IMG/VR virus record: IMGVR_UViG_3300033153_007039
Location: 1-46,929 of that record
Length of the DNA stretch: 46,929 nt
From: a virus
Reading direction: 5' to 3' (one strand)
Part shown: piece after piece, positions 1 to 46,929 of the stretch
How positions within the stretch are numbered: the stretch's first letter is position 1
Layout of the letters: each line of letters begins with the position of its first letter
Notes under the pieces: generated by a model
The model's database searches: none
What the model was told of the DNA's origin: nothing
Seen by the model: the letters and a program-made list of their open reading frames with translations, nothing else
Program-made: the position numbers and the translations under genes

Positions 1-90
1 GGTGATATGTTAGCAAGGTCTACATTCAGTGCAGTGGCTGTTAATAATGGAGATACTATAAACATTGGTTATGATAATGTTGTAAGTTGA
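1..90 (+). CDS. Virion/tail protein, 3' end only
   Basis: This is the last 29 codons and stop of a gene whose 5' part lies before the window. The bases are identical to the end of the complete gene at 45436-45885, so it is either a second copy or, more simply, the same gene met again because the genome is circular. It is followed on the same strand by the fibre gene at 163, which fits a tail/fibre operon. Confidence 0.7.
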   Translation, partial: GDMLARSTFSAVAVNNGDTINIGYDNVVS

Positions 91-114
91 TTCCATTTTC
101 TCAAATGAGAATCT
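1..114 (+). repeat. 114-bp exact direct repeat, copy 1
   Basis: These 114 bases match 45796-45909 exactly. The two copies diverge at base 115 versus 45910. The repeat covers the 3' end of a structural gene and a small inverted repeat (TTCTCA-AA-TGAGAA) just after its stop. Such an overlap is what a circular or circularly permuted genome gives, but the window runs 1020 bases past the second copy into different sequence. Confidence 0.95.
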
Positions 115-162
115 TTGAAAATAAAAAAGATAAGATAGAAATACTTTGGGTTCTAAAACAAA

Positions 163-1959
163 ATGGCAGATAAGTTAGTATATACAAATGTTTATGCGAC
201 AGCAGACCAGACAGGAATCTGGGGTCCTTATTGGATAAATGCAACAACAGGGGTAGTAGTTTATTCTGATGCTTCCAGAAACATGAGGTTTTCAAGAACT
301 ACAAATGGCGGAGCTGATTGGAGTGATACACAAATAGATTCTGGAACAGGGTTAAGGTCATGTGCTTGTTGGTTTGACCAAGAAACTCCTGGAGATAGTG
401 GAACTCTTATTCATGTAACATGGGCAGATAGTGGAGATAATGCAATATATTATAGAACAATAGATATAAGTGATGGAAGTCAAGGAACTCGTAGAACTGT
501 AGACGCTGGGGTAACAGTTTCAACGACCCACTGGAACAACAGAACAGCAATAACAAAAACAGTTAGTGGAAATATTATAGTAGCTTTCTCAACACAATCT
601 GAAATAGAATGTTATAAATCAGCAGATTTATTCGCGACTGCTGGAACAGATATAGCTGATGTGTTTGAAACTACAACAGAAGAAGACTGGCTATTATTAT
701 ACCCAGCCAGCACAGCAGATGATAATGATGCGGTGGGTATTTTTTGGGATAGAAGTGCAAATGCTATCTCTGTAAAGATGTATGATGATAGCGGAGACAG
801 TTGGACTGAAACAGCTATTGCTTCTTCAATGGTCGACCATGCATATTATAAAACTATGGACGCAGCAGTAAGACACAGCGATAGCCACATATTATTAGCT
901 GCACACAACAATTATGAAACTGCAACTGGAGATTTAATGACATGGGATATTACACCCAACAGCATAGCCTCCCCAACTGTTACAGCAAAAACAAATGTAT
1001 TCACAGACCAAGATGATTCAAGTTTATGTGCAGTAATGATTAACCAACAAAATGATGATGTTTATGTAGCTTATACTTATGGAACTGACTTTGAAGTAGA
1101 TACTGAAGTTTTATATAAAAAATCTGATGATGATATGGGAAGCTGGGGGGGTGCAACAACATATAGTGGAGCGGCACAAGATTACAAGTCAGTGTCAGGT
1201 GGGAGAACAATAGGGGATAATGGTGGATTTATTCAATGGGGGATATATGATGATGATGAAACAGCCCTTTATGTAAATGAAGATAATGACGTTGCAATCG
1301 CCGCTGCTGGGGGAGAAACACATAACTTATCTTATTCTGATACTCTTACCTTAGTTGATAGTGTTTCAATAGATTCCTTATTAACTGAAGAAATATCTGA
1401 AGCAGACACTTTAAGTTTAAGTGATTCTGTAAGCTTATCTATTTTTGGGGTTGTTTATGAAACTGATACCCTTAGTCTTTCTGATAGTGTTTTAATAGGG
1501 GCTGATGTTTCTCTTGGGATTAGTGAATTAGATACTTTGTCTATCACAGATAGTATTTCTATTGAAGGGGATGTTACATTAGGAATTTCTGAAACTGATA
1601 CTCTTAATTTAACAGATAGTGTTTCTATTGATGGGCAACAAACTTTAGGGATAAGTGAAGAAGATACTTTAAGCCTAACAGATAGTGTTTTAGTAGCTTT
1701 AGTAGTTGGTGTAGAAAGTTTTACAGTTGTTGAAACCCTTAATTTAACAGATTCTGTTTTAACTTCTGTAAATTATTTAGAAGAAATTTCTGAAACTGAT
1801 ACCTTAAATATTTCTGATAGTGTTTCAATAGATTCTATTTTAGAAGAAGGAATTAAAATTATAGAAACTTTAAATTTAAGTGATTCTGTTTCAATAAGTG
1901 CAACATTAATTGAAGAATTAACAATTACAGAAACTACAACAAAAAATAACTTCAATTAG
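163..1959 (+). CDS. Tail fibre/adhesin, N-terminal part (sialidase-like propeller + 22-residue repeats)
   Basis: This is a 598-residue frame. Residues 1 to about 390 look like a beta-propeller of the BNR/sialidase-like kind: Asp-box-like stretches (TTNGGADWS, YDDSGDSW, SDDDMGSW) recur at blade-like spacing. From about residue 390 it becomes tandem repeats of about 22 residues built on ETDTLSLSDSVSI. The frame ends at TAG 1957, but the repeats continue at once in the +1 frame up to 2872. The real product is therefore probably one protein of about 900 residues, broken by one extra A in the A6 run at 1941-1946. The likely role is glycan binding or cleavage at the host surface. Catalytic sialidase residues cannot be assigned by eye. 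Confidence 0.75.
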   Translation: MADKLVYTNVYATADQTGIWGPYWINATTGVVVYSDASRNMRFSRTTNGGADWSDTQIDSGTGLRSCACWFDQETPGDSGTLIHVTWADSGDNAIYYRTIDISDGSQGTRRTVDAGVTVSTTHWNNRTAITKTVSGNIIVAFSTQSEIECYKSADLFATAGTDIADVFETTTEEDWLLLYPASTADDNDAVGIFWDRSANAISVKMYDDSGDSWTETAIASSMVDHAYYKTMDAAVRHSDSHILLAAHNNYETATGDLMTWDITPNSIASPTVTAKTNVFTDQDDSSLCAVMINQQNDDVYVAYTYGTDFEVDTEVLYKKSDDDMGSWGGATTYSGAAQDYKSVSGGRTIGDNGGFIQWGIYDDDETALYVNEDNDVAIAAAGGETHNLSYSDTLTLVDSVSIDSLLTEEISEADTLSLSDSVSLSIFGVVYETDTLSLSDSVLIGADVSLGISELDTLSITDSISIEGDVTLGISETDTLNLTDSVSIDGQQTLGISEEDTLSLTDSVLVALVVGVESFTVVETLNLTDSVLTSVNYLEEISETDTLNISDSVSIDSILEEGIKIIETLNLSDSVSISATLIEELTITETTTKNNFN

Positions 1960-2130
1960 TAAAACTGATACTTTAACAATTACAGATAGTGTTGAAACTT
2001 ATGGTGCAACATTTTATCCAATTAGTGAAACAGATACTTTGAGTATAAGTGATTCTGTTAGTGCAGCATCTTCTGAACTTCAAGGGCAAACAATCACAGA
2101 AACTTTAACAATTACAGACACTACAACTAT
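1320..2130 (+). repeat. 22-residue (66-bp) coding repeats of fibre stalk
   Basis: About twelve degenerate copies of a unit close to ETDTLSLSDSVSIEGDVSLGIS are encoded in tandem, with a period of 22 residues in the best-conserved middle copies. The alternating hydrophobic/Ser-Thr pattern suggests a beta-solenoid or beta-strand stalk. The same unit is used in the separate gene at 40401-41441. Confidence 0.85.
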
Positions 2131-2872
2131 TGCAGTTGCCGAAGGCAAAGGAACAATCTTAAAATTCAATCCATTTACAGGAACACTCCAATGGCTTAAA
2201 GATTTAACAGAAATAGATTCTGATGTTTTGCCTAAATTAAATAATACTTATTATCTTGGAAATAAAGATTATAGATTTAAAGGATTTCTTTCAGAAGCAC
2301 AAATCGGAGATTCAACAAACTATCTTGATATTTCAGACACAGGGGTATTAACTTTAAAAGGCACAGCAAGGATAACTAAGGACTTATGGATAGATGCAGC
2401 AGGAATAAAAGCGCCTGGCGCTAAACCAGCTACTGAAATATCTCAAGGAAACTTAGAAAATTCTGCCTGGCAGTTTGATGATCAAGCTGTTGAAGCAAAT
2501 CAAGAAAGCGTAAGCTGGAGAATTGCCCCAGCTTATGACATGGACAGAAGCGAAGAAATTACAATAAGGATTGGCTGGAGTTCTGCTTCAACTGGAAATG
2601 TGAAATGGCAATTAGAATATAGATGGCTTGCTGAAGATGAAGATACAACATTAGGAGCAGAAGAAACTTTAACTGCAGTAAGTGATGCATCCACAACAGC
2701 AGACGGATTGGTTGTAACTGATATAACAGGAATAAACGCCCCAAGTTCAATAGATGCAAGTATAATTTTTAAACTAACAAGATTATCTGCTGATGTGCAG
2801 GATACTATTACAGATACAGTAAAACTTCATGGAATATGTTTTAATTATATCTCCAATAAATTAGGAGGATAG
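2039..2872 (+). CDS. Tail fibre/adhesin, C-terminal part (repeats + knob)
   Basis: The reading frame is open from just after the A6 run at 1941-1946; the first ATG is 2039. It starts with the last two or three 22-residue repeats. A linker follows, with a phrase typical of tail fibres (NTYYLGNKDYRFKGF, as in 'YLGSSSYRWKDLY'). The end is a domain of about 130 residues rich in beta-strand and Trp, probably the receptor-binding knob. No start signal precedes 2039, so independent translation is unlikely. I read it as the distal half of the gene that begins at 163. Confidence 0.7.
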   Translation: MSISDSVSAASSELQGQTITETLTITDTTTIAVAEGKGTILKFNPFTGTLQWLKDLTEIDSDVLPKLNNTYYLGNKDYRFKGFLSEAQIGDSTNYLDISDTGVLTLKGTARITKDLWIDAAGIKAPGAKPATEISQGNLENSAWQFDDQAVEANQESVSWRIAPAYDMDRSEEITIRIGWSSASTGNVKWQLEYRWLAEDEDTTLGAEETLTAVSDASTTADGLVVTDITGINAPSSIDASIIFKLTRLSADVQDTITDTVKLHGICFNYISNKLGG

Positions 2873-2904
2873 GAGCTTTTTCTGAAATACAAAACTTATT
2901 AAAA

Positions 2905-2942
2905 TAGAAATATTTAAATAAGTAAGATTCTTTAAAAAAGTA
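2905..2942 (+). promoter_or_regulatory. Archaeal promoter (BRE/TATA) for 3003 gene
   Basis: AATAGAAATATTTAAATA at about 2903-2920 is a good BRE plus TATA box. The predicted start lies near 2942, which is itself an ATG opening a 24-codon ORF that overlaps the next gene. The 3003 gene has its own GGAGG site, so the short ORF may be a leader peptide or chance. Confidence 0.55.
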
Positions 2943-3002
2943 TGAAAAAGAACCATTATAAAACTTTAGACTTCTTTTTAATTAAATTAGGGAGGTATAC
3001 AA

Positions 3003-3599
3003 ATGACAGAAGCTAAATATAATAGAGCAAATTGGATCCAATATGTAACTGCTGTTTTAGTGATAGTTTCTTTGCTATTAAGTTTTGGAGCTTACACTAA
3101 AGATGTAGATGTTAATAACTTAAATCTTGAAAGACAAATTTCAGCATTAGATAAAAAAATTGATGCTGGATTAAGTGTTAATGTTGATATGACTGATGGA
3201 CCTAAAACAGATGCAATCTATGATGAAATATTCAAAAATGATGCTTATAAAAGTTTAGGTGAAACTTTAGCTTTAAATGAAATTGATTCAAAAGATTTCA
3301 AAAAAGTAGTTCGATCAGCTATTAATGCTGAATTAGAAGATACAGAAATAGAAAGTTATAAAGACATTGATCAAATTGTAGTTAAAGATATTGAAACATT
3401 GATTGTTGATGAAAATGTTAATGTTGAGCTTGATTTAAAAGTTTATTATCATGTAGATGATGATGACGATGAAGAAGGCAGAGCAAAAATATCCACAACA
3501 ATAACTGTTGAAGATGCTGCTAATGAAGACGAAAAAGATAGAGATGACGCAGAAATAGATAAAGACTACATAATTGATATAGATAAAATCTATGAATAA
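3003..3599 (+). CDS. Membrane-anchored acidic protein, unknown function
   Basis: The protein has 198 residues. A hydrophobic segment at about residues 14-32 (YVTAVLVIVSLLLSF) is preceded by a short basic/polar tail, so it is probably a single-pass signal anchor with the rest outside. A short coiled-coil-like stretch follows, then a very acidic C-terminal half with a DDDDDEE run. The start is firm: GGAGG lies nine bases before ATG. It stands alone between the fibre gene and a pair of candidate RNAs, under its own TATA promoter. I do not recognise a family. A role at the host membrane (lysis, superinfection exclusion) would be a guess. Confidence 0.75.
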   Translation: MTEAKYNRANWIQYVTAVLVIVSLLLSFGAYTKDVDVNNLNLERQISALDKKIDAGLSVNVDMTDGPKTDAIYDEIFKNDAYKSLGETLALNEIDSKDFKKVVRSAINAELEDTEIESYKDIDQIVVKDIETLIVDENVNVELDLKVYYHVDDDDDEEGRAKISTTITVEDAANEDEKDRDDAEIDKDYIIDIDKIYE

Positions 3600-3620
3600 A
3601 CCGAAAAGTTTTTATATTTC
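3598..3620 (+). promoter_or_regulatory. Archaeal promoter for short RNA
   Basis: ACCGAAAAGTTTTTATAT is a BRE/TATA element that overlaps the stop of the preceding gene. The same ACCGAAAAGTTT core starts the promoter at 15258. No coding region follows for about 400 bases, so it should drive the hairpin RNA beginning near 3637. Confidence 0.55.
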
Positions 3621-3636
3621 TTTTTTTTTATATTTT

Positions 3637-3690
3637 TGTGGGTATAGTTTCATTGCTAACCTGTAACTGATTTCTACCCACACCTTTTTA
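3637..3690 (+). ncRNA. Candidate short hairpin RNA
   Basis: TGTGGGTA (3637-3644) pairs perfectly with TACCCACA (3675-3682), giving an 8-bp stem with a 30-nt loop. A T-rich run follows, suitable for termination. The stem begins about 25 bases after a TATA box, exactly where transcription should start. No coding frame covers it. No known RNA family is recognised. Confidence 0.45.
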
Positions 3691-3710
3691 TAGAAATATT
3701 TAAATACTCT
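3691..3710 (+). promoter_or_regulatory. Archaeal promoter for structured RNA
   Basis: TAGAAATATTTAAATACT at 3691-3708 matches the BRE/TATA pattern seen before other transcripts here. The predicted start is near 3725-3730, which is the first base-paired element of the candidate RNA. Confidence 0.5.
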
Positions 3711-3722
3711 AATTCTTTATAA

Positions 3723-3975
3723 TTTGCACAGGTTAAAATGATAATCAATTTACAATCCAGATATGAGGACCAGAGGTTACGCGTGCGATAGTTCTGTGCA
3801 CTTTAAATAAGATAGAGAACATACTGGATTGGTTGGCAACTTATGAAAGTCGTCTTCCACAATGGCGAAGTAAAGAATTGCAATCCTTAACATTTATTTG
3901 GTTGTCTAAGTTTGGAAGAGGGGGATGGAAATAAGGTTGGTCATTAGCGCGTGGATTAATCACATTTAACCAGAT
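3723..3975 (+). ncRNA. Candidate structured non-coding RNA
   Basis: This non-coding stretch of about 250 bases is visibly richer in G and C than its surroundings and has its own TATA promoter. Perfect long-range pairings are TGCACAG 3725-3731 with CTGTGCA 3794-3800, CAATCCAG 3753-3760 with CTGGATTG 3824-3831, and TCTTCCA 3853-3859 with TGGAAGA 3913-3919. The first two interleave, so they form a pseudoknot or alternate. I compared it by eye with archaeal RNase P, SRP RNA, tRNA and group I intron core motifs and found no match. It is likely an RNA of unknown function. Confidence 0.5.
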
Positions 3976-3992
3976 TAAATACTGAGAAGTAT
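3976..3992 (+). promoter_or_regulatory. TATA box with overlapping inverted repeat (shared operator, copy 1)
   Basis: TAAATACTGAGAAGTAT contains the inverted repeat ATACT-GAGA-AGTAT running into a TATA-like box. A 16/17 match lies at 45080-45096 before the gene at 45162. The likely downstream gene here is 4044-4202. It may be a repressor or activator site shared by two transcription units. Confidence 0.45.
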
Positions 3993-4043
3993 GTTAAATA
4001 TAATAAATATATAAATTAAATACTTATATTAAATAATTATAAA

Positions 4044-4202
4044 ATGTTTGAATTAAGAAAAGGAAGTTGCATAATTTGTGGAGAATATAGAATCTTAGAT
4101 AGAGAGATGAGATGTATCTTTTGCACAACTAAAGTTTCTGGAAAAGAAATCAAATCAAAAACTGGTAGAATAGATGATAATTTCTGGATGAGGGGAAAAT
4201 AA
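4044..4202 (+). CDS. Small zinc-ribbon protein
   Basis: This 52-residue protein has two Cys pairs, CIIC and CIFC, spaced 14 residues apart in the N-terminal half, which suggests a single zinc ribbon. The ATG follows an AT-rich promoter region with no Shine-Dalgarno. It is followed after 55 bases by another zinc-finger gene. Function is unknown; nucleic-acid binding is the usual role of such ribbons. Confidence 0.6.
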   Translation: MFELRKGSCIICGEYRILDREMRCIFCTTKVSGKEIKSKTGRIDDNFWMRGK

Positions 4203-4220
4203 TTTAGGAAATTTTAGGAA

Positions 4221-4257
4221 ACGAAAGGTTTATAAGGGTAGGGTATCTATATATAAT
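4221..4257 (+). promoter_or_regulatory. Promoter implying a leaderless mRNA
   Basis: ACGAAAGGTTTATAAGG (4221-4237) is a clear BRE/TATA. Its centre is about 26 bases before the ATG at 4258, so transcription should begin at the start codon itself. The same GAAAGGTTTATAAG core, on the other strand, drives the leftward operon near 14150. Confidence 0.6.
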
Positions 4258-4428
4258 ATGAAAGTTTTAAAAAAGAAATGTCAATATTGTAAAAAAGAAT
4301 TTACTTCTCTTTATGAAAAACAGTTAAATTATAATGTAAAAGCACATGAAATTTCTTGTAAAAAAAATCTTAATAAAAATGGAATTAAAAACATTAAAAG
4401 ATTTGAAAAAAGATTGGGAAAATTATGA
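4258..4428 (+). CDS. Small C2HC zinc-finger protein
   Basis: This is a 56-residue, very Lys-rich protein. CQYC near residue 8, then a His and a Cys about 20 residues later (AHEISC), form a C2HC-type finger. The start sits where a leaderless transcript from the 4229 TATA box would begin. It overlaps the next gene by about 50 bases in another frame. It is probably DNA or RNA binding; the family is not recognised. Confidence 0.55.
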   Translation: MKVLKKKCQYCKKEFTSLYEKQLNYNVKAHEISCKKNLNKNGIKNIKRFEKRLGKL

Positions 4429-4633
4429 AATAGGAAAAGATGAAGATGAAACTATAAGTATTTTAGTTTTAAAACAAGAAGCAATTAAACAAGTGAAGGA
4501 AATTGAAACTAAAAATCATCATGGATTTGGAACTGGTTGCACGGATTGGATTAAATATTTTTTTAACATAACTGAGGAAGATTTAAAAAATTATAAAGGA
4601 GGTAAAAATGGAAAATTTACAAGGAACTGTTGA
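4379..4633 (+). CDS. Hypothetical protein
   Basis: The protein has 84 residues if started at ATG 4379 (MELKTLKDL...); an in-frame ATG at 4346 would add 11 residues. I prefer 4379 because that opening is like other small virus-type proteins. The N-terminal half is helical and charged. The C-terminal half has a Cys (HHGFGTGCTDW) and aromatic residues. It overlaps the next gene by 26 bases. No family is recognised. Confidence 0.6.
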   Translation: MELKTLKDLKKDWENYEIGKDEDETISILVLKQEAIKQVKEIETKNHHGFGTGCTDWIKYFFNITEEDLKNYKGGKNGKFTRNC

Positions 4634-5042
4634 GTTAATAAGCAAGAAAAATAATGCTGTTTGTATTGGTGGAACTTGGTTCACATTAGGCCCTTTAGTA
4701 AAAATGAATTATGTTAAGAAAGGGGAATGTGAATATAGAACTGAAGTAAATCAAGCTGATCCAGGAGGTAATCCTTTAGTTGTTTTTATAAAATCAACCA
4801 GCGTAAGCCAAAATGGAACAATCCAACATCCAGGAAAACCACCAGCAATAGCTGAAAGTGAAATGAATAGAATGTCTGCTTTAAAATTTGCAGGCAATGT
4901 TTATCTTGGAACAGGTCAAGAAAAAGATGCAAAAAGACTTGCTGAAGAAGCTCACGAATATCTACAAAAAGGAATGTGGATAACTACAGAAAAAGTAGGA
5001 CAACAAGCACAACCTAAAGTTGAATATGATGATGCTTATTGA
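4608..5042 (+). CDS. Putative OB-fold single-strand DNA-binding type protein
   Basis: This 144-residue protein starts after a strong AGGAGGTAAAAATG signal. Residues 1 to about 65 look like a small beta-barrel (VELISKKNNAVCIGGTWFTLGP...VKKGECEYRTEV...VVFIKS), the pattern of phage OB-fold ssDNA-binding proteins. The C-terminal 60 residues are helical (AKRLAEEAHEYLQKG) and end in an acidic, aromatic tail (EYDDAY). An acidic tail is common in ssDNA-binding proteins. It lies with small zinc proteins in a replication or early-function neighbourhood. Assignment is by fold pattern only. Confidence 0.5.
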   Translation: MENLQGTVELISKKNNAVCIGGTWFTLGPLVKMNYVKKGECEYRTEVNQADPGGNPLVVFIKSTSVSQNGTIQHPGKPPAIAESEMNRMSALKFAGNVYLGTGQEKDAKRLAEEAHEYLQKGMWITTEKVGQQAQPKVEYDDAY

Positions 5043-5044
5043 AA

Positions 5045-5269
5045 ATGAGAAAATATCTTTTCAAAAAAGCAAATTATTTGCTCAGTAAGACAGAGATCCT
5101 CTCCGAAACTCCTTATTCAATTAGTTTTCAGGTAGGAGAGTATCACGTAACATTAAAATATCAAAATCATAAATTAATTGCATTATGTGAATGCAAGGCA
5201 GGAAGTTTAAATCATCCTTGCGCTCATATTCTTGCAAGTATAACTTACATAACAAATAAGTTAAAATAA
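5045..5269 (+). CDS. SWIM zinc-finger protein (1)
   Basis: The protein has about 74 residues. The C-terminal half carries the SWIM motif CxCx(n)CxH as CECKAGSLNHPCAH. SWIM domains bind zinc and mediate DNA or protein contacts. ATG 5045 is chosen; an in-frame TTG at 5039 would overlap the upstream stop. The gene ends one base before the tRNA-like element. A second SWIM protein is at 6404. Confidence 0.7.
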   Translation: MRKYLFKKANYLLSKTEILSETPYSISFQVGEYHVTLKYQNHKLIALCECKAGSLNHPCAHILASITYITNKLK

Positions 5270-5334
5270 GGCAGAGTGTTAAAGCTGAAGGATGGGATAG
5301 CTTACCCAAGCAGGTTCGAATCCTGCCTCTGCCA
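5270..5334 (+). tRNA. tRNA-like element without an anticodon arm
   Basis: A 65-nt element has a perfect 7-bp acceptor stem (GGCAGAG with CTCTGCC), a discriminator A and a perfect T arm (GCAGG-TTCGAAT-CCTGC) with the consensus T loop. Between acceptor and T arm there are only 33 nt, about 8 fewer than in a normal tRNA. They can form an AAGCT/AGCTT hairpin or a 4-bp TGGG/CCCA stem with an 8-nt loop, but not both D and anticodon arms. It could be a decayed tRNA, a tRNA mimic, or an attachment site carrying a tRNA 3' half. No integrase gene is in the window. It is G+C-rich against its surroundings. Confidence 0.6.
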
Positions 5335-5390
5335 ATTGGGGTATTCGGCGAAGTTTACTTCCCTAACCCATCCCTTCGGGGATTTAGAAT
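5335..5390 (+). ncRNA. Hairpins following the tRNA-like element
   Basis: Directly after the tRNA-like element lie two compact hairpins, GAAG-TTTA-CTTC (5350-5361) and ATCCC-TTCG-GGGAT (5370-5383). The second has the very stable UUCG tetraloop. TGGG and CCCA may close the first. The block is non-coding and could be part of one longer RNA starting at 5270, or a processing/termination element before the gene at 5395. Confidence 0.4.
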
Positions 5391-5394
5391 CAAA

Positions 5395-5649
5395 ATGGAA
5401 AAAGAATTTAATTTAACAAAAGCAAAGAAAGAAGCTTTGAAAAAAGCAGGAAGACTTAAATCTAATTTTGATTGTTCTAATTGTTCTCATTGTGATGATT
5501 GTTCTCATTGTTCTCATTGTTATGATTGTTCTCATTGTTCTCATTGTTATGATTGTTCTTATTGTTATGATTGTTTTGATAAAAAATATATGATATGTAA
5601 TACTCAATTTACAAAAGAGGAATATGAAACATGGATAAAGCAATTATAG
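5395..5649 (+). CDS. Cysteine-rich hexapeptide-repeat protein
   Basis: The protein has 84 residues. After a Lys-rich helix (residues 1-24) comes an almost perfect run of Cys every third residue (SHCYDCSHCSHCYDC) up to about residue 61, then a normal C-terminal tail. The DNA is a matching run of TGTTCTCAT/TGTTATGAT units. Similar NCTNC-type repeats occur in small phage proteins, where they are thought to form a metal-binding or beta-helical rod; this is family knowledge recalled, not tested. It overlaps the next gene by 19 bases. Confidence 0.65.
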   Translation: MEKEFNLTKAKKEALKKAGRLKSNFDCSNCSHCDDCSHCSHCYDCSHCSHCYDCSYCYDCFDKKYMICNTQFTKEEYETWIKQL

Positions 5650-5882
5650 ACAATTTAAATAATGAAAGAGTAGCTACATTAAAAGAATTTAAAAGTTTAA
5701 GTGAGAAGATATTTGAAAATATAAATTTAGACCCTGAATATAAAACAGCAGTTATAGAAGTTAATAATATAAAAGAAGCTGTTAAGTTGTTGAAAGAAAG
5801 TTTACCAAGACAATTATTTCAAGAAGATGTAAAAGCAATAAATAAAGAAATAGATAAAATATTTGGACCTGATTTAATATGA
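5631..5882 (+). CDS. Small helical protein, unknown
   Basis: This 83-residue, charged, all-helical-looking protein (LKEFKSLSEKIFENI..., IKEAVKLLKESLP...) is likely a short coiled coil. It starts inside the end of the Cys-rich protein gene, and its stop overlaps the HNH start in an ATGA, so the three are translationally coupled. No family is recognised. Confidence 0.6.
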   Translation: MDKAIIDNLNNERVATLKEFKSLSEKIFENINLDPEYKTAVIEVNNIKEAVKLLKESLPRQLFQEDVKAINKEIDKIFGPDLI

Positions 5883-6088
5883 AATTAACAGAAAAACAAA
5901 AAGATTTACTTAGAACGATGGTTGATAATTATTGTCAGATGTGTCATCGCCCAGAAAGAGAAGTTGGAAAATTAGAGATCCATAGAATCAAAAGAGGAAA
6001 TGCCGGAGGCAAATATTATCCAAATAATATTTTAGTAATCTGTAATGAATGCCACAAAAATTTACATGGAGATGAATTTAAATGTTAA
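5879..6088 (+). CDS. HNH nuclease (1)
   Basis: This is a compact 69-residue HNH protein. CxxC (CQMC), LEIHRIKRG with the first catalytic-type His, PNNILVICNECHKNLHG with the second CxxC and the final His. This is the whole HNH beta-beta-alpha-metal fold with little else. It probably nicks or cuts DNA and may be a free-standing homing or repair-type nuclease. It overlaps a second HNH gene by 7 bases. Confidence 0.75.
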   Translation: MKLTEKQKDLLRTMVDNYCQMCHRPEREVGKLEIHRIKRGNAGGKYYPNNILVICNECHKNLHGDEFKC

Positions 6089-6321
6089 AAAATAAAAGAT
6101 TTGTAAAAATAATAGGATATAAATGTGAAAAATGTGGAGTTAGAAAAAACTTAACAATTCATCATAAAGATAAAAATAAAAAAAATAATATTAGAAGTAA
6201 TTTAAAGTGTTTATGTAGAAAATGCCACGATCAAATTCATGGAATAATCATCAAAAAATCAAAACAACATAAAAAATATCAAAGAGGAACTAAAAAATGG
6301 AAAAAAAGAAAAAAAAAGTAA
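6082..6321 (+). CDS. HNH nuclease (2)
   Basis: This 79-residue protein has CEKCG, LTIHHKDKNKKNN with the HH catalytic pair, and CRKCHDQIHG completing the HNH zinc site. The tail is extremely basic (KKKSKQHKKYQRGTKKWKKRKKK) and presumably holds DNA. It differs from the neighbour at 5879 in the HH signature, so the two are not a recent duplication. Confidence 0.75.
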   Translation: MLKNKRFVKIIGYKCEKCGVRKNLTIHHKDKNKKNNIRSNLKCLCRKCHDQIHGIIIKKSKQHKKYQRGTKKWKKRKKK

Positions 6322-6407
6322 GTTGGTGGGAATGGAAAAAGAGAATTTGGAGATTGAGATTAGAGTTATATATATTAAATAAATTAGGGTATGAGTGGAT
6401 AATATGA
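6297..6407 (+). CDS. Possible Trp-rich micropeptide
   Basis: ATG 6297 opens a 36-codon frame encoding a Lys/Trp-rich, amphipathic peptide (KKVSWWEWKKRIWRLRLELY). It overlaps the HNH gene before it and ends in an ATGA with the SWIM gene at 6404. The coupling on both sides argues for a real gene; the small size leaves doubt. Confidence 0.35.
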   Translation: MEKKKKKVSWWEWKKRIWRLRLELYILNKLGYEWII

Positions 6408-6811
6408 TTGAAGAAGTAAAACAAACATATGAAGAACCAGAAGAATTAACCCCAAATAATGTGGTTTATTATTCAAATACATACAAAGAATTAAGGGCTT
6501 TAGATGATAAGAAATGGAAAACTTATGCAATCTTGCTGAAAGCTAAACGATTTCTAAGAGAAGGGTGCATAGAGTATTCAAAAGAGAAAAAATGCTATCT
6601 CTGCCTTCCTATTAAGGGCTACAATAAGACTACATATGAAATCAAAAGTTTAAAAGATAGACAATTTGAGTGTAATTGTCAATTTTATCAAAGAGTAGTC
6701 AAAAAACAAAATATTCCAGGACTTATTTGCTCGCACATCTGTGCTTTAAAATTACAATTAAAGATTTGGAATTGGAATAGAAGAAAAGACAAGGAGAAAT
6801 ATGAAAATTAA
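6404..6811 (+). CDS. SWIM zinc-finger protein (2)
   Basis: The protein has 135 residues from ATG 6404 (an in-frame GTG at 6395 is possible). An acidic N-terminus is followed by a beta-rich middle (CIEYSKEKKCYLCLPIKG) and a SWIM motif, FECNCQFYQ...CSH, near residue 90-115. This layout (beta strands and then SWIM) is like phage and transposase-linked SWIM proteins. Partner and target are unknown. Confidence 0.7.
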   Translation: MIEEVKQTYEEPEELTPNNVVYYSNTYKELRALDDKKWKTYAILLKAKRFLREGCIEYSKEKKCYLCLPIKGYNKTTYEIKSLKDRQFECNCQFYQRVVKKQNIPGLICSHICALKLQLKIWNWNRRKDKEKYEN

Positions 6812-6956
6812 AATAAATATTGAATTTAAATTGAAAAATCTTTTTGATTACAAGCATTTAAAACAAATAATTAAAGTTTATATGAGAACTATAGTTCATA
6901 AGTTTAATTTAAAAGGTTTTAAGATAGATTTTATTACCGAAAAATCTAATAGATAG
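6801..6956 (+). CDS. Small basic protein, unknown
   Basis: The 51-residue frame overlaps the end of the SWIM gene and is preceded by AGGAGAAAT, a fair ribosome-binding site. It is Lys/Ile/Phe-rich and probably helical. No motif is visible. Confidence 0.4.
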   Translation: MKIKINIEFKLKNLFDYKHLKQIIKVYMRTIVHKFNLKGFKIDFITEKSNR

Positions 6957-7021
6957 CAGTTCAAGAAGGAAAAATTTATTATCTTTGTCATGATTGTCAT
7001 AATAGAAAGAAATAAATAGTC

Positions 7022-7067
7022 TTTTTCTTTATATATATTGAACAACCATAGTTGTGCAACGATTAAA
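7022..7067 (+). promoter_or_regulatory. Promoter with palindromic operator
   Basis: A TATA box (TTTATATATA, about 7028-7037) is followed by ACAACCATAGTTGTGC, in which ACAAC (7042-7046) pairs with GTTGT (7051-7055). An inverted copy with one mismatch in 16 lies at 14445-14460. It sits over the expected transcription start of the HTH gene, so autoregulation is possible. Confidence 0.45.
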
Positions 7068-7617
7068 ATGGTAAAAACATGCGATCAAACTAAATGTTGA
7101 GGGACTTTCTCATTCAGCCATTGCTGATAAGCTAAATGAAGAATTTAATTCTGATATTTCTAAAGAAAATGTATTTAATTATTTAAAAAGAAATAAAAAT
7201 AAATCATTTCAAATATTAAAGGATACAAAAGACTTTGATCAAAAATTGGCTAAAACTTATTTTGATACTTTAAATCAAATAAATACTTTAAATAGTGAAT
7301 TATGGAAATTCTTTTATGAGATTAAAGCAGAACCAGAACTTAAAGATAAAATCATCAAATGCTCTAAATGTGGAAGAAGTATGGTTTTCCAGGCTCAAAG
7401 TTATGGATTGCTTTTAAAAACAGCAGAACAAATCCTTAAATCCATAGATCATGTAGATAAAGTAATGGGGAAATTAAAAGGAGAAAATTTAACTATAAAT
7501 TATAATATTGTAGATATGTCTAAAAAGCTTCAAATTGCTATGCCTCAATTATTTCATAATGCCGAAAGGCAAGGAATAATAAGAATTCTTAATAAAAAAA
7601 GATTAAAAGAATTATGA
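7068..7617 (+). CDS. HTH DNA-binding protein with zinc pair, start frameshifted (possible small terminase)
   Basis: A continuous protein is recovered only if one A is removed from the A5 run at 7073-7077: then ATG 7068 reads through MVKHAIKLNVEGLSHSAIADKL into the open frame to 7617, about 182 residues. As it stands the frame opens without a start until TTG 7246. Residues about 8-45 form a helix-turn-helix (GLSHSAIADKLNEEFNSDIS). Further on are a CSKCG pair and helical segments. HTH plus helical C-terminus is the usual plan of small terminase subunits, and no other candidate is seen, but it is far from the large subunit. A simple regulator is equally possible. Confidence 0.5.
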
Positions 7618-7778
7618 CAGAAGAAAGACCAAAATTATGTGAATATGCACATATTTGTGATTATGCTGATGATGATTGTTATGAAGATGATGGAATTAAA
7701 AAATATTGTCCTCATTATAGGAGGTTAAATGAAACCGAAAAGAGTTCTGAAATATTCTCCAATGGAAGAAGGAGATAA
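7614..7778 (+). CDS. Small Cys-containing acidic protein
   Basis: This 54-residue protein starts in an ATGA overlap with the preceding stop. Cys at residues 9, 15, 22 and 32 (CEYAHIC...C...YCPHY) could bind one zinc. It overlaps the next gene by 50 bases in another frame. Function is unknown. Confidence 0.5.
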   Translation: MTEERPKLCEYAHICDYADDDCYEDDGIKKYCPHYRRLNETEKSSEIFSNGRRR

Positions 7779-7932
7779 AAGATTTATTCCTTATTGTGAT
7801 TATCAACATCATAGGGGAATAATTAAATATCAATTACATCATAGGGGAATAATTAAATATCAATTCTATCCAACTTGTAAAAAAAGAGAATGCAGACATT
7901 TGATAAGACTTTCACTTGTTAATAGATTATAA
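7729..7932 (+). CDS. Small zinc-binding-type protein with internal duplication
   Basis: The protein has 67 residues, and the start is firm (AGGAGGTTAAATG). One Cys (PYCDY) lies before and two Cys plus a His (PTCKKRECRH) after a 10-residue sequence that is duplicated in tandem. The duplication lengthens the loop between the putative metal ligands and is probably recent, because the DNA copies are almost identical. The gene ends 6 bases into the convergent RuvB-like gene. Confidence 0.6.
   Translation: MKPKRVLKYSPMEEGDKRFIPYCDYQHHRGIIKYQLHHRGIIKYQFYPTCKKRECRHLIRLSLVNRL
7807..7866 (+). repeat. 30-bp tandem duplication
   Basis: The units 7807-7836 and 7837-7866 are identical except for the last base. 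They lie in frame inside a zinc-type small gene and add ten residues (HHRGIIKYQL/F). Confidence 0.9.
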
Positions 7933-9006
7933 TTCTTCCAAAACTTCTGAATAATTATTCTCATAACTTTCAGAAACTCCTACATCATTTCCAAAAGATA
8001 GAAAATCAATCTCATCAGGAGAAATACCTTCTACTATTTTATCTGCAATAAAATTCACTAATTCCAAATATCTTTTTCCAAACTTATCTCTTATTTCTGG
8101 ATTTTCTCTTAAATAAGTGTGTGCTAATGTTATTTCATCCATAGTTTTTTCACTATGTTCCTTCTCACTTTCTTTTTGTAATTCTTCATAAGAAACATTT
8201 TTGAAATTGGGTGCTAATTCTCTCCCTCTTGAACTAATCAAAATTACTCCTTTTCTAATTAAGTCAGGTTCTATATCTAATTTAATGTAATTCTCACTTC
8301 GTCGTAAGACTAAACTTAAATTTCTTAAACTTGCTTTCTTTATTGAATTAAGATGTTTTATATATTTTTCTTGTTCATCAGATAATCCAGAATAAATATT
8401 AATCTTCATTAATCTGAACACTTTAGTCAAATTCTTTTCATTTTTCTCTCCATATAATTCAACATATTCAATAATCTTTTTTAAAATTCTAATATTAAGT
8501 GTATAATTTATTAGATAACCTATACACTTATCATTTAATCCAATCTTTTTTAAGATTTTAGTTAAAGTTTCTTCATCAGGCTCATCAAATTCAATTCTCA
8601 TAAATCTATCCATTAATGGTTTGGGTAATCTTTCAGGTTCAGTTGTTGTTCCAATAAATGTAATATTCTTTAAGATATGCCTTTTTCCATCATCATAAAT
8701 TTCATTATCTTGAATAGCAGAATAAATAATTTCACTTACCTTTTCTGGAAGATTATGAATCTCATCAATTAAGATAATAGCATCATTTTTCGCTGAAAGC
8801 ATTAAAGTGATAATTTTCCTTTTACTCATAGCCCCATTTAAATAAATAAAAGGTTTTTTAGTTTCACAAGCAATCATCTTAGATGAATTATGAGAGATTA
8901 TTCCATTTGAAAGTATAAAATTCTTATTATCTTCAACAGATAAATCATACATATCTACTTCTTTAGAAGTAAATCTTATTTTTTCAATTTTAATCCTTTG
9001 TTCCAT
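7927..9006 (-). CDS. RuvB-like AAA+ ATPase, C-terminal half, preceded by split-intein C part
   Basis: The 359-residue frame begins with about 40 residues of an intein C-terminus: VDMYDLSVEDNKNFILSNG then ISHN, followed by Ser as +1 residue. The extein that follows is RuvB-like: Walker B IILIDEIHNLP (DEIH at residues 81-84), sensor 1 FIGTTTEPE, arginine-finger stretch LMDRF. A winged-helix end (SDEQEKYIKHLN...LIRKGVILISSRGRELAP) lines up with the RuvB C-terminal domain. A further 85 residues are extra. RuvB drives Holliday-junction branch migration in bacteria. Walker A lies in the separate gene at 9425-9922, so function requires protein trans-splicing. It is the last gene of the leftward operon and overlaps the HNH gene by 31 bases. 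Confidence 0.8.
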   Translation of the reverse strand: MEQRIKIEKIRFTSKEVDMYDLSVEDNKNFILSNGIISHNSSKMIACETKKPFIYLNGAMSKRKIITLMLSAKNDAIILIDEIHNLPEKVSEIIYSAIQDNEIYDDGKRHILKNITFIGTTTEPERLPKPLMDRFMRIEFDEPDEETLTKILKKIGLNDKCIGYLINYTLNIRILKKIIEYVELYGEKNEKNLTKVFRLMKINIYSGLSDEQEKYIKHLNSIKKASLRNLSLVLRRSENYIKLDIEPDLIRKGVILISSRGRELAPNFKNVSYEELQKESEKEHSEKTMDEITLAHTYLRENPEIRDKFGKRYLELVNFIADKIVEGISPDEIDFLSFGNDVGVSESYENNYSEVLEEL

Positions 9007-9703
9007 GGTTTTCTTTCTTTGTTCCAGTGTTCTTTTCCTTGTAAATTGTTTAAATTTTTAAGATGACATTTTTGAGAACAATAGATTTTCTTTCCTTTAA
9101 TTGCATAAAATTCTTTATGGCATACAGGACAAATCTTTTTCTTACTTTCCCTATATTTTTTCCATTTTTCCTTCATCATTTTACTTTGATTAGTTCTATT
9201 TTGCATATCTCTCTTATGTTGTTTTATATGACAAGATTGACATAAAACCATTAAATTTTCTATTTTGTTGTTAAAAGGATTTTTATCAATATGATGGACA
9301 ATTAAATCAAAATTATCATTTGTTTTTTCTTTCCCACAAATCATACATTTCCATTTAAAATTAGATTTTGCTATTTTTAAATAGTTTTTTCTATTTCCTT
9401 TCTTTGATTTTGGATTTCTTGCTATCATTCTACATATAATAAATAGTCGCTTGTATTTAAATCTTTTGTTTTAATAATTTGTCTTTTATTATCTCTAATA
9501 ATAAACCATTTATGTTCAGGGCTACATTTTAACCAACCTTTTTTAGTATGAATTATACATAGTTGCTTTTTTCCTGCATAACTTAATTGTGCTTTTTTAC
9601 TTTCAATTTTCTTTTTATTAAAATTATATGATAAAACCTCTTTTATTTTCTCTATTGGTTTTAATCCATTTGGAGTTTTAATTAAAGTTCCTTTAGGCAT
9701 ACA
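8887..9703 (-). other. Split intein interrupted by a free-standing HNH gene
   Basis: The intein N part occupies 9428-9703 (92 residues, Cys1 in CMPKGTLIKTPNGLKPIE, block B-like CSPEHKW). The C part is 8887-9006 (40 residues, ending HN before Ser+1). The two parts are in different genes, and between them lies a complete HNH nuclease gene whose ATG overlaps the N-part stop (ATGA). The sizes 92 and 40 are those of natural split inteins. The insertion point is one residue after the Walker A Lys-Thr, a favoured intein site. This is the fractured-gene layout described for some environmental phage genes. Confidence 0.8.
8976..9428 (-). CDS. HNH homing endonuclease inside fractured RuvB gene
   Basis: The protein has 150 residues. 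The HNH site is CMICGKEK...LIVHHIDKNPFNNKIENLMVLCQSCHIKQH at residues about 32-80. A second zinc ribbon (CPVCHKEFYAIKGKKIYCSQKC) follows, and the end is a PWNKG DNA-contact motif near the C-terminus. That is the plan of group I intron or intein-linked homing nucleases. Its start overlaps the stop of the intein N half and its end overlaps the start of the intein C half, so it is translated as a separate protein. It is expected to mobilise the split intein into an intein-free allele. Confidence 0.8.
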   Translation of the reverse strand: MIARNPKSKKGNRKNYLKIAKSNFKWKCMICGKEKTNDNFDLIVHHIDKNPFNNKIENLMVLCQSCHIKQHKRDMQNRTNQSKMMKEKWKKYRESKKKICPVCHKEFYAIKGKKIYCSQKCHLKNLNNLQGKEHWNKERKPWNKGLKLKK

Positions 9704-9922
9704 ATAAGTCTTTCCTGTTCCTGCATAACCACTAAATAACAAATTCCTTCTTTCACCTTTTTTCAATTTCTCTAAAATTAATTTCATAAAAACTTCTTGT
9801 TTTGGAGTAAAAACTACATCAGAGAATTTAGGTTCTTCAATTATCTCTCCAATCTCCTCTTCTTTTTCTTCATTTTCATTAACAAATTGTTTTTTTCCAA
9901 AATAATCTATAATCCATCCCAT
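9425..9922 (-). CDS. RuvB-like AAA+ ATPase, N-terminal half, followed by split-intein N part
   Basis: The protein has 165 residues. Residues 1-73 are extein: a variable acidic start, a PKFSDVVFTPKQEVFMKLI segment as before RuvB P-loops, and Walker A GYAGTGKT at residues 65-72. Cys74 then opens an intein N-domain that runs to the stop. The extein cannot bind and hydrolyse ATP alone, because Walker B and sensor residues are in 7927-9006. The start is ATG 9922, inside the end of the small zinc gene at 9907-10041. Homopolymer error cannot easily explain the split, because both downstream genes have proper starts exactly at the breaks. Confidence 0.8.
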   Translation of the reverse strand: MGWIIDYFGKKQFVNENEEKEEEIGEIIEEPKFSDVVFTPKQEVFMKLILEKLKKGERRNLLFSGYAGTGKTYCMPKGTLIKTPNGLKPIEKIKEVLSYNFNKKKIESKKAQLSYAGKKQLCIIHTKKGWLKCSPEHKWFIIRDNKRQIIKTKDLNTSDYLLYVE

Positions 9923-10041
9923 AATTTTTCTCTATTAATCTCCTTAAATTTATAATGTCCTATTTTTTTAGAGTGTCTTAAACACCATCCAAAATAAACA
10001 TATTCTTTTTTACACTTCTTACATCTAAATCTTTTTTTCAT
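9907..10041 (-). CDS. Small zinc-ribbon protein
   Basis: This 44-residue protein (MKKRFRCKKCKKEY..., then C and H in GWCLRH) looks like a C2CH ribbon with a basic surface. It overlaps genes on both sides by 16-17 bases, consistent with a compact operon. Function is unknown. Confidence 0.5.
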   Translation of the reverse strand: MKKRFRCKKCKKEYVYFGWCLRHSKKIGHYKFKEINREKLWDGL

Positions 10042-11203
10042 TTTTCTCCACAATAATCTTTACAGGATAGCCATATTTTGAGTATAAAGCATCCTTTAAT
10101 CTTGCTGATAATCTTTCAATATCTTTTTCTACATATTCTAAATCTCTTTTTCTATACTCTTTTGTATCTTTCTCAAATTTCTTTTTAGTTTCATCATTTA
10201 AAGGAATTTCTTTGATTGTTATGTTTTCTTTAGAGTATCCATCCTCAATTAAAAGTTTCATCATCCAATCAATCATCTTTTGTTTATTTCCTTCAAAACT
10301 TTCAGAACCTGCCCCACCAAGAATACCCTCATAATCTCCTTCATAATATGCAGAAATATGTGGAATAGGAGAATAATTCTGAAACTTTTTAGAACAAGTA
10401 TTTCCTTTTTTATCTTTTTCCAGATTATTATAACTTAAATCGTGTTTAAGCACAATTACAATCTTCTTATCTTTTAATTTATTAAATTCTTTTCTTTGTT
10501 CTTTCCTTTTGTCAATAATCTCAATCTTATAATTATCTGAGTGCTTTAAATATAATTGTTGTATTTCTACATCTGCTTTATCATCATCAATAGGAGAACT
10601 TGAACCTTCATTATGCCCTTCAAAACCAACAGAAGTAAATCTATCCCCCTTTAAATGTAATGGCTTTCCAATACCTTTTCCATTTTTATAATCTTTGTAA
10701 ATATCAGTAGAATAATAACTATACTCAACCTCAATTTTTCCTTTTCTTTTAGATTTCTTTTTGTTTAATCTATAATTATGTAGTTTTGCTTTTTCAAGAG
10801 TATTCATTTCATCATACTCTAAAGTTTTTAATTCTTTAATATCTTTTAAGGGTTTTCCTTTTACTTTATAGGAGTTATCTTTAATCTCCTCTAATGTTGT
10901 TCTTTCAACTTTATCTTTATGATTTAAAACATCAACAAAACATTCGTGTCTTTTACCTGTAATGCTCTTAACCCACTCTACTTCTGCCCCTCTATAAGCC
11001 CTTTCAATCTCTTTCTCAAATTCCTCTTTACTCACACCGATTTTAGGATTAGTTTTTTTATTAGGATAATGTGCTATCCTTTGAATAACCATATCATCAT
11101 CAAAGGCACTATCATCATCAACATCAAATCCACTATCAACTACTTTACATTTAACAACTCTTTTTTCTATTTCAACACCAAAACTTTCTAATCCTACTTG
11201 CAT
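10025..11203 (-). CDS. Large hypothetical protein, early operon
   Basis: At 392 residues this is the longest unknown in the leftward operon. The N-terminus is acidic (DVDDDSAFDDD), the middle is a Lys-rich alpha/beta region, and the C-terminal third has a Gly-rich phrase (YYEGDYEGILGGAGSES) and a helical end (LEYVEKDIERLSARLKDAL). The strand KKIVIVLKHDLSY could belong to a Rossmann- or nuclease-like sheet, but no catalytic signature is clear. The start follows AAGAGGTTG at a suitable distance. Its place before a RuvB-like gene suggests replication or recombination work; that is context only. Confidence 0.7.
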   Translation of the reverse strand: MQVGLESFGVEIEKRVVKCKVVDSGFDVDDDSAFDDDMVIQRIAHYPNKKTNPKIGVSKEEFEKEIERAYRGAEVEWVKSITGKRHECFVDVLNHKDKVERTTLEEIKDNSYKVKGKPLKDIKELKTLEYDEMNTLEKAKLHNYRLNKKKSKRKGKIEVEYSYYSTDIYKDYKNGKGIGKPLHLKGDRFTSVGFEGHNEGSSSPIDDDKADVEIQQLYLKHSDNYKIEIIDKRKEQRKEFNKLKDKKIVIVLKHDLSYNNLEKDKKGNTCSKKFQNYSPIPHISAYYEGDYEGILGGAGSESFEGNKQKMIDWMMKLLIEDGYSKENITIKEIPLNDETKKKFEKDTKEYRKRDLEYVEKDIERLSARLKDALYSKYGYPVKIIVEKNEKKI

Positions 11204-11256
11204 TTTATCAACCTCTTAATAAAAAAATAAAAAAATAAAAAAAATAATTAAAATTT

Positions 11257-11598
11257 TTATCCTAATTTCCACTTAACAATTAACTTTTCAATTAGTTCTT
11301 TACTTTCTTTTGTTTTTCCTAAAATATGAAGTTCGTTCGCTTTGTCTAAAAGAACCTCTGGATTTTTTAAAGTCCATTTAGATACAACCTCAATCTCTCC
11401 CTTATAATTAATGTTATAACCCTCTTGTAGTTTAATTTTCTTTTTTTCTTTCTCTAAAATCTTAATTTGTTTATTAAGAGATTTCCACTTAACTAAAATC
11501 GGTTTAAACTTCTTTTTAATTTTAAGCAAATCTTTTTCTAATTGTTTGTGATATTTTTCTTTTATTAATTCTTTAATCTTTTCAAATTTTCTTTCCAT
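11257..11598 (-). CDS. Coiled-coil protein
   Basis: The protein has 113 residues. The first 60 form a long Lys/Glu helix with heptad character (IKELIKEKYHKQLEKDLLKIKKKF...), followed by a short beta stretch and another helix. The start is preceded by the GAAAGGGGGTTAAA leader typical of this operon. Family unknown. Confidence 0.65.
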   Translation of the reverse strand: MERKFEKIKELIKEKYHKQLEKDLLKIKKKFKPILVKWKSLNKQIKILEKEKKKIKLQEGYNINYKGEIEVVSKWTLKNPEVLLDKANELHILGKTKESKELIEKLIVKWKLG

Positions 11599-11652
11599 TT
11601 TAACCCCCTTTCAATATTTTAAATCAAAAGAGAAAACTAAAAAAAATAATAA

Positions 11653-11820
11653 TTAATCGTTTTCTCTTTGTTCTCTTATTTGTTCTAATGCCTGTTCTAA
11701 AAAGATTTCTTCTGCTTGACTTTCAGACATAGTAATCATATCTTTTTCAAAATCTTTATCTGCTCTTAAATCCCTTTCTAATTCATAGAGATAATCTAAA
11801 TCAACAAATTCAGTTTCCAT
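11653..11820 (-). CDS. Small acidic protein
   Basis: The 55-residue product is strongly acidic and probably helical (ELERDLRADKDFEKDM...EEIFLEQALEQIREQREND). It overlaps the upstream gene by 11 bases. No motif is seen; the acidic composition would suit a protein-inhibiting or DNA-mimic role, but nothing shows it. Confidence 0.55.
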   Translation of the reverse strand: METEFVDLDYLYELERDLRADKDFEKDMITMSESQAEEIFLEQALEQIREQREND

Positions 11821-11974
11821 TTTGATAACACTCTAATTGTTGTTTCTCTATTGTATCAAAAACATCTTCAATTTTTAACTTAACGAAGTCATTTAAGGTA
11901 TCTTTCAATTCCTCTAAAACTTGACATTTTTCACAATTTTCTTGATGTTCTACTAAATCGTTTCCACTTGTCAT
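11810..11974 (-). CDS. Small CxxC protein
   Basis: The product has 54 residues, with CEKC near residue 14 and a third Cys near the end, in a helical acidic context. It starts four bases inside the end of the preceding gene. It may be a zinc-bridged helical dimer. Function unknown. Confidence 0.55.
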   Translation of the reverse strand: MTSGNDLVEHQENCEKCQVLEELKDTLNDFVKLKIEDVFDTIEKQQLECYQNGN

Positions 11975-12561
11975 TTTACTTTAACTTCAATCTTTTCAGA
12001 ATACATATCAAATATTTCACTCTCACTACTTCTATTAACATTACTCTCATAAGCATTTTCTTTTTCTGTTAAGGTTGTGTAGTTTCCTAAAAGTTCGTGT
12101 ATTTGAATATCTAACTTACCCCAACATAAAACCATTATGAGATATTTCTTATAAGGCAATATAAAACTTTCATAAACCTTAAATCCATTTCCATTAGTAA
12201 ATAAGAATTTTATGATTTTCTGTTTTTTTAGGATTTCACTTCTTAATTTATCGCAATCAATCACATAATAAGTTTCAATAATCATATCTTTTAGTTCATC
12301 AGGATTAACATATTCAAAATCTCCTTCCTCAACTTCTTTTGTTCTTTGAAGTTTCCTTCTTGGTTTTCCATTAACTAATTTAAAAACTTCATATTTATCA
12401 ATCTCTCTTTCTCCACAGAAGTATTTTTTAATCCTTCTATCACACTTACATCTAATTAAATTGCCTTCTTCATCACAATCAACAAATTTCTCTCTCTCTT
12501 TCTCAACTTTGTTGATTCTGCATTTAAATCTCCCAATCCTTAACTTATTCCAACTACTCAT
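11971..12561 (-). CDS. Possible Ku-like protein
   Basis: The protein has 196 residues. Order of elements: an early beta region with CKCDRRIKKYFCGEREI, a KYEVFKLVNGK strand pair, FEYVNPDELKDMIIETYYVIDCDKL, and then KIIKFLFTNG...LIMVLCWGKLDI. The sequence order recalls bacterial Ku (VDLEEIDPIYFEKTYYL..., then a barrel strand and LRFADEI). Identity is low and I judge only by pattern. Ku holds broken DNA ends and would fit next to recombination genes. The alternative is an unrelated beta-barrel protein. It overlaps the upstream gene by 4 bases. Confidence 0.4.
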   Translation of the reverse strand: MSSWNKLRIGRFKCRINKVEKEREKFVDCDEEGNLIRCKCDRRIKKYFCGEREIDKYEVFKLVNGKPRRKLQRTKEVEEGDFEYVNPDELKDMIIETYYVIDCDKLRSEILKKQKIIKFLFTNGNGFKVYESFILPYKKYLIMVLCWGKLDIQIHELLGNYTTLTEKENAYESNVNRSSESEIFDMYSEKIEVKVK

Positions 12562-12755
12562 TTTCCTTGTAAAACTGCTACTTGTTGAGATATATCTTTA
12601 TCTGCAACTTGATGAAATCTATCTTTAATCTCAACAGGTAAACTACTACTATCTGTCAAAATCTTAAAATCCTCTAAAACTTGTATCCTACTTTCTGGAT
12701 TTTCAAAACATTTAGATTTCTCATATTCGTTTTTTAATATTTCTTGTTCTGTCAT
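12558..12755 (-). CDS. Small helical protein
   Basis: The 65-residue product has a good start: GAAAGGGGGTTAAA before ATG 12755. It is helical and charged with one Cys; no family is recognised. It stands first after an AT-rich gap that may hold an internal promoter. Confidence 0.55.
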   Translation of the reverse strand: MTEQEILKNEYEKSKCFENPESRIQVLEDFKILTDSSSLPVEIKDRFHQVADKDISQQVAVLQGK

Positions 12756-12889
12756 TTGAGTTTAACCCCCTTTCAATTTGGTTTTAATTAATAAATATAT
12801 AAGTTTAATTTTTAATATCAATATCTCTAACTTTGATTTTTTACCTATTTTAAATTTAAAAAAAAATATAAAAAATAAAAATAATTTCT
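12756..12889 (-). promoter_or_regulatory. AT-rich gap with possible internal promoter (leftward)
   Basis: Between genes lies a stretch of A/T runs containing, on the minus strand, AACTTATATATTTATT near 12790-12805, a plausible TATA box about 40 bases before the start at 12755. The A-rich end near 12850-12890 may be the 3' end of the transcript from upstream. Confidence 0.35.
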
Positions 12890-12985
12890 TTATTCTGTTT
12901 CTTTTACATCTGTTTCTGTGTCGTCTTTAACTTCTTCTTCCTTTTCTTCTGTTTCTGTTTCAGATTTTTGTTCTTCTTCACTCAT
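12890..12985 (-). CDS. Acidic micropeptide
   Basis: ATG 12985 follows a clear AAGGGGGTTAAAA site and opens a 31-residue peptide made mostly of Glu, Asp, Thr, Ser and Lys (SEEEQKSETETEEKEEE). The frame is open further upstream to ATG 13090, which would add a hydrophobic, basic N-terminus of 35 residues. No ribosome site is seen there, so I take the short form. Confidence 0.4.
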   Translation of the reverse strand: MSEEEQKSETETEEKEEEVKDDTETDVKETE

Positions 12986-13086
12986 TTTTTTAACCCCCTT
13001 GTAATTTAAATCATTTAAAGCCACTCTAACGACTTTTTTTAATGCTTTTAATGGTTTAATTAACCAAAATAAAAAAAAATAAAAAA

Positions 13087-13428
13087 TCAATATAATTGAA
13101 TTATAAAGCCATCTGTATTTTCAATTTTAATTAATGTGGTTTTGTTTTCAATTTCTTCTAATACTGCTTTTTCAAAATCTTCTTTATCATCAAAATCTTC
13201 TTTATCAATATCGGTAGAATAATTATTTAAATACTCTTCTAAATTTTGATATTCACAATATTCACAGCATAAAGCAATAATGTCAAGCTCTATTTTAGTA
13301 TCTGATTCTTCTTCATAACTTTCAAGGTAATCAAATAAAGCTCTTTTTCCTGCATAACTAAAATTATTAGTTCTATCCATATCTCTAAATCTATCACAAA
13401 ATACATTAAAACTTATTTCTTCTTTCAT
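13087..13428 (-). CDS. Conserved phage/plasmid-type small acidic protein
   Basis: The 113-residue protein contains a core I recall from many bacterial and phage small proteins of unknown role: FSYAGKRALFDYLESYEEES, KIELDIIALCCEYCEYQ, LEEYLNNY, and a C-terminal DGFIIQLY. It is strongly acidic. The start is preceded by GAAAGGGGGTTTAAA. The spread of this family over bacterial mobile elements makes its presence in an archaeal virus a sign of gene exchange. Function is not established to my knowledge. Confidence 0.7.
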   Translation of the reverse strand: MKEEISFNVFCDRFRDMDRTNNFSYAGKRALFDYLESYEEESDTKIELDIIALCCEYCEYQNLEEYLNNYSTDIDKEDFDDKEDFEKAVLEEIENKTTLIKIENTDGFIIQLY

Positions 13429-13616
13429 TTTAAACCCCCTTTCACAATATTTAAGTAGTAATTATATTCTTCTCTCATTATTGTTCTAACGATTTTAAGA
13501 TATTGCTTTTTATACTTTTTAGCAAGGATGCCTTTAGCTTTTTGCCTTGCTCTACTTCTTATTTTTTCGTGTTCTTTTTTAATAATCCCTAACTTAATCC
13601 ATTTTCCTGCGTTCAT
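13425..13616 (-). CDS. Small basic helical protein
   Basis: The product has 63 residues from ATG 13616, which has GAGGTTAAA just before it (a longer frame to 13694 has no such site). It is Lys/Arg-rich and helical (EHEKIRSRARQKAKGILAKKYKKQYLKIV), so probably nucleic-acid binding. ATGA overlap with the gene downstream. Confidence 0.55.
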   Translation of the reverse strand: MNAGKWIKLGIIKKEHEKIRSRARQKAKGILAKKYKKQYLKIVRTIMREEYNYYLNIVKGGLK

Positions 13617-13762
13617 TTTAACCTCTTGAATAGTATTCTTTGATTTCTTAACATCCCATAAGTAAGCATAGGCAGAAAACAAACAAACTCCCAACCTTTT
13701 TTATAATTGTCATTAAGTTGTGTTTCTATTTCTCCTGCAACTTCTATTTTATAATGTTCCAT
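13613..13762 (-). CDS. DUF4177-like small protein
   Basis: The 49-residue form from ATG 13762 (MEHYKIEVAGEIETQLNDNYKKGWEFVCFLP...LFKR) has the pattern of the DUF4177 family: a short strand, a helix ending in KGWE, a strand, and a C-terminal (L/F)KR. The frame is open up to ATG 13846, which would add a hydrophobic N-terminus; the strong family match of the short form favours 13762. Function of the family is unknown. Confidence 0.55.
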   Translation of the reverse strand: MEHYKIEVAGEIETQLNDNYKKGWEFVCFLPMLTYGMLRNQRILFKRLK

Positions 13763-13866
13763 TTTTTTGACCCATTTTGATTTATTGAATATAAAGGGCA
13801 TAACCTCAACGAAGTTATACCCAAGCCAAATAATACAGATAAGCATAAAAGTAAAAAGTGAAAGTA

Positions 13867-14076
13867 TTATTTGGTTCTGTTTTTTAAGATGTTTTGAATT
13901 ACTGCGACATATACTTTTAATGTTTCATTATCCATATAAACAAAAGGGTTTCCTGTCATAAATCTACTTTTCCACTCTCTTACATAATCTTCGTATTGTT
14001 CATTTGGAAATCTTTTTTGGATAAAGGTAACAAAAAAATCACAATCCCATATAATTCTGATTTGTTTTTCTTTCAT
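13867..14076 (-). CDS. First gene of leftward operon, unknown
   Basis: The 69-residue protein (IIWDCDFFVTFIQKRFPNEQYEDYVREW...) has a site AAAGAGGTTAAAT before its ATG. It lies about 20 bases downstream of a perfect 8-bp inverted repeat and about 75 bases from the TATA box. Its position suggests it is the first protein made from the early promoter. No known domain is seen. Confidence 0.6.
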   Translation of the reverse strand: MKEKQIRIIWDCDFFVTFIQKRFPNEQYEDYVREWKSRFMTGNPFVYMDNETLKVYVAVIQNILKNRTK

Positions 14077-14096
14077 ATTTAACCTCTTTATAATTC

Positions 14097-14165
14097 CTTA
14101 CTCTCATTAGAGTAAGTATCATTAATAATATAAGCAGAATACTGCTTATAAACCTTTCTATTAGT
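14097..14165 (-). promoter_or_regulatory. Leftward early promoter with two operators
   Basis: On the minus strand, AGAAAGGTTTATAAGC (about 14143-14158) is a BRE/TATA. A perfect 9-bp inverted repeat, TATAAGCAG-AATA-CTGCTTATA (14129-14150), overlaps the TATA box. A second, 8-bp repeat CTTACTCT-CATT-AGAGTAAG (14097-14116) lies about 30 bases downstream, near the transcript start. The layout is that of a promoter under two-site repression. The repressor is not identified; the 15296 and 15468 products are candidates. Confidence 0.6.
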
Positions 14166-14580
14166 TACTTTATGTGTAAACTACTATATAGTTATATCAA
14201 TAAGCTATTAAGATTATTAGGAGAAAAATATAAGAAGAAAACATATAGTAATAGTAAGCATTTTACCATACGCCGAAGGCAAGAAGAAACATATCATATA
14301 TTAACCATATCATCAACATCATAACATTAACATCTTTCATTAAGTAAAGGTAAAGTATTTTATTAAGTAAAGTATATCTATTCATTAGGTATTAAGTAAT
14401 TACAAGTAAATCTATGTATTATGTGGTTTATGTGTGTAGAGTTCGCACAATTATGGTTGTAGGTAGTTTAGGGTAGGGCTTATAAAAGTGAGTAAACCAA
14501 AACCTTGATCTTGGTCCCTCAAAGATATAAGGGAAATTTTATAAAAACATTTATATACTAAGTTAAACTTCAATAAAGAT
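14166..14580. other. Strand-switch intergenic region, origin candidate
   Basis: This stretch of about 400 bases has no convincing gene and lies where leftward and rightward transcription diverge. It is very AT-rich and holds direct repeats of ATTAAGTAAAG (near 14340 and 14363) with a third partial copy (ATTAAGTAATT near 14391). An inverted copy of the 7042 operator motif is at 14445-14460, and a TATA-like CTTTTATAAGC (minus strand) near 14475. A rightward TATA (TTTATATA, about 14550) lies 27 bases before ATG 14581, implying a leaderless mRNA. Repeats plus strand switch are typical of an origin; no initiator gene is recognised. Confidence 0.4.
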
Positions 14581-15231
14581 ATGGGATTAACAAAAGAACA
14601 AATAGAAGGACATAAACAAAGAATTAAAACAAGAAAGAAAAAAGGTTGGTGGCAATCTCCTAATGCAATTGAAAACATGAGACAAGCTCAATTGCATTTA
14701 AGTAAAGAAATAAAAGAAAAAAGAGCCAAAGCTATGAAAAATAATGATTGGTATAAATTTATTGGTTTTAGAAACTTAATAAAAAGAATAAATAAATTAA
14801 GGAATCCAAATATTAGTAAACAGGGAAATATAACTTTTAAATATGTTCTTTGTGAATTATGTAAAAAAGGTTTTTATAGTTATCCTATAGGCCATGGTAA
14901 ATGGAAAAAATATTGTTCTAAAAAATGTCAGATGATTTCTCAAGGAAATAGACTCAGAGGACAGAAAAAACTAAATTTTTGTGGAAAAAATAACCCCTCT
15001 TATACTAATGGAAAATACAAAGAAAAATATAAAAGAATTAGGGTTAATGGAGAATCTTATGATAAACATATATTCGTTTGTTTAAGGAAAATGGGACTTC
15101 ATAGATTGCCTAAAGGATGTTGTGTGCACCATATTGATCGAGATAAACATAATAATTCACCAGAAAATTTACAGCTTTTAGAAATAAACTATCATAACAA
15201 TTTGCATAAGATTCTGTGTAAGAAACAATAA
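14581..15231 (+). CDS. HNH homing endonuclease (3)
   Basis: The protein has 216 residues. The N-terminal third is basic and helical. A zinc ribbon (CELCKKGFYSYPIGHGKWKKYC..KC) comes in the middle, and a C-terminal HNH block has VHHIDRDKHNNSPENLQLLE then H-NNLHK. The order (DNA-contact, ribbon, HNH_3-type domain) is typical of free-standing homing nucleases of tailed viruses. It opens the rightward gene series from a leaderless promoter. What it was inserted into is not clear; neither neighbour looks interrupted. Confidence 0.75.
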   Translation: MGLTKEQIEGHKQRIKTRKKKGWWQSPNAIENMRQAQLHLSKEIKEKRAKAMKNNDWYKFIGFRNLIKRINKLRNPNISKQGNITFKYVLCELCKKGFYSYPIGHGKWKKYCSKKCQMISQGNRLRGQKKLNFCGKNNPSYTNGKYKEKYKRIRVNGESYDKHIFVCLRKMGLHRLPKGCCVHHIDRDKHNNSPENLQLLEINYHNNLHKILCKKQ

Positions 15232-15254
15232 TAAAACTCTATATTTTATCATAT

Positions 15255-15295
15255 ATTACCGAAAAGTTTAAATAGTAGACTGTTTATATAAAATA
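15255..15295 (+). promoter_or_regulatory. Promoter of the long rightward operon
   Basis: ACCGAAAAGTTTAAATAG (15258-15275) is a strong BRE/TATA with its centre about 26 bases before ATG 15296, so the mRNA should be leaderless. From here genes overlap almost without break to 30598. Confidence 0.6.
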
Positions 15296-15499
15296 ATGGA
15301 TTTAAAAAAACAAATAGTAAAAGTAAAGAAATTACAAGCAATAGGGACAATTAATCCTACTTATTCACTTATTTTACCCAAACGATGGTTAGACACAATG
15401 AATTGGGACAGAAAGACAAAAATTGTTTTAGAATTTTTACCTCATAGAGAAATGATTATTGTATCTAATGAAAAAATTAGTAATATTGAGCAGGTCTGA
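15296..15499 (+). CDS. AbrB-like swapped-hairpin regulator
   Basis: This 67-residue protein has the pattern of AbrB/SpoVT-type transcription factors: an initial strand (QAIGTINPTYSLILPKRWLDTMNW), then a hydrophobic strand pair (KIVLEFLPHREMIIVS). Such proteins form DNA-binding dimers. As the first gene of the operon it may control its own promoter. It overlaps the next gene by 32 bases. Confidence 0.6.
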   Translation: MDLKKQIVKVKKLQAIGTINPTYSLILPKRWLDTMNWDRKTKIVLEFLPHREMIIVSNEKISNIEQV

Positions 15500-15617
15500 T
15501 ATTGAATATGTGCAAACGATTGCAAAGAAAGTAAGTAGCCCACAAGCTAAGAAAGGGAACTTTTCAAAGGGATTAAGACAAATAATTAAGGATCATAAAA
15601 ATGGAAAAAATGACTGA
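15468..15617 (+). CDS. Small basic protein, possible DNA-binding partner
   Basis: The product has 49 residues, with ATG inside the end of the regulator gene. The N-terminal strand (KKLVILSRSDIEYV) and following helices with basic residues (SPQAKKGNFSKGLRQIIKDHK) resemble small ribbon-helix-helix proteins. It overlaps the next gene by 17 bases. Confidence 0.5.
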   Translation: MKKLVILSRSDIEYVQTIAKKVSSPQAKKGNFSKGLRQIIKDHKNGKND

Positions 15618-15756
15618 ATTAGAAATATTAACAGCACTAACCTTAGTTCAAGGATATTTGCTTAAAGAAAATTATGATTTATCAGAATTACTTAATAGAG
15701 TAAAAGCTAATCTTCAAGATAATTATTTTAAAATTTTAAAAAATGGAAGAAAATAA
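15601..15756 (+). CDS. Small helical protein
   Basis: The 51-residue product (TELEILTALTLVQGYLLKENYDLSELLNRVKANLQ) is helical with leucine spacing that suits a coiled coil. It overlaps genes on both sides, so it is translated in series with the regulator pair and the chaperonin. Family unknown. Confidence 0.5.
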   Translation: MEKMTELEILTALTLVQGYLLKENYDLSELLNRVKANLQDNYFKILKNGRK

Positions 15757-17134
15757 ATATGCACACATTCAGGCAGCAGTAAATTTCTGCGATTTAATTA
15801 GAAGCACACTTGGACCTCGTGGGATGAACAAGGCAGTAATAAACAAGGAAACTGTTTTCACAAATGATGGTGCTACTATAATTGATCAAATTAATGTAAA
15901 TGACCCAATAGTTAATCTATTTAAAGAATTAGCAAAAAGTCAAGAGGAACTAATAGGTGATGGGACTTCTACAACAGTTATTCTAAGCGGACAATTACTT
16001 GATAATGCACTCACCTTACTTAATAAAGGGATTCATCCAACTACTATAATTAATGGATATTCTTTGGCAAAAGTGGAATGTATGAAGAAACTTAATGAAT
16101 TTAAAGAAAAAGGTGAAAAAGATAAAATTATTGAAACTGCATTTGGTTCTAAGATTACCCCAGATATAATGAAAATTTTAAAGAATTTAATTAATCAAGT
16201 GAAAGATTTTGAAAAATTAAGGATATACAAATGTGCTGGAGATCCAAAAGACTCAAAACTCTTTTTTGGATATATTTTTGATGGATTTACAATAAATGAA
16301 AGAATGGAAAACGAAATTTCTGGAAAAATTGCAGTATTAGATTATAGAACTAATGTAGAAGCATCTGATATGCACATTAGTCAAGTGGATGAACTTAAAA
16401 AAATAAATGAATATGAAAGAGCTTATAAAAAAGAGATTGTGGACAAATTAGTAGAACAAAAAATAAAATGTCTTTTTTATACTGATACTAACCCTGAATT
16501 TGAAACATATTTGACAGAAAAAGGAATTACAGGAATAGTAGTTTATCAAAGAGATGCTATTGATGGAATTTGTGAAGCCTTAAAAATAAACGCAACTTCT
16601 GACATAAAAAACATTTATTCTGCTGTAGGGCATATAAGATATGAAAAACCAAGAAGTATTTATATTACAGGAAATTCTGAAACACTTATCTTAAAAGGGC
16701 CAACAAAACAAACTACTGATGAAATTGAAAGAGCAGTTCATGATGTTGTTTCATTACTTAAACATGAAATAGATCAAGTGGTAGGTGCAGGTGCAATAGA
16801 AATTGAATTAGCAAAAAGAATAAGAGATTTAGCAGAAAATGTTGGTGGAAAAGAACAATTAGCCATAGAAAAGTTCGCAGAATCTATTGAATCAATTCCT
16901 TTAATAATTGCAGAAAATTGTGGATTAGACGCAATTCAGATTTTAGCAGCCTTAAAAACAATGCACAAAGAAAATCCAAATGTAGGAGTAGATATGGTTA
17001 AGGGAGTTTCTGATGCAAGGGAGAGAGGATTAGTAGAACCAGTTTTAGTAAAAATTCATGCAATTAATTCTGCAACAAATGTAGCAAATTTAATTTTAAA
17101 GACAGATAAAATTCTTATGGGAGAACAAAAATGA
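15743..17134 (+). CDS. Group II chaperonin (thermosome subunit), shortened
   Basis: At 463 residues it is about 80 shorter than cellular thermosome subunits. ATPase motifs are present: STLGPRGMNKA (21-31), NDGATI (41-46), GDGTST (72-77), GAGAIEIELA and NCGLDAIQILAAL. The N-terminal strand region of about 30 residues, parts of the apical domain and the Gly/Met tail are missing or reduced. Thermosomes fold proteins inside a double ring with ATP. A viral copy may fold capsid or fibre proteins, form its own ring or mix with host subunits. It follows the small regulators with overlap. Transfer from a host is likely, followed by trimming. Confidence 0.9.
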   Translation: MEENKYAHIQAAVNFCDLIRSTLGPRGMNKAVINKETVFTNDGATIIDQINVNDPIVNLFKELAKSQEELIGDGTSTTVILSGQLLDNALTLLNKGIHPTTIINGYSLAKVECMKKLNEFKEKGEKDKIIETAFGSKITPDIMKILKNLINQVKDFEKLRIYKCAGDPKDSKLFFGYIFDGFTINERMENEISGKIAVLDYRTNVEASDMHISQVDELKKINEYERAYKKEIVDKLVEQKIKCLFYTDTNPEFETYLTEKGITGIVVYQRDAIDGICEALKINATSDIKNIYSAVGHIRYEKPRSIYITGNSETLILKGPTKQTTDEIERAVHDVVSLLKHEIDQVVGAGAIEIELAKRIRDLAENVGGKEQLAIEKFAESIESIPLIIAENCGLDAIQILAALKTMHKENPNVGVDMVKGVSDARERGLVEPVLVKIHAINSATNVANLILKTDKILMGEQK

Positions 17135-17199
17135 ATAAATTATTAATAGATTCAGAAGAAGATAGTATTTGTTTTGAGACTATTGAAGTTAAAGATTAA
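17131..17199 (+). CDS. Possible micropeptide
   Basis: The 22-codon frame starts in an ATGA overlap with the chaperonin stop (MNKLLIDSEEDSICFETIEV). Overlap is the only support. Confidence 0.25.
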   Translation: MNKLLIDSEEDSICFETIEVKD

Positions 17200-17208
17200 A
17201 GATTAAAA

Positions 17209-17508
17209 ATGAAAGATACAAAATTCAAAAAAGGCCAGAAACCTTGGAATAAAGGAAAAAGATTTTCACAGATTGAAGGAGAGAAACATTGGAATTGGAA
17301 GGGTGGTATTACAAGATATAGACAGATAATTATACGGGAAGGTATAGAATTATCTTGTCAAGAGTGTGGTTCTAAAAGAAAAATCCAAATTCATCATAAA
17401 GATAAAAATAGAAGCAATAATAATCTAAGCAATTTAAGAGTTCTTTGTTCAATTTGTCACGCAAATCTACATAAGAATTGGGAGGGAAGATGGGGAAAAA
17501 AATCCTAA
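17209..17508 (+). CDS. HNH homing endonuclease (4)
   Basis: The 99-residue protein has N-terminal PWNKG and HWNWKGG motifs (DNA-contact NUMOD type), then CQECG, IQIHHKDKNRSNNNLSNLRVLCSICHANLH, a complete HNH site. Its last bases overlap the epimerase-type gene start. It is probably a mobile insertion between the chaperonin and the glycan genes. Confidence 0.8.
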   Translation: MKDTKFKKGQKPWNKGKRFSQIEGEKHWNWKGGITRYRQIIIREGIELSCQECGSKRKIQIHHKDKNRSNNNLSNLRVLCSICHANLHKNWEGRWGKKS

Positions 17509-18434
17509 TTACAGGAATTTCAGGATTTGCTGGAAGTCATTTAGCTGAGTATTGTTTATCTAAGGAATGTGAAGTTCATGGAACTATTAGATGGCGAAGT
17601 GATTTAAAAAATTTAAAAGAAATTCCACAAATACAATTACATGAATGTGATTTAACTGATGCTTATTCTATTAGAGATATAATCAAAGAAGTTAAACCAG
17701 ATTATATTTTTCATTTGGCTGCACAATCTTTTGTAAAAGCGTCTTGGACTAATCCTTCTCAAACACTTACTAATAATATAATAGGAGAACTTAATTTGCT
17801 TGAAGCAGTTAGAAATGCAAATTATAAACCAAGAATTATGATTGCAGGTTCTTCTGAAGAATATGGTCATACTGAGACTGCCTTGAATGAGGATAGCCCC
17901 CTTTTGCCATTGTCTCCCTATGGCGTGTCAAAAGTCGCTCAGGATCTTCTTGCTCAACAATATGAGAGATCATATGGATTAGATATTGTGGTAACACGAG
18001 CATTTAATCATACTGGCCCAAGAAGAGGGGATGTTTTTGTTTGTTCTTCTTTTGCGAAGCAGATTGCAGAAATAGAAAAAGGAAAAGTCCCAGTAATTCA
18101 TGTAGGAAATCTTGATGCAGAAAGAGATTTCACAGATGTAAGAGATATAGTAAAAGCATATTGGCTTGCTTTAGAAAAAGGTGAAAAAGGAGAAGTTTAT
18201 AACATTTGTTCTGAAACAACAATTCCAATAAAAAATATTTTAAGAAAATTATTAATGATGAGTAAATTAAAGATTGAGATAAGACAAGACCCAAAAAGAA
18301 TGCGCCCATCTGATTTAAAAGTTTTGGTAGGAGATTGCACTAAATTCAAAGAAAAAACAGAATGGACACCTTCTATAAAAATTGAACAAACACTTGAAGA
18401 TTTATTAAATTATTGGAGAAATAATGAAAACTGA
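17490..18434 (+). CDS. GDP-4-keto-6-deoxymannose reductase-like NAD(P)-dependent SDR
   Basis: The 314-residue protein has a Rossmann start (GITGISGFAGSHLAEY variant: ILITGISGFAGSHLAE), the active-site SSEEYG and YGVSK pair (Tyr-x-x-x-Lys), RAFNHTGP, NLDAERDFTDVRDIVKAYW and a C-terminal RPSDLKVLVGDCTKFKEKTEW. These phrases together are those of Rmd-type reductases that make GDP-rhamnose, rather than GDP-mannose dehydratase itself. ATG 17490 is chosen, with GGAGGG just before; the TTG at 17478 is less likely. No 4,6-dehydratase is in the window, so the substrate would come from the host. First gene of the glycan cluster. Confidence 0.8.
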   Translation: MGKKILITGISGFAGSHLAEYCLSKECEVHGTIRWRSDLKNLKEIPQIQLHECDLTDAYSIRDIIKEVKPDYIFHLAAQSFVKASWTNPSQTLTNNIIGELNLLEAVRNANYKPRIMIAGSSEEYGHTETALNEDSPLLPLSPYGVSKVAQDLLAQQYERSYGLDIVVTRAFNHTGPRRGDVFVCSSFAKQIAEIEKGKVPVIHVGNLDAERDFTDVRDIVKAYWLALEKGEKGEVYNICSETTIPIKNILRKLLMMSKLKIEIRQDPKRMRPSDLKVLVGDCTKFKEKTEWTPSIKIEQTLEDLLNYWRNNEN

Positions 18435-18555
18435 AAAACAAGTCAAAAGAAAATTAGAAGATTTAAAAAAAGAATGGGTTAAGTCAGAAGTTAATTCTAA
18501 TCAAAGAAAAAAAATAAATAGAGGTGTGGAAATGTTGGAGTGGGTATTACAATGA
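18424..18555 (+). CDS. Small helical protein
   Basis: The 43-residue, charged, helical product (KQVKRKLEDLKKEWVKSEVNSNQRKKINRG) overlaps the reductase gene before it and the glycosyltransferase after it (ATGA). Unknown; similar short helical proteins often sit between phage genes. Confidence 0.45.
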   Translation: MKTEKQVKRKLEDLKKEWVKSEVNSNQRKKINRGVEMLEWVLQ

Positions 18556-19235
18556 AAATAATTATGAGTTATTTACAAGAAGATGAAAAACTTAAAACTT
18601 GTTTGCATTCTCTTAAAAAATATTCTCCTAATGTTGAGATAGTTAAACTTCACTCTGACCCAAAGAAAACTAAATCTTCTGAACACGCTTTTGATACTTA
18701 TTTTGAAGAACATGGCATGGATGATGATTATATGATTTGGCATCCAGACATGATTGCAACTGAAGGATGGTATGAAAAATTAATGGAGTATTATGATTTA
18801 TTTGATGTGATTGGATGTAAATTAGTTTATCCAAATGGATTAATTCAGCATTATGGTGGAGCATTATATCCTGGACAAACTATTGCAGGGCCAGGAGCAG
18901 TTGGTGGACATCCTCATCAGCACTCTATGAATATTGGATTAAATGAACCATTATCTTGTCCTTATGTTACAGGCCCAAGCATGGTTGTTAAAAAAAAGGT
19001 TTGGGAAAAATTAAAAGGATGGGATCATTCCTATTGGTGTTATATAGATGCAGATTTTTGTATTAGAGCATTAAAGGAAGGTTTTACAGTTGGAGTTGTT
19101 CCAGTAACATTAATTCATAGTGAAGGAGAAGATCAATTAAAAAAAAGAACTAAAGAATATAACGCAAAGTTATTAAGTGAGGGCTGTGTAATATTTACAA
19201 GTAAACATATGGATTATTTATCTAAATTCAAATGA
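18552..19235 (+). CDS. Family 2-type glycosyltransferase
   Basis: The 227-residue protein has the GT-A plan: MKIIMSYLQEDEKLKTCLHSL opening, a DDDYMIWHPD acidic motif near residue 62, a Cys/Gly middle, and YWCYIDADFCIRALKEGFTVGVVPVTLIHSEG as acceptor and metal-site region near the end. It lacks signal or membrane segments, so it acts in the cytoplasm. Its place between the sugar reductase and a radical SAM gene suggests it transfers a modified sugar. Confidence 0.75.
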   Translation: MKIIMSYLQEDEKLKTCLHSLKKYSPNVEIVKLHSDPKKTKSSEHAFDTYFEEHGMDDDYMIWHPDMIATEGWYEKLMEYYDLFDVIGCKLVYPNGLIQHYGGALYPGQTIAGPGAVGGHPHQHSMNIGLNEPLSCPYVTGPSMVVKKKVWEKLKGWDHSYWCYIDADFCIRALKEGFTVGVVPVTLIHSEGEDQLKKRTKEYNAKLLSEGCVIFTSKHMDYLSKFK

Positions 19236-20077
19236 AATTACCAAGAAGATATAATTACGCAGAGGCATATCTTACCTTTAGATGTCCACTTAATTGCGAA
19301 TATTGTATTAATGATGATTCTGGAAAACTTGAAAGAAGAAGAAAAGAAATTTCTGGAAAAGAATGGGTTAAAGGATTAAATAGAATCGACTTTGGGAATA
19401 TTCCTCTAACATTAGGTGGTGGAGAACCAACACAACACGCAGATTTTTATGAAATATTAGAAAGATTAAATATGAATAAAGTAGATTTATTAACAAATTT
19501 AGAATTTGATGTAGAGAAATTTTTAGATAAAACAATTCCAGAAAGATTTAGTCAAGAAGAAAACCCTGCTTACAAATCAATAAGAGTTTCTTTTCATCCT
19601 GGACAAATGGACCCAGATGATTTAGTAAGAAAAGTAAAAAGAATCCAAGATGAAGGTTATGCAATAGGAATTTTTGGATTGAATCATCCTTTGAATATTG
19701 AAGATAATATTCAAATGTCTGAATTAGCAAGACAGAATGGAATTTACTTTTTTATTAAAGATTTTTTAGGAGAATATAGAGGACATACCTTTGGTTTTTA
19801 TAAATATCCGAATGCTATAAAGGGTGGAAAAAAAGAAGTATTATGTAAAACTAAAGAACTTTTAATAGACCCTGAAGGAGAGATTTATAGATGTCATAGA
19901 GATTTATATAGAAAAAAACATAAAGTGGGAAGTATTTTAGATCCTAATTTTAAAACAGATAAATTAGATAGATTTAGACCCTGTTTAAATTTTGGAGAAT
20001 GTAATCCTTGTGATGTTAAATTAAAAACTAATAGATTTCTACAAAAAGGAAATTGTCAGGTGGAGATTGTAAAATGA
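19232..20077 (+). CDS. Radical SAM enzyme (1)
   Basis: The 281-residue protein has the CxxxCxxC cluster as CPLNCEYC at residues 18-25 and GGGEPT near 64, the SAM-binding GGE motif. A further Cys group near the end (CHRDLYRKKH, CLNFGECNPC) suits an auxiliary iron-sulfur cluster. These enzymes use 5'-deoxyadenosyl radicals for difficult changes such as epimerisation, dehydration or C-methylation. It overlaps the genes on both sides by 4 bases. Substrate unknown; in this setting it could be a sugar, nucleotide or peptide. Confidence 0.8.
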   Translation: MKLPRRYNYAEAYLTFRCPLNCEYCINDDSGKLERRRKEISGKEWVKGLNRIDFGNIPLTLGGGEPTQHADFYEILERLNMNKVDLLTNLEFDVEKFLDKTIPERFSQEENPAYKSIRVSFHPGQMDPDDLVRKVKRIQDEGYAIGIFGLNHPLNIEDNIQMSELARQNGIYFFIKDFLGEYRGHTFGFYKYPNAIKGGKKEVLCKTKELLIDPEGEIYRCHRDLYRKKHKVGSILDPNFKTDKLDRFRPCLNFGECNPCDVKLKTNRFLQKGNCQVEIVK

Positions 20078-20850
20078 GTTGTGGGAAATGTGGGCATAGA
20101 GCTATACCTCATGATTTAAAAGAATTACCTGAAAATACAAGATTATTGAGTATCTGTTGCACAAGGGGAAAGCCAGAATTAGTTCAAGAGATGTTAAAAT
20201 CTTTTGATGAAACAAAATCTGAAGGAACAGAAATAGTTTTATTTGTTTGGAAAGATGACCCAAAAGTTGAACAATATAAAAAAGCTTTAGAGGGGAGGAA
20301 TGTTCTTTGGGGAGATAAATTATTTATGGGAGATGTCTTGAATTATATTTCAACAGAAGTTTATCCAGATGTAGATTATTATCAAAATATAAATGATGAC
20401 CATTATTATGTTGTAAAGGGTTGGGATAAAATGATGACAGGAGTTCTTGATGATAATAAAGGATGGGGGGTTTCTTATTGTAAAGGAAAAGATAATGCAC
20501 ATAATCCTAATGCAGAAATTGTTTCTGGAAAAATAGTTAGAGCAATAGGGTGGTATGTTTATCCAGGATATAGGCAATTTGGATTAGAACCATATTTTAT
20601 TTCACTTGGAGAAGCTTGTGGATTTTTTCTAATTCCAGAAGTAATTGAACATCGTTCTATTAATGCAGGATTTGGTGCAAAAGATGATATTTATGCTTTT
20701 ATTTATTCTCCAGAAGAAGCAATTAATGCAAGAAAAGCTTACGATGAATGGCAAGAACACAAAGCTGGATGTTTTGAAAAAATTAGATTAGCAATTAGAA
20801 AAGAAATGCAGGAGGCTGTGGGAAAGAAAACTCCTTATATGTTAAAATGA
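20074..20850 (+). CDS. Glycosyltransferase-like protein (GT-A type)
   Basis: The 258-residue protein begins with a CxxC (MSCGKCGHRA), then RLLSICCTRGKPELVQEMLKSF, typical of a GT-A N-terminus, and YYQNINDDHYYVVKGWDKMM with a DxD-like metal motif near residue 110. The region GLEPYFISLGEACGFFLIP may hold the acceptor site. ATGA overlap with the radical SAM gene fixes the start at 20074. Function in glycan assembly is likely; donor unknown. Confidence 0.6.
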   Translation: MSCGKCGHRAIPHDLKELPENTRLLSICCTRGKPELVQEMLKSFDETKSEGTEIVLFVWKDDPKVEQYKKALEGRNVLWGDKLFMGDVLNYISTEVYPDVDYYQNINDDHYYVVKGWDKMMTGVLDDNKGWGVSYCKGKDNAHNPNAEIVSGKIVRAIGWYVYPGYRQFGLEPYFISLGEACGFFLIPEVIEHRSINAGFGAKDDIYAFIYSPEEAINARKAYDEWQEHKAGCFEKIRLAIRKEMQEAVGKKTPYMLK

Positions 20851-21338
20851 AAATAAAAACAACATTTGTAGAAGAATATTGGAAAAATAAATCTAAATTT
20901 AAGATAGATGATTGGACCCCAAAAAAGGAAGACCATATTGTTTTAATTAATCTTATTGAAAAATTTAATCTTAAATCTTTTTTTGAAATTGGAACTTATA
21001 CCGCATTTACTACAGAACTTCTTGCAACTCATCCAAACATAAAGAGGTGGAAATCTATTGATACAAACCCTCATATTTATCATCCTAATATAATTAAAAT
21101 AGATAGTGGAGAATATATTCCAGGAATTAATTGTTTTCCAGAGGGAGAGGATGAACAATATGATTTAATTTTCATTGATGGGGATCATCAAAATGTAAAA
21201 AGAGATACAGAATTAGCATTAAGATTAAAACCAATAGTTATTGCTTGGCATGATTATAAAGAATTATTTGTTCAAAGAGATGTAGATTTATTTAAACCAG
21301 ATAATGTGGAGGCAAATGTAGCATGGAAAAAAGTATAG
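20847..21338 (+). CDS. SAM-dependent methyltransferase-like protein (1)
   Basis: The 163-residue protein has a class I methyltransferase core: FFEIGTYTAFTTELLAT (motif I), then YDLIFIDGDHQNVKRDTELALRLKPIVIAWHDY, characteristic of the Methyltransferase_24 group found in glycan and O-antigen loci. A relative lies at 21726, sharing the IDxxHxDxExDTELALRLKP-WHDY end. Overlaps both neighbours. Confidence 0.75.
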   Translation: MKIKTTFVEEYWKNKSKFKIDDWTPKKEDHIVLINLIEKFNLKSFFEIGTYTAFTTELLATHPNIKRWKSIDTNPHIYHPNIIKIDSGEYIPGINCFPEGEDEQYDLIFIDGDHQNVKRDTELALRLKPIVIAWHDYKELFVQRDVDLFKPDNVEANVAWKKV

Positions 21339-21736
21339 TTTATGCTTATGTTGTGGCAGATTTACTTCATATTGGGCATTTAACTCATTTAGAGAATGCT
21401 AAGGCTCTTGGAGATAAATTAATTGTTGGTGTTTTAACTGATGAAGCAGTAATGGAAAAGAAAAAGAAACCAATTTTACATTTTGAAGAAAGATTTAGAT
21501 TAGTAAAATCTCTTAAATGTGTTGATTGTATAGTGATTCAAACAACATATTCTCCAATTCATAATATTAAAACTTTAAAACCAAATATTTTAATGGAGAG
21601 CGATAGCCATAATGAGCAAGACATAGAAAATGCTAAAAGAGCTATGGAACCTTGGGGTGGAAGGGTTATAGTTACACCATATTATCCTGAACAATCTTCA
21701 ACTAAAATTAAGAAGGAGATTAAAAATGCAGGCTAA
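21323..21736 (+). CDS. Cytidylyltransferase (nucleotidyltransferase, HxGH type)
   Basis: The 137-residue protein is about the length of glycerol-3-phosphate cytidylyltransferase. HIGH at residues 16-19 (LLHIGHLTHLENAK), RF...K in the middle and SSTKIK near the end are the family motifs. It transfers CMP (or another NMP) from NTP to a phosphorylated alcohol or sugar. The next-but-one gene is LicD-like, which uses CDP-activated choline-type or related groups, so the pair may attach a phospho-alcohol to a glycan. The substrate cannot be read from the sequence. Confidence 0.8.
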   Translation: MEKSIVYAYVVADLLHIGHLTHLENAKALGDKLIVGVLTDEAVMEKKKKPILHFEERFRLVKSLKCVDCIVIQTTYSPIHNIKTLKPNILMESDSHNEQDIENAKRAMEPWGGRVIVTPYYPEQSSTKIKKEIKNAG

Positions 21737-22274
21737 AGAATATGTTGATTGGTATAATGAGAAGTTTATACAAAGTTTAAGTAATGGGAATAACCTTTGT
21801 TTTCCTAAAGAGGACCAATTAGTTTTGATTGAACTTATTGAAAAATATGATATAAAATCTGTTTTAGAGTTTGGAACTTTTGAAGGGTGCACAACAAATT
21901 TAATACATTTACATCCAAATATTAAAAGAATAAAAACACTTGATTGGGGAAAACCCTATCCTATTGAACGATATGGTTCTTATTTTAAAAAAGCAAAAAA
22001 TGTTGAATTAGTATTTACCCAAACATCAGATTGGAAACCAAATGGAGAATATGATTTGGTTCTTATTGATGCAGGACATAGAGATTTTGAAGTAGAATAT
22101 GATACTGAACTTGCTTTAAGATTAAAACCTAAAATAATTGTTTGGCATGATTATCCTTTTAATCTTGAAGAAGATGAACGAGGTCATATAGGTGTTAAAT
22201 CAGTTGTTGATAATTTAGCAAAAACTATGGATATTAAATTTGGGGGAAAGAAGATAGCATGGTTGAAGATATGA
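21726..22274 (+). CDS. SAM-dependent methyltransferase-like protein (2)
   Basis: The 182-residue protein is a paralogue of the one at 20847: VLEFGTFEGCTTNLIHLHPNIKRIKTLDWG (motif I and II), YDLVLIDAGHRDFEVEYDTELALRLKPKIIVWHDYPF. It presumably methylates a sugar hydroxyl or a related small group. The two differ in length at the C-terminus. Confidence 0.75.
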   Translation: MQAKEYVDWYNEKFIQSLSNGNNLCFPKEDQLVLIELIEKYDIKSVLEFGTFEGCTTNLIHLHPNIKRIKTLDWGKPYPIERYGSYFKKAKNVELVFTQTSDWKPNGEYDLVLIDAGHRDFEVEYDTELALRLKPKIIVWHDYPFNLEEDERGHIGVKSVVDNLAKTMDIKFGGKKIAWLKI

Positions 22275-22837
22275 AACAAACTATGAAAAATACTTTATTT
22301 AAGTTCGATGATATTTGTAAAGAGTTAGGCATTACATTTTTTTTACTTCAAGGGACTTGTTTAGGATTTTATAGAGATGGTGGATTTATTCCTGGAGATG
22401 GAGATATTGATTTATATGTAAAATGTAGTAAGAAAAAGTTAATAAAATTATTTGAAGAATGTGAAAAGAGGCAAATATATCCAGAGAAAAATTGTTTTTC
22501 TAATGTTTTTGAGAATGCTAAAGGAGAAGAAATAAATAGACATCTTAAAGTTGGAAGTTATTGGATTGATTGTTATTTTAAAATGTTAGACGATAGAAAA
22601 ATGTTTATGATTAAAACCGATAAAGTAGAAGTTTTTGGAAGAACTTTTAATTGCCCTCACCCTGTTGATGCTTACTTAACTTTAGAATTTGGAAATTGGA
22701 AAGTTAAATGTGGACAAAAAAGTAGAGGCAGAGGTTCTCCACTTCCTGAACCTTCAAAAGATTTATCTTGGGAAGAATTATTGGCTGCACCAAAATGGTT
22801 AAGAGATACTAAAAGACATGATAGGGGTAAAATATGA
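22259..22837 (+). CDS. LicD-family phosphotransferase
   Basis: The 192-residue protein has the LicD signature near residues 28-55: LLQGTCLGFYRDGGFIPGDGDIDLYV, close to GT-LG-R-GFIPWDDDID. It belongs to the nucleotidyltransferase-fold enzymes that add phosphocholine or related groups to surface glycans. The second Asp of the usual DDD set is Gly here (GDGDID), but two Asp remain. ATG 22271, in an ATGA overlap with the stop before, is an alternative start. Fits functionally with the cytidylyltransferase at 21323. Confidence 0.8.
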   Translation: MVEDMKQTMKNTLFKFDDICKELGITFFLLQGTCLGFYRDGGFIPGDGDIDLYVKCSKKKLIKLFEECEKRQIYPEKNCFSNVFENAKGEEINRHLKVGSYWIDCYFKMLDDRKMFMIKTDKVEVFGRTFNCPHPVDAYLTLEFGNWKVKCGQKSRGRGSPLPEPSKDLSWEELLAAPKWLRDTKRHDRGKI

Positions 22838-23913
22838 AAAGATTAATGGATGGAACAAAATTACTTTGGCATATGGATAGGGTTAAAGAACACTATGATG
22901 AAGGCAAAAGGATTTCTCCTTTATTGATTAATATTGGGGCAACTAAAAAATGTAATGCTAATTGTATTTATTGTTATGGAGTTTTTCAAGGCAAAGATCA
23001 AAAATCCACAATAGACAGAGAACCATTACTCCATTTATTTTATTCTGCACCAAAATTAGGTGTTAAAGCTATTGAAATAATTGGAGATGGAGAACCAACA
23101 TTAAATCCTCACATCTATGATGCTATGGATATTGGAAAAAAAGAAGGATTAGACATGGCATTTTCTACTAATGGAATTTTACTTGACACTGATGAAAAGA
23201 GAGAAAATGTTTTAAGGAATTGTTCTTGGATGAGATTTAATCTATCCGCAGGAACAAGAGAGGGCTATAAAAAAATTCATAGAGTTGATAAGTTTGAGAA
23301 AGTTGTTGAAAATATAAAAAGAATGGTTGAATTAAAGAAATATCCATATGGATATCCATGTGATGTTGGATTACAAGCAGTTTATGTTCCAGGACTTATG
23401 GACCAAGATATAATTGATGAATCGATTTTAGCAAGAGATTTAGGAGTTGATTATTTATTAATTAAACAATGTTCTCTCCCAGAAAAAGGGGTTGTTGCAG
23501 ACATCTCTTTTGATGTAAATGATTATGATAAACCAGAAATAAAAAGTATTTTAAAAAGATGTGAAAGTTTATCAAATGATAAAACAGATATAGTTGTTAA
23601 ATGGGAATTTATGCAAATAGGAAAAAGAAGGCCATATGATCATTGTGTTGATGCCCCCCTAATTTTTCAGGTTAGTGGAAATGGAAAATGTTATCCTTGT
23701 GGTTATCTTTTTGGAAATGAAGAATATGAATATGGAGATTTAAACACGCAATCACTTCAAGGGATTTTAGAAAGTGAAAAATATTGGGAGATAATAGATA
23801 AAATGAAAAAGTTTGATGTTCATAATGATTGTGAAGGCTGTTGTAGACATGATAAAATAAATGAATTTTTATCTGAATATTTAGATAAACCAAATGGAGT
23901 TAATTTTATATGA
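22834..23913 (+). CDS. Radical SAM enzyme with SPASM-like end (2)
   Basis: The 359-residue protein has CNANCIYC at residues 40-47, GDGEPTLNP near 88-96, and two more Cys groups towards the C-terminus (CYPCGYLFG and CEGCCRHDK) as in SPASM or twitch domains that carry extra iron-sulfur clusters. Such enzymes modify peptides, cofactors or sugars. It overlaps genes on both sides by 4 bases. Distinct from the radical SAM at 19232 in length and cluster layout. Confidence 0.8.
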   Translation: MKRLMDGTKLLWHMDRVKEHYDEGKRISPLLINIGATKKCNANCIYCYGVFQGKDQKSTIDREPLLHLFYSAPKLGVKAIEIIGDGEPTLNPHIYDAMDIGKKEGLDMAFSTNGILLDTDEKRENVLRNCSWMRFNLSAGTREGYKKIHRVDKFEKVVENIKRMVELKKYPYGYPCDVGLQAVYVPGLMDQDIIDESILARDLGVDYLLIKQCSLPEKGVVADISFDVNDYDKPEIKSILKRCESLSNDKTDIVVKWEFMQIGKRRPYDHCVDAPLIFQVSGNGKCYPCGYLFGNEEYEYGDLNTQSLQGILESEKYWEIIDKMKKFDVHNDCEGCCRHDKINEFLSEYLDKPNGVNFI

Positions 23914-24464
23914 TAAAGGATTTAATCTGGAAAAAAGTAATGGGATTTACAGTTACCCAATTTGAAAGAGTTAGTTATCTTATTGATGCAGTTGAAGAAA
24001 TAGTGAAAAATAAAATTGAGGGAGATTTTGTTGAATGTGGAATTAAATTTGGTGGAAGTTGTATGGCTATGGATCTTGCTTTAAAAGAATTAAAAGAAAA
24101 AAGAAAAATTTGGATGTATGATGTTTTTAATAAAGAGTTTGAGGATTGTCCTTCTGAAGAAGAAATAAGGAAATTAATGAAAGGAGTAGACACAGAAATT
24201 GTTGTTGGAAATGTATTAAAAACTATCCCAGAAAAGATGCCAAAGAAAATTGCTTTATTGAGATTAGATACAAATTTCTTTAGTTCTACTTATCACGAAT
24301 TAGTTCATTTATATCCTTTACTTGAAAAAGGTGGAATTTTAATCATCGATGATTATGGACATTGGCCTCAATGCAAAGAAGCAGTTGATAAATATTTAGA
24401 AGAAAATAATATAAAATCTAAATTAAATGTAATTGATTACACTGGAAGATGGCTAAGAAAATAG
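23910..24464 (+). CDS. TylF/MycF-type sugar O-methyltransferase
   Basis: The 184-residue protein shows the macrocin O-methyltransferase pattern: GDFVECGIKFGGSCMAMDLAL (SAM site), WMYDVF, LLRLDTNFFSSTYHELVHLYPLLEKGGILIIDDYGHWPQCKEAVDKYL (metal and catalytic region with the Asp pair). The N-terminal arm is shorter than in TylF. The family methylates hydroxyls of deoxysugars, which suits the GDP-deoxyhexose reductase at the start of the cluster. Confidence 0.8.
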   Translation: MIKDLIWKKVMGFTVTQFERVSYLIDAVEEIVKNKIEGDFVECGIKFGGSCMAMDLALKELKEKRKIWMYDVFNKEFEDCPSEEEIRKLMKGVDTEIVVGNVLKTIPEKMPKKIALLRLDTNFFSSTYHELVHLYPLLEKGGILIIDDYGHWPQCKEAVDKYLEENNIKSKLNVIDYTGRWLRK

Positions 24465-25204
24465 ATAAAGATAAAATAATAAATAAAGATTTAAGAAGGA
24501 GAATAATTACTGAAGGAACTAAACGTAAACATGGGCATTATGGTTCATCTATGAGTTGTGTGGACACAGTTGCTTATCTTTATAGGAAAGTAATGAAAGA
24601 AAATGATATTTTTATTATGAGTAAAGGACATGGCGCACCTGCACTCCATGTAGTTTTAGAAGAAAAAGGGATTATACCCCCTTGGACAATTCACATTGAA
24701 TATGCTGAAAATCAAGGAATTAAAGCTACTGGGGGTTCTCTTGGACATGGTTTATCTATTGCTTTAGGCAGAGCTTATGCTAAAAAATATTTAAAAAAAG
24801 ATGGTGGAAAAGTTTATTGTATGTTGGGAGATGGAGAATTACAAGAAGGGATGATTTGGGAAAGTTTTAATATTGCCAAAAAATTTAAAATTGATAATTT
24901 AATACCTTTAGTTGATTGGAATAAATATCAAGCGATTGATTCACTTGAAGAAGTTATGGAAGAAGATTATGGAACTATAAAAAATAAATTAAATGCTTTT
25001 GGATATAATGTAACAAAAGTAAATGGACATAATAATAGAAGTCTAAGTAAATTAAATAGATTAGAAAAAGGATTAAATGCAGTAGTTTTAGATACAATTA
25101 AAGGATTGGGTGTTCCTGTTTTACATAGAAATCCTACATTTCATGTTTATTATTTTCATGAACATCCAGAAGAGATGAAGGAGGCTTTAGATTATTTAAA
25201 ATGA
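24449..25204 (+). CDS. Transketolase, N-terminal (TPP-binding) subunit
   Basis: The 251-residue protein covers the thiamine diphosphate-binding half: SKGHGAPALH, GGSLGHGLSIALG, GDGELQEGMIWESFNIA..., and VDWNK, the GDG-x(about 28)-N metal motif. Many archaea have transketolase in two genes, so the split is normal. It would transfer two-carbon units between sugars, or act on an activated sugar as in branched-sugar pathways. Overlaps the TylF-type gene by 16 bases. Confidence 0.85.
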   Translation: MAKKIDKDKIINKDLRRRIITEGTKRKHGHYGSSMSCVDTVAYLYRKVMKENDIFIMSKGHGAPALHVVLEEKGIIPPWTIHIEYAENQGIKATGGSLGHGLSIALGRAYAKKYLKKDGGKVYCMLGDGELQEGMIWESFNIAKKFKIDNLIPLVDWNKYQAIDSLEEVMEEDYGTIKNKLNAFGYNVTKVNGHNNRSLSKLNRLEKGLNAVVLDTIKGLGVPVLHRNPTFHVYYFHEHPEEMKEALDYLK

Positions 25205-25284
25205 CAATTTTAGAATTTATAGCATATAAGATATTTAGAATGCCTAAATTTTGTTACGATAATTGGGGGTATTATTATCCATGA
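25201..25284 (+). CDS. 27-residue peptide between transketolase subunits
   Basis: The frame begins in an ATGA with the first subunit and ends in an ATGA with the second (MTILEFIAYKIFRMPKFCYDNWGYYY). Both overlaps suggest translation, if only to pass ribosomes along. The N-terminal half is hydrophobic. No known function. Confidence 0.4.
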   Translation: MTILEFIAYKIFRMPKFCYDNWGYYYP

Positions 25285-25790
25285 GATATAGGTTTGGAAA
25301 ACTATTAGCTGAAATGATTAAGAAAGATCCAAAAATTTATGTTCTTTGTGCAGATATTGGATTTGGAGTTTTTGATACTTTAAAGGCTGAAACACCAGAC
25401 CATTTAATTAATACTGGGATAGCAGAACAGGCTACTATTGGAATGGCAGCAGGAATGGCTATGGAAGGATATAAACCAGTTGTTTATACAATTACCCCTT
25501 TCTTACTTGAAAGACCTTATGAATCAATTAAATTAAATGTAATGCAACAAAAACAAAATGTTAAGTTAGTTAGTTATGGAGATTATCCAGACTTAGGCCC
25601 AACACACGTTACAAGTAATTTAGAACTTCTTTGCGAAGCATTAAAAATTCCATTACTTAAACCAAAATCTATTGATGAAACATTGAGTATGACAAGAGAT
25701 ATGTTTAAACATAAAGATCCAATTTTTATGTATTTAGCAAAGGCACCTAAAGATGAACCAGAAAGAAATATTAAGGATTATTTAAAATGA
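25281..25790 (+). CDS. Transketolase, C-terminal (pyrimidine-binding) subunit, shortened
   Basis: The 169-residue protein carries the second TPP half: VLCADIGFGVFD, LINTGIAEQATIGMAAGMAMEGYKPVVYTITPFLLERPYE (with the catalytic Glu in GIAEQ), GDYPDLGPTH. The usual third, C-terminal regulatory domain of about 120 residues is absent. ATG 25281 is chosen because it overlaps the stop of the small ORF. Confidence 0.8.
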   Translation: MRYRFGKLLAEMIKKDPKIYVLCADIGFGVFDTLKAETPDHLINTGIAEQATIGMAAGMAMEGYKPVVYTITPFLLERPYESIKLNVMQQKQNVKLVSYGDYPDLGPTHVTSNLELLCEALKIPLLKPKSIDETLSMTRDMFKHKDPIFMYLAKAPKDEPERNIKDYLK

Positions 25791-26254
25791 ATAAAAAAAT
25801 ACAAGGCAAAAAGAATAGAGCATCCGGTCAGAGATTTGAACTTAAAGTTAGAAAGGATTTAGAGGGCAAGGGATGGGTTGTTTCTAAATGGATGAATAAT
25901 GTTGAATTTAGCACAACTAATTTTCATGCTGCATTTATAAAATTAGTCCCAGCAAAACATAAATTTAGAGGAAAAGGAATCCCTATGGCTATTGGAACAG
26001 GATTTCCTGATTTTATTGCTTATGCTTTATATGAAGTTCCAAAAAACATAAAAGAATTTGGATTTATTAATGAATATGAATTTGGAGAGGATAATGTTAT
26101 TGGAGTAGAATGCAAATCAAATGGTTATCTTGACAAAGAAGAAAAAGAGAAATGTAGATGGCTCTTAGACAATAATATATTTAGTAAGATATTAATAGCT
26201 AAGAAAGGAAAAAAAAGAGGTGAAATAATTTATGAAGATTATATGGGCGGGTAA
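25787..26254 (+). CDS. PD-(D/E)XK nuclease, Holliday-junction-resolvase-like
   Basis: The 155-residue protein has KKNRASGQRFELKVRKDLEGKGWVVSKW, resembling the Hjc N-terminus, then GFPDFIAY (Asp of the nuclease core) and VIGVECKSNGYLDKEEKEKCRWLL (the ExK). This is the archaeal Hjc/VRR-type nuclease layout. It could resolve branched DNA before packaging, in step with the RuvB-like protein. It is placed oddly among glycan genes but overlaps both neighbours. Confidence 0.75.
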   Translation: MNKKIQGKKNRASGQRFELKVRKDLEGKGWVVSKWMNNVEFSTTNFHAAFIKLVPAKHKFRGKGIPMAIGTGFPDFIAYALYEVPKNIKEFGFINEYEFGEDNVIGVECKSNGYLDKEEKEKCRWLLDNNIFSKILIAKKGKKRGEIIYEDYMGG

Positions 26255-27293
26255 TGTATTTAATCCAACAGGGTTAGCAACTGCAAATAGAGAAATAGTT
26301 AAGGCTTTATTAAAATTAGGGACAGAAATTCAATGCACAGATATTTGGCATGATGGTTTTGAATTTAATAAGGGATTAAAGGGTTTGAATAATCCTATAA
26401 ATCCAAATCCTAAAACTACAAAAGTAACAACAATCTTTGCAGACTATCCTCAATTTTGGAGAGAGGGACATGGAAAATTAGTTGGATATTTTTTACATGA
26501 AGGAACAAGATTAATTCCAGGATGGAATAATTTAATTAATAGAGTTGAAAAATTAATTGTTTGTTCAGAAGCAACAAGAAATTTATTTAAATGGAATGAT
26601 GTAGTGATTCCTATTGAAGTTGTGCCTTATGGAACAAATCCAGAAATTTATAAGCCTGGAGAAGATCCAACTGGAACATTTGTATTTCTTTCTGTTAATT
26701 CCTGGACAGGAAAAGAAGGAGATAGAAAAGGAACAGATTTATTGATTAAAGCTTTTGATGAAGAATTTAAAGATGAAGATGTAAGATTAGTTTTAAAGAT
26801 TGGAACTTTTTGGGAGAAAGGAATAAATTATCAACAAGCAATTCAAAATATCTTAGGACATATAAATGATAAAATAATAGTTAATGGGAAATATGTTACA
26901 GAAGATGAATTAGCAGAACATTATTATAAAAAAGCAAATTGCTTTGTAGCCCCAACTCGTGGAGAAGCATTTGGATTAACTATCATAAATGCTATGGCTT
27001 GTGGATTGCCAGTAATTGTTACAAAAGATGTGAACTCAGGACATATGGATTTTTGTAAAGGAAAAGATTCTGTTCTTTGGGTAGATGCCCCTGAAGTAAT
27101 ACAAGGAGATAGAAGATTTTATGCTGAAGGAAATATGTTAGCTGAACCAGATTTAGAAAGCCTAAAAAAACAAATGAGATTTGCTTATGAAAATAAAGAT
27201 TTAAGAGAAAAAGCATTAATTGTTTCAGAAGATATAAGAAAGAATTGGACTTGGACTCGAACAGCAGAAAAATTATTAGAGGTTTTGAAATGA
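26232..27293 (+). CDS. GT4 family glycosyltransferase (1)
   Basis: The 353-residue GT-B enzyme has MKIIWAGNVFNPTGLATANREIVKAL at the start, VPYGTNPEIYKPGE linking the two domains, and a C-terminal domain with NSWTGKEGDRKGTDLLIKAF and PTRGEAFGLTIINAMACGLPVIVT, the E-x7-E donor-binding motif. Retaining transfer from a nucleotide sugar is expected in the cytoplasm. A second GT4 lies at 27972. Confidence 0.85.
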   Translation: MKIIWAGNVFNPTGLATANREIVKALLKLGTEIQCTDIWHDGFEFNKGLKGLNNPINPNPKTTKVTTIFADYPQFWREGHGKLVGYFLHEGTRLIPGWNNLINRVEKLIVCSEATRNLFKWNDVVIPIEVVPYGTNPEIYKPGEDPTGTFVFLSVNSWTGKEGDRKGTDLLIKAFDEEFKDEDVRLVLKIGTFWEKGINYQQAIQNILGHINDKIIVNGKYVTEDELAEHYYKKANCFVAPTRGEAFGLTIINAMACGLPVIVTKDVNSGHMDFCKGKDSVLWVDAPEVIQGDRRFYAEGNMLAEPDLESLKKQMRFAYENKDLREKALIVSEDIRKNWTWTRTAEKLLEVLK

Positions 27294-27988
27294 ATCCAGA
27301 ACAATTAAAAGAAATGCAAGAAATTCAGTGGTGGCATAAGATGGAATTAGATGGGGTTATGACCCCTGGGAGAGATTTTACTCAAGAGAAATTAATAACA
27401 ATTAAGTTGCCTCAAGATTTAAAAGGGAAGAAAGTAATAGATGTTGGAGCTTGGGATGGTTTCTTTTCGTTTGAATGTGAGAGAAGAGGAGCAGATGTTT
27501 TAGCAATAGATACTATTATGTGGAAAGAAGGACCCACTTTTAATTCACAGAAAAATAAAGAAACAATACATTCTGGAAAAAAAGGTTTTGATTTTGCACA
27601 TAAAATTTTAAATTCTAAAGTTCAAAGTAAAGAAATAGAAGTTATGGATTTAGCGAACATATTGGAACTTCAACAATTTGATTTAGTTTTATGTTTGGGA
27701 ATACTTTATCATATGAAAGATCCACTTGGGATGTGTAAAGTGATGTATAACCTTTGTGAGGAGAATGGAATGTTGATACTTGAAACGCATACAGATATGT
27801 TTTCAATAGATAAACCTGTAATGGCTTTTTATCCAGAAAATGAATGTAATAATGATCCTGGAACTTGGTTTGGACCAAATCCTCAATGTATTGAAGCAAT
27901 GTTAAAAGTTGTAGGATTTAAAGATATTAGAAATGTTTATCAAAATGATAAAACTCATAGGGTGGTGTTCCATGCAAGAAAAAATTAA
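27290..27988 (+). CDS. Class I SAM methyltransferase (CmoB-like fold)
   Basis: The 232-residue protein has KKVIDVGAWDGFFSFECERRGADVLAID (motif I and post-I), FDLVLCLGILYHMKDPLGM (motif of the CmoB/UbiE-like group) and GMLILETHTD. N-terminal residues form helices with WWHKMEL. It is probably a sugar or other small-molecule methyltransferase in this cluster rather than a tRNA enzyme. Start at ATG 27290 overlaps the GT4 stop (ATGA). Confidence 0.8.
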   Translation: MNPEQLKEMQEIQWWHKMELDGVMTPGRDFTQEKLITIKLPQDLKGKKVIDVGAWDGFFSFECERRGADVLAIDTIMWKEGPTFNSQKNKETIHSGKKGFDFAHKILNSKVQSKEIEVMDLANILELQQFDLVLCLGILYHMKDPLGMCKVMYNLCEENGMLILETHTDMFSIDKPVMAFYPENECNNDPGTWFGPNPQCIEAMLKVVGFKDIRNVYQNDKTHRVVFHARKN

Positions 27989-29201
27989 AGTGATGAGTTT
28001 TGGAGATAATCCAAAAATGTCCACAGGATATGGTTGCGTTTGGGATAATCTTCTAAAAAGATTTGCTAAACTTAAATCAGATTGGGATTTTATGCACGTT
28101 GGATGGCAAAATACTGATAGACCTAATAAAACTTCAGATGGATATATTATGCTTCCAAGACATAGAGATAATTGGGGTTTTGATATTGTAGCAAATTATT
28201 TAATGAAATATAAACCAGACATTTTAGTTACTTTAGCAGATATAGGGAAACAATCAGGTTTTATTCCAGGAGTAAATAATGCAAGGAAAGCAGGTTGGAA
28301 GGGAAAATGGATTATGTATTCTCCTATTGATTGTCATCAATGGGCATTACATTGGGATGAAATATTAATGGCTTCTGATGTAAATGTTGCAATGGCTAAG
28401 TTTGGAGAAACTATGTTTAAAAAACATAATGTTCCAAATATAAAATTTATTCCTCATGGAGTTGATACAGATAAATATAAACCAATAAACAGAGAAGAAA
28501 TAAGAACAAAATTTGGGATTAATGATAAATTTGTTTGTGGATTTATTGGAAGAAATCAGACAAGAAAGATGTTACCTTATTTAATGAGAGGATTTGCTAA
28601 ATTTTCTAAAGGAAAAGAGGATGTTGCTTTATTATTACATACAGATAATATGCCCCCAGGGGGGGAAGGGAGAGGACACGTAATTGATGGGCTTGTTTGG
28701 AAATATGAAAAAGAAACTGAACAGAATTTATTTACAAGTAAAAAGATAATGCTTACAGAAGCTAATATGGATGTTCTGACAAGACAAGGAATCCAACCAG
28801 AAAATCTAAATGATATTTATAATCTATTTGATTTGTTTGTTTATTCAACAGGGGGAGAAGGATTTGGATTGCCTGGAATAGAATGTCAAAGTGCAGGAGT
28901 CCCTATTATTATGTCTGACAATACAACAGGTCCTGAATTAGCAGGGAAATCTGGTGAGTTAATAAAAATGTTAAAAGATACTCATGGAAGAATTATTGGA
29001 TTAATTGGAACAAATGGTGTTGAAAATTATGTCCCAGATGATGAACACATTAAAGAACTTCTTGAAAAATATTATATAGATTGGAAATCTGGAAAATATT
29101 TATTAAAACAAATGTCTGAAGCAGGGAGAAAACACGCACTAACTTATAATTGGGATATAATCTCTAAGCAATGGATAACGTTGTTTGAAGAAAATATATG
29201 A
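27972..29201 (+). CDS. GT4 family glycosyltransferase (2)
   Basis: The 409-residue GT-B enzyme begins VMSFGDNPKMSTGYGCVWDNLLKRF, has the interdomain FIPHGVDTDKYKP, then GFIGRNQTRKMLPYLMRGFAKF and YSTGGEGFGLPGIECQSAGVPIIMSDNTTGPEL (E-x7-E). It overlaps the methyltransferase by 17 bases and the terminase gene by 4, so glycan and packaging genes share one mRNA. Confidence 0.85.
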   Translation: MQEKIKVMSFGDNPKMSTGYGCVWDNLLKRFAKLKSDWDFMHVGWQNTDRPNKTSDGYIMLPRHRDNWGFDIVANYLMKYKPDILVTLADIGKQSGFIPGVNNARKAGWKGKWIMYSPIDCHQWALHWDEILMASDVNVAMAKFGETMFKKHNVPNIKFIPHGVDTDKYKPINREEIRTKFGINDKFVCGFIGRNQTRKMLPYLMRGFAKFSKGKEDVALLLHTDNMPPGGEGRGHVIDGLVWKYEKETEQNLFTSKKIMLTEANMDVLTRQGIQPENLNDIYNLFDLFVYSTGGEGFGLPGIECQSAGVPIIMSDNTTGPELAGKSGELIKMLKDTHGRIIGLIGTNGVENYVPDDEHIKELLEKYYIDWKSGKYLLKQMSEAGRKHALTYNWDIISKQWITLFEENI

Positions 29202-30598
29202 AATCAATTAACGAATGTTTGAAGGGAACAAATTGCACAGTTGAAGAATTTTTAGGAGAATGTTATTTAGATTATGTCTTTTTTGCAGAACACGTTTTAG
29301 ACTTTGAGATTGCAGAATATCATAGAGAATGGTATAGATTAGCTGAAAAATATGGAAGACTTTGTATAGAAGCTTTTAGAGGTTCTGGTAAAACTTATTT
29401 CTTTTCAGGATATTTTCTTTGGAAAGCTATATTTCAAGGCCCAAGAGAAACTTTAATTGTTTCATTTAGAGAAGGACAAGCAAAGAAAGTTTTAAAGATT
29501 GTTAGAAACATGATTTTAGATAATGAGTTTCTTAAACAATTTGCACCAGATTCAAGAGAACAAATTTGGAGAGCAACAGAATTAGAATTAAATAATGGAA
29601 GTTTATTTTTATGTAAGCCTTATAATGAAGGGATAAGAACCTGGCATCCAGATGATATTTTATTAGATGAAATTGGAGAGTATGAAGATAAGTCTATTTA
29701 TTGGACAGCAGTTTTGGGGGCAATCCATGTTAAGATGGGGAGAGTTATTGCAATCGGAACTCCTAAGAGTGGAAGTGATTTACTTGCAGAGTTAAAAGTA
29801 AATGATGAGTATTTTTTTAAAGAGTATCCTGTTGAAAAAAATGGAAAAGTTTTATGGCCTCAAAGATATACCTTACTTAATTATGATACAGCAACTCAAT
29901 CAAGCATTCCAAAAATAAAAAGAGATTTAGGTGAATTACCTTTCATGCAGGAATATATGTTAATTCCTTTATCCTCTGCAAATTCTTTATTTCCAATAGA
30001 ATTAACTCACGAGGCATTAGCAGATAAAGAAGGATTTTTACCTTTTGGAAGAAAGGATGAAAGATATTATATAGGATATGATATTGCCAGAACACCTAAA
30101 GGAGATTATACAGTAATGATTGTCTTAGGAGTAAATGCTGATGGAATAAGATTAGTCAAAGGATTAAGATTTAGAGATACTTTTGAAGAACAATTAAAAA
30201 AGTTTAGGAAATTATATCAAGACTTTAGACCCATAAAATGTTGTGTTGATGGAACAGGGATAGGAGATCAACAATCAAGGGATATTGAACGAGAATTTCC
30301 AGGAGTAGAGATTATAAAATTTACTTATGAGATAAAATTAAATATGCTCACAGATTTGAGGAGAGAATTTGAAAATTTAAATATTTCTTTACCTAATGCT
30401 AAAGATGTGGCTTATGCATTTACTCAACAATTAATAAAAGAACTTAGTGAGATAGCATTAAAAACAGATTTAAGAATTGGACAAACAACAAGACAAAAGT
30501 TTCATTCAGGAAAATATGATGATTGTGCAATTTCACTTGCCCTTGCTAATCGTGCTTCTCAAAATATTTATGGTGCAGTTTCCGTTAGAGGAATTTAA
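29198..30598 (+). CDS. terL: Terminase large subunit
   Basis: The 466-residue protein has Walker A RGSGKT at residues 61-66, Walker B ILLDEIGEYED near 155, coupling motif IGTPKSGSD, and a nuclease domain with GYDIARTPKGDYT (first Asp), VDGTGIG (second Asp region) and KYDDCAISLALA near the end (third Asp). It translocates genome DNA into proheads and cuts concatemers, possibly by headful. Length is normal. Its 3' 66 bases overlap the antisense ribbon-helix-helix gene. No small subunit is adjacent. Confidence 0.95.
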   Translation: MKSINECLKGTNCTVEEFLGECYLDYVFFAEHVLDFEIAEYHREWYRLAEKYGRLCIEAFRGSGKTYFFSGYFLWKAIFQGPRETLIVSFREGQAKKVLKIVRNMILDNEFLKQFAPDSREQIWRATELELNNGSLFLCKPYNEGIRTWHPDDILLDEIGEYEDKSIYWTAVLGAIHVKMGRVIAIGTPKSGSDLLAELKVNDEYFFKEYPVEKNGKVLWPQRYTLLNYDTATQSSIPKIKRDLGELPFMQEYMLIPLSSANSLFPIELTHEALADKEGFLPFGRKDERYYIGYDIARTPKGDYTVMIVLGVNADGIRLVKGLRFRDTFEEQLKKFRKLYQDFRPIKCCVDGTGIGDQQSRDIEREFPGVEIIKFTYEIKLNMLTDLRREFENLNISLPNAKDVAYAFTQQLIKELSEIALKTDLRIGQTTRQKFHSGKYDDCAISLALANRASQNIYGAVSVRGI

Positions 30599-30766
30599 AG
30601 AACCATCTCTCCACCTTACTAAAATAGTTTTATAAAATTCTTCAATCAGTTTGCTTTTGGTTAATTTATTTAATTTACAGAATTTATTAATTTCATCTCT
30701 TATCCTTCTATTAATTTTTAATGTTTCAGCAACATCATTAGGATATTCATATTTTCCAATTTTCAT
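30533..30766 (-). CDS. Ribbon-helix-helix protein
   Basis: The 77-residue protein looks like a CopG/RHH factor: RRIRDEINKFCKLNKLTKSKLIEEFYKTIL spans a strand and the two helices. It starts two bases after the portal stop on the minus strand, so it is co-transcribed with the portal. Its 3' third runs antisense through the terminase end. It may control the divergent promoters at 32413-32536. Confidence 0.6.
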   Translation of the reverse strand: MKIGKYEYPNDVAETLKINRRIRDEINKFCKLNKLTKSKLIEEFYKTILVRWRDGSLNSSNGNCTINILRSTISKGK

Positions 30767-30768
30767 AT

Positions 30769-32412
30769 TTATGGTGATATTTTAATAAAATTACGTAGTC
30801 TTTCTACTTTAAATTGTTCAGGATTAATTCCTTCTTTATTTACTTGAGTTTTATATTTCCATATTCCATCAGAAAAATATAAAACAAATTGTTCAGGAGT
30901 TTCAATATACAAAACTTTTCCTTTATCAAAATTATTTAATCCAACATGATGTTCAACTACAGAAACAAAGTTAGAAAAAGAAACATCAATAGAATCCATA
31001 AAAGATTTATGGATAGATTTTAATTTATTATCTGTTTTATCTTTTGGTTCTTGGTCAAGTCCTTGCTCTCTTTTTTTATCTTTAGCTTCATCAATTCTTT
31101 TATCACTTCCAATAGGTTTAGCCATAGTTCCTTTAGGAATTTCTGGGTCCATACCAATTCTTTCTCTTGCTTCTTCAATAGTTATTGCTTGAATTTCTGT
31201 CAATATTCTTACAATTTCTGCTTCTCTCATTTCATCAATTTTATAAGAACGTTTGAATGTTTTTTTAACATTAAATAATTTCCATAAATGTTTGTTAAGA
31301 ATATTCTCCCAACTTTTTTGAAGAAATGCAATTCTTTTATAATAACCTGTTTCAATTTTTCCAACATTTTGTGCAGAGGTATCTTTTTGTTGAACAGCAT
31401 AATGAACTCTATGAGCAGGAACACCTAATCCTACAAAAACATTCATAGTGAAATGTTCAATTAGTTTAGCAAACTCCATGTCTTTATTGAATTTATTTAC
31501 TTGTTCTATTTCAACATTTCCAGTTAAGACTAAACTCCTATACTTCTCATTTTTCTTTCTTAAATCTCTTAATTCTTTTTTAAGAAGTTTATAATTTCTT
31601 CCATTTGGAGATTCTTCAAGCATCTTAAAAATAAAATAAGGAATGCCATCATTTTCAAAATACTTTCCTGCAAATTCTTTAGCAAATATTAACGTTCCAA
31701 TATCTGAAAGTAAGGGTTCTAATCTTGAATAAGCATAAGGGCTTCCACCAATACTATTTGATTTTAGATGAATTATATCTTCTGGTTTATAGATCCTTTC
31801 TTCACCTTTAACTTTTTGTTGATAAGATACAATCTGTCCAGTTTTATCAAAATTAATATTAACAGTAGAAGCTTTTAAAACTTGTAAATCATTTGGGGTT
31901 TCTATATCTTGGCTTACGAATTTATAGATTTCTCCTTTCTTAACTTTAACATTTAATTTCTTTGCAAGATATTTAGTTAAATTTTCCATAATACTTTTTA
32001 TTTTTTCTTTGTCTACACTTAATTTTAAGATATATCCATTTCCTGTAACAAGAGCATCCCACCCTGCATCAGTTAGAATCTGAAAATAGTCTGAACTAAC
32101 TTCAAATTCTTTAGCTTTACTTAAAGTATTCTTTCCATTTTTATCAGATTTTATATCTCTTCCTTGAGGAGTTAAAGCAGTAAATCTCCAGTAATCTGCC
32201 ATGATGTCTTCAATCTGTGCAAGAATACAAGCATTAGCTTCAGGACAATGTTTAATAACAGCATATAATGTTTCAATATTAGCATTTACTTCAGAAGAAA
32301 ATATCTCTTTTGTTATTCCACCCCATGTTGCGTGTGGAACATAATCAACATCTAACCCCCTTATATGAGCAGTTTTTGTAATTTCTGGTTCTTTTTTATT
32401 TGTTTTTGTCAT
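30769..32412 (-). CDS. Portal protein (HK97/SPP1-type)
   Basis: The 547-residue protein resembles siphovirus portals: LYAVIKHCPEANACILAQIEDIMADYWRF, DAGWDALVTGNGYILKL, EDIIHLKSNSIGGSPYAYSRLEPLLSDIGTLIFAKEFAGKYFENDGIPYFIF, and NVFVGLGVPAHRVHYAVQ. It forms the ring through which terminase packs DNA and to which the neck binds. The C-terminal 100 residues carry an extra domain (KVLYIETPEQFVLYFSDGIWKYKTQV). Orientation is opposite to terminase and capsid genes, which is rare. A TATA about 26 bases before its ATG suggests a leaderless mRNA. Confidence 0.85.
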   Translation of the reverse strand: MTKTNKKEPEITKTAHIRGLDVDYVPHATWGGITKEIFSSEVNANIETLYAVIKHCPEANACILAQIEDIMADYWRFTALTPQGRDIKSDKNGKNTLSKAKEFEVSSDYFQILTDAGWDALVTGNGYILKLSVDKEKIKSIMENLTKYLAKKLNVKVKKGEIYKFVSQDIETPNDLQVLKASTVNINFDKTGQIVSYQQKVKGEERIYKPEDIIHLKSNSIGGSPYAYSRLEPLLSDIGTLIFAKEFAGKYFENDGIPYFIFKMLEESPNGRNYKLLKKELRDLRKKNEKYRSLVLTGNVEIEQVNKFNKDMEFAKLIEHFTMNVFVGLGVPAHRVHYAVQQKDTSAQNVGKIETGYYKRIAFLQKSWENILNKHLWKLFNVKKTFKRSYKIDEMREAEIVRILTEIQAITIEEARERIGMDPEIPKGTMAKPIGSDKRIDEAKDKKREQGLDQEPKDKTDNKLKSIHKSFMDSIDVSFSNFVSVVEHHVGLNNFDKGKVLYIETPEQFVLYFSDGIWKYKTQVNKEGINPEQFKVERLRNFIKISP

Positions 32413-32536
32413 ATTTTATCTAATACACACTAATTTATATAGTTTGTGTTTACTTTACATAAAAATATTTTTTTACATAAAAAAAACATATGGTTTATTA
32501 ATCCTATTTTGTTATATATTTTGAGATGATTTTAAA
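32413..32536. promoter_or_regulatory. Divergent portal/capsid promoters
   Basis: Leftward TATA CTATATAAATTA (about 32431-32442, minus strand) lies about 26 bases from the portal ATG. Rightward TTATATATT (about 32512-32520) lies about 22 bases from the protease ATG. Both mRNAs should be leaderless. ACACA (32425-32429) and TGTGT (32445-32449) flank the leftward TATA and may be an operator. Confidence 0.5.
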
Positions 32537-33112
32537 ATGCCAAAGAAATTAGATGAAATTCATAGTTCTGTTAAAAAGAAATTAAGTGGAAAGATTAATC
32601 CAAGAACTAAAAAACCTTATACTGAATCAGAAATTTGGGCGATAGCTCAAGCACAATACAAAAAAACAAAGTCATTTTCTGTTTATGCTACATTATCTAA
32701 AAGTTGGGAAAAAGAGATGCCTGTAATTCAAAAAGCAGGAAAGACTATGGAAAAAGGGAACCAAAGATTTGTAGAAGTTATTGTTTCAGGATTAGAAACA
32801 GATAGACAAAATGAGAGAATGTCGCAAGAAGCAATAGATGATATGATTTTACAATTTAAATCTGGAACAGTGCCTTTCTTTTCTGATCATGGAATGGATG
32901 CTAATGGAATCCAATCATATCCCTGGAAAGGAATTATGGGTGTTTGGACAGATGCACAACAAGAAGGAAATCATTTAAAAGCTCAAGTTAGATTAAATAA
33001 AGCTCATCCAGATCATGAACAATTTTGGGGTTATTTACAAGAAGGTATGCCTGTGGGATTTAGTGTTGCAGGGACATCAGTAGAATCACCAGAATTTGAG
33101 GAAACAACATGA
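32537..33112 (+). CDS. Prohead maturation protease (HK97-like), lacking last strands
   Basis: The 191-residue protein has an N-terminal helical tag (YTESEIWAIAQAQYKKT), then VIVSGLETDRQNERMSQEAIDDM, FFSDHGM with catalytic-type His118, and GMPVGFSVAGT with Ser176. It cuts scaffold and capsid proteins in the prohead. The usual end of the fold (LWEVSACGIPMYPKA, equivalent to L-E-S-V--PAN-A) is encoded in the next gene, joined by ATGA, so the protease is either made in two parts or separated by a frameshift. Confidence 0.8.
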   Translation: MPKKLDEIHSSVKKKLSGKINPRTKKPYTESEIWAIAQAQYKKTKSFSVYATLSKSWEKEMPVIQKAGKTMEKGNQRFVEVIVSGLETDRQNERMSQEAIDDMILQFKSGTVPFFSDHGMDANGIQSYPWKGIMGVWTDAQQEGNHLKAQVRLNKAHPDHEQFWGYLQEGMPVGFSVAGTSVESPEFEETT

Positions 33113-33642
33113 ATAAAGCATTAATTAAAGTATGGAAAAAAATGAAACTTTGGGAAGTATCTGCTTGTGGCATCCCAATGTATCCTAAAGCCCACAAATC
33201 ATTTTCACTTGTTAAAGCACTTCAAGCATCCGAAGATTTAGTTAGTGATGAATTAAATTTAGAGGACAAACCGATGGAAAATTCTGAAACTTCTGAATCA
33301 GAGAAACCTGAAGAAGAAGAAAAAGAGGATTCCGAATCTGAAAGTGAAGAACCTTCTGAAGTTGAAGAAACTAAAGAAGAAACTTCAGCAGAAACTCCAG
33401 AACCTAAAGAAGAACCTAAGGGTGATTCTGTAAAGGCTGCAAAACTTTTCCAAGATGCAATCGTGAAGGGATTCAAGACTGCAATCAAGGAATCTCAAAC
33501 TGAGAGAGGACTTATTTCGCAAGAAATTGATCTCAACACTCAGATGAAAGAAGAATTGAATAAGAAAAGTATTGGAGAACTTGCTGTTATGAGTGGTTTT
33601 TTCCAGAGACCCCCAATGATGGGAGAGTCTAAGGAGATATGA
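33109..33642 (+). CDS. Protease C-terminal strand fused to acidic scaffold-like protein
   Basis: The 177-residue protein begins with residues that belong to the prohead protease fold (KMKLWEVSACGIPMYPKAHKSFSLVKAL, 11-38). After that comes a long Glu/Ser/Pro-rich linker (about 50-105) and a helical end (AAKLFQDAIVKGFKTAIKESQ...). The acidic and helical parts are like capsid scaffolds placed before the capsid gene. It overlaps both neighbours by 4 bases. If read with 32537 as one protein it would be a protease-scaffold fusion of about 365 residues. Confidence 0.65.
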   Translation: MNKALIKVWKKMKLWEVSACGIPMYPKAHKSFSLVKALQASEDLVSDELNLEDKPMENSETSESEKPEEEEKEDSESESEEPSEVEETKEETSAETPEPKEEPKGDSVKAAKLFQDAIVKGFKTAIKESQTERGLISQEIDLNTQMKEELNKKSIGELAVMSGFFQRPPMMGESKEI

Positions 33643-34607
33643 TGGTAGACATTATGAAAGCACTTAATGAAGCAACTAATGCTGAAGGTTTGTATGTTGT
33701 TCCAACTGAGTTTAGTAGAAGACTTTTAGAATTAGTGCAAGCTAAAGTTACTGTTATGAGTGATTGTGACATTAGACAGATGAATAGCTTGACACAATAT
33801 ATTCCAAAAGTTACATCAGGAAGCACTGCATATTGGGTTAGTGAAATGGGCTCAATTACTGCAAGCACACCTAATTTCGGTAGAATAACTCTTACTGCAA
33901 AGAAAGTTGCTGCATTGACAGATGTATCTTCAGAAATTTTAGAAGATAATAATGTTGGAGTTGCTGATTTCTTAGTAGAACAGATGGCTACAGATGTTGC
34001 GTTAGCAATAGATGCAGAAATCATTACTGGTGGGGGAACAAACTTTACTGGTTTAAGAGATACTGCTTCCATGACAAATGCTGTGGATAGTCAGGGTAAT
34101 ACTGGATTAACTCATGCAGATGGAACAGGAAGTTCATTGACTGGTTCAACAATCAAAGTTGCAGCTGTTCAGTCAGCAGTTACTGAGATTTTGAAAGACA
34201 ATCACGAACAACCAGATGTTTCTTACTGGAACCCAAAGACTCTTGGACAAGTTCAACAATTAACAGATAGCACTTCAAGGCCTATCCTTAATATGGAAAC
34301 TTATGGAAGCCCATTATTAAGAGAAGGAGTAACAGCGACCCTATATGGAACAAAAGCTAAGCAAACTACACAGTTGCCTACAAATATTTCATATGGAACT
34401 TCTGCTGCTCAAAGTGCAAGTTGTGCAGATGCTATTGTTGCAAGAAGTAAGATGTTTGGAATTGTTGGTCAAAGACGTGGATTCTTGTGGAAACAAGATT
34501 ATTCCATAACTACTGACAAATACACATATCAAACTACTACAAGATTGGCTTTCGCAATTAAGTATGCAAATGCTTATTGTATGATTCGTGCAATCTCAGA
34601 TAGTTAA
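33639..34607 (+). CDS. Major capsid protein (HK97 fold)
   Basis: The 322-residue protein has an HK97-like order: N-arm (TNAEGLYVVPTEFSRRLLELVQAK), E-loop (YIPKVTSGSTAYWVSEMGSITASTPNFGRITLTAKKVAALTDVSSEIL), then A- and P-domain helices (VGVADFLVEQMATDVALAIDAEIITG), NPKTLGQVQQL, and a C-terminal strand set. It follows the protease and scaffold-like genes by overlap. There is no long N-terminal delta domain, so the upstream acidic protein is the likely scaffold. A hairpin terminator follows. Confidence 0.9.
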   Translation: MMVDIMKALNEATNAEGLYVVPTEFSRRLLELVQAKVTVMSDCDIRQMNSLTQYIPKVTSGSTAYWVSEMGSITASTPNFGRITLTAKKVAALTDVSSEILEDNNVGVADFLVEQMATDVALAIDAEIITGGGTNFTGLRDTASMTNAVDSQGNTGLTHADGTGSSLTGSTIKVAAVQSAVTEILKDNHEQPDVSYWNPKTLGQVQQLTDSTSRPILNMETYGSPLLREGVTATLYGTKAKQTTQLPTNISYGTSAAQSASCADAIVARSKMFGIVGQRRGFLWKQDYSITTDKYTYQTTTRLAFAIKYANAYCMIRAISDS

Positions 34608-34624
34608 ACAATTTTTATTTTTTA

Positions 34625-34660
34625 TTTTTTTTCTCATTTATTTTTTTGAGAAACTGAAAA
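34625..34660 (+). terminator. Hairpin/T-rich terminator after capsid gene
   Basis: TTTCTCA (34630-34636) pairs with TGAGAAA (34647-34653) within a T-rich tract that begins just after the capsid stop. It would reduce read-through and give extra capsid mRNA. Confidence 0.5.
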
Positions 34661-34678
34661 AATTTTATCGAAGATAAA

Positions 34679-35482
34679 ATGGCAACAACAATCTCAGCTT
34701 TAGAACTCTGGAAGAGTTTAGGAAAAGACTCATATACTAAAGTTAGAAGCGAAACCGTTGGAACAGGAAATGGAGTAAATTCTGCTTTTTCATTAGATCA
34801 TGAAAATATTATTTCTGGTTCTGATACAATTTATACAGATTCAACTGCTGATGCAACTTATATTCTTGATTTGGATGATGGAGAATTAACTTTAACTGCT
34901 TCTTCTGATTCTGTAGTTACTGCTGATTATCATTATACTGATATTCCAGATTCACACGTTCAAGAAATTTTAAAAAGAACAGATGAATATTTAACAACTT
35001 CTGTTGGAAGAACATTTGCTACAACTTCTGTAACAGAATATATTGATGTAGAAGATTGTTTACAAGATGAATACTTTCTTTCTTATTATCCTGTAACTAC
35101 AATTAGTTCATTACAAGTAAATACTAAAAGTAGTTTAGGAGATACTCCTACTTGGAGTTCAAGCACACAAGGTTTAGGAAATGATTTCATAGCAAATTCA
35201 GATGATTTAAAAAGTGGAAGATTTAGATGGATAGATAATTTTCCAACAAGTAAAGGAAAAGATAGAATTAAGGTAACTTATATTCATGGCTATGCTGTAA
35301 CTCCAGAAATGGTTAAAGAATTAGCAACTTTATTAACTCAAAGGCAGATGATTCAATCCGCAATGTATCAAACTATTTTCAAGGGAAGAGATGATTCTTC
35401 TCCAATCCGTCTTGACGTAGTCGATAAAAGGATAGAGGAATTAACTAATAAATTGAAAAAGATGGATATAGAAAAACCTTAA
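34679..35482 (+). CDS. Head-tail adaptor (gp6/gp15-like)
   Basis: The 267-residue protein is placed directly after the capsid gene. It contains a beta insert in the first half and a helical core (DSHVQEILKRTDEYLTTSVGRTF, then MVKELATLLTQRQMIQSAMYQTIFKGRDD), like portal-binding connector proteins of siphoviruses (HK97 gp6, SPP1 gp15). Assignment rests on helix pattern and gene order. Confidence 0.6.
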   Translation: MATTISALELWKSLGKDSYTKVRSETVGTGNGVNSAFSLDHENIISGSDTIYTDSTADATYILDLDDGELTLTASSDSVVTADYHYTDIPDSHVQEILKRTDEYLTTSVGRTFATTSVTEYIDVEDCLQDEYFLSYYPVTTISSLQVNTKSSLGDTPTWSSSTQGLGNDFIANSDDLKSGRFRWIDNFPTSKGKDRIKVTYIHGYAVTPEMVKELATLLTQRQMIQSAMYQTIFKGRDDSSPIRLDVVDKRIEELTNKLKKMDIEKP

Positions 35483-35494
35483 TCGCAGATTAAA

Positions 35495-35929
35495 ATGACA
35501 ATCACAAATGCAAATTTATTCAGTGAAAGCTATGATGCAGTTGAAACTTTTTTAAAAACTAATATTACAGATCCAAGAGCAAGACATAAATCAAATTGGA
35601 TTCATGCAAGTATGCCTAACATAAATTCTATGTCTTTTGAGGGCTATCCTTTTATTACATTAAAAATTAATTTAGATGAAACAAATCCTTCTTTTGATAG
35701 AGCTAAATCTCAAAAAAACTTTAAAGCAATAATCACAATTTATTCAGACCAACCAACAGACATAGAAACAATCTGTGATTCTATTGGAAGCTTATTTAGA
35801 AGTCAGACTTACTTAACAGATTTTGATGCAAGAGAATTATCTTCTTCTCCTATTAGTTGGACATTAGACCAAAAAGGAAAAAAAGTTTTATTTAGGGAAT
35901 TAAATTTAGACTTGAGGGTGAGAATATGA
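35495..35929 (+). CDS. Neck / tail-completion protein
   Basis: The 144-residue protein has alternating strands and one helix (SMSFEGYPFITLKINLDETNPSFDRAKSQKNFKAIITIYSDQPTDIETICDSIGSLF), like tail-terminator or neck proteins that end siphovirus tails. Gene order between adaptor and HK97 gp10-like gene supports this. Head-closure protein is the alternative. Confidence 0.55.
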   Translation: MTITNANLFSESYDAVETFLKTNITDPRARHKSNWIHASMPNINSMSFEGYPFITLKINLDETNPSFDRAKSQKNFKAIITIYSDQPTDIETICDSIGSLFRSQTYLTDFDARELSSSPISWTLDQKGKKVLFRELNLDLRVRI

Positions 35930-36069
35930 AAAAGAAAAATAAGCCTATAAAAATAGATTTGGACGAATTAGAAGAATTTGATATAGAAGAAGTTATTAAA
36001 GAAACAAAAGAGAAATTAGAAAAGATTGATAAATCAAAGCATGCAGTTTTCCATGAAAGAAAAAGATGA
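35926..36069 (+). CDS. Small charged protein in neck operon
   Basis: The 47-residue product (IDLDELEEFDIEEVIKETKEKLEKI) is helical and acidic in the middle with basic ends. It has ATGA-type overlaps on both sides. Unknown; possibly an assembly helper. Confidence 0.5.
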   Translation: MKKKNKPIKIDLDELEEFDIEEVIKETKEKLEKIDKSKHAVFHERKR

Positions 36070-36491
36070 GATTACAAATAAATCCAGGAGTATTAAAAGA
36101 CATAGCAAGAATTAGAACAAAGTTAGCAAAAGCTGCGCAAGATATTAAAACAGATACACAAAATAAAGTTCAGGAAGTTGGAACATTAGGATTTAATTTT
36201 GCTTATAATTTAGCACCAGAATTTACAGGGGCTTTAAAAAATGCAATGAGGGTAGAATTTCCAAACATGGAAGAATTTATGATTATTTCATCTCAACCAA
36301 TGGGGGACCCAATTCCTACTCACATATTATTTGATTTAGGAATTTATCCAAATCCAAGAGTTGCAAGTAGTTTAGGATTTATGAAACAAACTGCTTTATT
36401 TTTACAACAAGAATTTGCACAAAGATTAGGATTAGCAATTCATCATAGTATCGAAAAGATTGGTAAATCTATAGGAGGTAAAAATGGCTGA
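36066..36491 (+). CDS. HK97 gp10-like neck/tail protein
   Basis: The 141-residue protein has the usual plan: long N-terminal helix (LKDIARIRTKLAKAAQDIKTDTQNKV), APEFTGALKNAMRVE (the P-x-TG-L-S/N motif of this family), then strands and a C-terminal helix. These proteins lie between adaptor and tail-tube genes and act at the head-tail joint. Overlaps the tube gene by 8 bases. Confidence 0.75.
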   Translation: MRLQINPGVLKDIARIRTKLAKAAQDIKTDTQNKVQEVGTLGFNFAYNLAPEFTGALKNAMRVEFPNMEEFMIISSQPMGDPIPTHILFDLGIYPNPRVASSLGFMKQTALFLQQEFAQRLGLAIHHSIEKIGKSIGGKNG

Positions 36492-37056
36492 CGCATTAAC
36501 AGTAAATGATGGATGGTTTGATCACACTTATATTGAAGTTGTTTCAGAAAGTGGAACACCTATTCAGTTGAGAAGTAAAACCACAAGTTTGAATATAACT
36601 GGTGGAAACTTTGATATGGAATCTGTGGAAACTTTTGGTGGTGCAGTTAAAAGATATGGTGCAAGAGAAGATTACGAAATTAGTTTTGAAGGAATCGTTT
36701 CATCTCACCAAGATTTTGATTGGATCTTTCATGGACAAACTCAAACAGACGCAAGTATCACAAGTAGTGCTATATTAGATTATAGAATTGCTTTGCTTTG
36801 GACTGATGAAGCAGATATTACAGGGGCAGCGCAAGCGATTGCAACTGCAAGTGAAGCGTATAGAGAATATTATGCTAATTGTAATATGGTATCTCTTGAA
36901 AAGTCGCAGAATGTTGGAGAAAACATTACTGCAAATATGACTTTCAAAACTGCTCACGAAAATAAAGCTGGAACCATCAATTTTAAAAAAGAAGTATGTG
37001 GAACTACAAGCGCATTAAGTGCAGCAAGTGCATATACTGCAACAACAAAGTGGTGA
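36484..37056 (+). CDS. Major tail (tube) protein
   Basis: The 190-residue protein is all-beta in pattern (TYIEVVSESGTPIQLRSKTTSLNITGGNFDMESVETFGG...YEISFEGIVSSHQDFDWIF), with repeated strand-turn units expected of siphovirus tube subunits. Start preceded by AGGAGGTAAAAATG, a strong site suited to an abundant protein. Position before chaperone and tape measure genes agrees. Confidence 0.75.
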   Translation: MADALTVNDGWFDHTYIEVVSESGTPIQLRSKTTSLNITGGNFDMESVETFGGAVKRYGAREDYEISFEGIVSSHQDFDWIFHGQTQTDASITSSAILDYRIALLWTDEADITGAAQAIATASEAYREYYANCNMVSLEKSQNVGENITANMTFKTAHENKAGTINFKKEVCGTTSALSAASAYTATTKW

Positions 37057-37061
37057 TTTAA

Positions 37062-37328
37062 ATGGATTTTATTGAGGAAATTGAAAACAGAAGAACAACA
37101 AATTTTTCTGTAACCAAAATACCAGTTTGGGCCCTCAAAAAATTTAAGAAACTTTGTAAAGAAGAGTTTGGAAATATTTATTATTTAGGAATAATTCAAC
37201 TTATGAAAACTAAAAAACTTTATGAGGAGATTATTCCCCTTTTTAATTCTTTAAAAGAAACAACAGAGAACTTACAGAAACAAATTGATGATTTAAAGAA
37301 ACCTAAATTAACAACATTCGGAAAATGA
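37062..37328 (+). CDS. Small coiled-coil protein
   Basis: The 88-residue protein has a compact N-terminus (SVTKIPVWALKKFKKLCKEEFGNIYYLGIIQLM) that looks like a strand and two helices, followed by a coiled coil (IIPLFNSLKETTENLQKQIDDL). It could be a small DNA-binding protein in the tail operon or an assembly factor. Not recognised. Confidence 0.5.
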   Translation: MDFIEEIENRRTTNFSVTKIPVWALKKFKKLCKEEFGNIYYLGIIQLMKTKKLYEEIIPLFNSLKETTENLQKQIDDLKKPKLTTFGK

Positions 37329-37331
37329 AAA

Positions 37332-37622
37332 ATGAGTAAACTATCAAGCCTAATCGGCAAGTCCCAGACTTTTAAGATTGGTGATATAGATTTGGAATTT
37401 AAGCCACTCAAATTTGAGAATATGGATTTACTTGCAAAGTTAGATAATCCAAACGAAAGAGTGAGTGCAATGAAAGAGTTAATAAGAATTACTCTCAAAG
37501 AAGCAGTTCCAGATGCAACAAATGAAGAAATTGAGAAATTAGGAATTTCATATTTGTTAGAAATCACACAAGCAATCCAAGAGGTTAATGGACTACAAAA
37601 TGTTCAATCCAAAAAAGATTAA
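37332..37622 (+). CDS. Tail assembly chaperone (gpG-like)
   Basis: The 96-residue protein lies between tube and tape measure genes, where tail chaperones are found. It has strands FKIGDIDLEFKPLKFENMDLLAKL and helices (VSAMKELIRITLKEAV...LLEITQAIQEVNG), the plan of the family. It ends at an A6 run (37611-37616) followed by GATTAA; a +1 or -2 shift there would add about 14 residues (IKDLISRIISLQS). Confidence 0.6.
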   Translation: MSKLSSLIGKSQTFKIGDIDLEFKPLKFENMDLLAKLDNPNERVSAMKELIRITLKEAVPDATNEEIEKLGISYLLEITQAIQEVNGLQNVQSKKD

Positions 37623-37667
37623 GGATTTAATAAGTAGGATAATATCGTTACAATCATAGATAGGCTT

Positions 37668-37784
37668 ATGACATATAGACATCAACAATTTTCAGAGATA
37701 ATGAATATGCCTATCCCATTAATAGAAAAATTAATGAAAGAAATTGATAAACAAATTAAAAGGGAGAATAAAGCAATGAAATAA
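37668..37784 (+). CDS. Small protein before tape measure (possible gpT-like part)
   Basis: The 38-residue frame (MTYRHQQFSEIMNMPIPLIEKLMKEIDKQIK) ends in an overlap with the tape measure ATG. Its helix-Pro-helix content resembles the T portion of G/GT tail chaperones, which is normally joined by ribosomal frameshift. Here an in-frame TAG lies upstream, so it may be a free protein or a decayed extension. Confidence 0.45.
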   Translation: MTYRHQQFSEIMNMPIPLIEKLMKEIDKQIKRENKAMK

Positions 37785-38920
37785 TGGCAGAGGAACAAAT
37801 AATTATTAGAGGTAGAGCAGAGATGGATGAAATAAACCAGGCATTAGCAATTACTGGTCAGTCTTTTAATCAATTCAACAAACAATTAAATAAGAATTTT
37901 ATGGTAATTAATAAGAATAGACAAGTAGTTGATCAATTTACAGGGAGATTACAAGATGTAGGAAAGACTGCAAAGAATGCAGCACTTATGGGTAGAAGAT
38001 TTAAGTTTGAATGGCTTTCTATTATGTTTGCAGGTATGGCATTAAATAGAGTTTTTGGGGGATTGATCAGTCAGCAATTTAAATTGTGGGGGGTAACAGA
38101 GATGACTGCGGCTATGTGGAATATAACTATGTTACCTACAATGGAGAAATTAACCCCTGCTATTTTTGCATTACAAAATGCAATTATGAATTTACCAGAC
38201 CCTATAAAAGAAATGATAGGAGAAGGGATTTTACTTGGATGGGCTTTAGGAATAGTGACTTCAGGAATTGGGCAAGTTATGTTAGCTCTTGGAGGTTTAA
38301 AAATATTATTTGGGTTAAGTGCACCAGTTATGTTAGCTTGGGGCCTTGGGTTTATTGCTATGATTATTGGGTTAAGACAAACTTTTTATTTAATGAAAAC
38401 TTCCCTTACAAAAGGGTTAAGTGAAATTGATATGGCTTGGGGAGGAACTACTGCCCTTTGGTTAAAACAACAAGAATATATTATTAAAGGTTTAACAAAA
38501 TTAATGGGGAAATGGAATAATCTTGAAGACAATATAAAAAATGGTGTTAAATCAATTAATAAAGATCTTATTAGTATGTTAAATCCGTTATATGCAGTAA
38601 TTAAAGCTATTGAAAAACTGGGTAAAAAATCAAAAACTTCAAGTTTTTTGAAAGCTATTTTAAAAAGTCCTTTTAAATTATTTGGGATTAGTGGTTATCA
38701 AACAGGAGGATTAGTTGCTCAAACAGGTCCGGCATTTTTACACGCCGGAGAAAGAGTAATCCCAAAAGGAAGATCTACTTCAGGAGAAATAATGTTTGCA
38801 CCAACTGTTTATATTAATGCTTCAGTCAGTAATGAAATGGATGTAAAAACTTTAGCAGATAAATTAAATAGATATTGGGCAAGTGATTTTGAAAGATTAA
38901 CAAAAGGGAGGGGCAATTAA
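37784..38920 (+). CDS. Tape measure protein (short)
   Basis: The 378-residue protein has an N-terminal helical part (IIIRGRAEMDEINQALAITGQSFNQF), hydrophobic segments in the middle (WALGIVTSGIGQVMLALGGLKILFG, PVMLAWGLGFIAMIIGL) and a C-terminal motif SGYQTGGLVAQTGPAFLHAGERVIP, which is widespread in tail tape measures. Length sets tail length; at about 1.5 angstrom per residue this would be a short siphovirus tail near 50-60 nm. Confidence 0.85.
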   Translation: MAEEQIIIRGRAEMDEINQALAITGQSFNQFNKQLNKNFMVINKNRQVVDQFTGRLQDVGKTAKNAALMGRRFKFEWLSIMFAGMALNRVFGGLISQQFKLWGVTEMTAAMWNITMLPTMEKLTPAIFALQNAIMNLPDPIKEMIGEGILLGWALGIVTSGIGQVMLALGGLKILFGLSAPVMLAWGLGFIAMIIGLRQTFYLMKTSLTKGLSEIDMAWGGTTALWLKQQEYIIKGLTKLMGKWNNLEDNIKNGVKSINKDLISMLNPLYAVIKAIEKLGKKSKTSSFLKAILKSPFKLFGISGYQTGGLVAQTGPAFLHAGERVIPKGRSTSGEIMFAPTVYINASVSNEMDVKTLADKLNRYWASDFERLTKGRGN

Positions 38921-39408
38921 TGGCAATTTCAGTAAACAAAACAATTCCAAGCTCAGAGTGGTATACAGATACTGGTTCTCAAACAATTACATTAGCAGGA
39001 GTGAATAACATAATAGTAAATTCAAAAAAGAGATTAATAAAAATTCAACTTCAACAAAGTAAAGATTCACAAGATGAAAGCCCAACAGATAAAGGGCTTA
39101 ATTATGTAAAGGATTTAAAAGTAATTGAAGATACAATTAAAATTCGTGGTTGGTTAATTGATACAACAGCTTCTTCTGCATGGGAACAGGCTTGGCAATT
39201 AAGAGCTATGTCCGCAAGAGGGGGCCCAGTAAATAGTTTAATTATAGATAATTTAACTTTTGATACAAGTTCACAACAAGCATTTTTAGAAGAAGTAAAT
39301 TTTATTGCACATCCAAGTAGAGCTTTAGGATTAGATACAAGTTCAGGTTCTATGGATATGGCAAGGATAGAAGTTGATCTCACATTTTATTTAGGGGATG
39401 AAAGATAA
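38920..39408 (+). CDS. Tail-tip / distal tail-type protein
   Basis: The 162-residue protein is beta-rich with a central phrase typical of small tail proteins (KVIEDTIKIRGWLIDTTASSAWEQAWQLRAMSARGGPVNSLII). It directly follows the tape measure and abuts the fibre gene. Distal-tail or baseplate collar role is inferred from order. Confidence 0.55.
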   Translation: MAISVNKTIPSSEWYTDTGSQTITLAGVNNIIVNSKKRLIKIQLQQSKDSQDESPTDKGLNYVKDLKVIEDTIKIRGWLIDTTASSAWEQAWQLRAMSARGGPVNSLIIDNLTFDTSSQQAFLEEVNFIAHPSRALGLDTSSGSMDMARIEVDLTFYLGDER

Positions 39409-40398
39409 ATGGCAGATCAAAAGATAACAGAATTAGTTGAATTAACAACCTCTGAATCAGGAGATATATTAGCAGTAGTTGATGACCCTGGAGGTTCTCC
39501 TGCTACAAAAAAAATTCAAGTGGGAAATTTAGGAGTTAGTTGGGCAAATATTATAAGTAAACCAACTTCTTCAACAGGAGATATTGATACTGCCGCAGGT
39601 TCAGCGCATTCTCAAAATACTGATACAGATTTGGATTCAACTTTTGAAGCGACCTTTGTTAAAAAAGCTGATAACATAAATGTTCTGGCAGATATAACTT
39701 CTTCTGGTGCAAATGTTGAAGATGCAGTTACCAAAAGACATACTGAAAGTCATAATATGGCAAGCCATACAGATGATTACTCCGCAGGAGAAGGGATTAA
39801 TATAAGTGCAGGAAATGCAATATCTGGGGAAGATGCAACAACTACAAATAAAGGTATAGCTTCTTTTAACACTCAAAATTTTACAGTAAGCTCTGGGGCA
39901 GTTACTTTAAAATTAGATGATACTCCTGTTAATGGAGAAACAGACGAACCAATAACTTCTAATTGGGCTTATGACCATGCAGCAAATACCTCAATACATT
40001 TAAGCAATAAAACTTCATATTTATCTATTGGGGGAGCAGGATTTAATACTATGTCTCCTGATAATGATAATATAAGTTATACTACCGATGGAGATTTAGT
40101 ATTTACAGCAGGAACTTCTGCTGTCGCAAATGTAAAACTACCACAGGGGGCAGTAATTACAGGATGTATAGTTTATTGTAGTAATGCAGATGATAGCTGG
40201 CTTTTAGAGAGAACAGAATTAAATGGGGGGGGGAATAATTCAACTATGGCAACTGCTGCTTTTAATACAGAAGACACTTCTATTTCAGATGCAACAATAG
40301 ATAATTCTACATATTATTATACATTAGTCGCATTAAATGCAAATGCAGGAACAACCCTTTATGGGGCAAGAATAACTTATACAACCGATTATGTTTAA
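39409..40398 (+). CDS. Tail fibre with attachment domain
   Basis: The 329-residue protein begins QKITELVELTTSESGDILAVVDDPGGSPATKKIQVGNL, a common N-terminal attachment domain of phage fibres, then a Ser/Thr/Asn-rich shaft and a C-terminal beta domain (NVKLPQGAVITGCIVYCSNADDSWLLERTELNG...) that would trimerise or bind the receptor. It starts at the base after the previous stop. Confidence 0.75.
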   Translation: MADQKITELVELTTSESGDILAVVDDPGGSPATKKIQVGNLGVSWANIISKPTSSTGDIDTAAGSAHSQNTDTDLDSTFEATFVKKADNINVLADITSSGANVEDAVTKRHTESHNMASHTDDYSAGEGINISAGNAISGEDATTTNKGIASFNTQNFTVSSGAVTLKLDDTPVNGETDEPITSNWAYDHAANTSIHLSNKTSYLSIGGAGFNTMSPDNDNISYTTDGDLVFTAGTSAVANVKLPQGAVITGCIVYCSNADDSWLLERTELNGGGNNSTMATAAFNTEDTSISDATIDNSTYYYTLVALNANAGTTLYGARITYTTDYV

Positions 40399-40400
40399 AA

Positions 40401-41441
40401 ATGGATTATTTGTTAAAAGAGGATGGTGCATATCTCTTAAAAGAGGATGGGGAAAAGATAAAGTTAGAGATACAAACATATAATTTAAGTGAAATTAATT
40501 CTATTTCTATTTCTGACATAACTTTGATTTCTGCAATAATTACTGTTGGTTTAAATCCAGAAGAATCTCTTTCTTTATCTGATACAGCTTACTTAGGGGC
40601 AGAGGTTTCTCTTGGGCTTACTGAAACAGATACTTTATCAATATCAGATTCTATCTCTTTGGAAGCAGATGTTAGTTTAGGGACAAGTCAAACTGATACA
40701 TTAAGTTTAACAGATTCTGTATTAATTGAGGGAGATATTTCTTTAAATCTTAGTGAAATAGATACTCTGAGTTTAACAGATAGTATTTCATTAAAAGCAG
40801 ATATAATAAATAATCTTTCTGAAACAGACACACTTAATTTAAATGATAATCTTTATATTGAAGGAGATGTTTCTCTTGGAATTAGTGAAACAGACACATT
40901 ATCTTTAAATGATTCTTTATCTTTAGAAGCTAATGTTACTATTGGTCAAAGTGCAACTGACACATTAAGCATTTCAGATTCTCTCTCAATAATTTCAACA
41001 AAGATTTATCCAATTTCTGAAACAGACACATTAAATCTTTTAAGTTCAATATCAATTTCAATGACTCCTGCTGAAACTCTTTACATCTCTGATACATCAA
41101 TATTAACTGATGTAATTTATGTGAAAGTAATATTAGTAAAACAAGTTACATCTTCTTTATCTTTAAGTGATAGTGTTTCAATAGAGGCAGATCTTTTTGA
41201 AGGAGTTTATGAAGCAGATACTTTAAATTTAATTGATGCAGTAAGTCTTAGTGTAAAGGTTATTGGAAGTAAAAAAATAAATGAATCTTTAAACTTAACA
41301 GACTTAACATTTGTAGCAAGAGGACAATATATAAGCTCTCCAAAATTTGATATGTGGGATGGAGAATATAGAAAAACAAAAATAGCTCAAAGATTTCCTT
41401 TAGTTCCTACCTCAAGAAAATTAAATAGATTAAAAATATAA
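40401..41441 (+). CDS. Fibre stalk protein with 22-residue repeats
   Basis: The 346-residue protein is almost entirely made of about eleven repeats close to ETDTLSLSDSISLEADVSLGIS, of the same kind as those in the 163-2872 fibre. The N-terminus is a short duplicated phrase (LLKEDGAYLLKEDGEKIKL) and the C-terminus is basic and non-repetitive (FDMWDGEYRKTKIAQRFP). A long beta-structured shaft is likely. It lies between the fibre at 39409 and the hub gene, with one to two bases between genes. Confidence 0.75.
   Translation: MDYLLKEDGAYLLKEDGEKIKLEIQTYNLSEINSISISDITLISAIITVGLNPEESLSLSDTAYLGAEVSLGLTETDTLSISDSISLEADVSLGTSQTDTLSLTDSVLIEGDISLNLSEIDTLSLTDSISLKADIINNLSETDTLNLNDNLYIEGDVSLGISETDTLSLNDSLSLEANVTIGQSATDTLSISDSLSIISTKIYPISETDTLNLLSSISISMTPAETLYISDTSILTDVIYVKVILVKQVTSSLSLSDSVSIEADLFEGVYEADTLNLIDAVSLSVKVIGSKKINESLNLTDLTFVARGQYISSPKFDMWDGEYRKTKIAQRFPLVPTSRKLNRLKI
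40480..41310 (+). repeat. 66-bp coding repeats of fibre stalk (second locus)
   Basis: About eleven diverged tandem copies of a 66-bp unit encode the 22-residue motif. Copies in the middle keep an exact period; those towards the end vary in length. Unit sequence is shared with 1320-2130. Confidence 0.85.
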
Positions 41442-41442
41442 A

Positions 41443-43884
41443 ATGGCAGCGTCAGGCACAGCAAATAAGAATACTATGTGGGTTAATAATAGTGGCACAT
41501 GGGTTGAATTTAATCATTATGATTATTTTGAAGTTAAGAAAAAACAAAATCAAATGAGTGAATTTGAAGTAAAAATTTATGATATAACTACAGCTCAAAA
41601 GGCTTATTTTAAAGAACAGGCTGAAGTTTTATTCTTTGCAGGGACTACTATGATTCTAAAAGGAAGAATACAAAATATTGAATATGCTTCTGGTTATGAA
41701 GTTATAGCAAGAGGTTATGGGATGGAATCTAAACTTCTTGATAAACAATTTATTAAATCAGGAGATGCAAGAGTTCAATATACAAACATATCTGCACAAA
41801 CTATTGCTCAGGAAATAAATAATTCAATCCTTACAACAGCTTCTTCTGGGATTTGGGCAACAGATTTTGGAACTATTTCATTAAGATTTGAACACGCGAA
41901 TAGACTCAATTCTTTAGGAAAATTAAGCGAGGCAATTGATTATTATTGGTGGGTTTCTCAAGTTTCAGGTGATGATTATGGTGCTGATTATATTAACTTT
42001 GCTTCAAATCAAGGAGAAACTTCTTCTCAAAAAACATATAATCTAACAAGTAGTATGGTTGAAGCAACTCAAGAAAGAGATATAAATAGTTTAGTAAATT
42101 ATGTTTATGCTCTTGGATATGGAGATGGAGTAAATCAAATATCTACATCTTGTTATGCAGCCTCAACTCAAAGTTCTTTTCTAAATGCAAATATTGCTTC
42201 AACAAATACTACAGTAACAGTAGTTAATGGAGGGATTTTTGATTCAACAGGAACAGCAAGAATTGCAGAAGAACAAATTACTTACACAGGAACAACTTCA
42301 ACAACTTTAACAGGAGTAACTCGTGGTGTTAATTCTACAACAGCTAAGGCTCATAATAAAAATTGTTATATCGAACAACATTATACAACTGGCTCTGCTC
42401 AGGCTGGAAGTTCAATTCAAACTTATGGCTTAATGGATCATACTTTAATTGACAAAACAATCGTCGATGAAGAAACGCTTGAAGTTATTTCTTCTGGATA
42501 TTTGTCTGATAGAAAAACTCCAATCATAAGAATTACAATCACCCCAGATGAACCAATGACAGATGCAACTTTAAATATTGGAGATAATGTAACAATCACA
42601 GATAGCGAAGCTAATATAGATGATGCTTATAGAATTGTTGGACAAACATATAGAAGTGATTATGGTTTCTTAACATTAAAAACTGAAGTATCTAATCGTT
42701 CATTAGAATTTATTGAACAAATGAAAAAATCAAGAGAAGATGTAGAAGCTATGGCTAAATATATGCAGGGTTCCACAAATATTTATGCTATAAGCTCAGC
42801 AGAAAATTTAGATTCTGAAACCCCTTTAAATATGAGATTTTATATCCCAAGTGAAGTAGTGGCTATTAATTCTGTTAAATTAAATTTTAAACAGAAAGAT
42901 TGGAGAGGTTATGGGACTGGTTCTGTTTCAGGGATTCTTGAGGAAAGTGCAGAAAGTCCAAAAACAATTATTTCTATAGGTGAAGATGAATCAGAAAGTT
43001 TAGTAAATGTAACAACTTCTGGGGTAGTTACATCTGCTACTACAAGCACATTAGTAGATACAAATTCAACATGGACACCAAATGCTTATTCAGATATGGT
43101 GGCAAAAATTACTGCGGGAACAGGGATAGATCAGATAGTCAGTATAGAATCTAATAGTAGTAATACTTTATATCTTGATTGGGATTGGACAACAATTCCA
43201 GATACAACTTCTCATTATGGGATTGTAGACCCTTATACAACATCTCAAACAAATTTAGATTTTACTACAGAAATTGATTCAATAGGTATTGGGGCATGGG
43301 GAAATATTATGTTTGAATCTATTGCAGAAGAACAAGGAACAGGAGAATATTATGCTCATACAGGATCTACTTATGGTTATAGAATAGAGGGTGGGGGATC
43401 TCAAGAATCTGGTCAAGCTTTTACTGTTGGAACTGTAGGAAATAATTCCAGTTTTGAACTTACTTCTGTTGCATATAAATTAAAAAAGGCAGGGACTGGT
43501 TGTGGAACAGCCACTTGTGGGATTTATGCTGCGAGTGAAGGACTACCAACTGGAGATGTTTTAACTTCAGTAACTTTTGATAGTTCTACAGTTAGCACAG
43601 ATGGAGAAATTGTTACCCTTACTTTTAGCTCTTCTATCAAATTACTGCCTTCAACACAATATTGTATTAGATTTACTGGGGCAAGTGGAGATGTTTCTAA
43701 TAATCTTACTGTATGCCACGAAGGTTCAGGGAATGGGACTTATACTGGGGGAGATATTTTTTATGGTTCTACTCCAATTAAAGCAACAAATACAGATGCT
43801 TATTTTATATTATATGGAAATAAATTGGGAAAAATGAGAATAGAAGCAGATGCTTATGTTCAAACATTCTTAGAATCAAAATGA
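41443..43884 (+). CDS. Tail hub / baseplate protein with carbohydrate-type modules
   Basis: The 813-residue protein has an N-terminal third like tail-hub (Tal/gp27-type) proteins: WVEFNHYDYFEVKKKQNQMSEFEVKIYDITTAQKAYF and MILKGRIQNIEYASGYEVIARGYGMESKLLDKQF. Repetitive beta modules follow (an ATIASTNTTVTVVNGGIFDSTGTARIAEEQITYTG-like block, split here for length). The C-terminal jelly-roll-like domain contains Cys pairs (GCGTATCGIYAASEGLPTG...LPSTQYCIRFTGASG). It is the largest virion protein and probably carries the host-contact platform. Confidence 0.7.
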   Translation: MAASGTANKNTMWVNNSGTWVEFNHYDYFEVKKKQNQMSEFEVKIYDITTAQKAYFKEQAEVLFFAGTTMILKGRIQNIEYASGYEVIARGYGMESKLLDKQFIKSGDARVQYTNISAQTIAQEINNSILTTASSGIWATDFGTISLRFEHANRLNSLGKLSEAIDYYWWVSQVSGDDYGADYINFASNQGETSSQKTYNLTSSMVEATQERDINSLVNYVYALGYGDGVNQISTSCYAASTQSSFLNANIASTNTTVTVVNGGIFDSTGTARIAEEQITYTGTTSTTLTGVTRGVNSTTAKAHNKNCYIEQHYTTGSAQAGSSIQTYGLMDHTLIDKTIVDEETLEVISSGYLSDRKTPIIRITITPDEPMTDATLNIGDNVTITDSEANIDDAYRIVGQTYRSDYGFLTLKTEVSNRSLEFIEQMKKSREDVEAMAKYMQGSTNIYAISSAENLDSETPLNMRFYIPSEVVAINSVKLNFKQKDWRGYGTGSVSGILEESAESPKTIISIGEDESESLVNVTTSGVVTSATTSTLVDTNSTWTPNAYSDMVAKITAGTGIDQIVSIESNSSNTLYLDWDWTTIPDTTSHYGIVDPYTTSQTNLDFTTEIDSIGIGAWGNIMFESIAEEQGTGEYYAHTGSTYGYRIEGGGSQESGQAFTVGTVGNNSSFELTSVAYKLKKAGTGCGTATCGIYAASEGLPTGDVLTSVTFDSSTVSTDGEIVTLTFSSSIKLLPSTQYCIRFTGASGDVSNNLTVCHEGSGNGTYTGGDIFYGSTPIKATNTDAYFILYGNKLGKMRIEADAYVQTFLESK

Positions 43885-44321
43885 TAAACTGGTTAATTAA
43901 TTTATTTAAAAAAAAAAGAATGAAAAAATTTAAACAGATAAATAAATCTAAACTTAAAGATATTTTTAATCCTAAAAGAAAAACAATAAATCTCACACCG
44001 ATTCAAGTTTATGCTATTGACGAGCAATACTTTTTGGGCAATTTTGAGGAATTAAAAGCTTTTTTGGAAAGAGATTTTACTAATTTAAAACTTTATTTAT
44101 CTGAACAAGCAGATTGTGATGATTTTGCTATCCAGCTTTGGAGTAGATTTAAAAAGATTAATCCTAATTTTGCATTTGGATTTGCTATTTCTAAAGAACA
44201 TGCCTTTAATGTTTTTATCGACGACAAATTAAAAATATGGATAGTAGAACCTCAAACTGATGAAATAATAGATTACAAAAAAGTCAAATCAAAATATAAA
44301 TTGAGGATGGTGATAATATGA
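43881..44321 (+). CDS. Transglutaminase-like cysteine peptidase/hydrolase
   Basis: The 146-residue protein has a Cys-His-Glu set like BTLCP/agglutinin-C-type proteins: EQADCDDFAIQLWSRF (Cys79), KEHAFNVFID (His107), WIVEPQTDEI (Glu123). It lies just before membrane proteins of holin type, so a lysis or cell-envelope-cutting role is possible. Similar proteins in phages are of unknown substrate. Overlaps the hub gene by 4 bases. Confidence 0.6.
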   Translation: MINWLINLFKKKRMKKFKQINKSKLKDIFNPKRKTINLTPIQVYAIDEQYFLGNFEELKAFLERDFTNLKLYLSEQADCDDFAIQLWSRFKKINPNFAFGFAISKEHAFNVFIDDKLKIWIVEPQTDEIIDYKKVKSKYKLRMVII

Positions 44322-44512
44322 ATAATGGATTAGATATAACTGAAGAACAATTTATGAAAATGAGAACGAAAGAACAAAACTTAATATTATTTAAAAATTT
44401 AACACACATTAGAAAAAGATTTAAAGACTATTCATTTCATAGAAAGATAAACTATGTTTGGCTTTTGGTTTTAAGCATTGCATTAGGATTAAAAAAATAC
44501 ATTCCAATATGA
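44318..44512 (+). CDS. Small protein with C-terminal membrane segment
   Basis: The 64-residue protein has a charged N-terminal two-thirds and a hydrophobic end (INYVWLLVLSIALGL) then KKYIPI. A tail-anchored protein in the lysis region; might act as holin partner or spanin-like anchor. ATGA overlap with the upstream gene. Confidence 0.55.
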   Translation: MNNGLDITEEQFMKMRTKEQNLILFKNLTHIRKRFKDYSFHRKINYVWLLVLSIALGLKKYIPI

Positions 44513-44574
44513 TGAAATATAAATTAAGCGGACAATCAGAACATTTGAAAATAGATAATCCTAATAAATTATAG
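44509..44574 (+). CDS. Possible micropeptide
   Basis: A 21-codon frame starts in the overlap with the previous stop and ends just before the GGAGG of the holin-like gene. The overlap is the only support. Confidence 0.2.
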   Translation: MMKYKLSGQSEHLKIDNPNKL

Positions 44575-44583
44575 GAGGTTAAA

Positions 44584-44775
44584 ATGAAAAACTATTCATT
44601 AAAAATAGGAATTTTTAAGAGTATAAAGAATACAGCAATCGTAATGGGTATTCCTGCATTGGTTCTATTGTTGGACAACTGGACACAATGGATCCCTGAA
44701 GAATATCAAAAGATTGCTTTGCCAATCATAGGATTAATTTCATACTTTATTAAAAATTGGATTGAAAATAAATAA
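44584..44775 (+). CDS. Holin-like membrane protein
   Basis: The 63-residue protein has two hydrophobic segments (AIVMGIPALVLLLDNW and IALPIIGLISYFI) separated by a short polar turn (TQWIPEEYQK), with Lys at both ends, as in class II holins. AGGAGGTTAAAATG gives a strong start. It would make holes in the host membrane for lysis; archaeal holins are poorly known, so the role is by resemblance. Confidence 0.65.
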   Translation: MKNYSLKIGIFKSIKNTAIVMGIPALVLLLDNWTQWIPEEYQKIALPIIGLISYFIKNWIENK

Positions 44776-44787
44776 TAGGAGGTAAAA

Positions 44788-45054
44788 ATGGATGTAGATA
44801 AACTCTTAGCAGAAGTAGGTAGACCAGACTGGGGTGGACACCCTGTAAGCTCACTTAGACCCCATCTAATTGAAGTTTATAGTTTAATCAAATGGTTTTT
44901 TGAGAAAACTACAAATGAATATTTGGGACAGAATGAGAAAAGTGTTTTAAAAAGTATAAAAGAAGATAACCCACCACAAGCATTTAAAGAAGTCTTACTT
45001 AAAGTTGAACAAGAAGGTAAAAAAAGACCAAGTATTATTAAAGCATTAGAATAA
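44788..45054 (+). CDS. Small hypothetical protein
   Basis: The 88-residue protein begins after AGGAGGTAAAAATG. The first part (VGRPDWGGHPVSSLRPHLIEVYSLIKWFF) has conserved-looking Trp/Pro/His, the rest is helical. Placed between the holin-like gene and a new promoter. Not recognised. Confidence 0.6.
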   Translation: MDVDKLLAEVGRPDWGGHPVSSLRPHLIEVYSLIKWFFEKTTNEYLGQNEKSVLKSIKEDNPPQAFKEVLLKVEQEGKKRPSIIKALE

Positions 45055-45161
45055 TTTTATGTAAAAAAATAAGATTATTTAAATACTTAGAAGTATATTT
45101 TTAATTGTGTTGTCAGGTTTATCTGGTTCTGCGACACGTTAAAGATGAAGTCAAAAGGATA
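45055..45161 (+). promoter_or_regulatory. Promoter, shared operator (copy 2) and leader hairpin
   Basis: TTATTTAAATACTTAGAAGTAT holds a TATA box and, at 45080-45096, TAAATACTTAGAAGTAT, which matches 3976-3992 in 16 of 17 bases. The predicted transcript start (about 45106) opens a hairpin in which GTGTTGT (45107-45113) pairs with GCGACAC (45131-45137), counting G-U pairs. The 55-base leader may control translation or protect the mRNA of the virion genes that follow. Confidence 0.5.
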
Positions 45162-45413
45162 ATGGGATTAATAAAAAATATTAGAGATAGAGAATACGAT
45201 AAATTTATCGCAACTAATGAGGGTTTGACCGCAGTAAGAACACTTTCTATAAATTCATTAATACCTGGAGATTTTGATGCTATGGCTTTTACTTATTCAG
45301 GTTCAAATTTGACAATAATTAAATATTATACTGGTGGAACATCTGGGACTTTAGTTGCAACATTAACATTAACTTATTCAGGTTCAAACATTATAAAAAT
45401 TGAGAGGACTTAA
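45162..45413 (+). CDS. Small beta-rich virion-type protein
   Basis: The 83-residue protein from ATG 45162 (AAAGGATA before it) contains a repeated phrase LTYSGSN (AFTYSGSNLTIIKYY and LTLTYSGSNIIKIE), so it may be two copies of a small beta-hairpin unit. It lies before the structural gene at 45436. Likely part of a tail fibre or decoration. Confidence 0.55.
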   Translation: MGLIKNIRDREYDKFIATNEGLTAVRTLSINSLIPGDFDAMAFTYSGSNLTIIKYYTGGTSGTLVATLTLTYSGSNIIKIERT

Positions 45414-45435
45414 ATTTAAATTATAGGAGGTTAAA

Positions 45436-45885
45436 ATGGAAGAAAACGTTGGTTTAAAAGGTGTATTTAGAGTAGCTGTATTGGGAAAAGATAATGAGTT
45501 AAAAGCTCAATTTGATGTTCCTAACACTGTTATGAATGCTGGAAAAGCAGTAGTATCTGGATTGATGATGTTAGACGTTGGTGAAGATGCGTTTGATCAT
45601 ATAGCAATCGGAACTGATAATACAGCACCAGATGCAACTCAAACTGCATTAATTGCTGAAGTTTATCGTTCTGCAGGGACTGGTTCTCAAGAAACTACAA
45701 CTGTTACAGACGATACTGCAAGATTGACTACAAGTGTAGCAATTACTTCAAGTGTAAGCATCCAAGAAGCAGGAGTTTTTAATAGCTCATCTACTGGTGA
45801 TATGTTAGCAAGGTCTACATTCAGTGCAGTGGCTGTTAATAATGGAGATACTATAAACATTGGTTATGATAATGTTGTAAGTTGA
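45436..45885 (+). CDS. Virion protein (fibre/decoration type)
   Basis: The 149-residue protein has AGGAGGTTAAAATG at its start. The core (FDHIAIGTDNTAPDATQTALIAEVYRSAGTGS, then beta strands TARLTTSVAITSSVSIQEAGVFNSSSTGDMLAR) is a common pattern among phage tail-fibre-linked or decoration proteins. Its last 29 codons and 24 bases after the stop form the 114-bp repeat found at the window start. Confidence 0.65.
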   Translation: MEENVGLKGVFRVAVLGKDNELKAQFDVPNTVMNAGKAVVSGLMMLDVGEDAFDHIAIGTDNTAPDATQTALIAEVYRSAGTGSQETTTVTDDTARLTTSVAITSSVSIQEAGVFNSSSTGDMLARSTFSAVAVNNGDTINIGYDNVVS

Positions 45886-45909
45886 TTCCATTTTCTCAAA
45901 TGAGAATCT
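45796..45909 (+). repeat. 114-bp exact direct repeat, copy 2
   Basis: Identical to 1-114. It ends at TGAGAATCT, after which TAATGAGAATCT repeats nine of the last bases, making a short tandem at the divergence point. The inverted repeat TTCTCA-AA-TGAGAA lies at 45893-45906. Confidence 0.95.
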
Positions 45910-45910
45910 A

Positions 45911-46929
45911 ATGAGAATCTATTGGGAAAGTTTGAAGAAATGGGGCTTAATAGGAATACCTGTAGGTATATCTGGATTTGCTCTTTTATTTTATTATCTT
46001 ATTTTTATTGAAGCAATAGTTGTTAGTGGATACTCTGGAGATATGACTTGTGCAGGAACTGAATCAGACCCTTGTTTAGCTTTTATTAATTTTACTGCTA
46101 AAGAAGATATTTTTATTTATCCAATTGGTTATGATCCTTGGGGGAGAGATACTCCTTTTGAAACAGATAAAGAATTAAAGTCTTGGAAGATGTATCGTTC
46201 TTGGGGAACTGGATGGAGAGAGATCAAATTAGATAAAACTTGCAAGGGAACTTGGTGTGGGGCTCCAAATAATTTAGGGGTTAAATATTCTTTTGTATTT
46301 AGAAAGGATAGAGATTATCAAATAAAGATTGAGGCATTAAAGAAAAATCCAGAAGAAAATATTAAATGGGGATTTGGCCCTATTGATCCAATTTGGTTTG
46401 GAAGTAATAAATTTTCACAATATAGAACTAATGGAAATGTTCATTATAAATTATTATCAAGAACAGGAAATGAAAGTTTATATTCTGTGAGCTTTAGAGA
46501 AATTGAAGTGATTAATCACACTTATTTAATAACAGAAGATGAGAATGGACCATTAAAAGACCAAATAAGTGTAAATGTAAATAGAACAGATACTATTATT
46601 TGTGCAGTAGCAGACTTTGATTCTAAAGAAGTTAATTATATTTATAATTTAGCAACTTACGAAGTTCCAAGTAAAATGTCTTTTTATAAAACAGAAAGCT
46701 TATCTAAACAAACAGACTTAACAAGAGAATTAGTAAAAGGAGATGAAATGAGTTTAACTCCAAATAAATTTGAAAAAGGAGATGAATATAAATTTTGTTA
46801 TACTGCAAATCCTGAACAAGACTATTATTTGAAGTTTGGAGATAACTCTATAATAATTATTCAGGAAGAAGATGTTGTTGCAGATGCTTTACTTACAAAT
46901 GTAACAGCAGAGGCAGGAAAATCAAATCA
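45911..46929 (+). CDS. Membrane-anchored extracellular protein, 3' truncated by window
   Basis: The frame runs from ATG 45911 to the window end (339 residues so far). Residues about 11-35 (WGLIGIPVGISGFALLFYYLIFIEAIVV) are a membrane anchor or signal. After it comes an extracellular-type region with paired Cys (DMTCAGTESDPC, KTCKGTWC), aromatic phrases (YPIGYDPWGRDTPF, WGFGPIDPIWFG) and beta pattern. I recall similar unnamed proteins from archaeal metagenome contigs. It could be an alternative adhesin or host-surface protein. It follows the 114-bp repeat in place of the fibre at 163. Confidence 0.6.
   Translation, partial: MRIYWESLKKWGLIGIPVGISGFALLFYYLIFIEAIVVSGYSGDMTCAGTESDPCLAFINFTAKEDIFIYPIGYDPWGRDTPFETDKELKSWKMYRSWGTGWREIKLDKTCKGTWCGAPNNLGVKYSFVFRKDRDYQIKIEALKKNPEENIKWGFGPIDPIWFGSNKFSQYRTNGNVHYKLLSRTGNESLYSVSFREIEVINHTYLITEDENGPLKDQISVNVNRTDTIICAVADFDSKEVNYIYNLATYEVPSKMSFYKTESLSKQTDLTRELVKGDEMSLTPNKFEKGDEYKFCYTANPEQDYYLKFGDNSIIIIQEEDVVADALLTNVTAEAGKSN

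Follow-up and report, generated by a model that had tools for sequence, protein, structure and literature searches.

Why do the first bases of a viral contig recur near its far end, only to lead there into different genes? The question arises from a 46,929-nt stretch of DNA (the window, positions 1 to 46,929 of IMG/VR record IMGVR_UViG_3300033153_007039), a viral record that is classed in IMG/VR as linear and without end repeats. We asked whether its two ends belong to one locus, and what the two continuations represent.

An exact repeat at both ends of the window

The initial annotation had reported that positions 1-114 equal 45796-45909 and then diverge. The identity held over all 114 bases, with a mismatch at the very next base. 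Because the window contains no other exact direct repeat of at least 40 bases, we do not attribute the pair (repeat R) to chance. Terminal repeats of a linear genome were ruled out, as 1020 bases lie beyond the second copy. Each copy comprises the end of a 149-codon adaptor-like gene (its final 29 codons and the stop), a short spacer and then ATGAGAATCT, which is homologous to the first codons of the gene that follows the second copy (gene B). Elsewhere, the motif at the end of R was found in one relative only, G002 (IMGVR_UViG_3300033148_007463). The features of the locus are collected in Table 1; we refer to the continuation after the first copy as version A and to that after the second as version B.

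Table 1. Coordinates of the features at the two ends of the window
Feature	Position	Strand	Basis
Repeat R, copy leading into version A	1..114	+	Identical to 45796-45909; aligned with relatives
Junction and leader of version A; in-frame mini-ORF MRIFENKKDKIEILWVLKQNGR from 105 overlaps the fibre start	115..162	+	Translation
N-terminal domain of the version A fibre, foreign-looking, 38.9% GC	163..1329	+	No match in G002, G003 or G004; match in L012; highest GC
Fibre stalk repeats (SETDTLSLTDSV type) and C-terminal part; second ORF 2039-2872	1330..2872	+	Repeat families; homology to G002 fibre; reading frames
Fibre/baseplate adaptor-like gene, 149 aa	45436..45885	+	PHROG 5417/4176; fold matches 9h4p_BD and 8jou_a; sequence profile match
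Repeat R, copy leading into version B	45796..45909	+	Identical to 1-114
11-bp tandem duplication of AATGAGAATCT at the version B junction	45899..45920	+	Absent from G002
Gene B, cut by the contig end	45911..46927	+	84% amino acid identity (best segment) to G002; hydrophobic segment; LamG domain in G002 homologue

Gene order closes in relatives

Joining the two copies of R yields a circle of 45795 bp. In G002, one continuous piece runs from the adaptor gene through gene B and a stalk-repeat fibre to homologues of window position 3003 onward; it follows that a single locus unites the end and the start of the window. G004 (3300025669_001766) is colinear with the window and is cut at about window 5 kb. 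Its ends are crossed by G005, a contig from another sample, with a 138-base overlap that gives a length of about 45.76 kb. Since G005 spans this end junction, the relatives appear from their gene order to have circular or circularly permuted genomes, a physical circle and a permuted linear molecule being alike in sequence. Their sizes are close to that of the window circle (45.4 kb for G002, about 45.76 kb for G004). The circle proposed in the initial annotation thus gains support in its order from two relatives, through the unbroken locus of G002 and the closed ends of G004.

The gene at the head of the locus resembles fibre and baseplate adaptors

The 149-aa protein encoded at 45436 matched PHROG 5417 (unknown function) and PHROG 4176 (tail fibre). 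Its AlphaFold model (pLDDT 84) aligned with residues 381-508 of a tail chain of the archaeal virus HFTV1 (9h4p_BD; Z 12.9, rmsd 1.8, 126 aligned) and with the fibre-tail adaptor of phage GP4 (8jou chain a; Z 8.2, 111 aligned, 12% identity). Independently, a sequence profile of the protein found 9h4p_BD (E 4e-5) and the GP4 chain (E 0.24, a weak match taken alone), and no other chains. The HFTV1 chain is named as a baseplate hub in the profile-match listing, and this hub anchors the tail fibres (PMC12494034). On the basis of the shared fold, the profile match and the anchoring role of the HFTV1 hub, we call the protein adaptor-like, a function suggested here by its fold and by gene order. The more general label of virion gene can accordingly be narrowed to a fibre/baseplate adaptor-like gene.

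The two structural counterparts also differ from it. In HFTV1, the matching domain is part of a 953-residue hub, whereas in the window it stands as a small free gene with a predicted role in fibre attachment. The GP4 adaptor, solved with fibre I according to its entry title, is alike in size and fold but far removed in sequence. A search of a phage collection with the adaptor-like protein gave three weak matches only.

Directly 3’ of the adaptor stop codon lies the heptamer ATTCCAT (45886-45892, + strand), which is kept in G002, in both copies of the gene in a further relative, G003, and in G004. Despite this conservation, the sequence that follows the heptamer differs among the window, G002, G003 and G004.

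Two continuations of the locus

Version B consists of an ORF that is still open at the contig end. Its product has one strongly hydrophobic N-terminal segment, in agreement with the membrane-anchored protein that had been noted at 45910-46929, and the GC content of the ORF equals the genome mean. In G002, the homologous protein of 663 aa includes a LamG-type lectin domain (Laminin_G_3). Profiles of gene B and of the terminase, run against 84,980 genomes, gave no verified relative. The two copies of AATGAGAATCT at the junction (45899-45909 and 45910-45920) may reflect a genuine small duplication or have been left by an imperfect join.

Version A leads instead into a fibre, of which the next long ORF covers 163-1959. 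The N-terminal domain stands out in composition, at 38.9% GC against 29.7%, the highest of any stretch of its size in the window. We found no counterpart of this domain in G002, G003 or G004, while a relative with equal GC occurs in an unrelated virus, L012 (60% amino acid identity, 59% by tblastn). The stalk-repeat part, by comparison, is homologous to the G002 fibre. In G002 the place of the final ATGAGAATCT of R is taken by ATGAGAATTT, with which gene B opens, so that version A sets in 10 nt into that gene from its 5’ end. Because of its extreme GC content, its lack of a counterpart in G002-G004, its relative in L012 and its start inside gene B, version A is best understood as a module of foreign origin, a newcomer that would have taken the place of gene B, with the adaptor gene on one side and the stalk repeats on the other.

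A propeller- or sialidase-like nature of the N-terminal domain was considered and dropped, as the structure model was unusable (pLDDT 38) and the motifs had been seen by eye only. Near 1938-1950 the fibre ORF is frameshifted, and it resumes in the +1 frame in the second ORF of Table 1. The frame change (1938-2039, + strand) comes after an A6 tract, and may reflect a genuine mutation, phase variation at the homopolymer or an error of assembly.

Adhesin genes vary behind the adaptor gene in relatives

We compared the surroundings of the adaptor gene across relatives. The gene lies at the same site in the window (45.4 kb) and in G002, but after the position equivalent to 39408 in G003, G004 and G005. 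A third site is found in G003, where a second, inverted copy with 83% nucleotide identity to the other adjoins the portal gene. Behind the adaptor gene, most of the relatives found have a different ORF, of fibre-like or lectin-like type. Of 16 copies of the gene, 4 had a contig end within 1.3 kb downstream, where 0.9 would be expected (P about 0.01, with a cut-off that was picked after seeing the data), which fits a region whose variability often breaks assemblies.

Version A and G002 differ by an unrelated module between conserved flanks, in genomes that are otherwise colinear. This clean difference, together with the different adhesins behind the adaptor gene in relatives, supports the variable adhesin locus that was proposed initially. 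The adaptor-like fold, the LamG domain of the G002 homologue and the fibre-like repeats would be in keeping with a role in host recognition, with binding as a predicted function. As to the further suggestion that a cassette is swapped there, swapping over evolution is well supported by three sites and several types of adhesin, but no machinery for programmed swapping was seen.

Two alleles of one locus as the probable explanation

We consider it probable that the contig ends on two alleles of a hypervariable host-recognition locus in a tailed, probably archaeal, virus with a circular or permuted genome of about 45.8 kb. As part of the same explanation, the window would be an essentially complete genome, opened at this locus. 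The conserved adaptor gene would be followed by the version A fibre in part of the population and by the resident gene B in another part. The 114 bases shared by both would have made the assembly branch, so that the contig starts on branch A, completes one round of the circle and ends on branch B. Recombination between strains of the virus may have exchanged the adhesin module itself, which has the adaptor gene as its conserved left flank and the stalk repeats as its conserved right one, and such a replacement would change the surface that the virus can bind. The sequences directly establish the repeat and the flanks that are shared, the order of the circle in relatives, and for version A both a foreign composition and a start inside gene B. 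From these we infer the coexistence of A and B in one sample, the route of recombination and the effect on host binding; the presence of both alleles in the population appears to be the simplest reading, and exchange between strains through the adaptor end and the stalk repeats the simplest route.

Several observations sit less easily with this explanation. The contig stops short of the right-hand end of gene B, at which the stalk repeats would be expected to resume. One genome can hold two adaptor cassettes, as in G003. The 114-base overlap, with the contig starting 114 bases before the branch, does not correspond to a usual assembler k-mer length, and the proposed assembly route thus explains it only in part. 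Finally, the 11-bp duplication at the version B junction could be a joining artefact.

The G003 arrangement raises an alternative, possible but unlikely, in which both cassettes lie in tandem in one genome. The first adaptor copy would be followed by gene B, then by a second, perhaps partial, adaptor ending in R and by the version A fibre, with the contig broken inside gene B. G003 does have two adaptor genes that head separate adhesins, and since the contig stops inside gene B, the sequence beyond it is unseen. However, a wide distance separates the G003 copies, which share 83% rather than 100% identity, and in the nearest relative, G002, only one adaptor gene is present and gene B leads directly into the repeat fibre. 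The tandem genome would also reach at least about 48 kb by our estimate, above G002 and G004. Moreover, the R copy beside version A already includes the start of gene B, so that a replacement would have had to come after a duplication.

It is distinctly unlikely that the end in gene B, or the start in version A, was wrongly joined from another strain or a related virus in the sample, which would make the two versions different viruses rather than alleles. An uncollapsed overlap would be expected to leave a duplication like that of 11 bp, which G002 lacks, and G002 and G003, which carry the same genes, come from one sample, so that such mixtures do occur. Yet R is 100% identical in its two contexts and 88% identical to G002, which argues that both versions carry the adaptor gene of this strain, and gene B, at 84% protein identity, is not a stray piece of G002.

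We regard as very unlikely an actively mobile, adaptor-headed adhesin cassette in this virus group, for which the conserved adaptor end would serve as recombination site and through which the population would keep interchangeable adhesins, one of them displayed on the host membrane. A programmed switch, in which a site-specific or mobile system swaps cassettes at the adaptor gene end, would be in keeping with the conserved heptamer in the window, G002, G003 (both copies) and G004 and with a cassette found at several sites and inverted in G003, but it is highly improbable and not indicated, given that no inverted match to R reaches 12 nt in the window, that neither A nor B has a silent second copy there, and that no recombinase, invertase or reverse transcriptase was present among the scanned proteins, a set that did not include every small ORF. 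An invertible fibre switch in particular was rejected on the same absence of an inverted R and of an invertase in that set. As to a diversity-generating retroelement, the scanned proteins likewise included no reverse transcriptase, and A and B differ by a whole module rather than by point variation.

Relation to known host-recognition islands

Co-occurring phages that are otherwise similar can differ in variable host-recognition islands, termed metaviromic islands (PMC3909814). The likeness lies in tail fibre and carbohydrate-binding genes that differ between similar co-occurring viruses. Here, however, the variation was deduced from the two ends of one contig and from relatives, not from read recruitment; the virus is of archaeal type, and one version is a membrane-anchored LamG gene. 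The locus is thus a further example of a known variability in phage host recognition, in a poorly known archaeal-type virus group. A contig overlap that standard tools discard, leaving the record linear, can reveal both the completeness of a genome and host-recognition variation in the population. For this uncultured group, the locus highlights the genes on which host range probably depends.

Identity of the virus and other features of the window

Tailed-virus genes in the window include the terminase (29198-30598), the portal (30769-32412), the capsid (33639-34607) and an 813-aa tail protein (41443-43884). In the phage collection, the terminase had only distant matches (below 27% identity among the matches listed) and no close relative. 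A group II, thermosome-like chaperonin is encoded at 15743-17134 (+ strand), with 68-87% amino acid identity to its counterparts in G002-G004. Its best matches among solved structures were group II chaperonins, mostly archaeal thermosomes, and for this reason it points to an archaeal host, short of proof.

Downstream of the chaperonin, a long run of sugar and surface-modification genes occupies 17478-29201 (+ strand), with a GDP-mannose dehydratase-like gene, glycosyltransferases, methyltransferases, LicD, two radical SAM proteins, a cytidylyltransferase and a transketolase in two ORFs. On the opposite strand, an ATPase gene (7927-9922) is split by an intein, with the halves on separate ORFs; the G002 gene is uninterrupted. 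The ORF at 9425-9922 encodes the P-loop and the N-terminal intein part, that at 7927-9006 the C-terminal intein part and the remainder of the ATPase, and between them sits an HNH endonuclease ORF (8976-9428). This layout resembles the known split-intein “fractured gene” arrangement.

Two further repeats were observed on the + strand. The ORF at 5395-5649 is built of a 9-bp tandem repeat that encodes a Cys/His-rich repeat, and close to it on the map lie the ends of the G002, G003 and G004 contigs. An exact 30-bp tandem duplication lies at 7806-7865.

What the first reader, a model, noticed from the sequence alone, without database searches (positions are those of the whole stretch)
7927..9922. 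RuvB-like gene fractured by a split intein with a free-standing HNH gene in the gap
Three overlapping minus-strand genes read as extein-N plus intein-N (Cys1 after Walker A), then a complete HNH nuclease, then intein-C (ending HN, +1 Ser) plus extein-C. The intein parts are 92 and 40 residues, typical of natural split inteins. Starts and stops meet exactly (ATGA), so this does not look like sequencing error. Fractured genes with split inteins are known from environmental phage helicase and metabolic genes. I do not know of one in a RuvB-like ATPase of an archaeal virus. The protein can only work after trans-splicing.
Basis: partly seen in the sequence, partly recalled or inferred. Interest (0 to 1): 0.88.

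Follow-up and report, generated by a model that had tools for sequence, protein, structure and literature searches.

The report
Split-intein RuvB-like gene with HNH nuclease
A virus, probably of archaea, carries a DNA-motor gene cut in two by a self-splicing protein element that is itself split around a nuclease gene, so the motor can only be made by joining two separately made proteins; the layout is known from phages, but this host gene is new and a second, distant virus has kept the same layout.

Summary
Three overlapping minus-strand ORFs encode RuvB-like N-extein + intein-N (92 aa), an HNH nuclease, and intein-C (40 aa) + C-extein. Intein profiles match both halves, and joining the exteins raises the RuvB score. 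Four related viruses carry the gene without intein, reading straight through the predicted joint; one reads GTGKTYSSKM. A distant virus from another metagenome (53% TerL identity) has the identical fractured layout: same site, same frames, same 31-nt HNH/ORF3 overlap. Intein and HNH segments are under purifying selection (pN/pS 0.31-0.36) and the overlap is 100% identical, so error or decay is very unlikely. Intein and HNH are more alike (71-80%) than any other shared gene (at most 57%), which suggests they moved as one homing unit. It is a new member of Dassa's 'fractured genes'; Pseudomonas phage MIJ3 PolB has the same split-intein-around-HNH plan. Not shown: actual splicing, cleavage, host. 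Side finding: two relatives carry a TerL intein whose frame stays open across an out-of-frame HNH gene at the same Hint offset (275 nt) and frame, a plausible intermediate on the way to fracture.

The parts
9704..9922 (-). N-extein (73 aa) of RuvB-like AAA+ ATPase, ending in Walker A ...GYAGTGKTY
   Evidence: aligns with four intein-free alleles up to the joint
9428..9703 (-). Intein-N (92 aa, Cys1; block A CMPKGTLIKTP, block B KCSPEH); stop TGA 9427-9425
   Evidence: 75% identical in L018
8976..9428 (-). Free-standing HNH nuclease gene (150 aa; HNH motif plus C-terminal Cys4 finger-like motif and KPWNKGLK tail)
   Evidence: 71% identical in L018
8976..9006 (-). 31-nt overlap of HNH 3' end and ORF3 5' end, read in two frames; 100% identical in L018, inside a 42-nt identical run
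8887..9006 (-). Intein-C (40 aa from its own ATG; block F YDLSVED, block G NGIISHN), +1 Ser
   Evidence: TIGR01443 over cut-off; 80% identical in L018
7927..8886 (-). C-extein (319 aa): Walker B IDEIH, sensor 1 TTTEP, arginine-finger-like PLMDRF, RuvB_C winged helix, extra C-terminal stretch; stop 7929-7927

Best explanation
This is a fractured gene. A RuvB-like AAA+ ATPase gene is interrupted directly after its Walker A motif by a naturally split intein, and an independent HNH nuclease gene fills the gap between the intein halves. The three ORFs would be translated from one message by coupled start-stop overlaps: ATGA between the first two, and a 31-nt dual-coding overlap between the last two. 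Intein-N and intein-C associate and splice in trans (Cys1, block B His, penultimate His, terminal Asn, +1 Ser), giving a 392-aa motor. The HNH enzyme most likely cuts intein-free alleles of co-infecting relatives near the joint, so that repair copies the whole intein-N/HNH/intein-C unit. Shown here: anatomy, the intein-free site, conservation and selection in two viruses, and higher similarity of the unit than of the rest of the genome. Inferred: splicing, cleavage, homing, translational coupling and the motor's function.
For: Intein and HNH profiles. Uninterrupted alleles L016, L017, L030, L031. Identical fractured layout in L018, a virus with TerL 53% identical. Purifying selection, pN/pS 0.31 [0.19-0.48] intein-N and 0.34 [0.23-0.52] HNH, overlap excluded. 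31-nt overlap fully conserved. Unit at 71-80% aa identity against at most 57% for other shared genes. Extein pS 0.65 against unit pS 0.52, bootstrap P=0.023. Part sizes 92/40 with Cys1/+1 Ser match the metagenomic split inteins gp41-1 (88/37), gp41-8 (94/50) and IMPDH-1 (106/42) (PMC11766414).
Against: No experiment shows splicing or cleavage. Only two fractured examples were found. The pS difference is modest because synonymous sites are nearly saturated, and stronger functional constraint could also raise identity. The interval for intein-C outside the overlap is wide (0.14-0.84). No obvious Shine-Dalgarno site was seen by eye before ORF2 or ORF3, so coupling is assumed. No RuvA was found in the six related records tested, so the motor may not act as bacterial RuvAB does.
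Confidence: 0.9

Rival explanations
1. The intein is one contiguous HNH intein broken by assembly or sequencing frameshifts, or is a decayed pseudogene.
For: HNH nucleases do occur inside contiguous inteins, and each fractured record is a metagenome assembly.
Against: Two independent records from different metagenomes share the same frame offsets, start codons and 31-nt overlap at 77% nucleotide identity. The segments are under purifying selection. A single frame would need two frameshifts in each record.
Confidence: 0.03
2. Programmed ribosomal frameshifting joins the three ORFs into one contiguous intein that splices in cis.
For: ORF1 to ORF2 needs only a -1 (or +2) shift near the stop, and the frame relations are conserved.
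Against: By eye no canonical slippery heptamer precedes the ORF1 stop, and the ORF1/ORF2 junction differs (TGA in the window; TAG one codon later in L018). HNH and ORF3 each have their own conserved ATG, and the 31-nt overlap is conserved as dual coding. Split inteins of this size work in trans (PMC11766414).
Confidence: 0.05
3. The HNH gene is an unrelated free-standing nuclease that landed in the intein and plays no part in its spread; the intein spreads passively or by another nuclease.
For: Other HNH genes lie in the window (14581-15231, 17209-17508), and no cleavage site is shown.
Against: HNH and both intein halves are about equally similar between two viruses while the rest of the genome is not, and the HNH 3' end is locked to intein-C by the shared overlap.
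Confidence: 0.12

Closest known systems
Pseudomonas jumbo phage MIJ3 PolB split intein with HNH orf154 (PMC6892783)
   Same: Replication gene in two ORFs, each with half an intein, with a free-standing HNH nuclease ORF between them; block G ending HNS.
   Different: Host gene is DNA polymerase B of a bacterial phage; its block A is printed as starting SVDGST (Ser rather than Cys). Here the host gene is RuvB-like, the virus probably archaeal, the HNH/intein-C overlap is dual-coding, and a second virus shares the layout.
Fractured genes of Dassa et al. 2009 (gp41, NrdJ, IMPDH and others; paper not held, known from citations and memory)
   Same: Gene broken by a split intein with an endonuclease gene in the gap; Cys1/+1 Ser; half sizes (table in PMC11766414).
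   Different: From memory, the endonuclease family newly described there is Vsr-like, not HNH; none I recall is RuvB-like.
Cyanobacterial DnaE split inteins (Ssp/Npu)
   Same: Natural trans-splicing intein, Cys1, similar half sizes (Npu 102/36).
   Different: +1 Cys (PMC11766414); from general knowledge the DnaE halves lie far apart in the genome with no endonuclease gene between them.
Bacterial RuvB
   Same: AAA+ motifs, IDEIH Walker B, RuvB_C winged helix; best PDB sequence (3pfi, 2e-20) and fold match (7pbl).
   Different: Scores far below the RuvB equivalog cut-off (86 of 282 bits), about 20-26% identity in the fold alignments, extra C-terminal stretch, no RuvA in these viruses.

Membership tests
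Natural split intein (class 1) | N-terminal Hint blocks with Cys/Ser1 and block B TxxH-like motif | tested here: met
   PF14890 and TIGR01445 match (just under cut-off alone, over it when joined); Cys1, SPEH; conserved in L018
Natural split intein (class 1) | C-terminal blocks F/G with His-Asn and +1 Cys/Ser/Thr | tested here: met
   TIGR01443 33.8 bits over cut-off 15.6; HN + Ser in both viruses
Natural split intein (class 1) | Halves encoded by separate ORFs | tested here: met
   separate frames with own stop and start in two viruses
Natural split intein (class 1) | Trans-splicing activity | not testable with these tools
   Needs co-expression of both halves
Fractured gene (Dassa type) | Host gene intact in relatives, broken exactly at the intein site | tested here: met
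   L016, L017, L030, L031
Fractured gene (Dassa type) | Free-standing endonuclease gene in the gap | tested here: met
   HNH PF01844 over cut-off; own start and stop in both viruses
Homing endonuclease | Cuts the intein-free allele at the insertion site | not testable with these tools
   Only indirect: unit more similar than the rest of the genome
RuvB | RuvB ATPase and RuvB_C winged-helix domains | tested here: met
   PF05496 51.5 bits and PF05491 34 bits, over cut-offs
RuvB | Equivalog-level score (NF000868 282 bits) | tested here: not met
   86 bits: RuvB-like, not orthologous RuvB by this test
RuvB | Partner RuvA in the same genome | tested here: not met
   No PF01330 match in six related viral records, which may be incomplete; a host could supply one

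The most novel reading that the evidence does not exclude
In this virus group HNH nuclease genes enter inteins out of frame at the Hint endonuclease site, 275 nt after the Cys1 codon and in the same +2 frame. The intein then either stays whole by keeping its own frame stop-free across the entire nuclease gene (TerL inteins in L039 and L042: an overprinted nuclease within a cis-splicing intein) or breaks into a split intein (RuvB-like gene here and in L018). That would be a visible path from contiguous to split inteins. The overprinted state was not found in the one literature search made for it.
Probability: 0.5. Interest if true: 0.8.

Novelty: new member of a known kind. Interest (0 to 1): 0.62.

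Why it matters
Natural split inteins are rare and useful, and their origin is unsettled. This group of viruses offers intein-free alleles, a fractured allele kept in two diverged viruses, and (in another gene) a contiguous intein with an out-of-frame nuclease gene, so the route by which inteins become split can be tested. The split intein is also a candidate trans-splicing tool, and it shows a RuvB-like motor gene that can apparently only be made by protein trans-splicing.

Tried and rejected
Host search: genome-contig scans with the RuvB-like alignment and with TerL found no provirus. Single-sequence viral scan with ORF3 found nothing; TerL and alignment queries were needed. Viral scans with ORF1 and with the intein halves gave only L018's contig, so no third fractured example. 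The phage collection gave one weak, unannotated RuvB match of 28.8% identity. Clamp-loader identity (PHROG) was rejected because RuvB wins by profile, PDB sequence and fold, with RFC chains lower. The predicted structure of the TerL intein was uninformative (mean pLDDT 34, two sequences). A 3' truncation of the RuvB-like gene in L016 and L030 was checked: the C-terminal stretch is lost or replaced there, with no sign of a link to the intein. Dassa 2009 is not held.

Full report
Observation. The minus strand holds ORF1 9922-9425, ORF2 9428-8976 and ORF3 9006-7927. ORF1 is 73 residues of an AAA+ protein ending ...LLFSGYAGTGKTY, then 92 residues of intein-N starting with Cys. ORF2 is a 150-residue HNH protein. 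ORF3 is 40 residues of intein-C ending SHN, then Ser and the rest of a 319-residue C-extein. Pfam, NCBIfam and a six-frame search agree. The joined intein halves score 62 bits on PF14890 (cut-off 35.8), and the joined exteins raise the RuvB score from 69 to 86 bits.

Intein-free alleles. Related viruses were found through TerL, then through the extein alignment. Four carry the RuvB-like gene without intein: L017 (381 aa), L016 (306 aa), L030 (300 aa) and L031 (387 aa), reading GTGKTYSAMM, GTGKTYSAMM, GTGKTYSSMM and GTGKTYSSKM across the joint.

A second fractured example. L018, on a 42.9-kb contig from another metagenome, has the same three ORFs (5920-6453, 6447-6902, 6872-7951), the same relative frames and the same 31-nt overlap. 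Its TerL is 53% identical to the window's, so the two viruses are well diverged. Amino-acid identity is 53% for N-extein, 75% intein-N, 71% HNH, 80% intein-C and 57% C-extein. All other shared genes have about 26-57%. Synonymous difference is 0.65 in exteins and 0.52 in the intein/HNH unit (bootstrap P=0.023); pN/pS with the overlap left out is 0.31 for intein-N, 0.34 for HNH and 0.36 for intein-C, the last with a wide interval. The 31-nt overlap is 100% identical and sits in a 42-nt identical run, the longest in the alignment (P=0.012 by triplet shuffle), as expected where two proteins are read from the same bases. Assembly error and decay are therefore very unlikely, and the whole unit appears to have moved more recently than the host gene diverged, although near-saturated synonymous sites keep the latter point moderate.

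What the host gene is. The extein family matches RuvB best among solved structures by sequence (3pfi, 2.3e-20). A model of the intein-free L031 protein (mean pLDDT 65, AAA+ core mostly 70-90) matches RuvB chains first, with clamp loaders lower. The protein falls far below the RuvB equivalog cut-off, and no RuvA was found in six related records. RuvB-like motor is the right label; a Holliday-junction role is inferred.

Mechanism. Cys1, the block B His, penultimate His, terminal Asn and +1 Ser are all present in both viruses. Half sizes of 92 and 40 and the Cys1/+1 Ser pair match the fast metagenomic split inteins (table in PMC11766414). The HNH stretch has 14 and 18 stops in the other two frames, so a simple read-through product is impossible; the two halves must splice in trans, or the motor is not made, unless ribosomes shift frame twice. 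The HNH probably cuts intein-free alleles, as homing endonucleases do; this is inferred.

Known or new. The layout is that of Dassa's fractured genes (2009; cited in PMC7090010, PMC10448857 and others; the paper itself is not held). Phage MIJ3 has a PolB split intein with an HNH ORF in the gap (PMC6892783), so HNH in a split intein is also known. New here are the RuvB-like host gene, the probable archaeal virus (thermosome-type chaperonin), conservation of the layout between two viruses and the dual-coding overlap. No paper with split intein and archaeal virus together was found in the held library.

A related oddity. Two other viruses of the group (L039, L042) have an intein in TerL that keeps its frame open for 282 codons while a 171- to 179-codon HNH gene lies inside it in the +2 frame, starting 275 nt after the Cys1 codon. 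In the window the HNH also starts 275 nt after the Cys1 codon (9703 to 9428), in the same relative frame. Across that stretch the HNH frame has pN/pS 0.23 and the intein frame 0.94, yet the intein frame has no stop; codon resampling leaves it open in 0.3% of trials. The intein seems to stay whole by reading through the nuclease gene in another frame. The two nucleases are related (33% over 111 aa). This suggests out-of-frame nuclease entry followed either by overprinting or by fracture; direction and order are not shown, and the two TerL records are related, so they are not independent draws.

Noticed in passing
L039:1882-2727 (+) with HNH 2157-2672 (+); L042:3226-4071 (+) with HNH 3501-4040 (+): Contiguous TerL intein whose frame stays open across an out-of-frame (+2) HNH gene in two viruses; HNH frame constrained (pN/pS 0.23), intein frame over it not (0.94) but stop-free (P about 0.003).
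   Followed up: partly
L036:3617-7540 (-): Tail protein of the L018 virus (G010) holds an ordinary in-frame intein, by eye with LAGLIDADG-like motifs, absent from the window's homologue 41443-43884.
   Followed up: partly
window 15743-17134 (+): Virus-encoded group II (thermosome-like) chaperonin, 463 aa, also in the L018 virus at 47% identity; points to an archaeal host.
   Followed up: partly
window 14581-15231 (+), 17209-17508 (+): Two further HNH-type genes flank the chaperonin gene.
   Followed up: no
window 17478-29201 (+): Block of sugar and surface genes in a virus: GDP-mannose dehydratase-like, radical SAM (two), LicD, transketolase N-half, methyltransferases, two glycosyltransferases.
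   Followed up: no
L030:5840-6493, L016:1432: RuvB-like gene loses its C-terminal stretch in two relatives; in L030 a remnant (FGTDVGIEESYENNY...) remains after an inserted lysine-rich ORF.
   Followed up: partly

Follow-up and report, generated by a model that had tools for sequence, protein, structure and literature searches.

A trimmed group II chaperonin subunit encoded by a group of probable archaeal tailed viruses

Introduction

The viral record IMGVR_UViG_3300033153_007039, a stretch of 46,929 nucleotides referred to here in its whole length as the window, contains an open reading frame that was originally predicted to encode a trimmed thermosome subunit carried by the virus. Such a gene raises the questions of whether it belongs to the virus or is a piece of host DNA, whether its shortened product could still work as a chaperonin, and what it might fold.

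Group II chaperonins of archaeal tailed viruses are already in print, and the window protein is a trimmed variant. The part consulted of one report gives a thermosome in 18 of 18 genomes of clade 1 of the marine group II archaeal viruses, grouping with the chaperonins of marine group II hosts (Nishimura et al. 2017, PMC5332604), and the part consulted of another gives several group II chaperonin sequences among predicted archaeal viruses (PMC8276007); judged by these sources, the original remark that few archaeal virus groups are reported to have chaperonins is fair. The main text of a survey of haloarchaeal tailed viruses mentions neither chaperonin nor thermosome (PMC8651126). A description of the trimmed clade was not found in the open literature, which is a weak absence, a virioplankton chaperonin survey lying outside the search. 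GroEL-like chaperonins encoded by viruses are described, in the excerpts used here, for phage EL, whose gp146 has the endolysin gp188 as proposed client and forms rings that split with ATP (PMC7185714), and for AR9 (PMC9598537). Unlike these two, the window protein is of group II and has its own lid.

Identity of the chaperonin gene

The chaperonin gene occupied positions 15743–17134 (+), started with ATG and encoded 463 aa in an uninterrupted frame. The protein matched PF00118 over residues 17–460 (E 1.5e-95, 321.2 bits, curated cut-off 34.3), the only match to this family in the 46,929-base record. Against the NCBIfam thermosome subfamily TIGR02339 it scored 301.8 bits, below the cut-off of 671.1, and it is thus a relative outside the curated subfamily; in the GroEL test (group I, NCBIfam TIGR02348) it reached 70.2 bits versus a cut-off of 582.1. 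In the PDB sequence comparison (best 60 of 164 matches), the nearest solved relatives were an ancestral group II chaperonin and the thermosome of Thermoplasma. The bacterial group III chaperonin 5x9v, absent from those best 60 matches, was alike in overall fold (Z 35.8, 449 aligned residues, rmsd 3.0) with only 21% identity; the trees described below held no group III rows. On the evidence of PF00118, the alignment, the model and the structure comparison, the gene encodes a trimmed subunit of a group II chaperonin.

Viral ownership and distribution

A viral scan with a mixed alignment, in which 80 of 99 viral loci were kept, gave 15 contigs from 10 metagenome accessions with copies 45–87% identical to the window protein and identically trimmed. 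The proteins of loci L018 and L083 are identical and not independent. The terminase large subunit of the window (29198–30598, +), a virus hallmark common to the clade, had a homologue in all 15 contigs (47–90% identity), and the HK97-type major capsid protein (33639–34607, +) in 14 of them (55–89%), the single miss being a fragment of 21.5 kb; the window also has a portal protein (30769–32412, −). The next virus locus tested, L022, with a chaperonin 33% identical, had neither a terminase nor a capsid protein of the window type. Two extra members (G031 and G036) were found among the capsid and terminase relatives, where 16 of 46 records had a PF00118 match. The clade totals 18 members including the window, the 17 others coming from 11 metagenome accessions. 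Carriage by the virus, as originally proposed, is borne out by these contigs.

Terminase kin were counted at ≥ 47% identity, which omits 12 of the 50 terminase matches. The chaperonin was present in 12 of 12 contigs, among the 38 so counted, that reached more than 12.6 kb upstream of the terminase. It was absent from 21 of the 38, none of which extended beyond 12.5 kb on the relevant side; as the gene lies up to 15.1 kb away in members, these absences are uninformative. PF00118 was missing from the capsid relatives at greater distance, G038 (43%) and G039 (37%), so the wider lineage does not carry the chaperonin throughout. Within the virus group itself, the gene is an apparent core gene and not a stray host fragment.

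Two terminase frames (L171 in contig G007 and L173 in G006) were 753–754 aa long versus the usual length of about 470, and their last part resumed after a gap; an intein is probable in both.

Extent of the trimming

Clade proteins had a median length of 471 residues (range 463–480, n = 16) versus 549 (range 529–563, n = 80) in cells, in agreement with the predicted trimmed thermosome-type subunit. The N tail (residues before His8) had a median of 7 residues in the 16 clade members and 28 in the 80 cellular thermosomes, and the C tail (residues after Asp455) 10 and 28, respectively. A GGM/GGF C-terminal tail was present in 0 of 16 clade members versus 48 of 80 cellular proteins. The core from His8 to Asp455 had a median of 451 residues versus 492 in the same two sets, about 41 fewer, spread over several loops: stretches of 6 and 13 residues are missing after residues 125 and 152, respectively, the protrusion is 4 residues shorter, the hairpin near residues 291–312 is reduced, and a 3-residue loop is lost. 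The reduction had been ascribed to the N-terminal, apical and C-terminal parts. This was correct for both tails (about 21 residues shorter at the N and 18 at the C terminus) and only partly so for the apical part, as the protrusion keeps 34 of 38 residues; the bulk of the loss lies instead in the two tails, the stretch near residue 152 and the hairpin.

Alignments to solved chains started at about chain residue 14–30, and the missing N residues mostly precede that point; the removed residues are therefore tails, outside the folded core. A longer N terminus hidden by a missed start was rejected, since candidate starts in 15 of 15 clade loci lay only at −8 to +2 of the first residue of the window protein, versus a start at −17 or further upstream in 80 of 80 cellular loci. 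A short N tail was also found in another virus lineage, distant in the tree (9 rows, 11 residues, GGM in 0 of 9).

ATPase site, fold and lid

The ATPase motifs were said to remain in full, and every residue checked was intact: the P-loop LGPRGM (residues 23–28; 15809–15826), Asp42 of NDG (15866–15868), the D-loop GDGT with Asp73 (residues 72–75; 15956–15967), Lys137 (16151–16153), Asp334 of the ERAxxD motif, here ERAVHD (16742–16744), and Gly348 and Gly350, all on the plus strand. Asp42, Asp73, Lys137 and Asp334 were invariant in the 75 chaperonins of the structure alignment, from which L053, L035, L147 and L158 were left out, and the catalytic residues were present in 15 of 15 aligned clade members (the window and 14 others). 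Following the thermosome literature, Asp42 presumably acts as a catalytic Asp and Lys137 in nucleotide sensing; Asp334 aligned with Asp386, the catalytic Asp of Mm-cpn. Since the catalytic residues are invariant, the trimmed chaperonin is apparently working and should still act as an ATPase. In other virus thermosomes, 7 of 10 sampled (rows L022–L066) had YDGTTS or FDGTTS in place of GDGTTT at the D-loop, while cells keep GDGTT.

The AlphaFold model of the window protein had a mean pLDDT of 89.9 and a pTM of 0.83, the weak parts being residues 206–210 in the protrusion (pLDDT < 50) and both ends. Full-length matches to Mm-cpn, thermosomes and TRiC were obtained with Foldseek and VIA-align; for closed Mm-cpn (9cpk), 463 of 463 residues were aligned (Z 38.6, rmsd 3.6). 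The apical protrusion, the built-in lid (residues 203–238; 16349–16456, +), was 4 residues shorter than in cells and contained a helix at residues 215–238 in the model. The window protein thus shares with archaeal thermosomes and Mm-cpn the full subunit fold, the ATPase site and the helical lid protrusion, and differs from them in being about 80 residues shorter, without N tail and GGM tail.

Phylogeny, selection and domain divergence

Removing virus and cell rows that exceeded 80% identity to a retained row left 113 of 160 rows for the tree, which also omits the partial L084. In this tree (16 clade, 63 cellular and 34 other virus rows), the clade members grouped together with SH-aLRT 100 on a stem of 2.07, and a careful 62-row tree agreed (9 clade rows together, support 100/100, stem 2.45). 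Both trees split the window clade at full support from all sampled cells and other viruses; its stem is long, and neither tree fixed its position among the archaea. The other virus thermosomes of the 113-row tree fell beside Thermoplasmatota (29 rows, 9 of them the second lineage with a short N tail, far from the window clade), with Woesearchaeota (3 rows), with Pacearchaeota (one row) and on one long branch of unsure place. Because they occupy several places in the tree, archaeal viruses seem to have acquired group II chaperonins several times. The marine group II viruses (PMC5332604) are alike in that a group II chaperonin is common to a whole clade of archaeal tailed viruses; marine-type sequences, matched by tree placement and not by accession, fell beside Thermoplasmatota, with the window clade apart.

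The dN/dS ratio was 0.10 between the window and L008 and 0.20 between the window and L009, both pairs having a dS near 1; seven pairs were compared, of which three more had dS > 1.2 and one an undefined dS. These values indicate strong purifying selection on the chaperonin. Mean pairwise identity, with domain borders set by us, was 0.614 in the clade versus 0.606 in cells for the equatorial domain, 0.471 versus 0.582 for the apical domain and 0.396 versus 0.514 for the protrusion. By this measure, apical divergence in the clade outpaces that in cells, which is not so for the equatorial domain. The quicker apical change fits an adaptation to virus clients; alternatively, it could reflect relaxed constraint on a narrow client set.

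Gene neighbourhood and promoter

The chaperonin gene is flanked by an AbrB-like regulator on one side and a variable cassette of sugar genes on the other. The regulator is AbrB/MazE-like, 67 aa (15296–15499, +; PF04014 E 0.016, under the cut-off), and blastp found a homologue ahead of the chaperonin gene in 12 of 15 clade loci. It is preceded by an archaeal-type promoter motif, CGAAA (BRE)-AG-TTTAAATA (TATA), at 15260–15274 (+), and its ATG follows the first base of the TATA box by exactly 29 nt, which indicates a leaderless start. Across the window and 14 clade loci, an ATG stood at exactly 29 nt in 13 of 24 BRE/TATA sites (≤ 1 mismatch), and no other distance from 12 to 60 nt accounted for more than one site; the motif was picked from the upstream regions of the AbrB genes, and several of the 13 sites precede other genes, also on the other strand. 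Additionally, a 51-aa ORF read by eye (15601–15756, +) overlaps the chaperonin start by 14 nt, and translational coupling is possible.

The cassette extends downstream to the terminase (17478–29201, +) and includes a 4,6-dehydratase, glycosyltransferases, radical SAM proteins, methyltransferases, a split transketolase and LicD. Homologues of cassette genes were present within the next nine ORFs after the chaperonin in 15 of 15 loci, directly or past one or two small ORFs, with a content that varies between viruses of the clade. In the three loci whose stretch reaches the terminase (L015, L020 and L021), the cassette ends in two glycosyltransferases followed by the terminase, as in the window. 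The region looks like one transcription unit, running from the leaderless AbrB-like regulator through the chaperonin and sugar cassette to the packaging genes.

Within the cassette, the transketolase is split into N and C parts in adjoining genes (24449–25790). A 106-nt repeat, 71% identical, is located at 6124–6229 in a small ORF and at 17356–17461 in the HNH ORF that immediately follows the chaperonin, a hint that HNH genes may be mobile.

Host

The best evidence on the host is the BRE/TATA box with a leaderless start 29 nt on, because of which the host is probably archaeal. Shine–Dalgarno sequences with ≥ 5 matching bases were found in 11 of 53 genes versus about 1.6 expected, which gives no verdict on the host domain. 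Searching genomes with only the window protein as query gave no cellular relative; in a second genome scan, the best 80 of 570 relatives were all archaeal by name and none was closer than 34% identity. A capsid profile gave no convincing provirus, with matches in 0 of 30 genomes at first and, in six archaeal phyla outside Asgard, in 0 of 392, 0 of 398, 1 of 371, 1 of 233, 0 of 235 and 0 of 151 genomes, all without a positive control. Both matches were weak (70 and 38 bits), and the first was rejected as a provirus, being a distant HK97-type capsid gene in a different kind of contig according to its surrounding ORFs. One accession of the relatives, 3300035698, corresponds to Ace Lake, Antarctica, a cold and partly anoxic lake (PMC8542988); heat is therefore not the reason for a thermosome there.

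Proposed function and alternative explanations

We consider it probable, if only just, that the virus has a group II chaperonin dedicated to its own use, encoded by a vertically inherited core gene of unclassified archaeal tailed viruses, and that the product forms a homo-oligomeric lidded cage for late proteins. The sequences themselves show the identity, the trimming, the conserved ATPase site, the kept lid, the purifying selection, the conserved place and the archaeal-type promoter. The subunits would form a homo-oligomeric double ring, closed by the built-in lid upon ATP hydrolysis, and the clients would be virus late proteins such as capsid, portal, tail or cassette enzymes. The neighbours of the gene are sugar enzymes, not capsid genes, so the clients could be sugar enzymes or something else. 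Repeats of 22 residues rich in TDTLSLTDS are shared, at about 44% identity, by two putative fibre genes in the window (1330–2130 and 40558–41240), and nothing ties these genes to the chaperonin.

In cellular rings, the N tail and the GGM C tail point towards the central chamber, and from such structures their loss might give a roomier cage. Phage T4 gp31, a co-chaperonin that serves as a lid for host GroEL and enlarges the folding cage for the capsid protein, offers an analogy as a virus solution for a larger cage; it differs in being a lid and not a ring subunit. More tentatively, and with some doubt, the clade may represent its own subfamily of group II chaperonins, self-standing and without tails, whose evolution was coupled to that of a single group of archaeal tailed viruses, the tail loss in two far-apart virus lineages being an adaptation that opens the cage for oversized clients and the apical domain being re-tuned.

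On the other hand, the trimmed subunit might join host thermosome rings and re-tune the hybrid rings for virus proteins. In favour of this, many archaea have hetero-oligomeric thermosomes, conservation within the clade is highest in the equatorial domain, and the fold agrees with that of cellular subunits from end to end; however, the best identity to sampled cellular subunits of about 34% (best 80 of 570), together with the long stem in both trees, makes a match of interfaces unlikely, and the ATPase site and lid are complete, as an autonomous ring needs. Hybrid rings are therefore regarded as unlikely. It is likewise improbable that a host gene was captured to help the infected cell with stress or folding in general, and not for specific virus clients. 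Such an auxiliary gene would agree with a thermosome relative and with relatives originating in at least one lake that is cold and partly anoxic (3300035698), where folding help is possibly limiting, but a recent capture would be patchy and close to host sequence. The gene instead forms an ancient separate clade, is present in every terminase-kin contig with enough sequence, adjoins the virus cassette and packaging genes, and changes faster in its apical domain.

Degeneration into a non-cycling holdase or scaffold could be read from the loss of many loops and both tails, and is very improbable given that the catalytic residues are all kept through deep divergence, with dN/dS of about 0.1–0.2 in pairs with dS about 1. 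A host gene fragment joined to the virus by assembly, named in the original prediction as what would overturn it, might explain the below-normal length in a window that is a single contig. This possibility is rejected, as 15 more contigs carry the shortened gene with like neighbours and a window-type terminase, and cellular homologues come no closer than 34% in the best 80 of 570 relatives.

The protein keeps every moving part of a chaperonin with about 80 fewer residues and so offers a natural test of the purpose of the disordered tails and loops of thermosomes. It also places a folding machine among the apparent core genes of these archaeal viruses, as opposed to a passing auxiliary role. 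The trimmed chaperonin is also a concrete target for the question of what virus-encoded chaperonins fold, and its gene a marker for finding further viruses of the group.

Other features of the window

A RuvB-like AAA helicase extends over three overlapping ORFs (7927–9922, −), comprising the Walker part with an intein N half, a middle ORF of 150 aa bearing HNH, and the intein C half with the remaining RuvB. A split intein with its own endonuclease ORF is probable. An identical repeat of 114 nt is located at 1–114 and 45796–45909, followed by unrelated ORFs (163–1959 and 45911 to the end), which points to a circular genome of about 45.8 kb that can continue in two alternative ways, as either a population variant or a switchable tail region.
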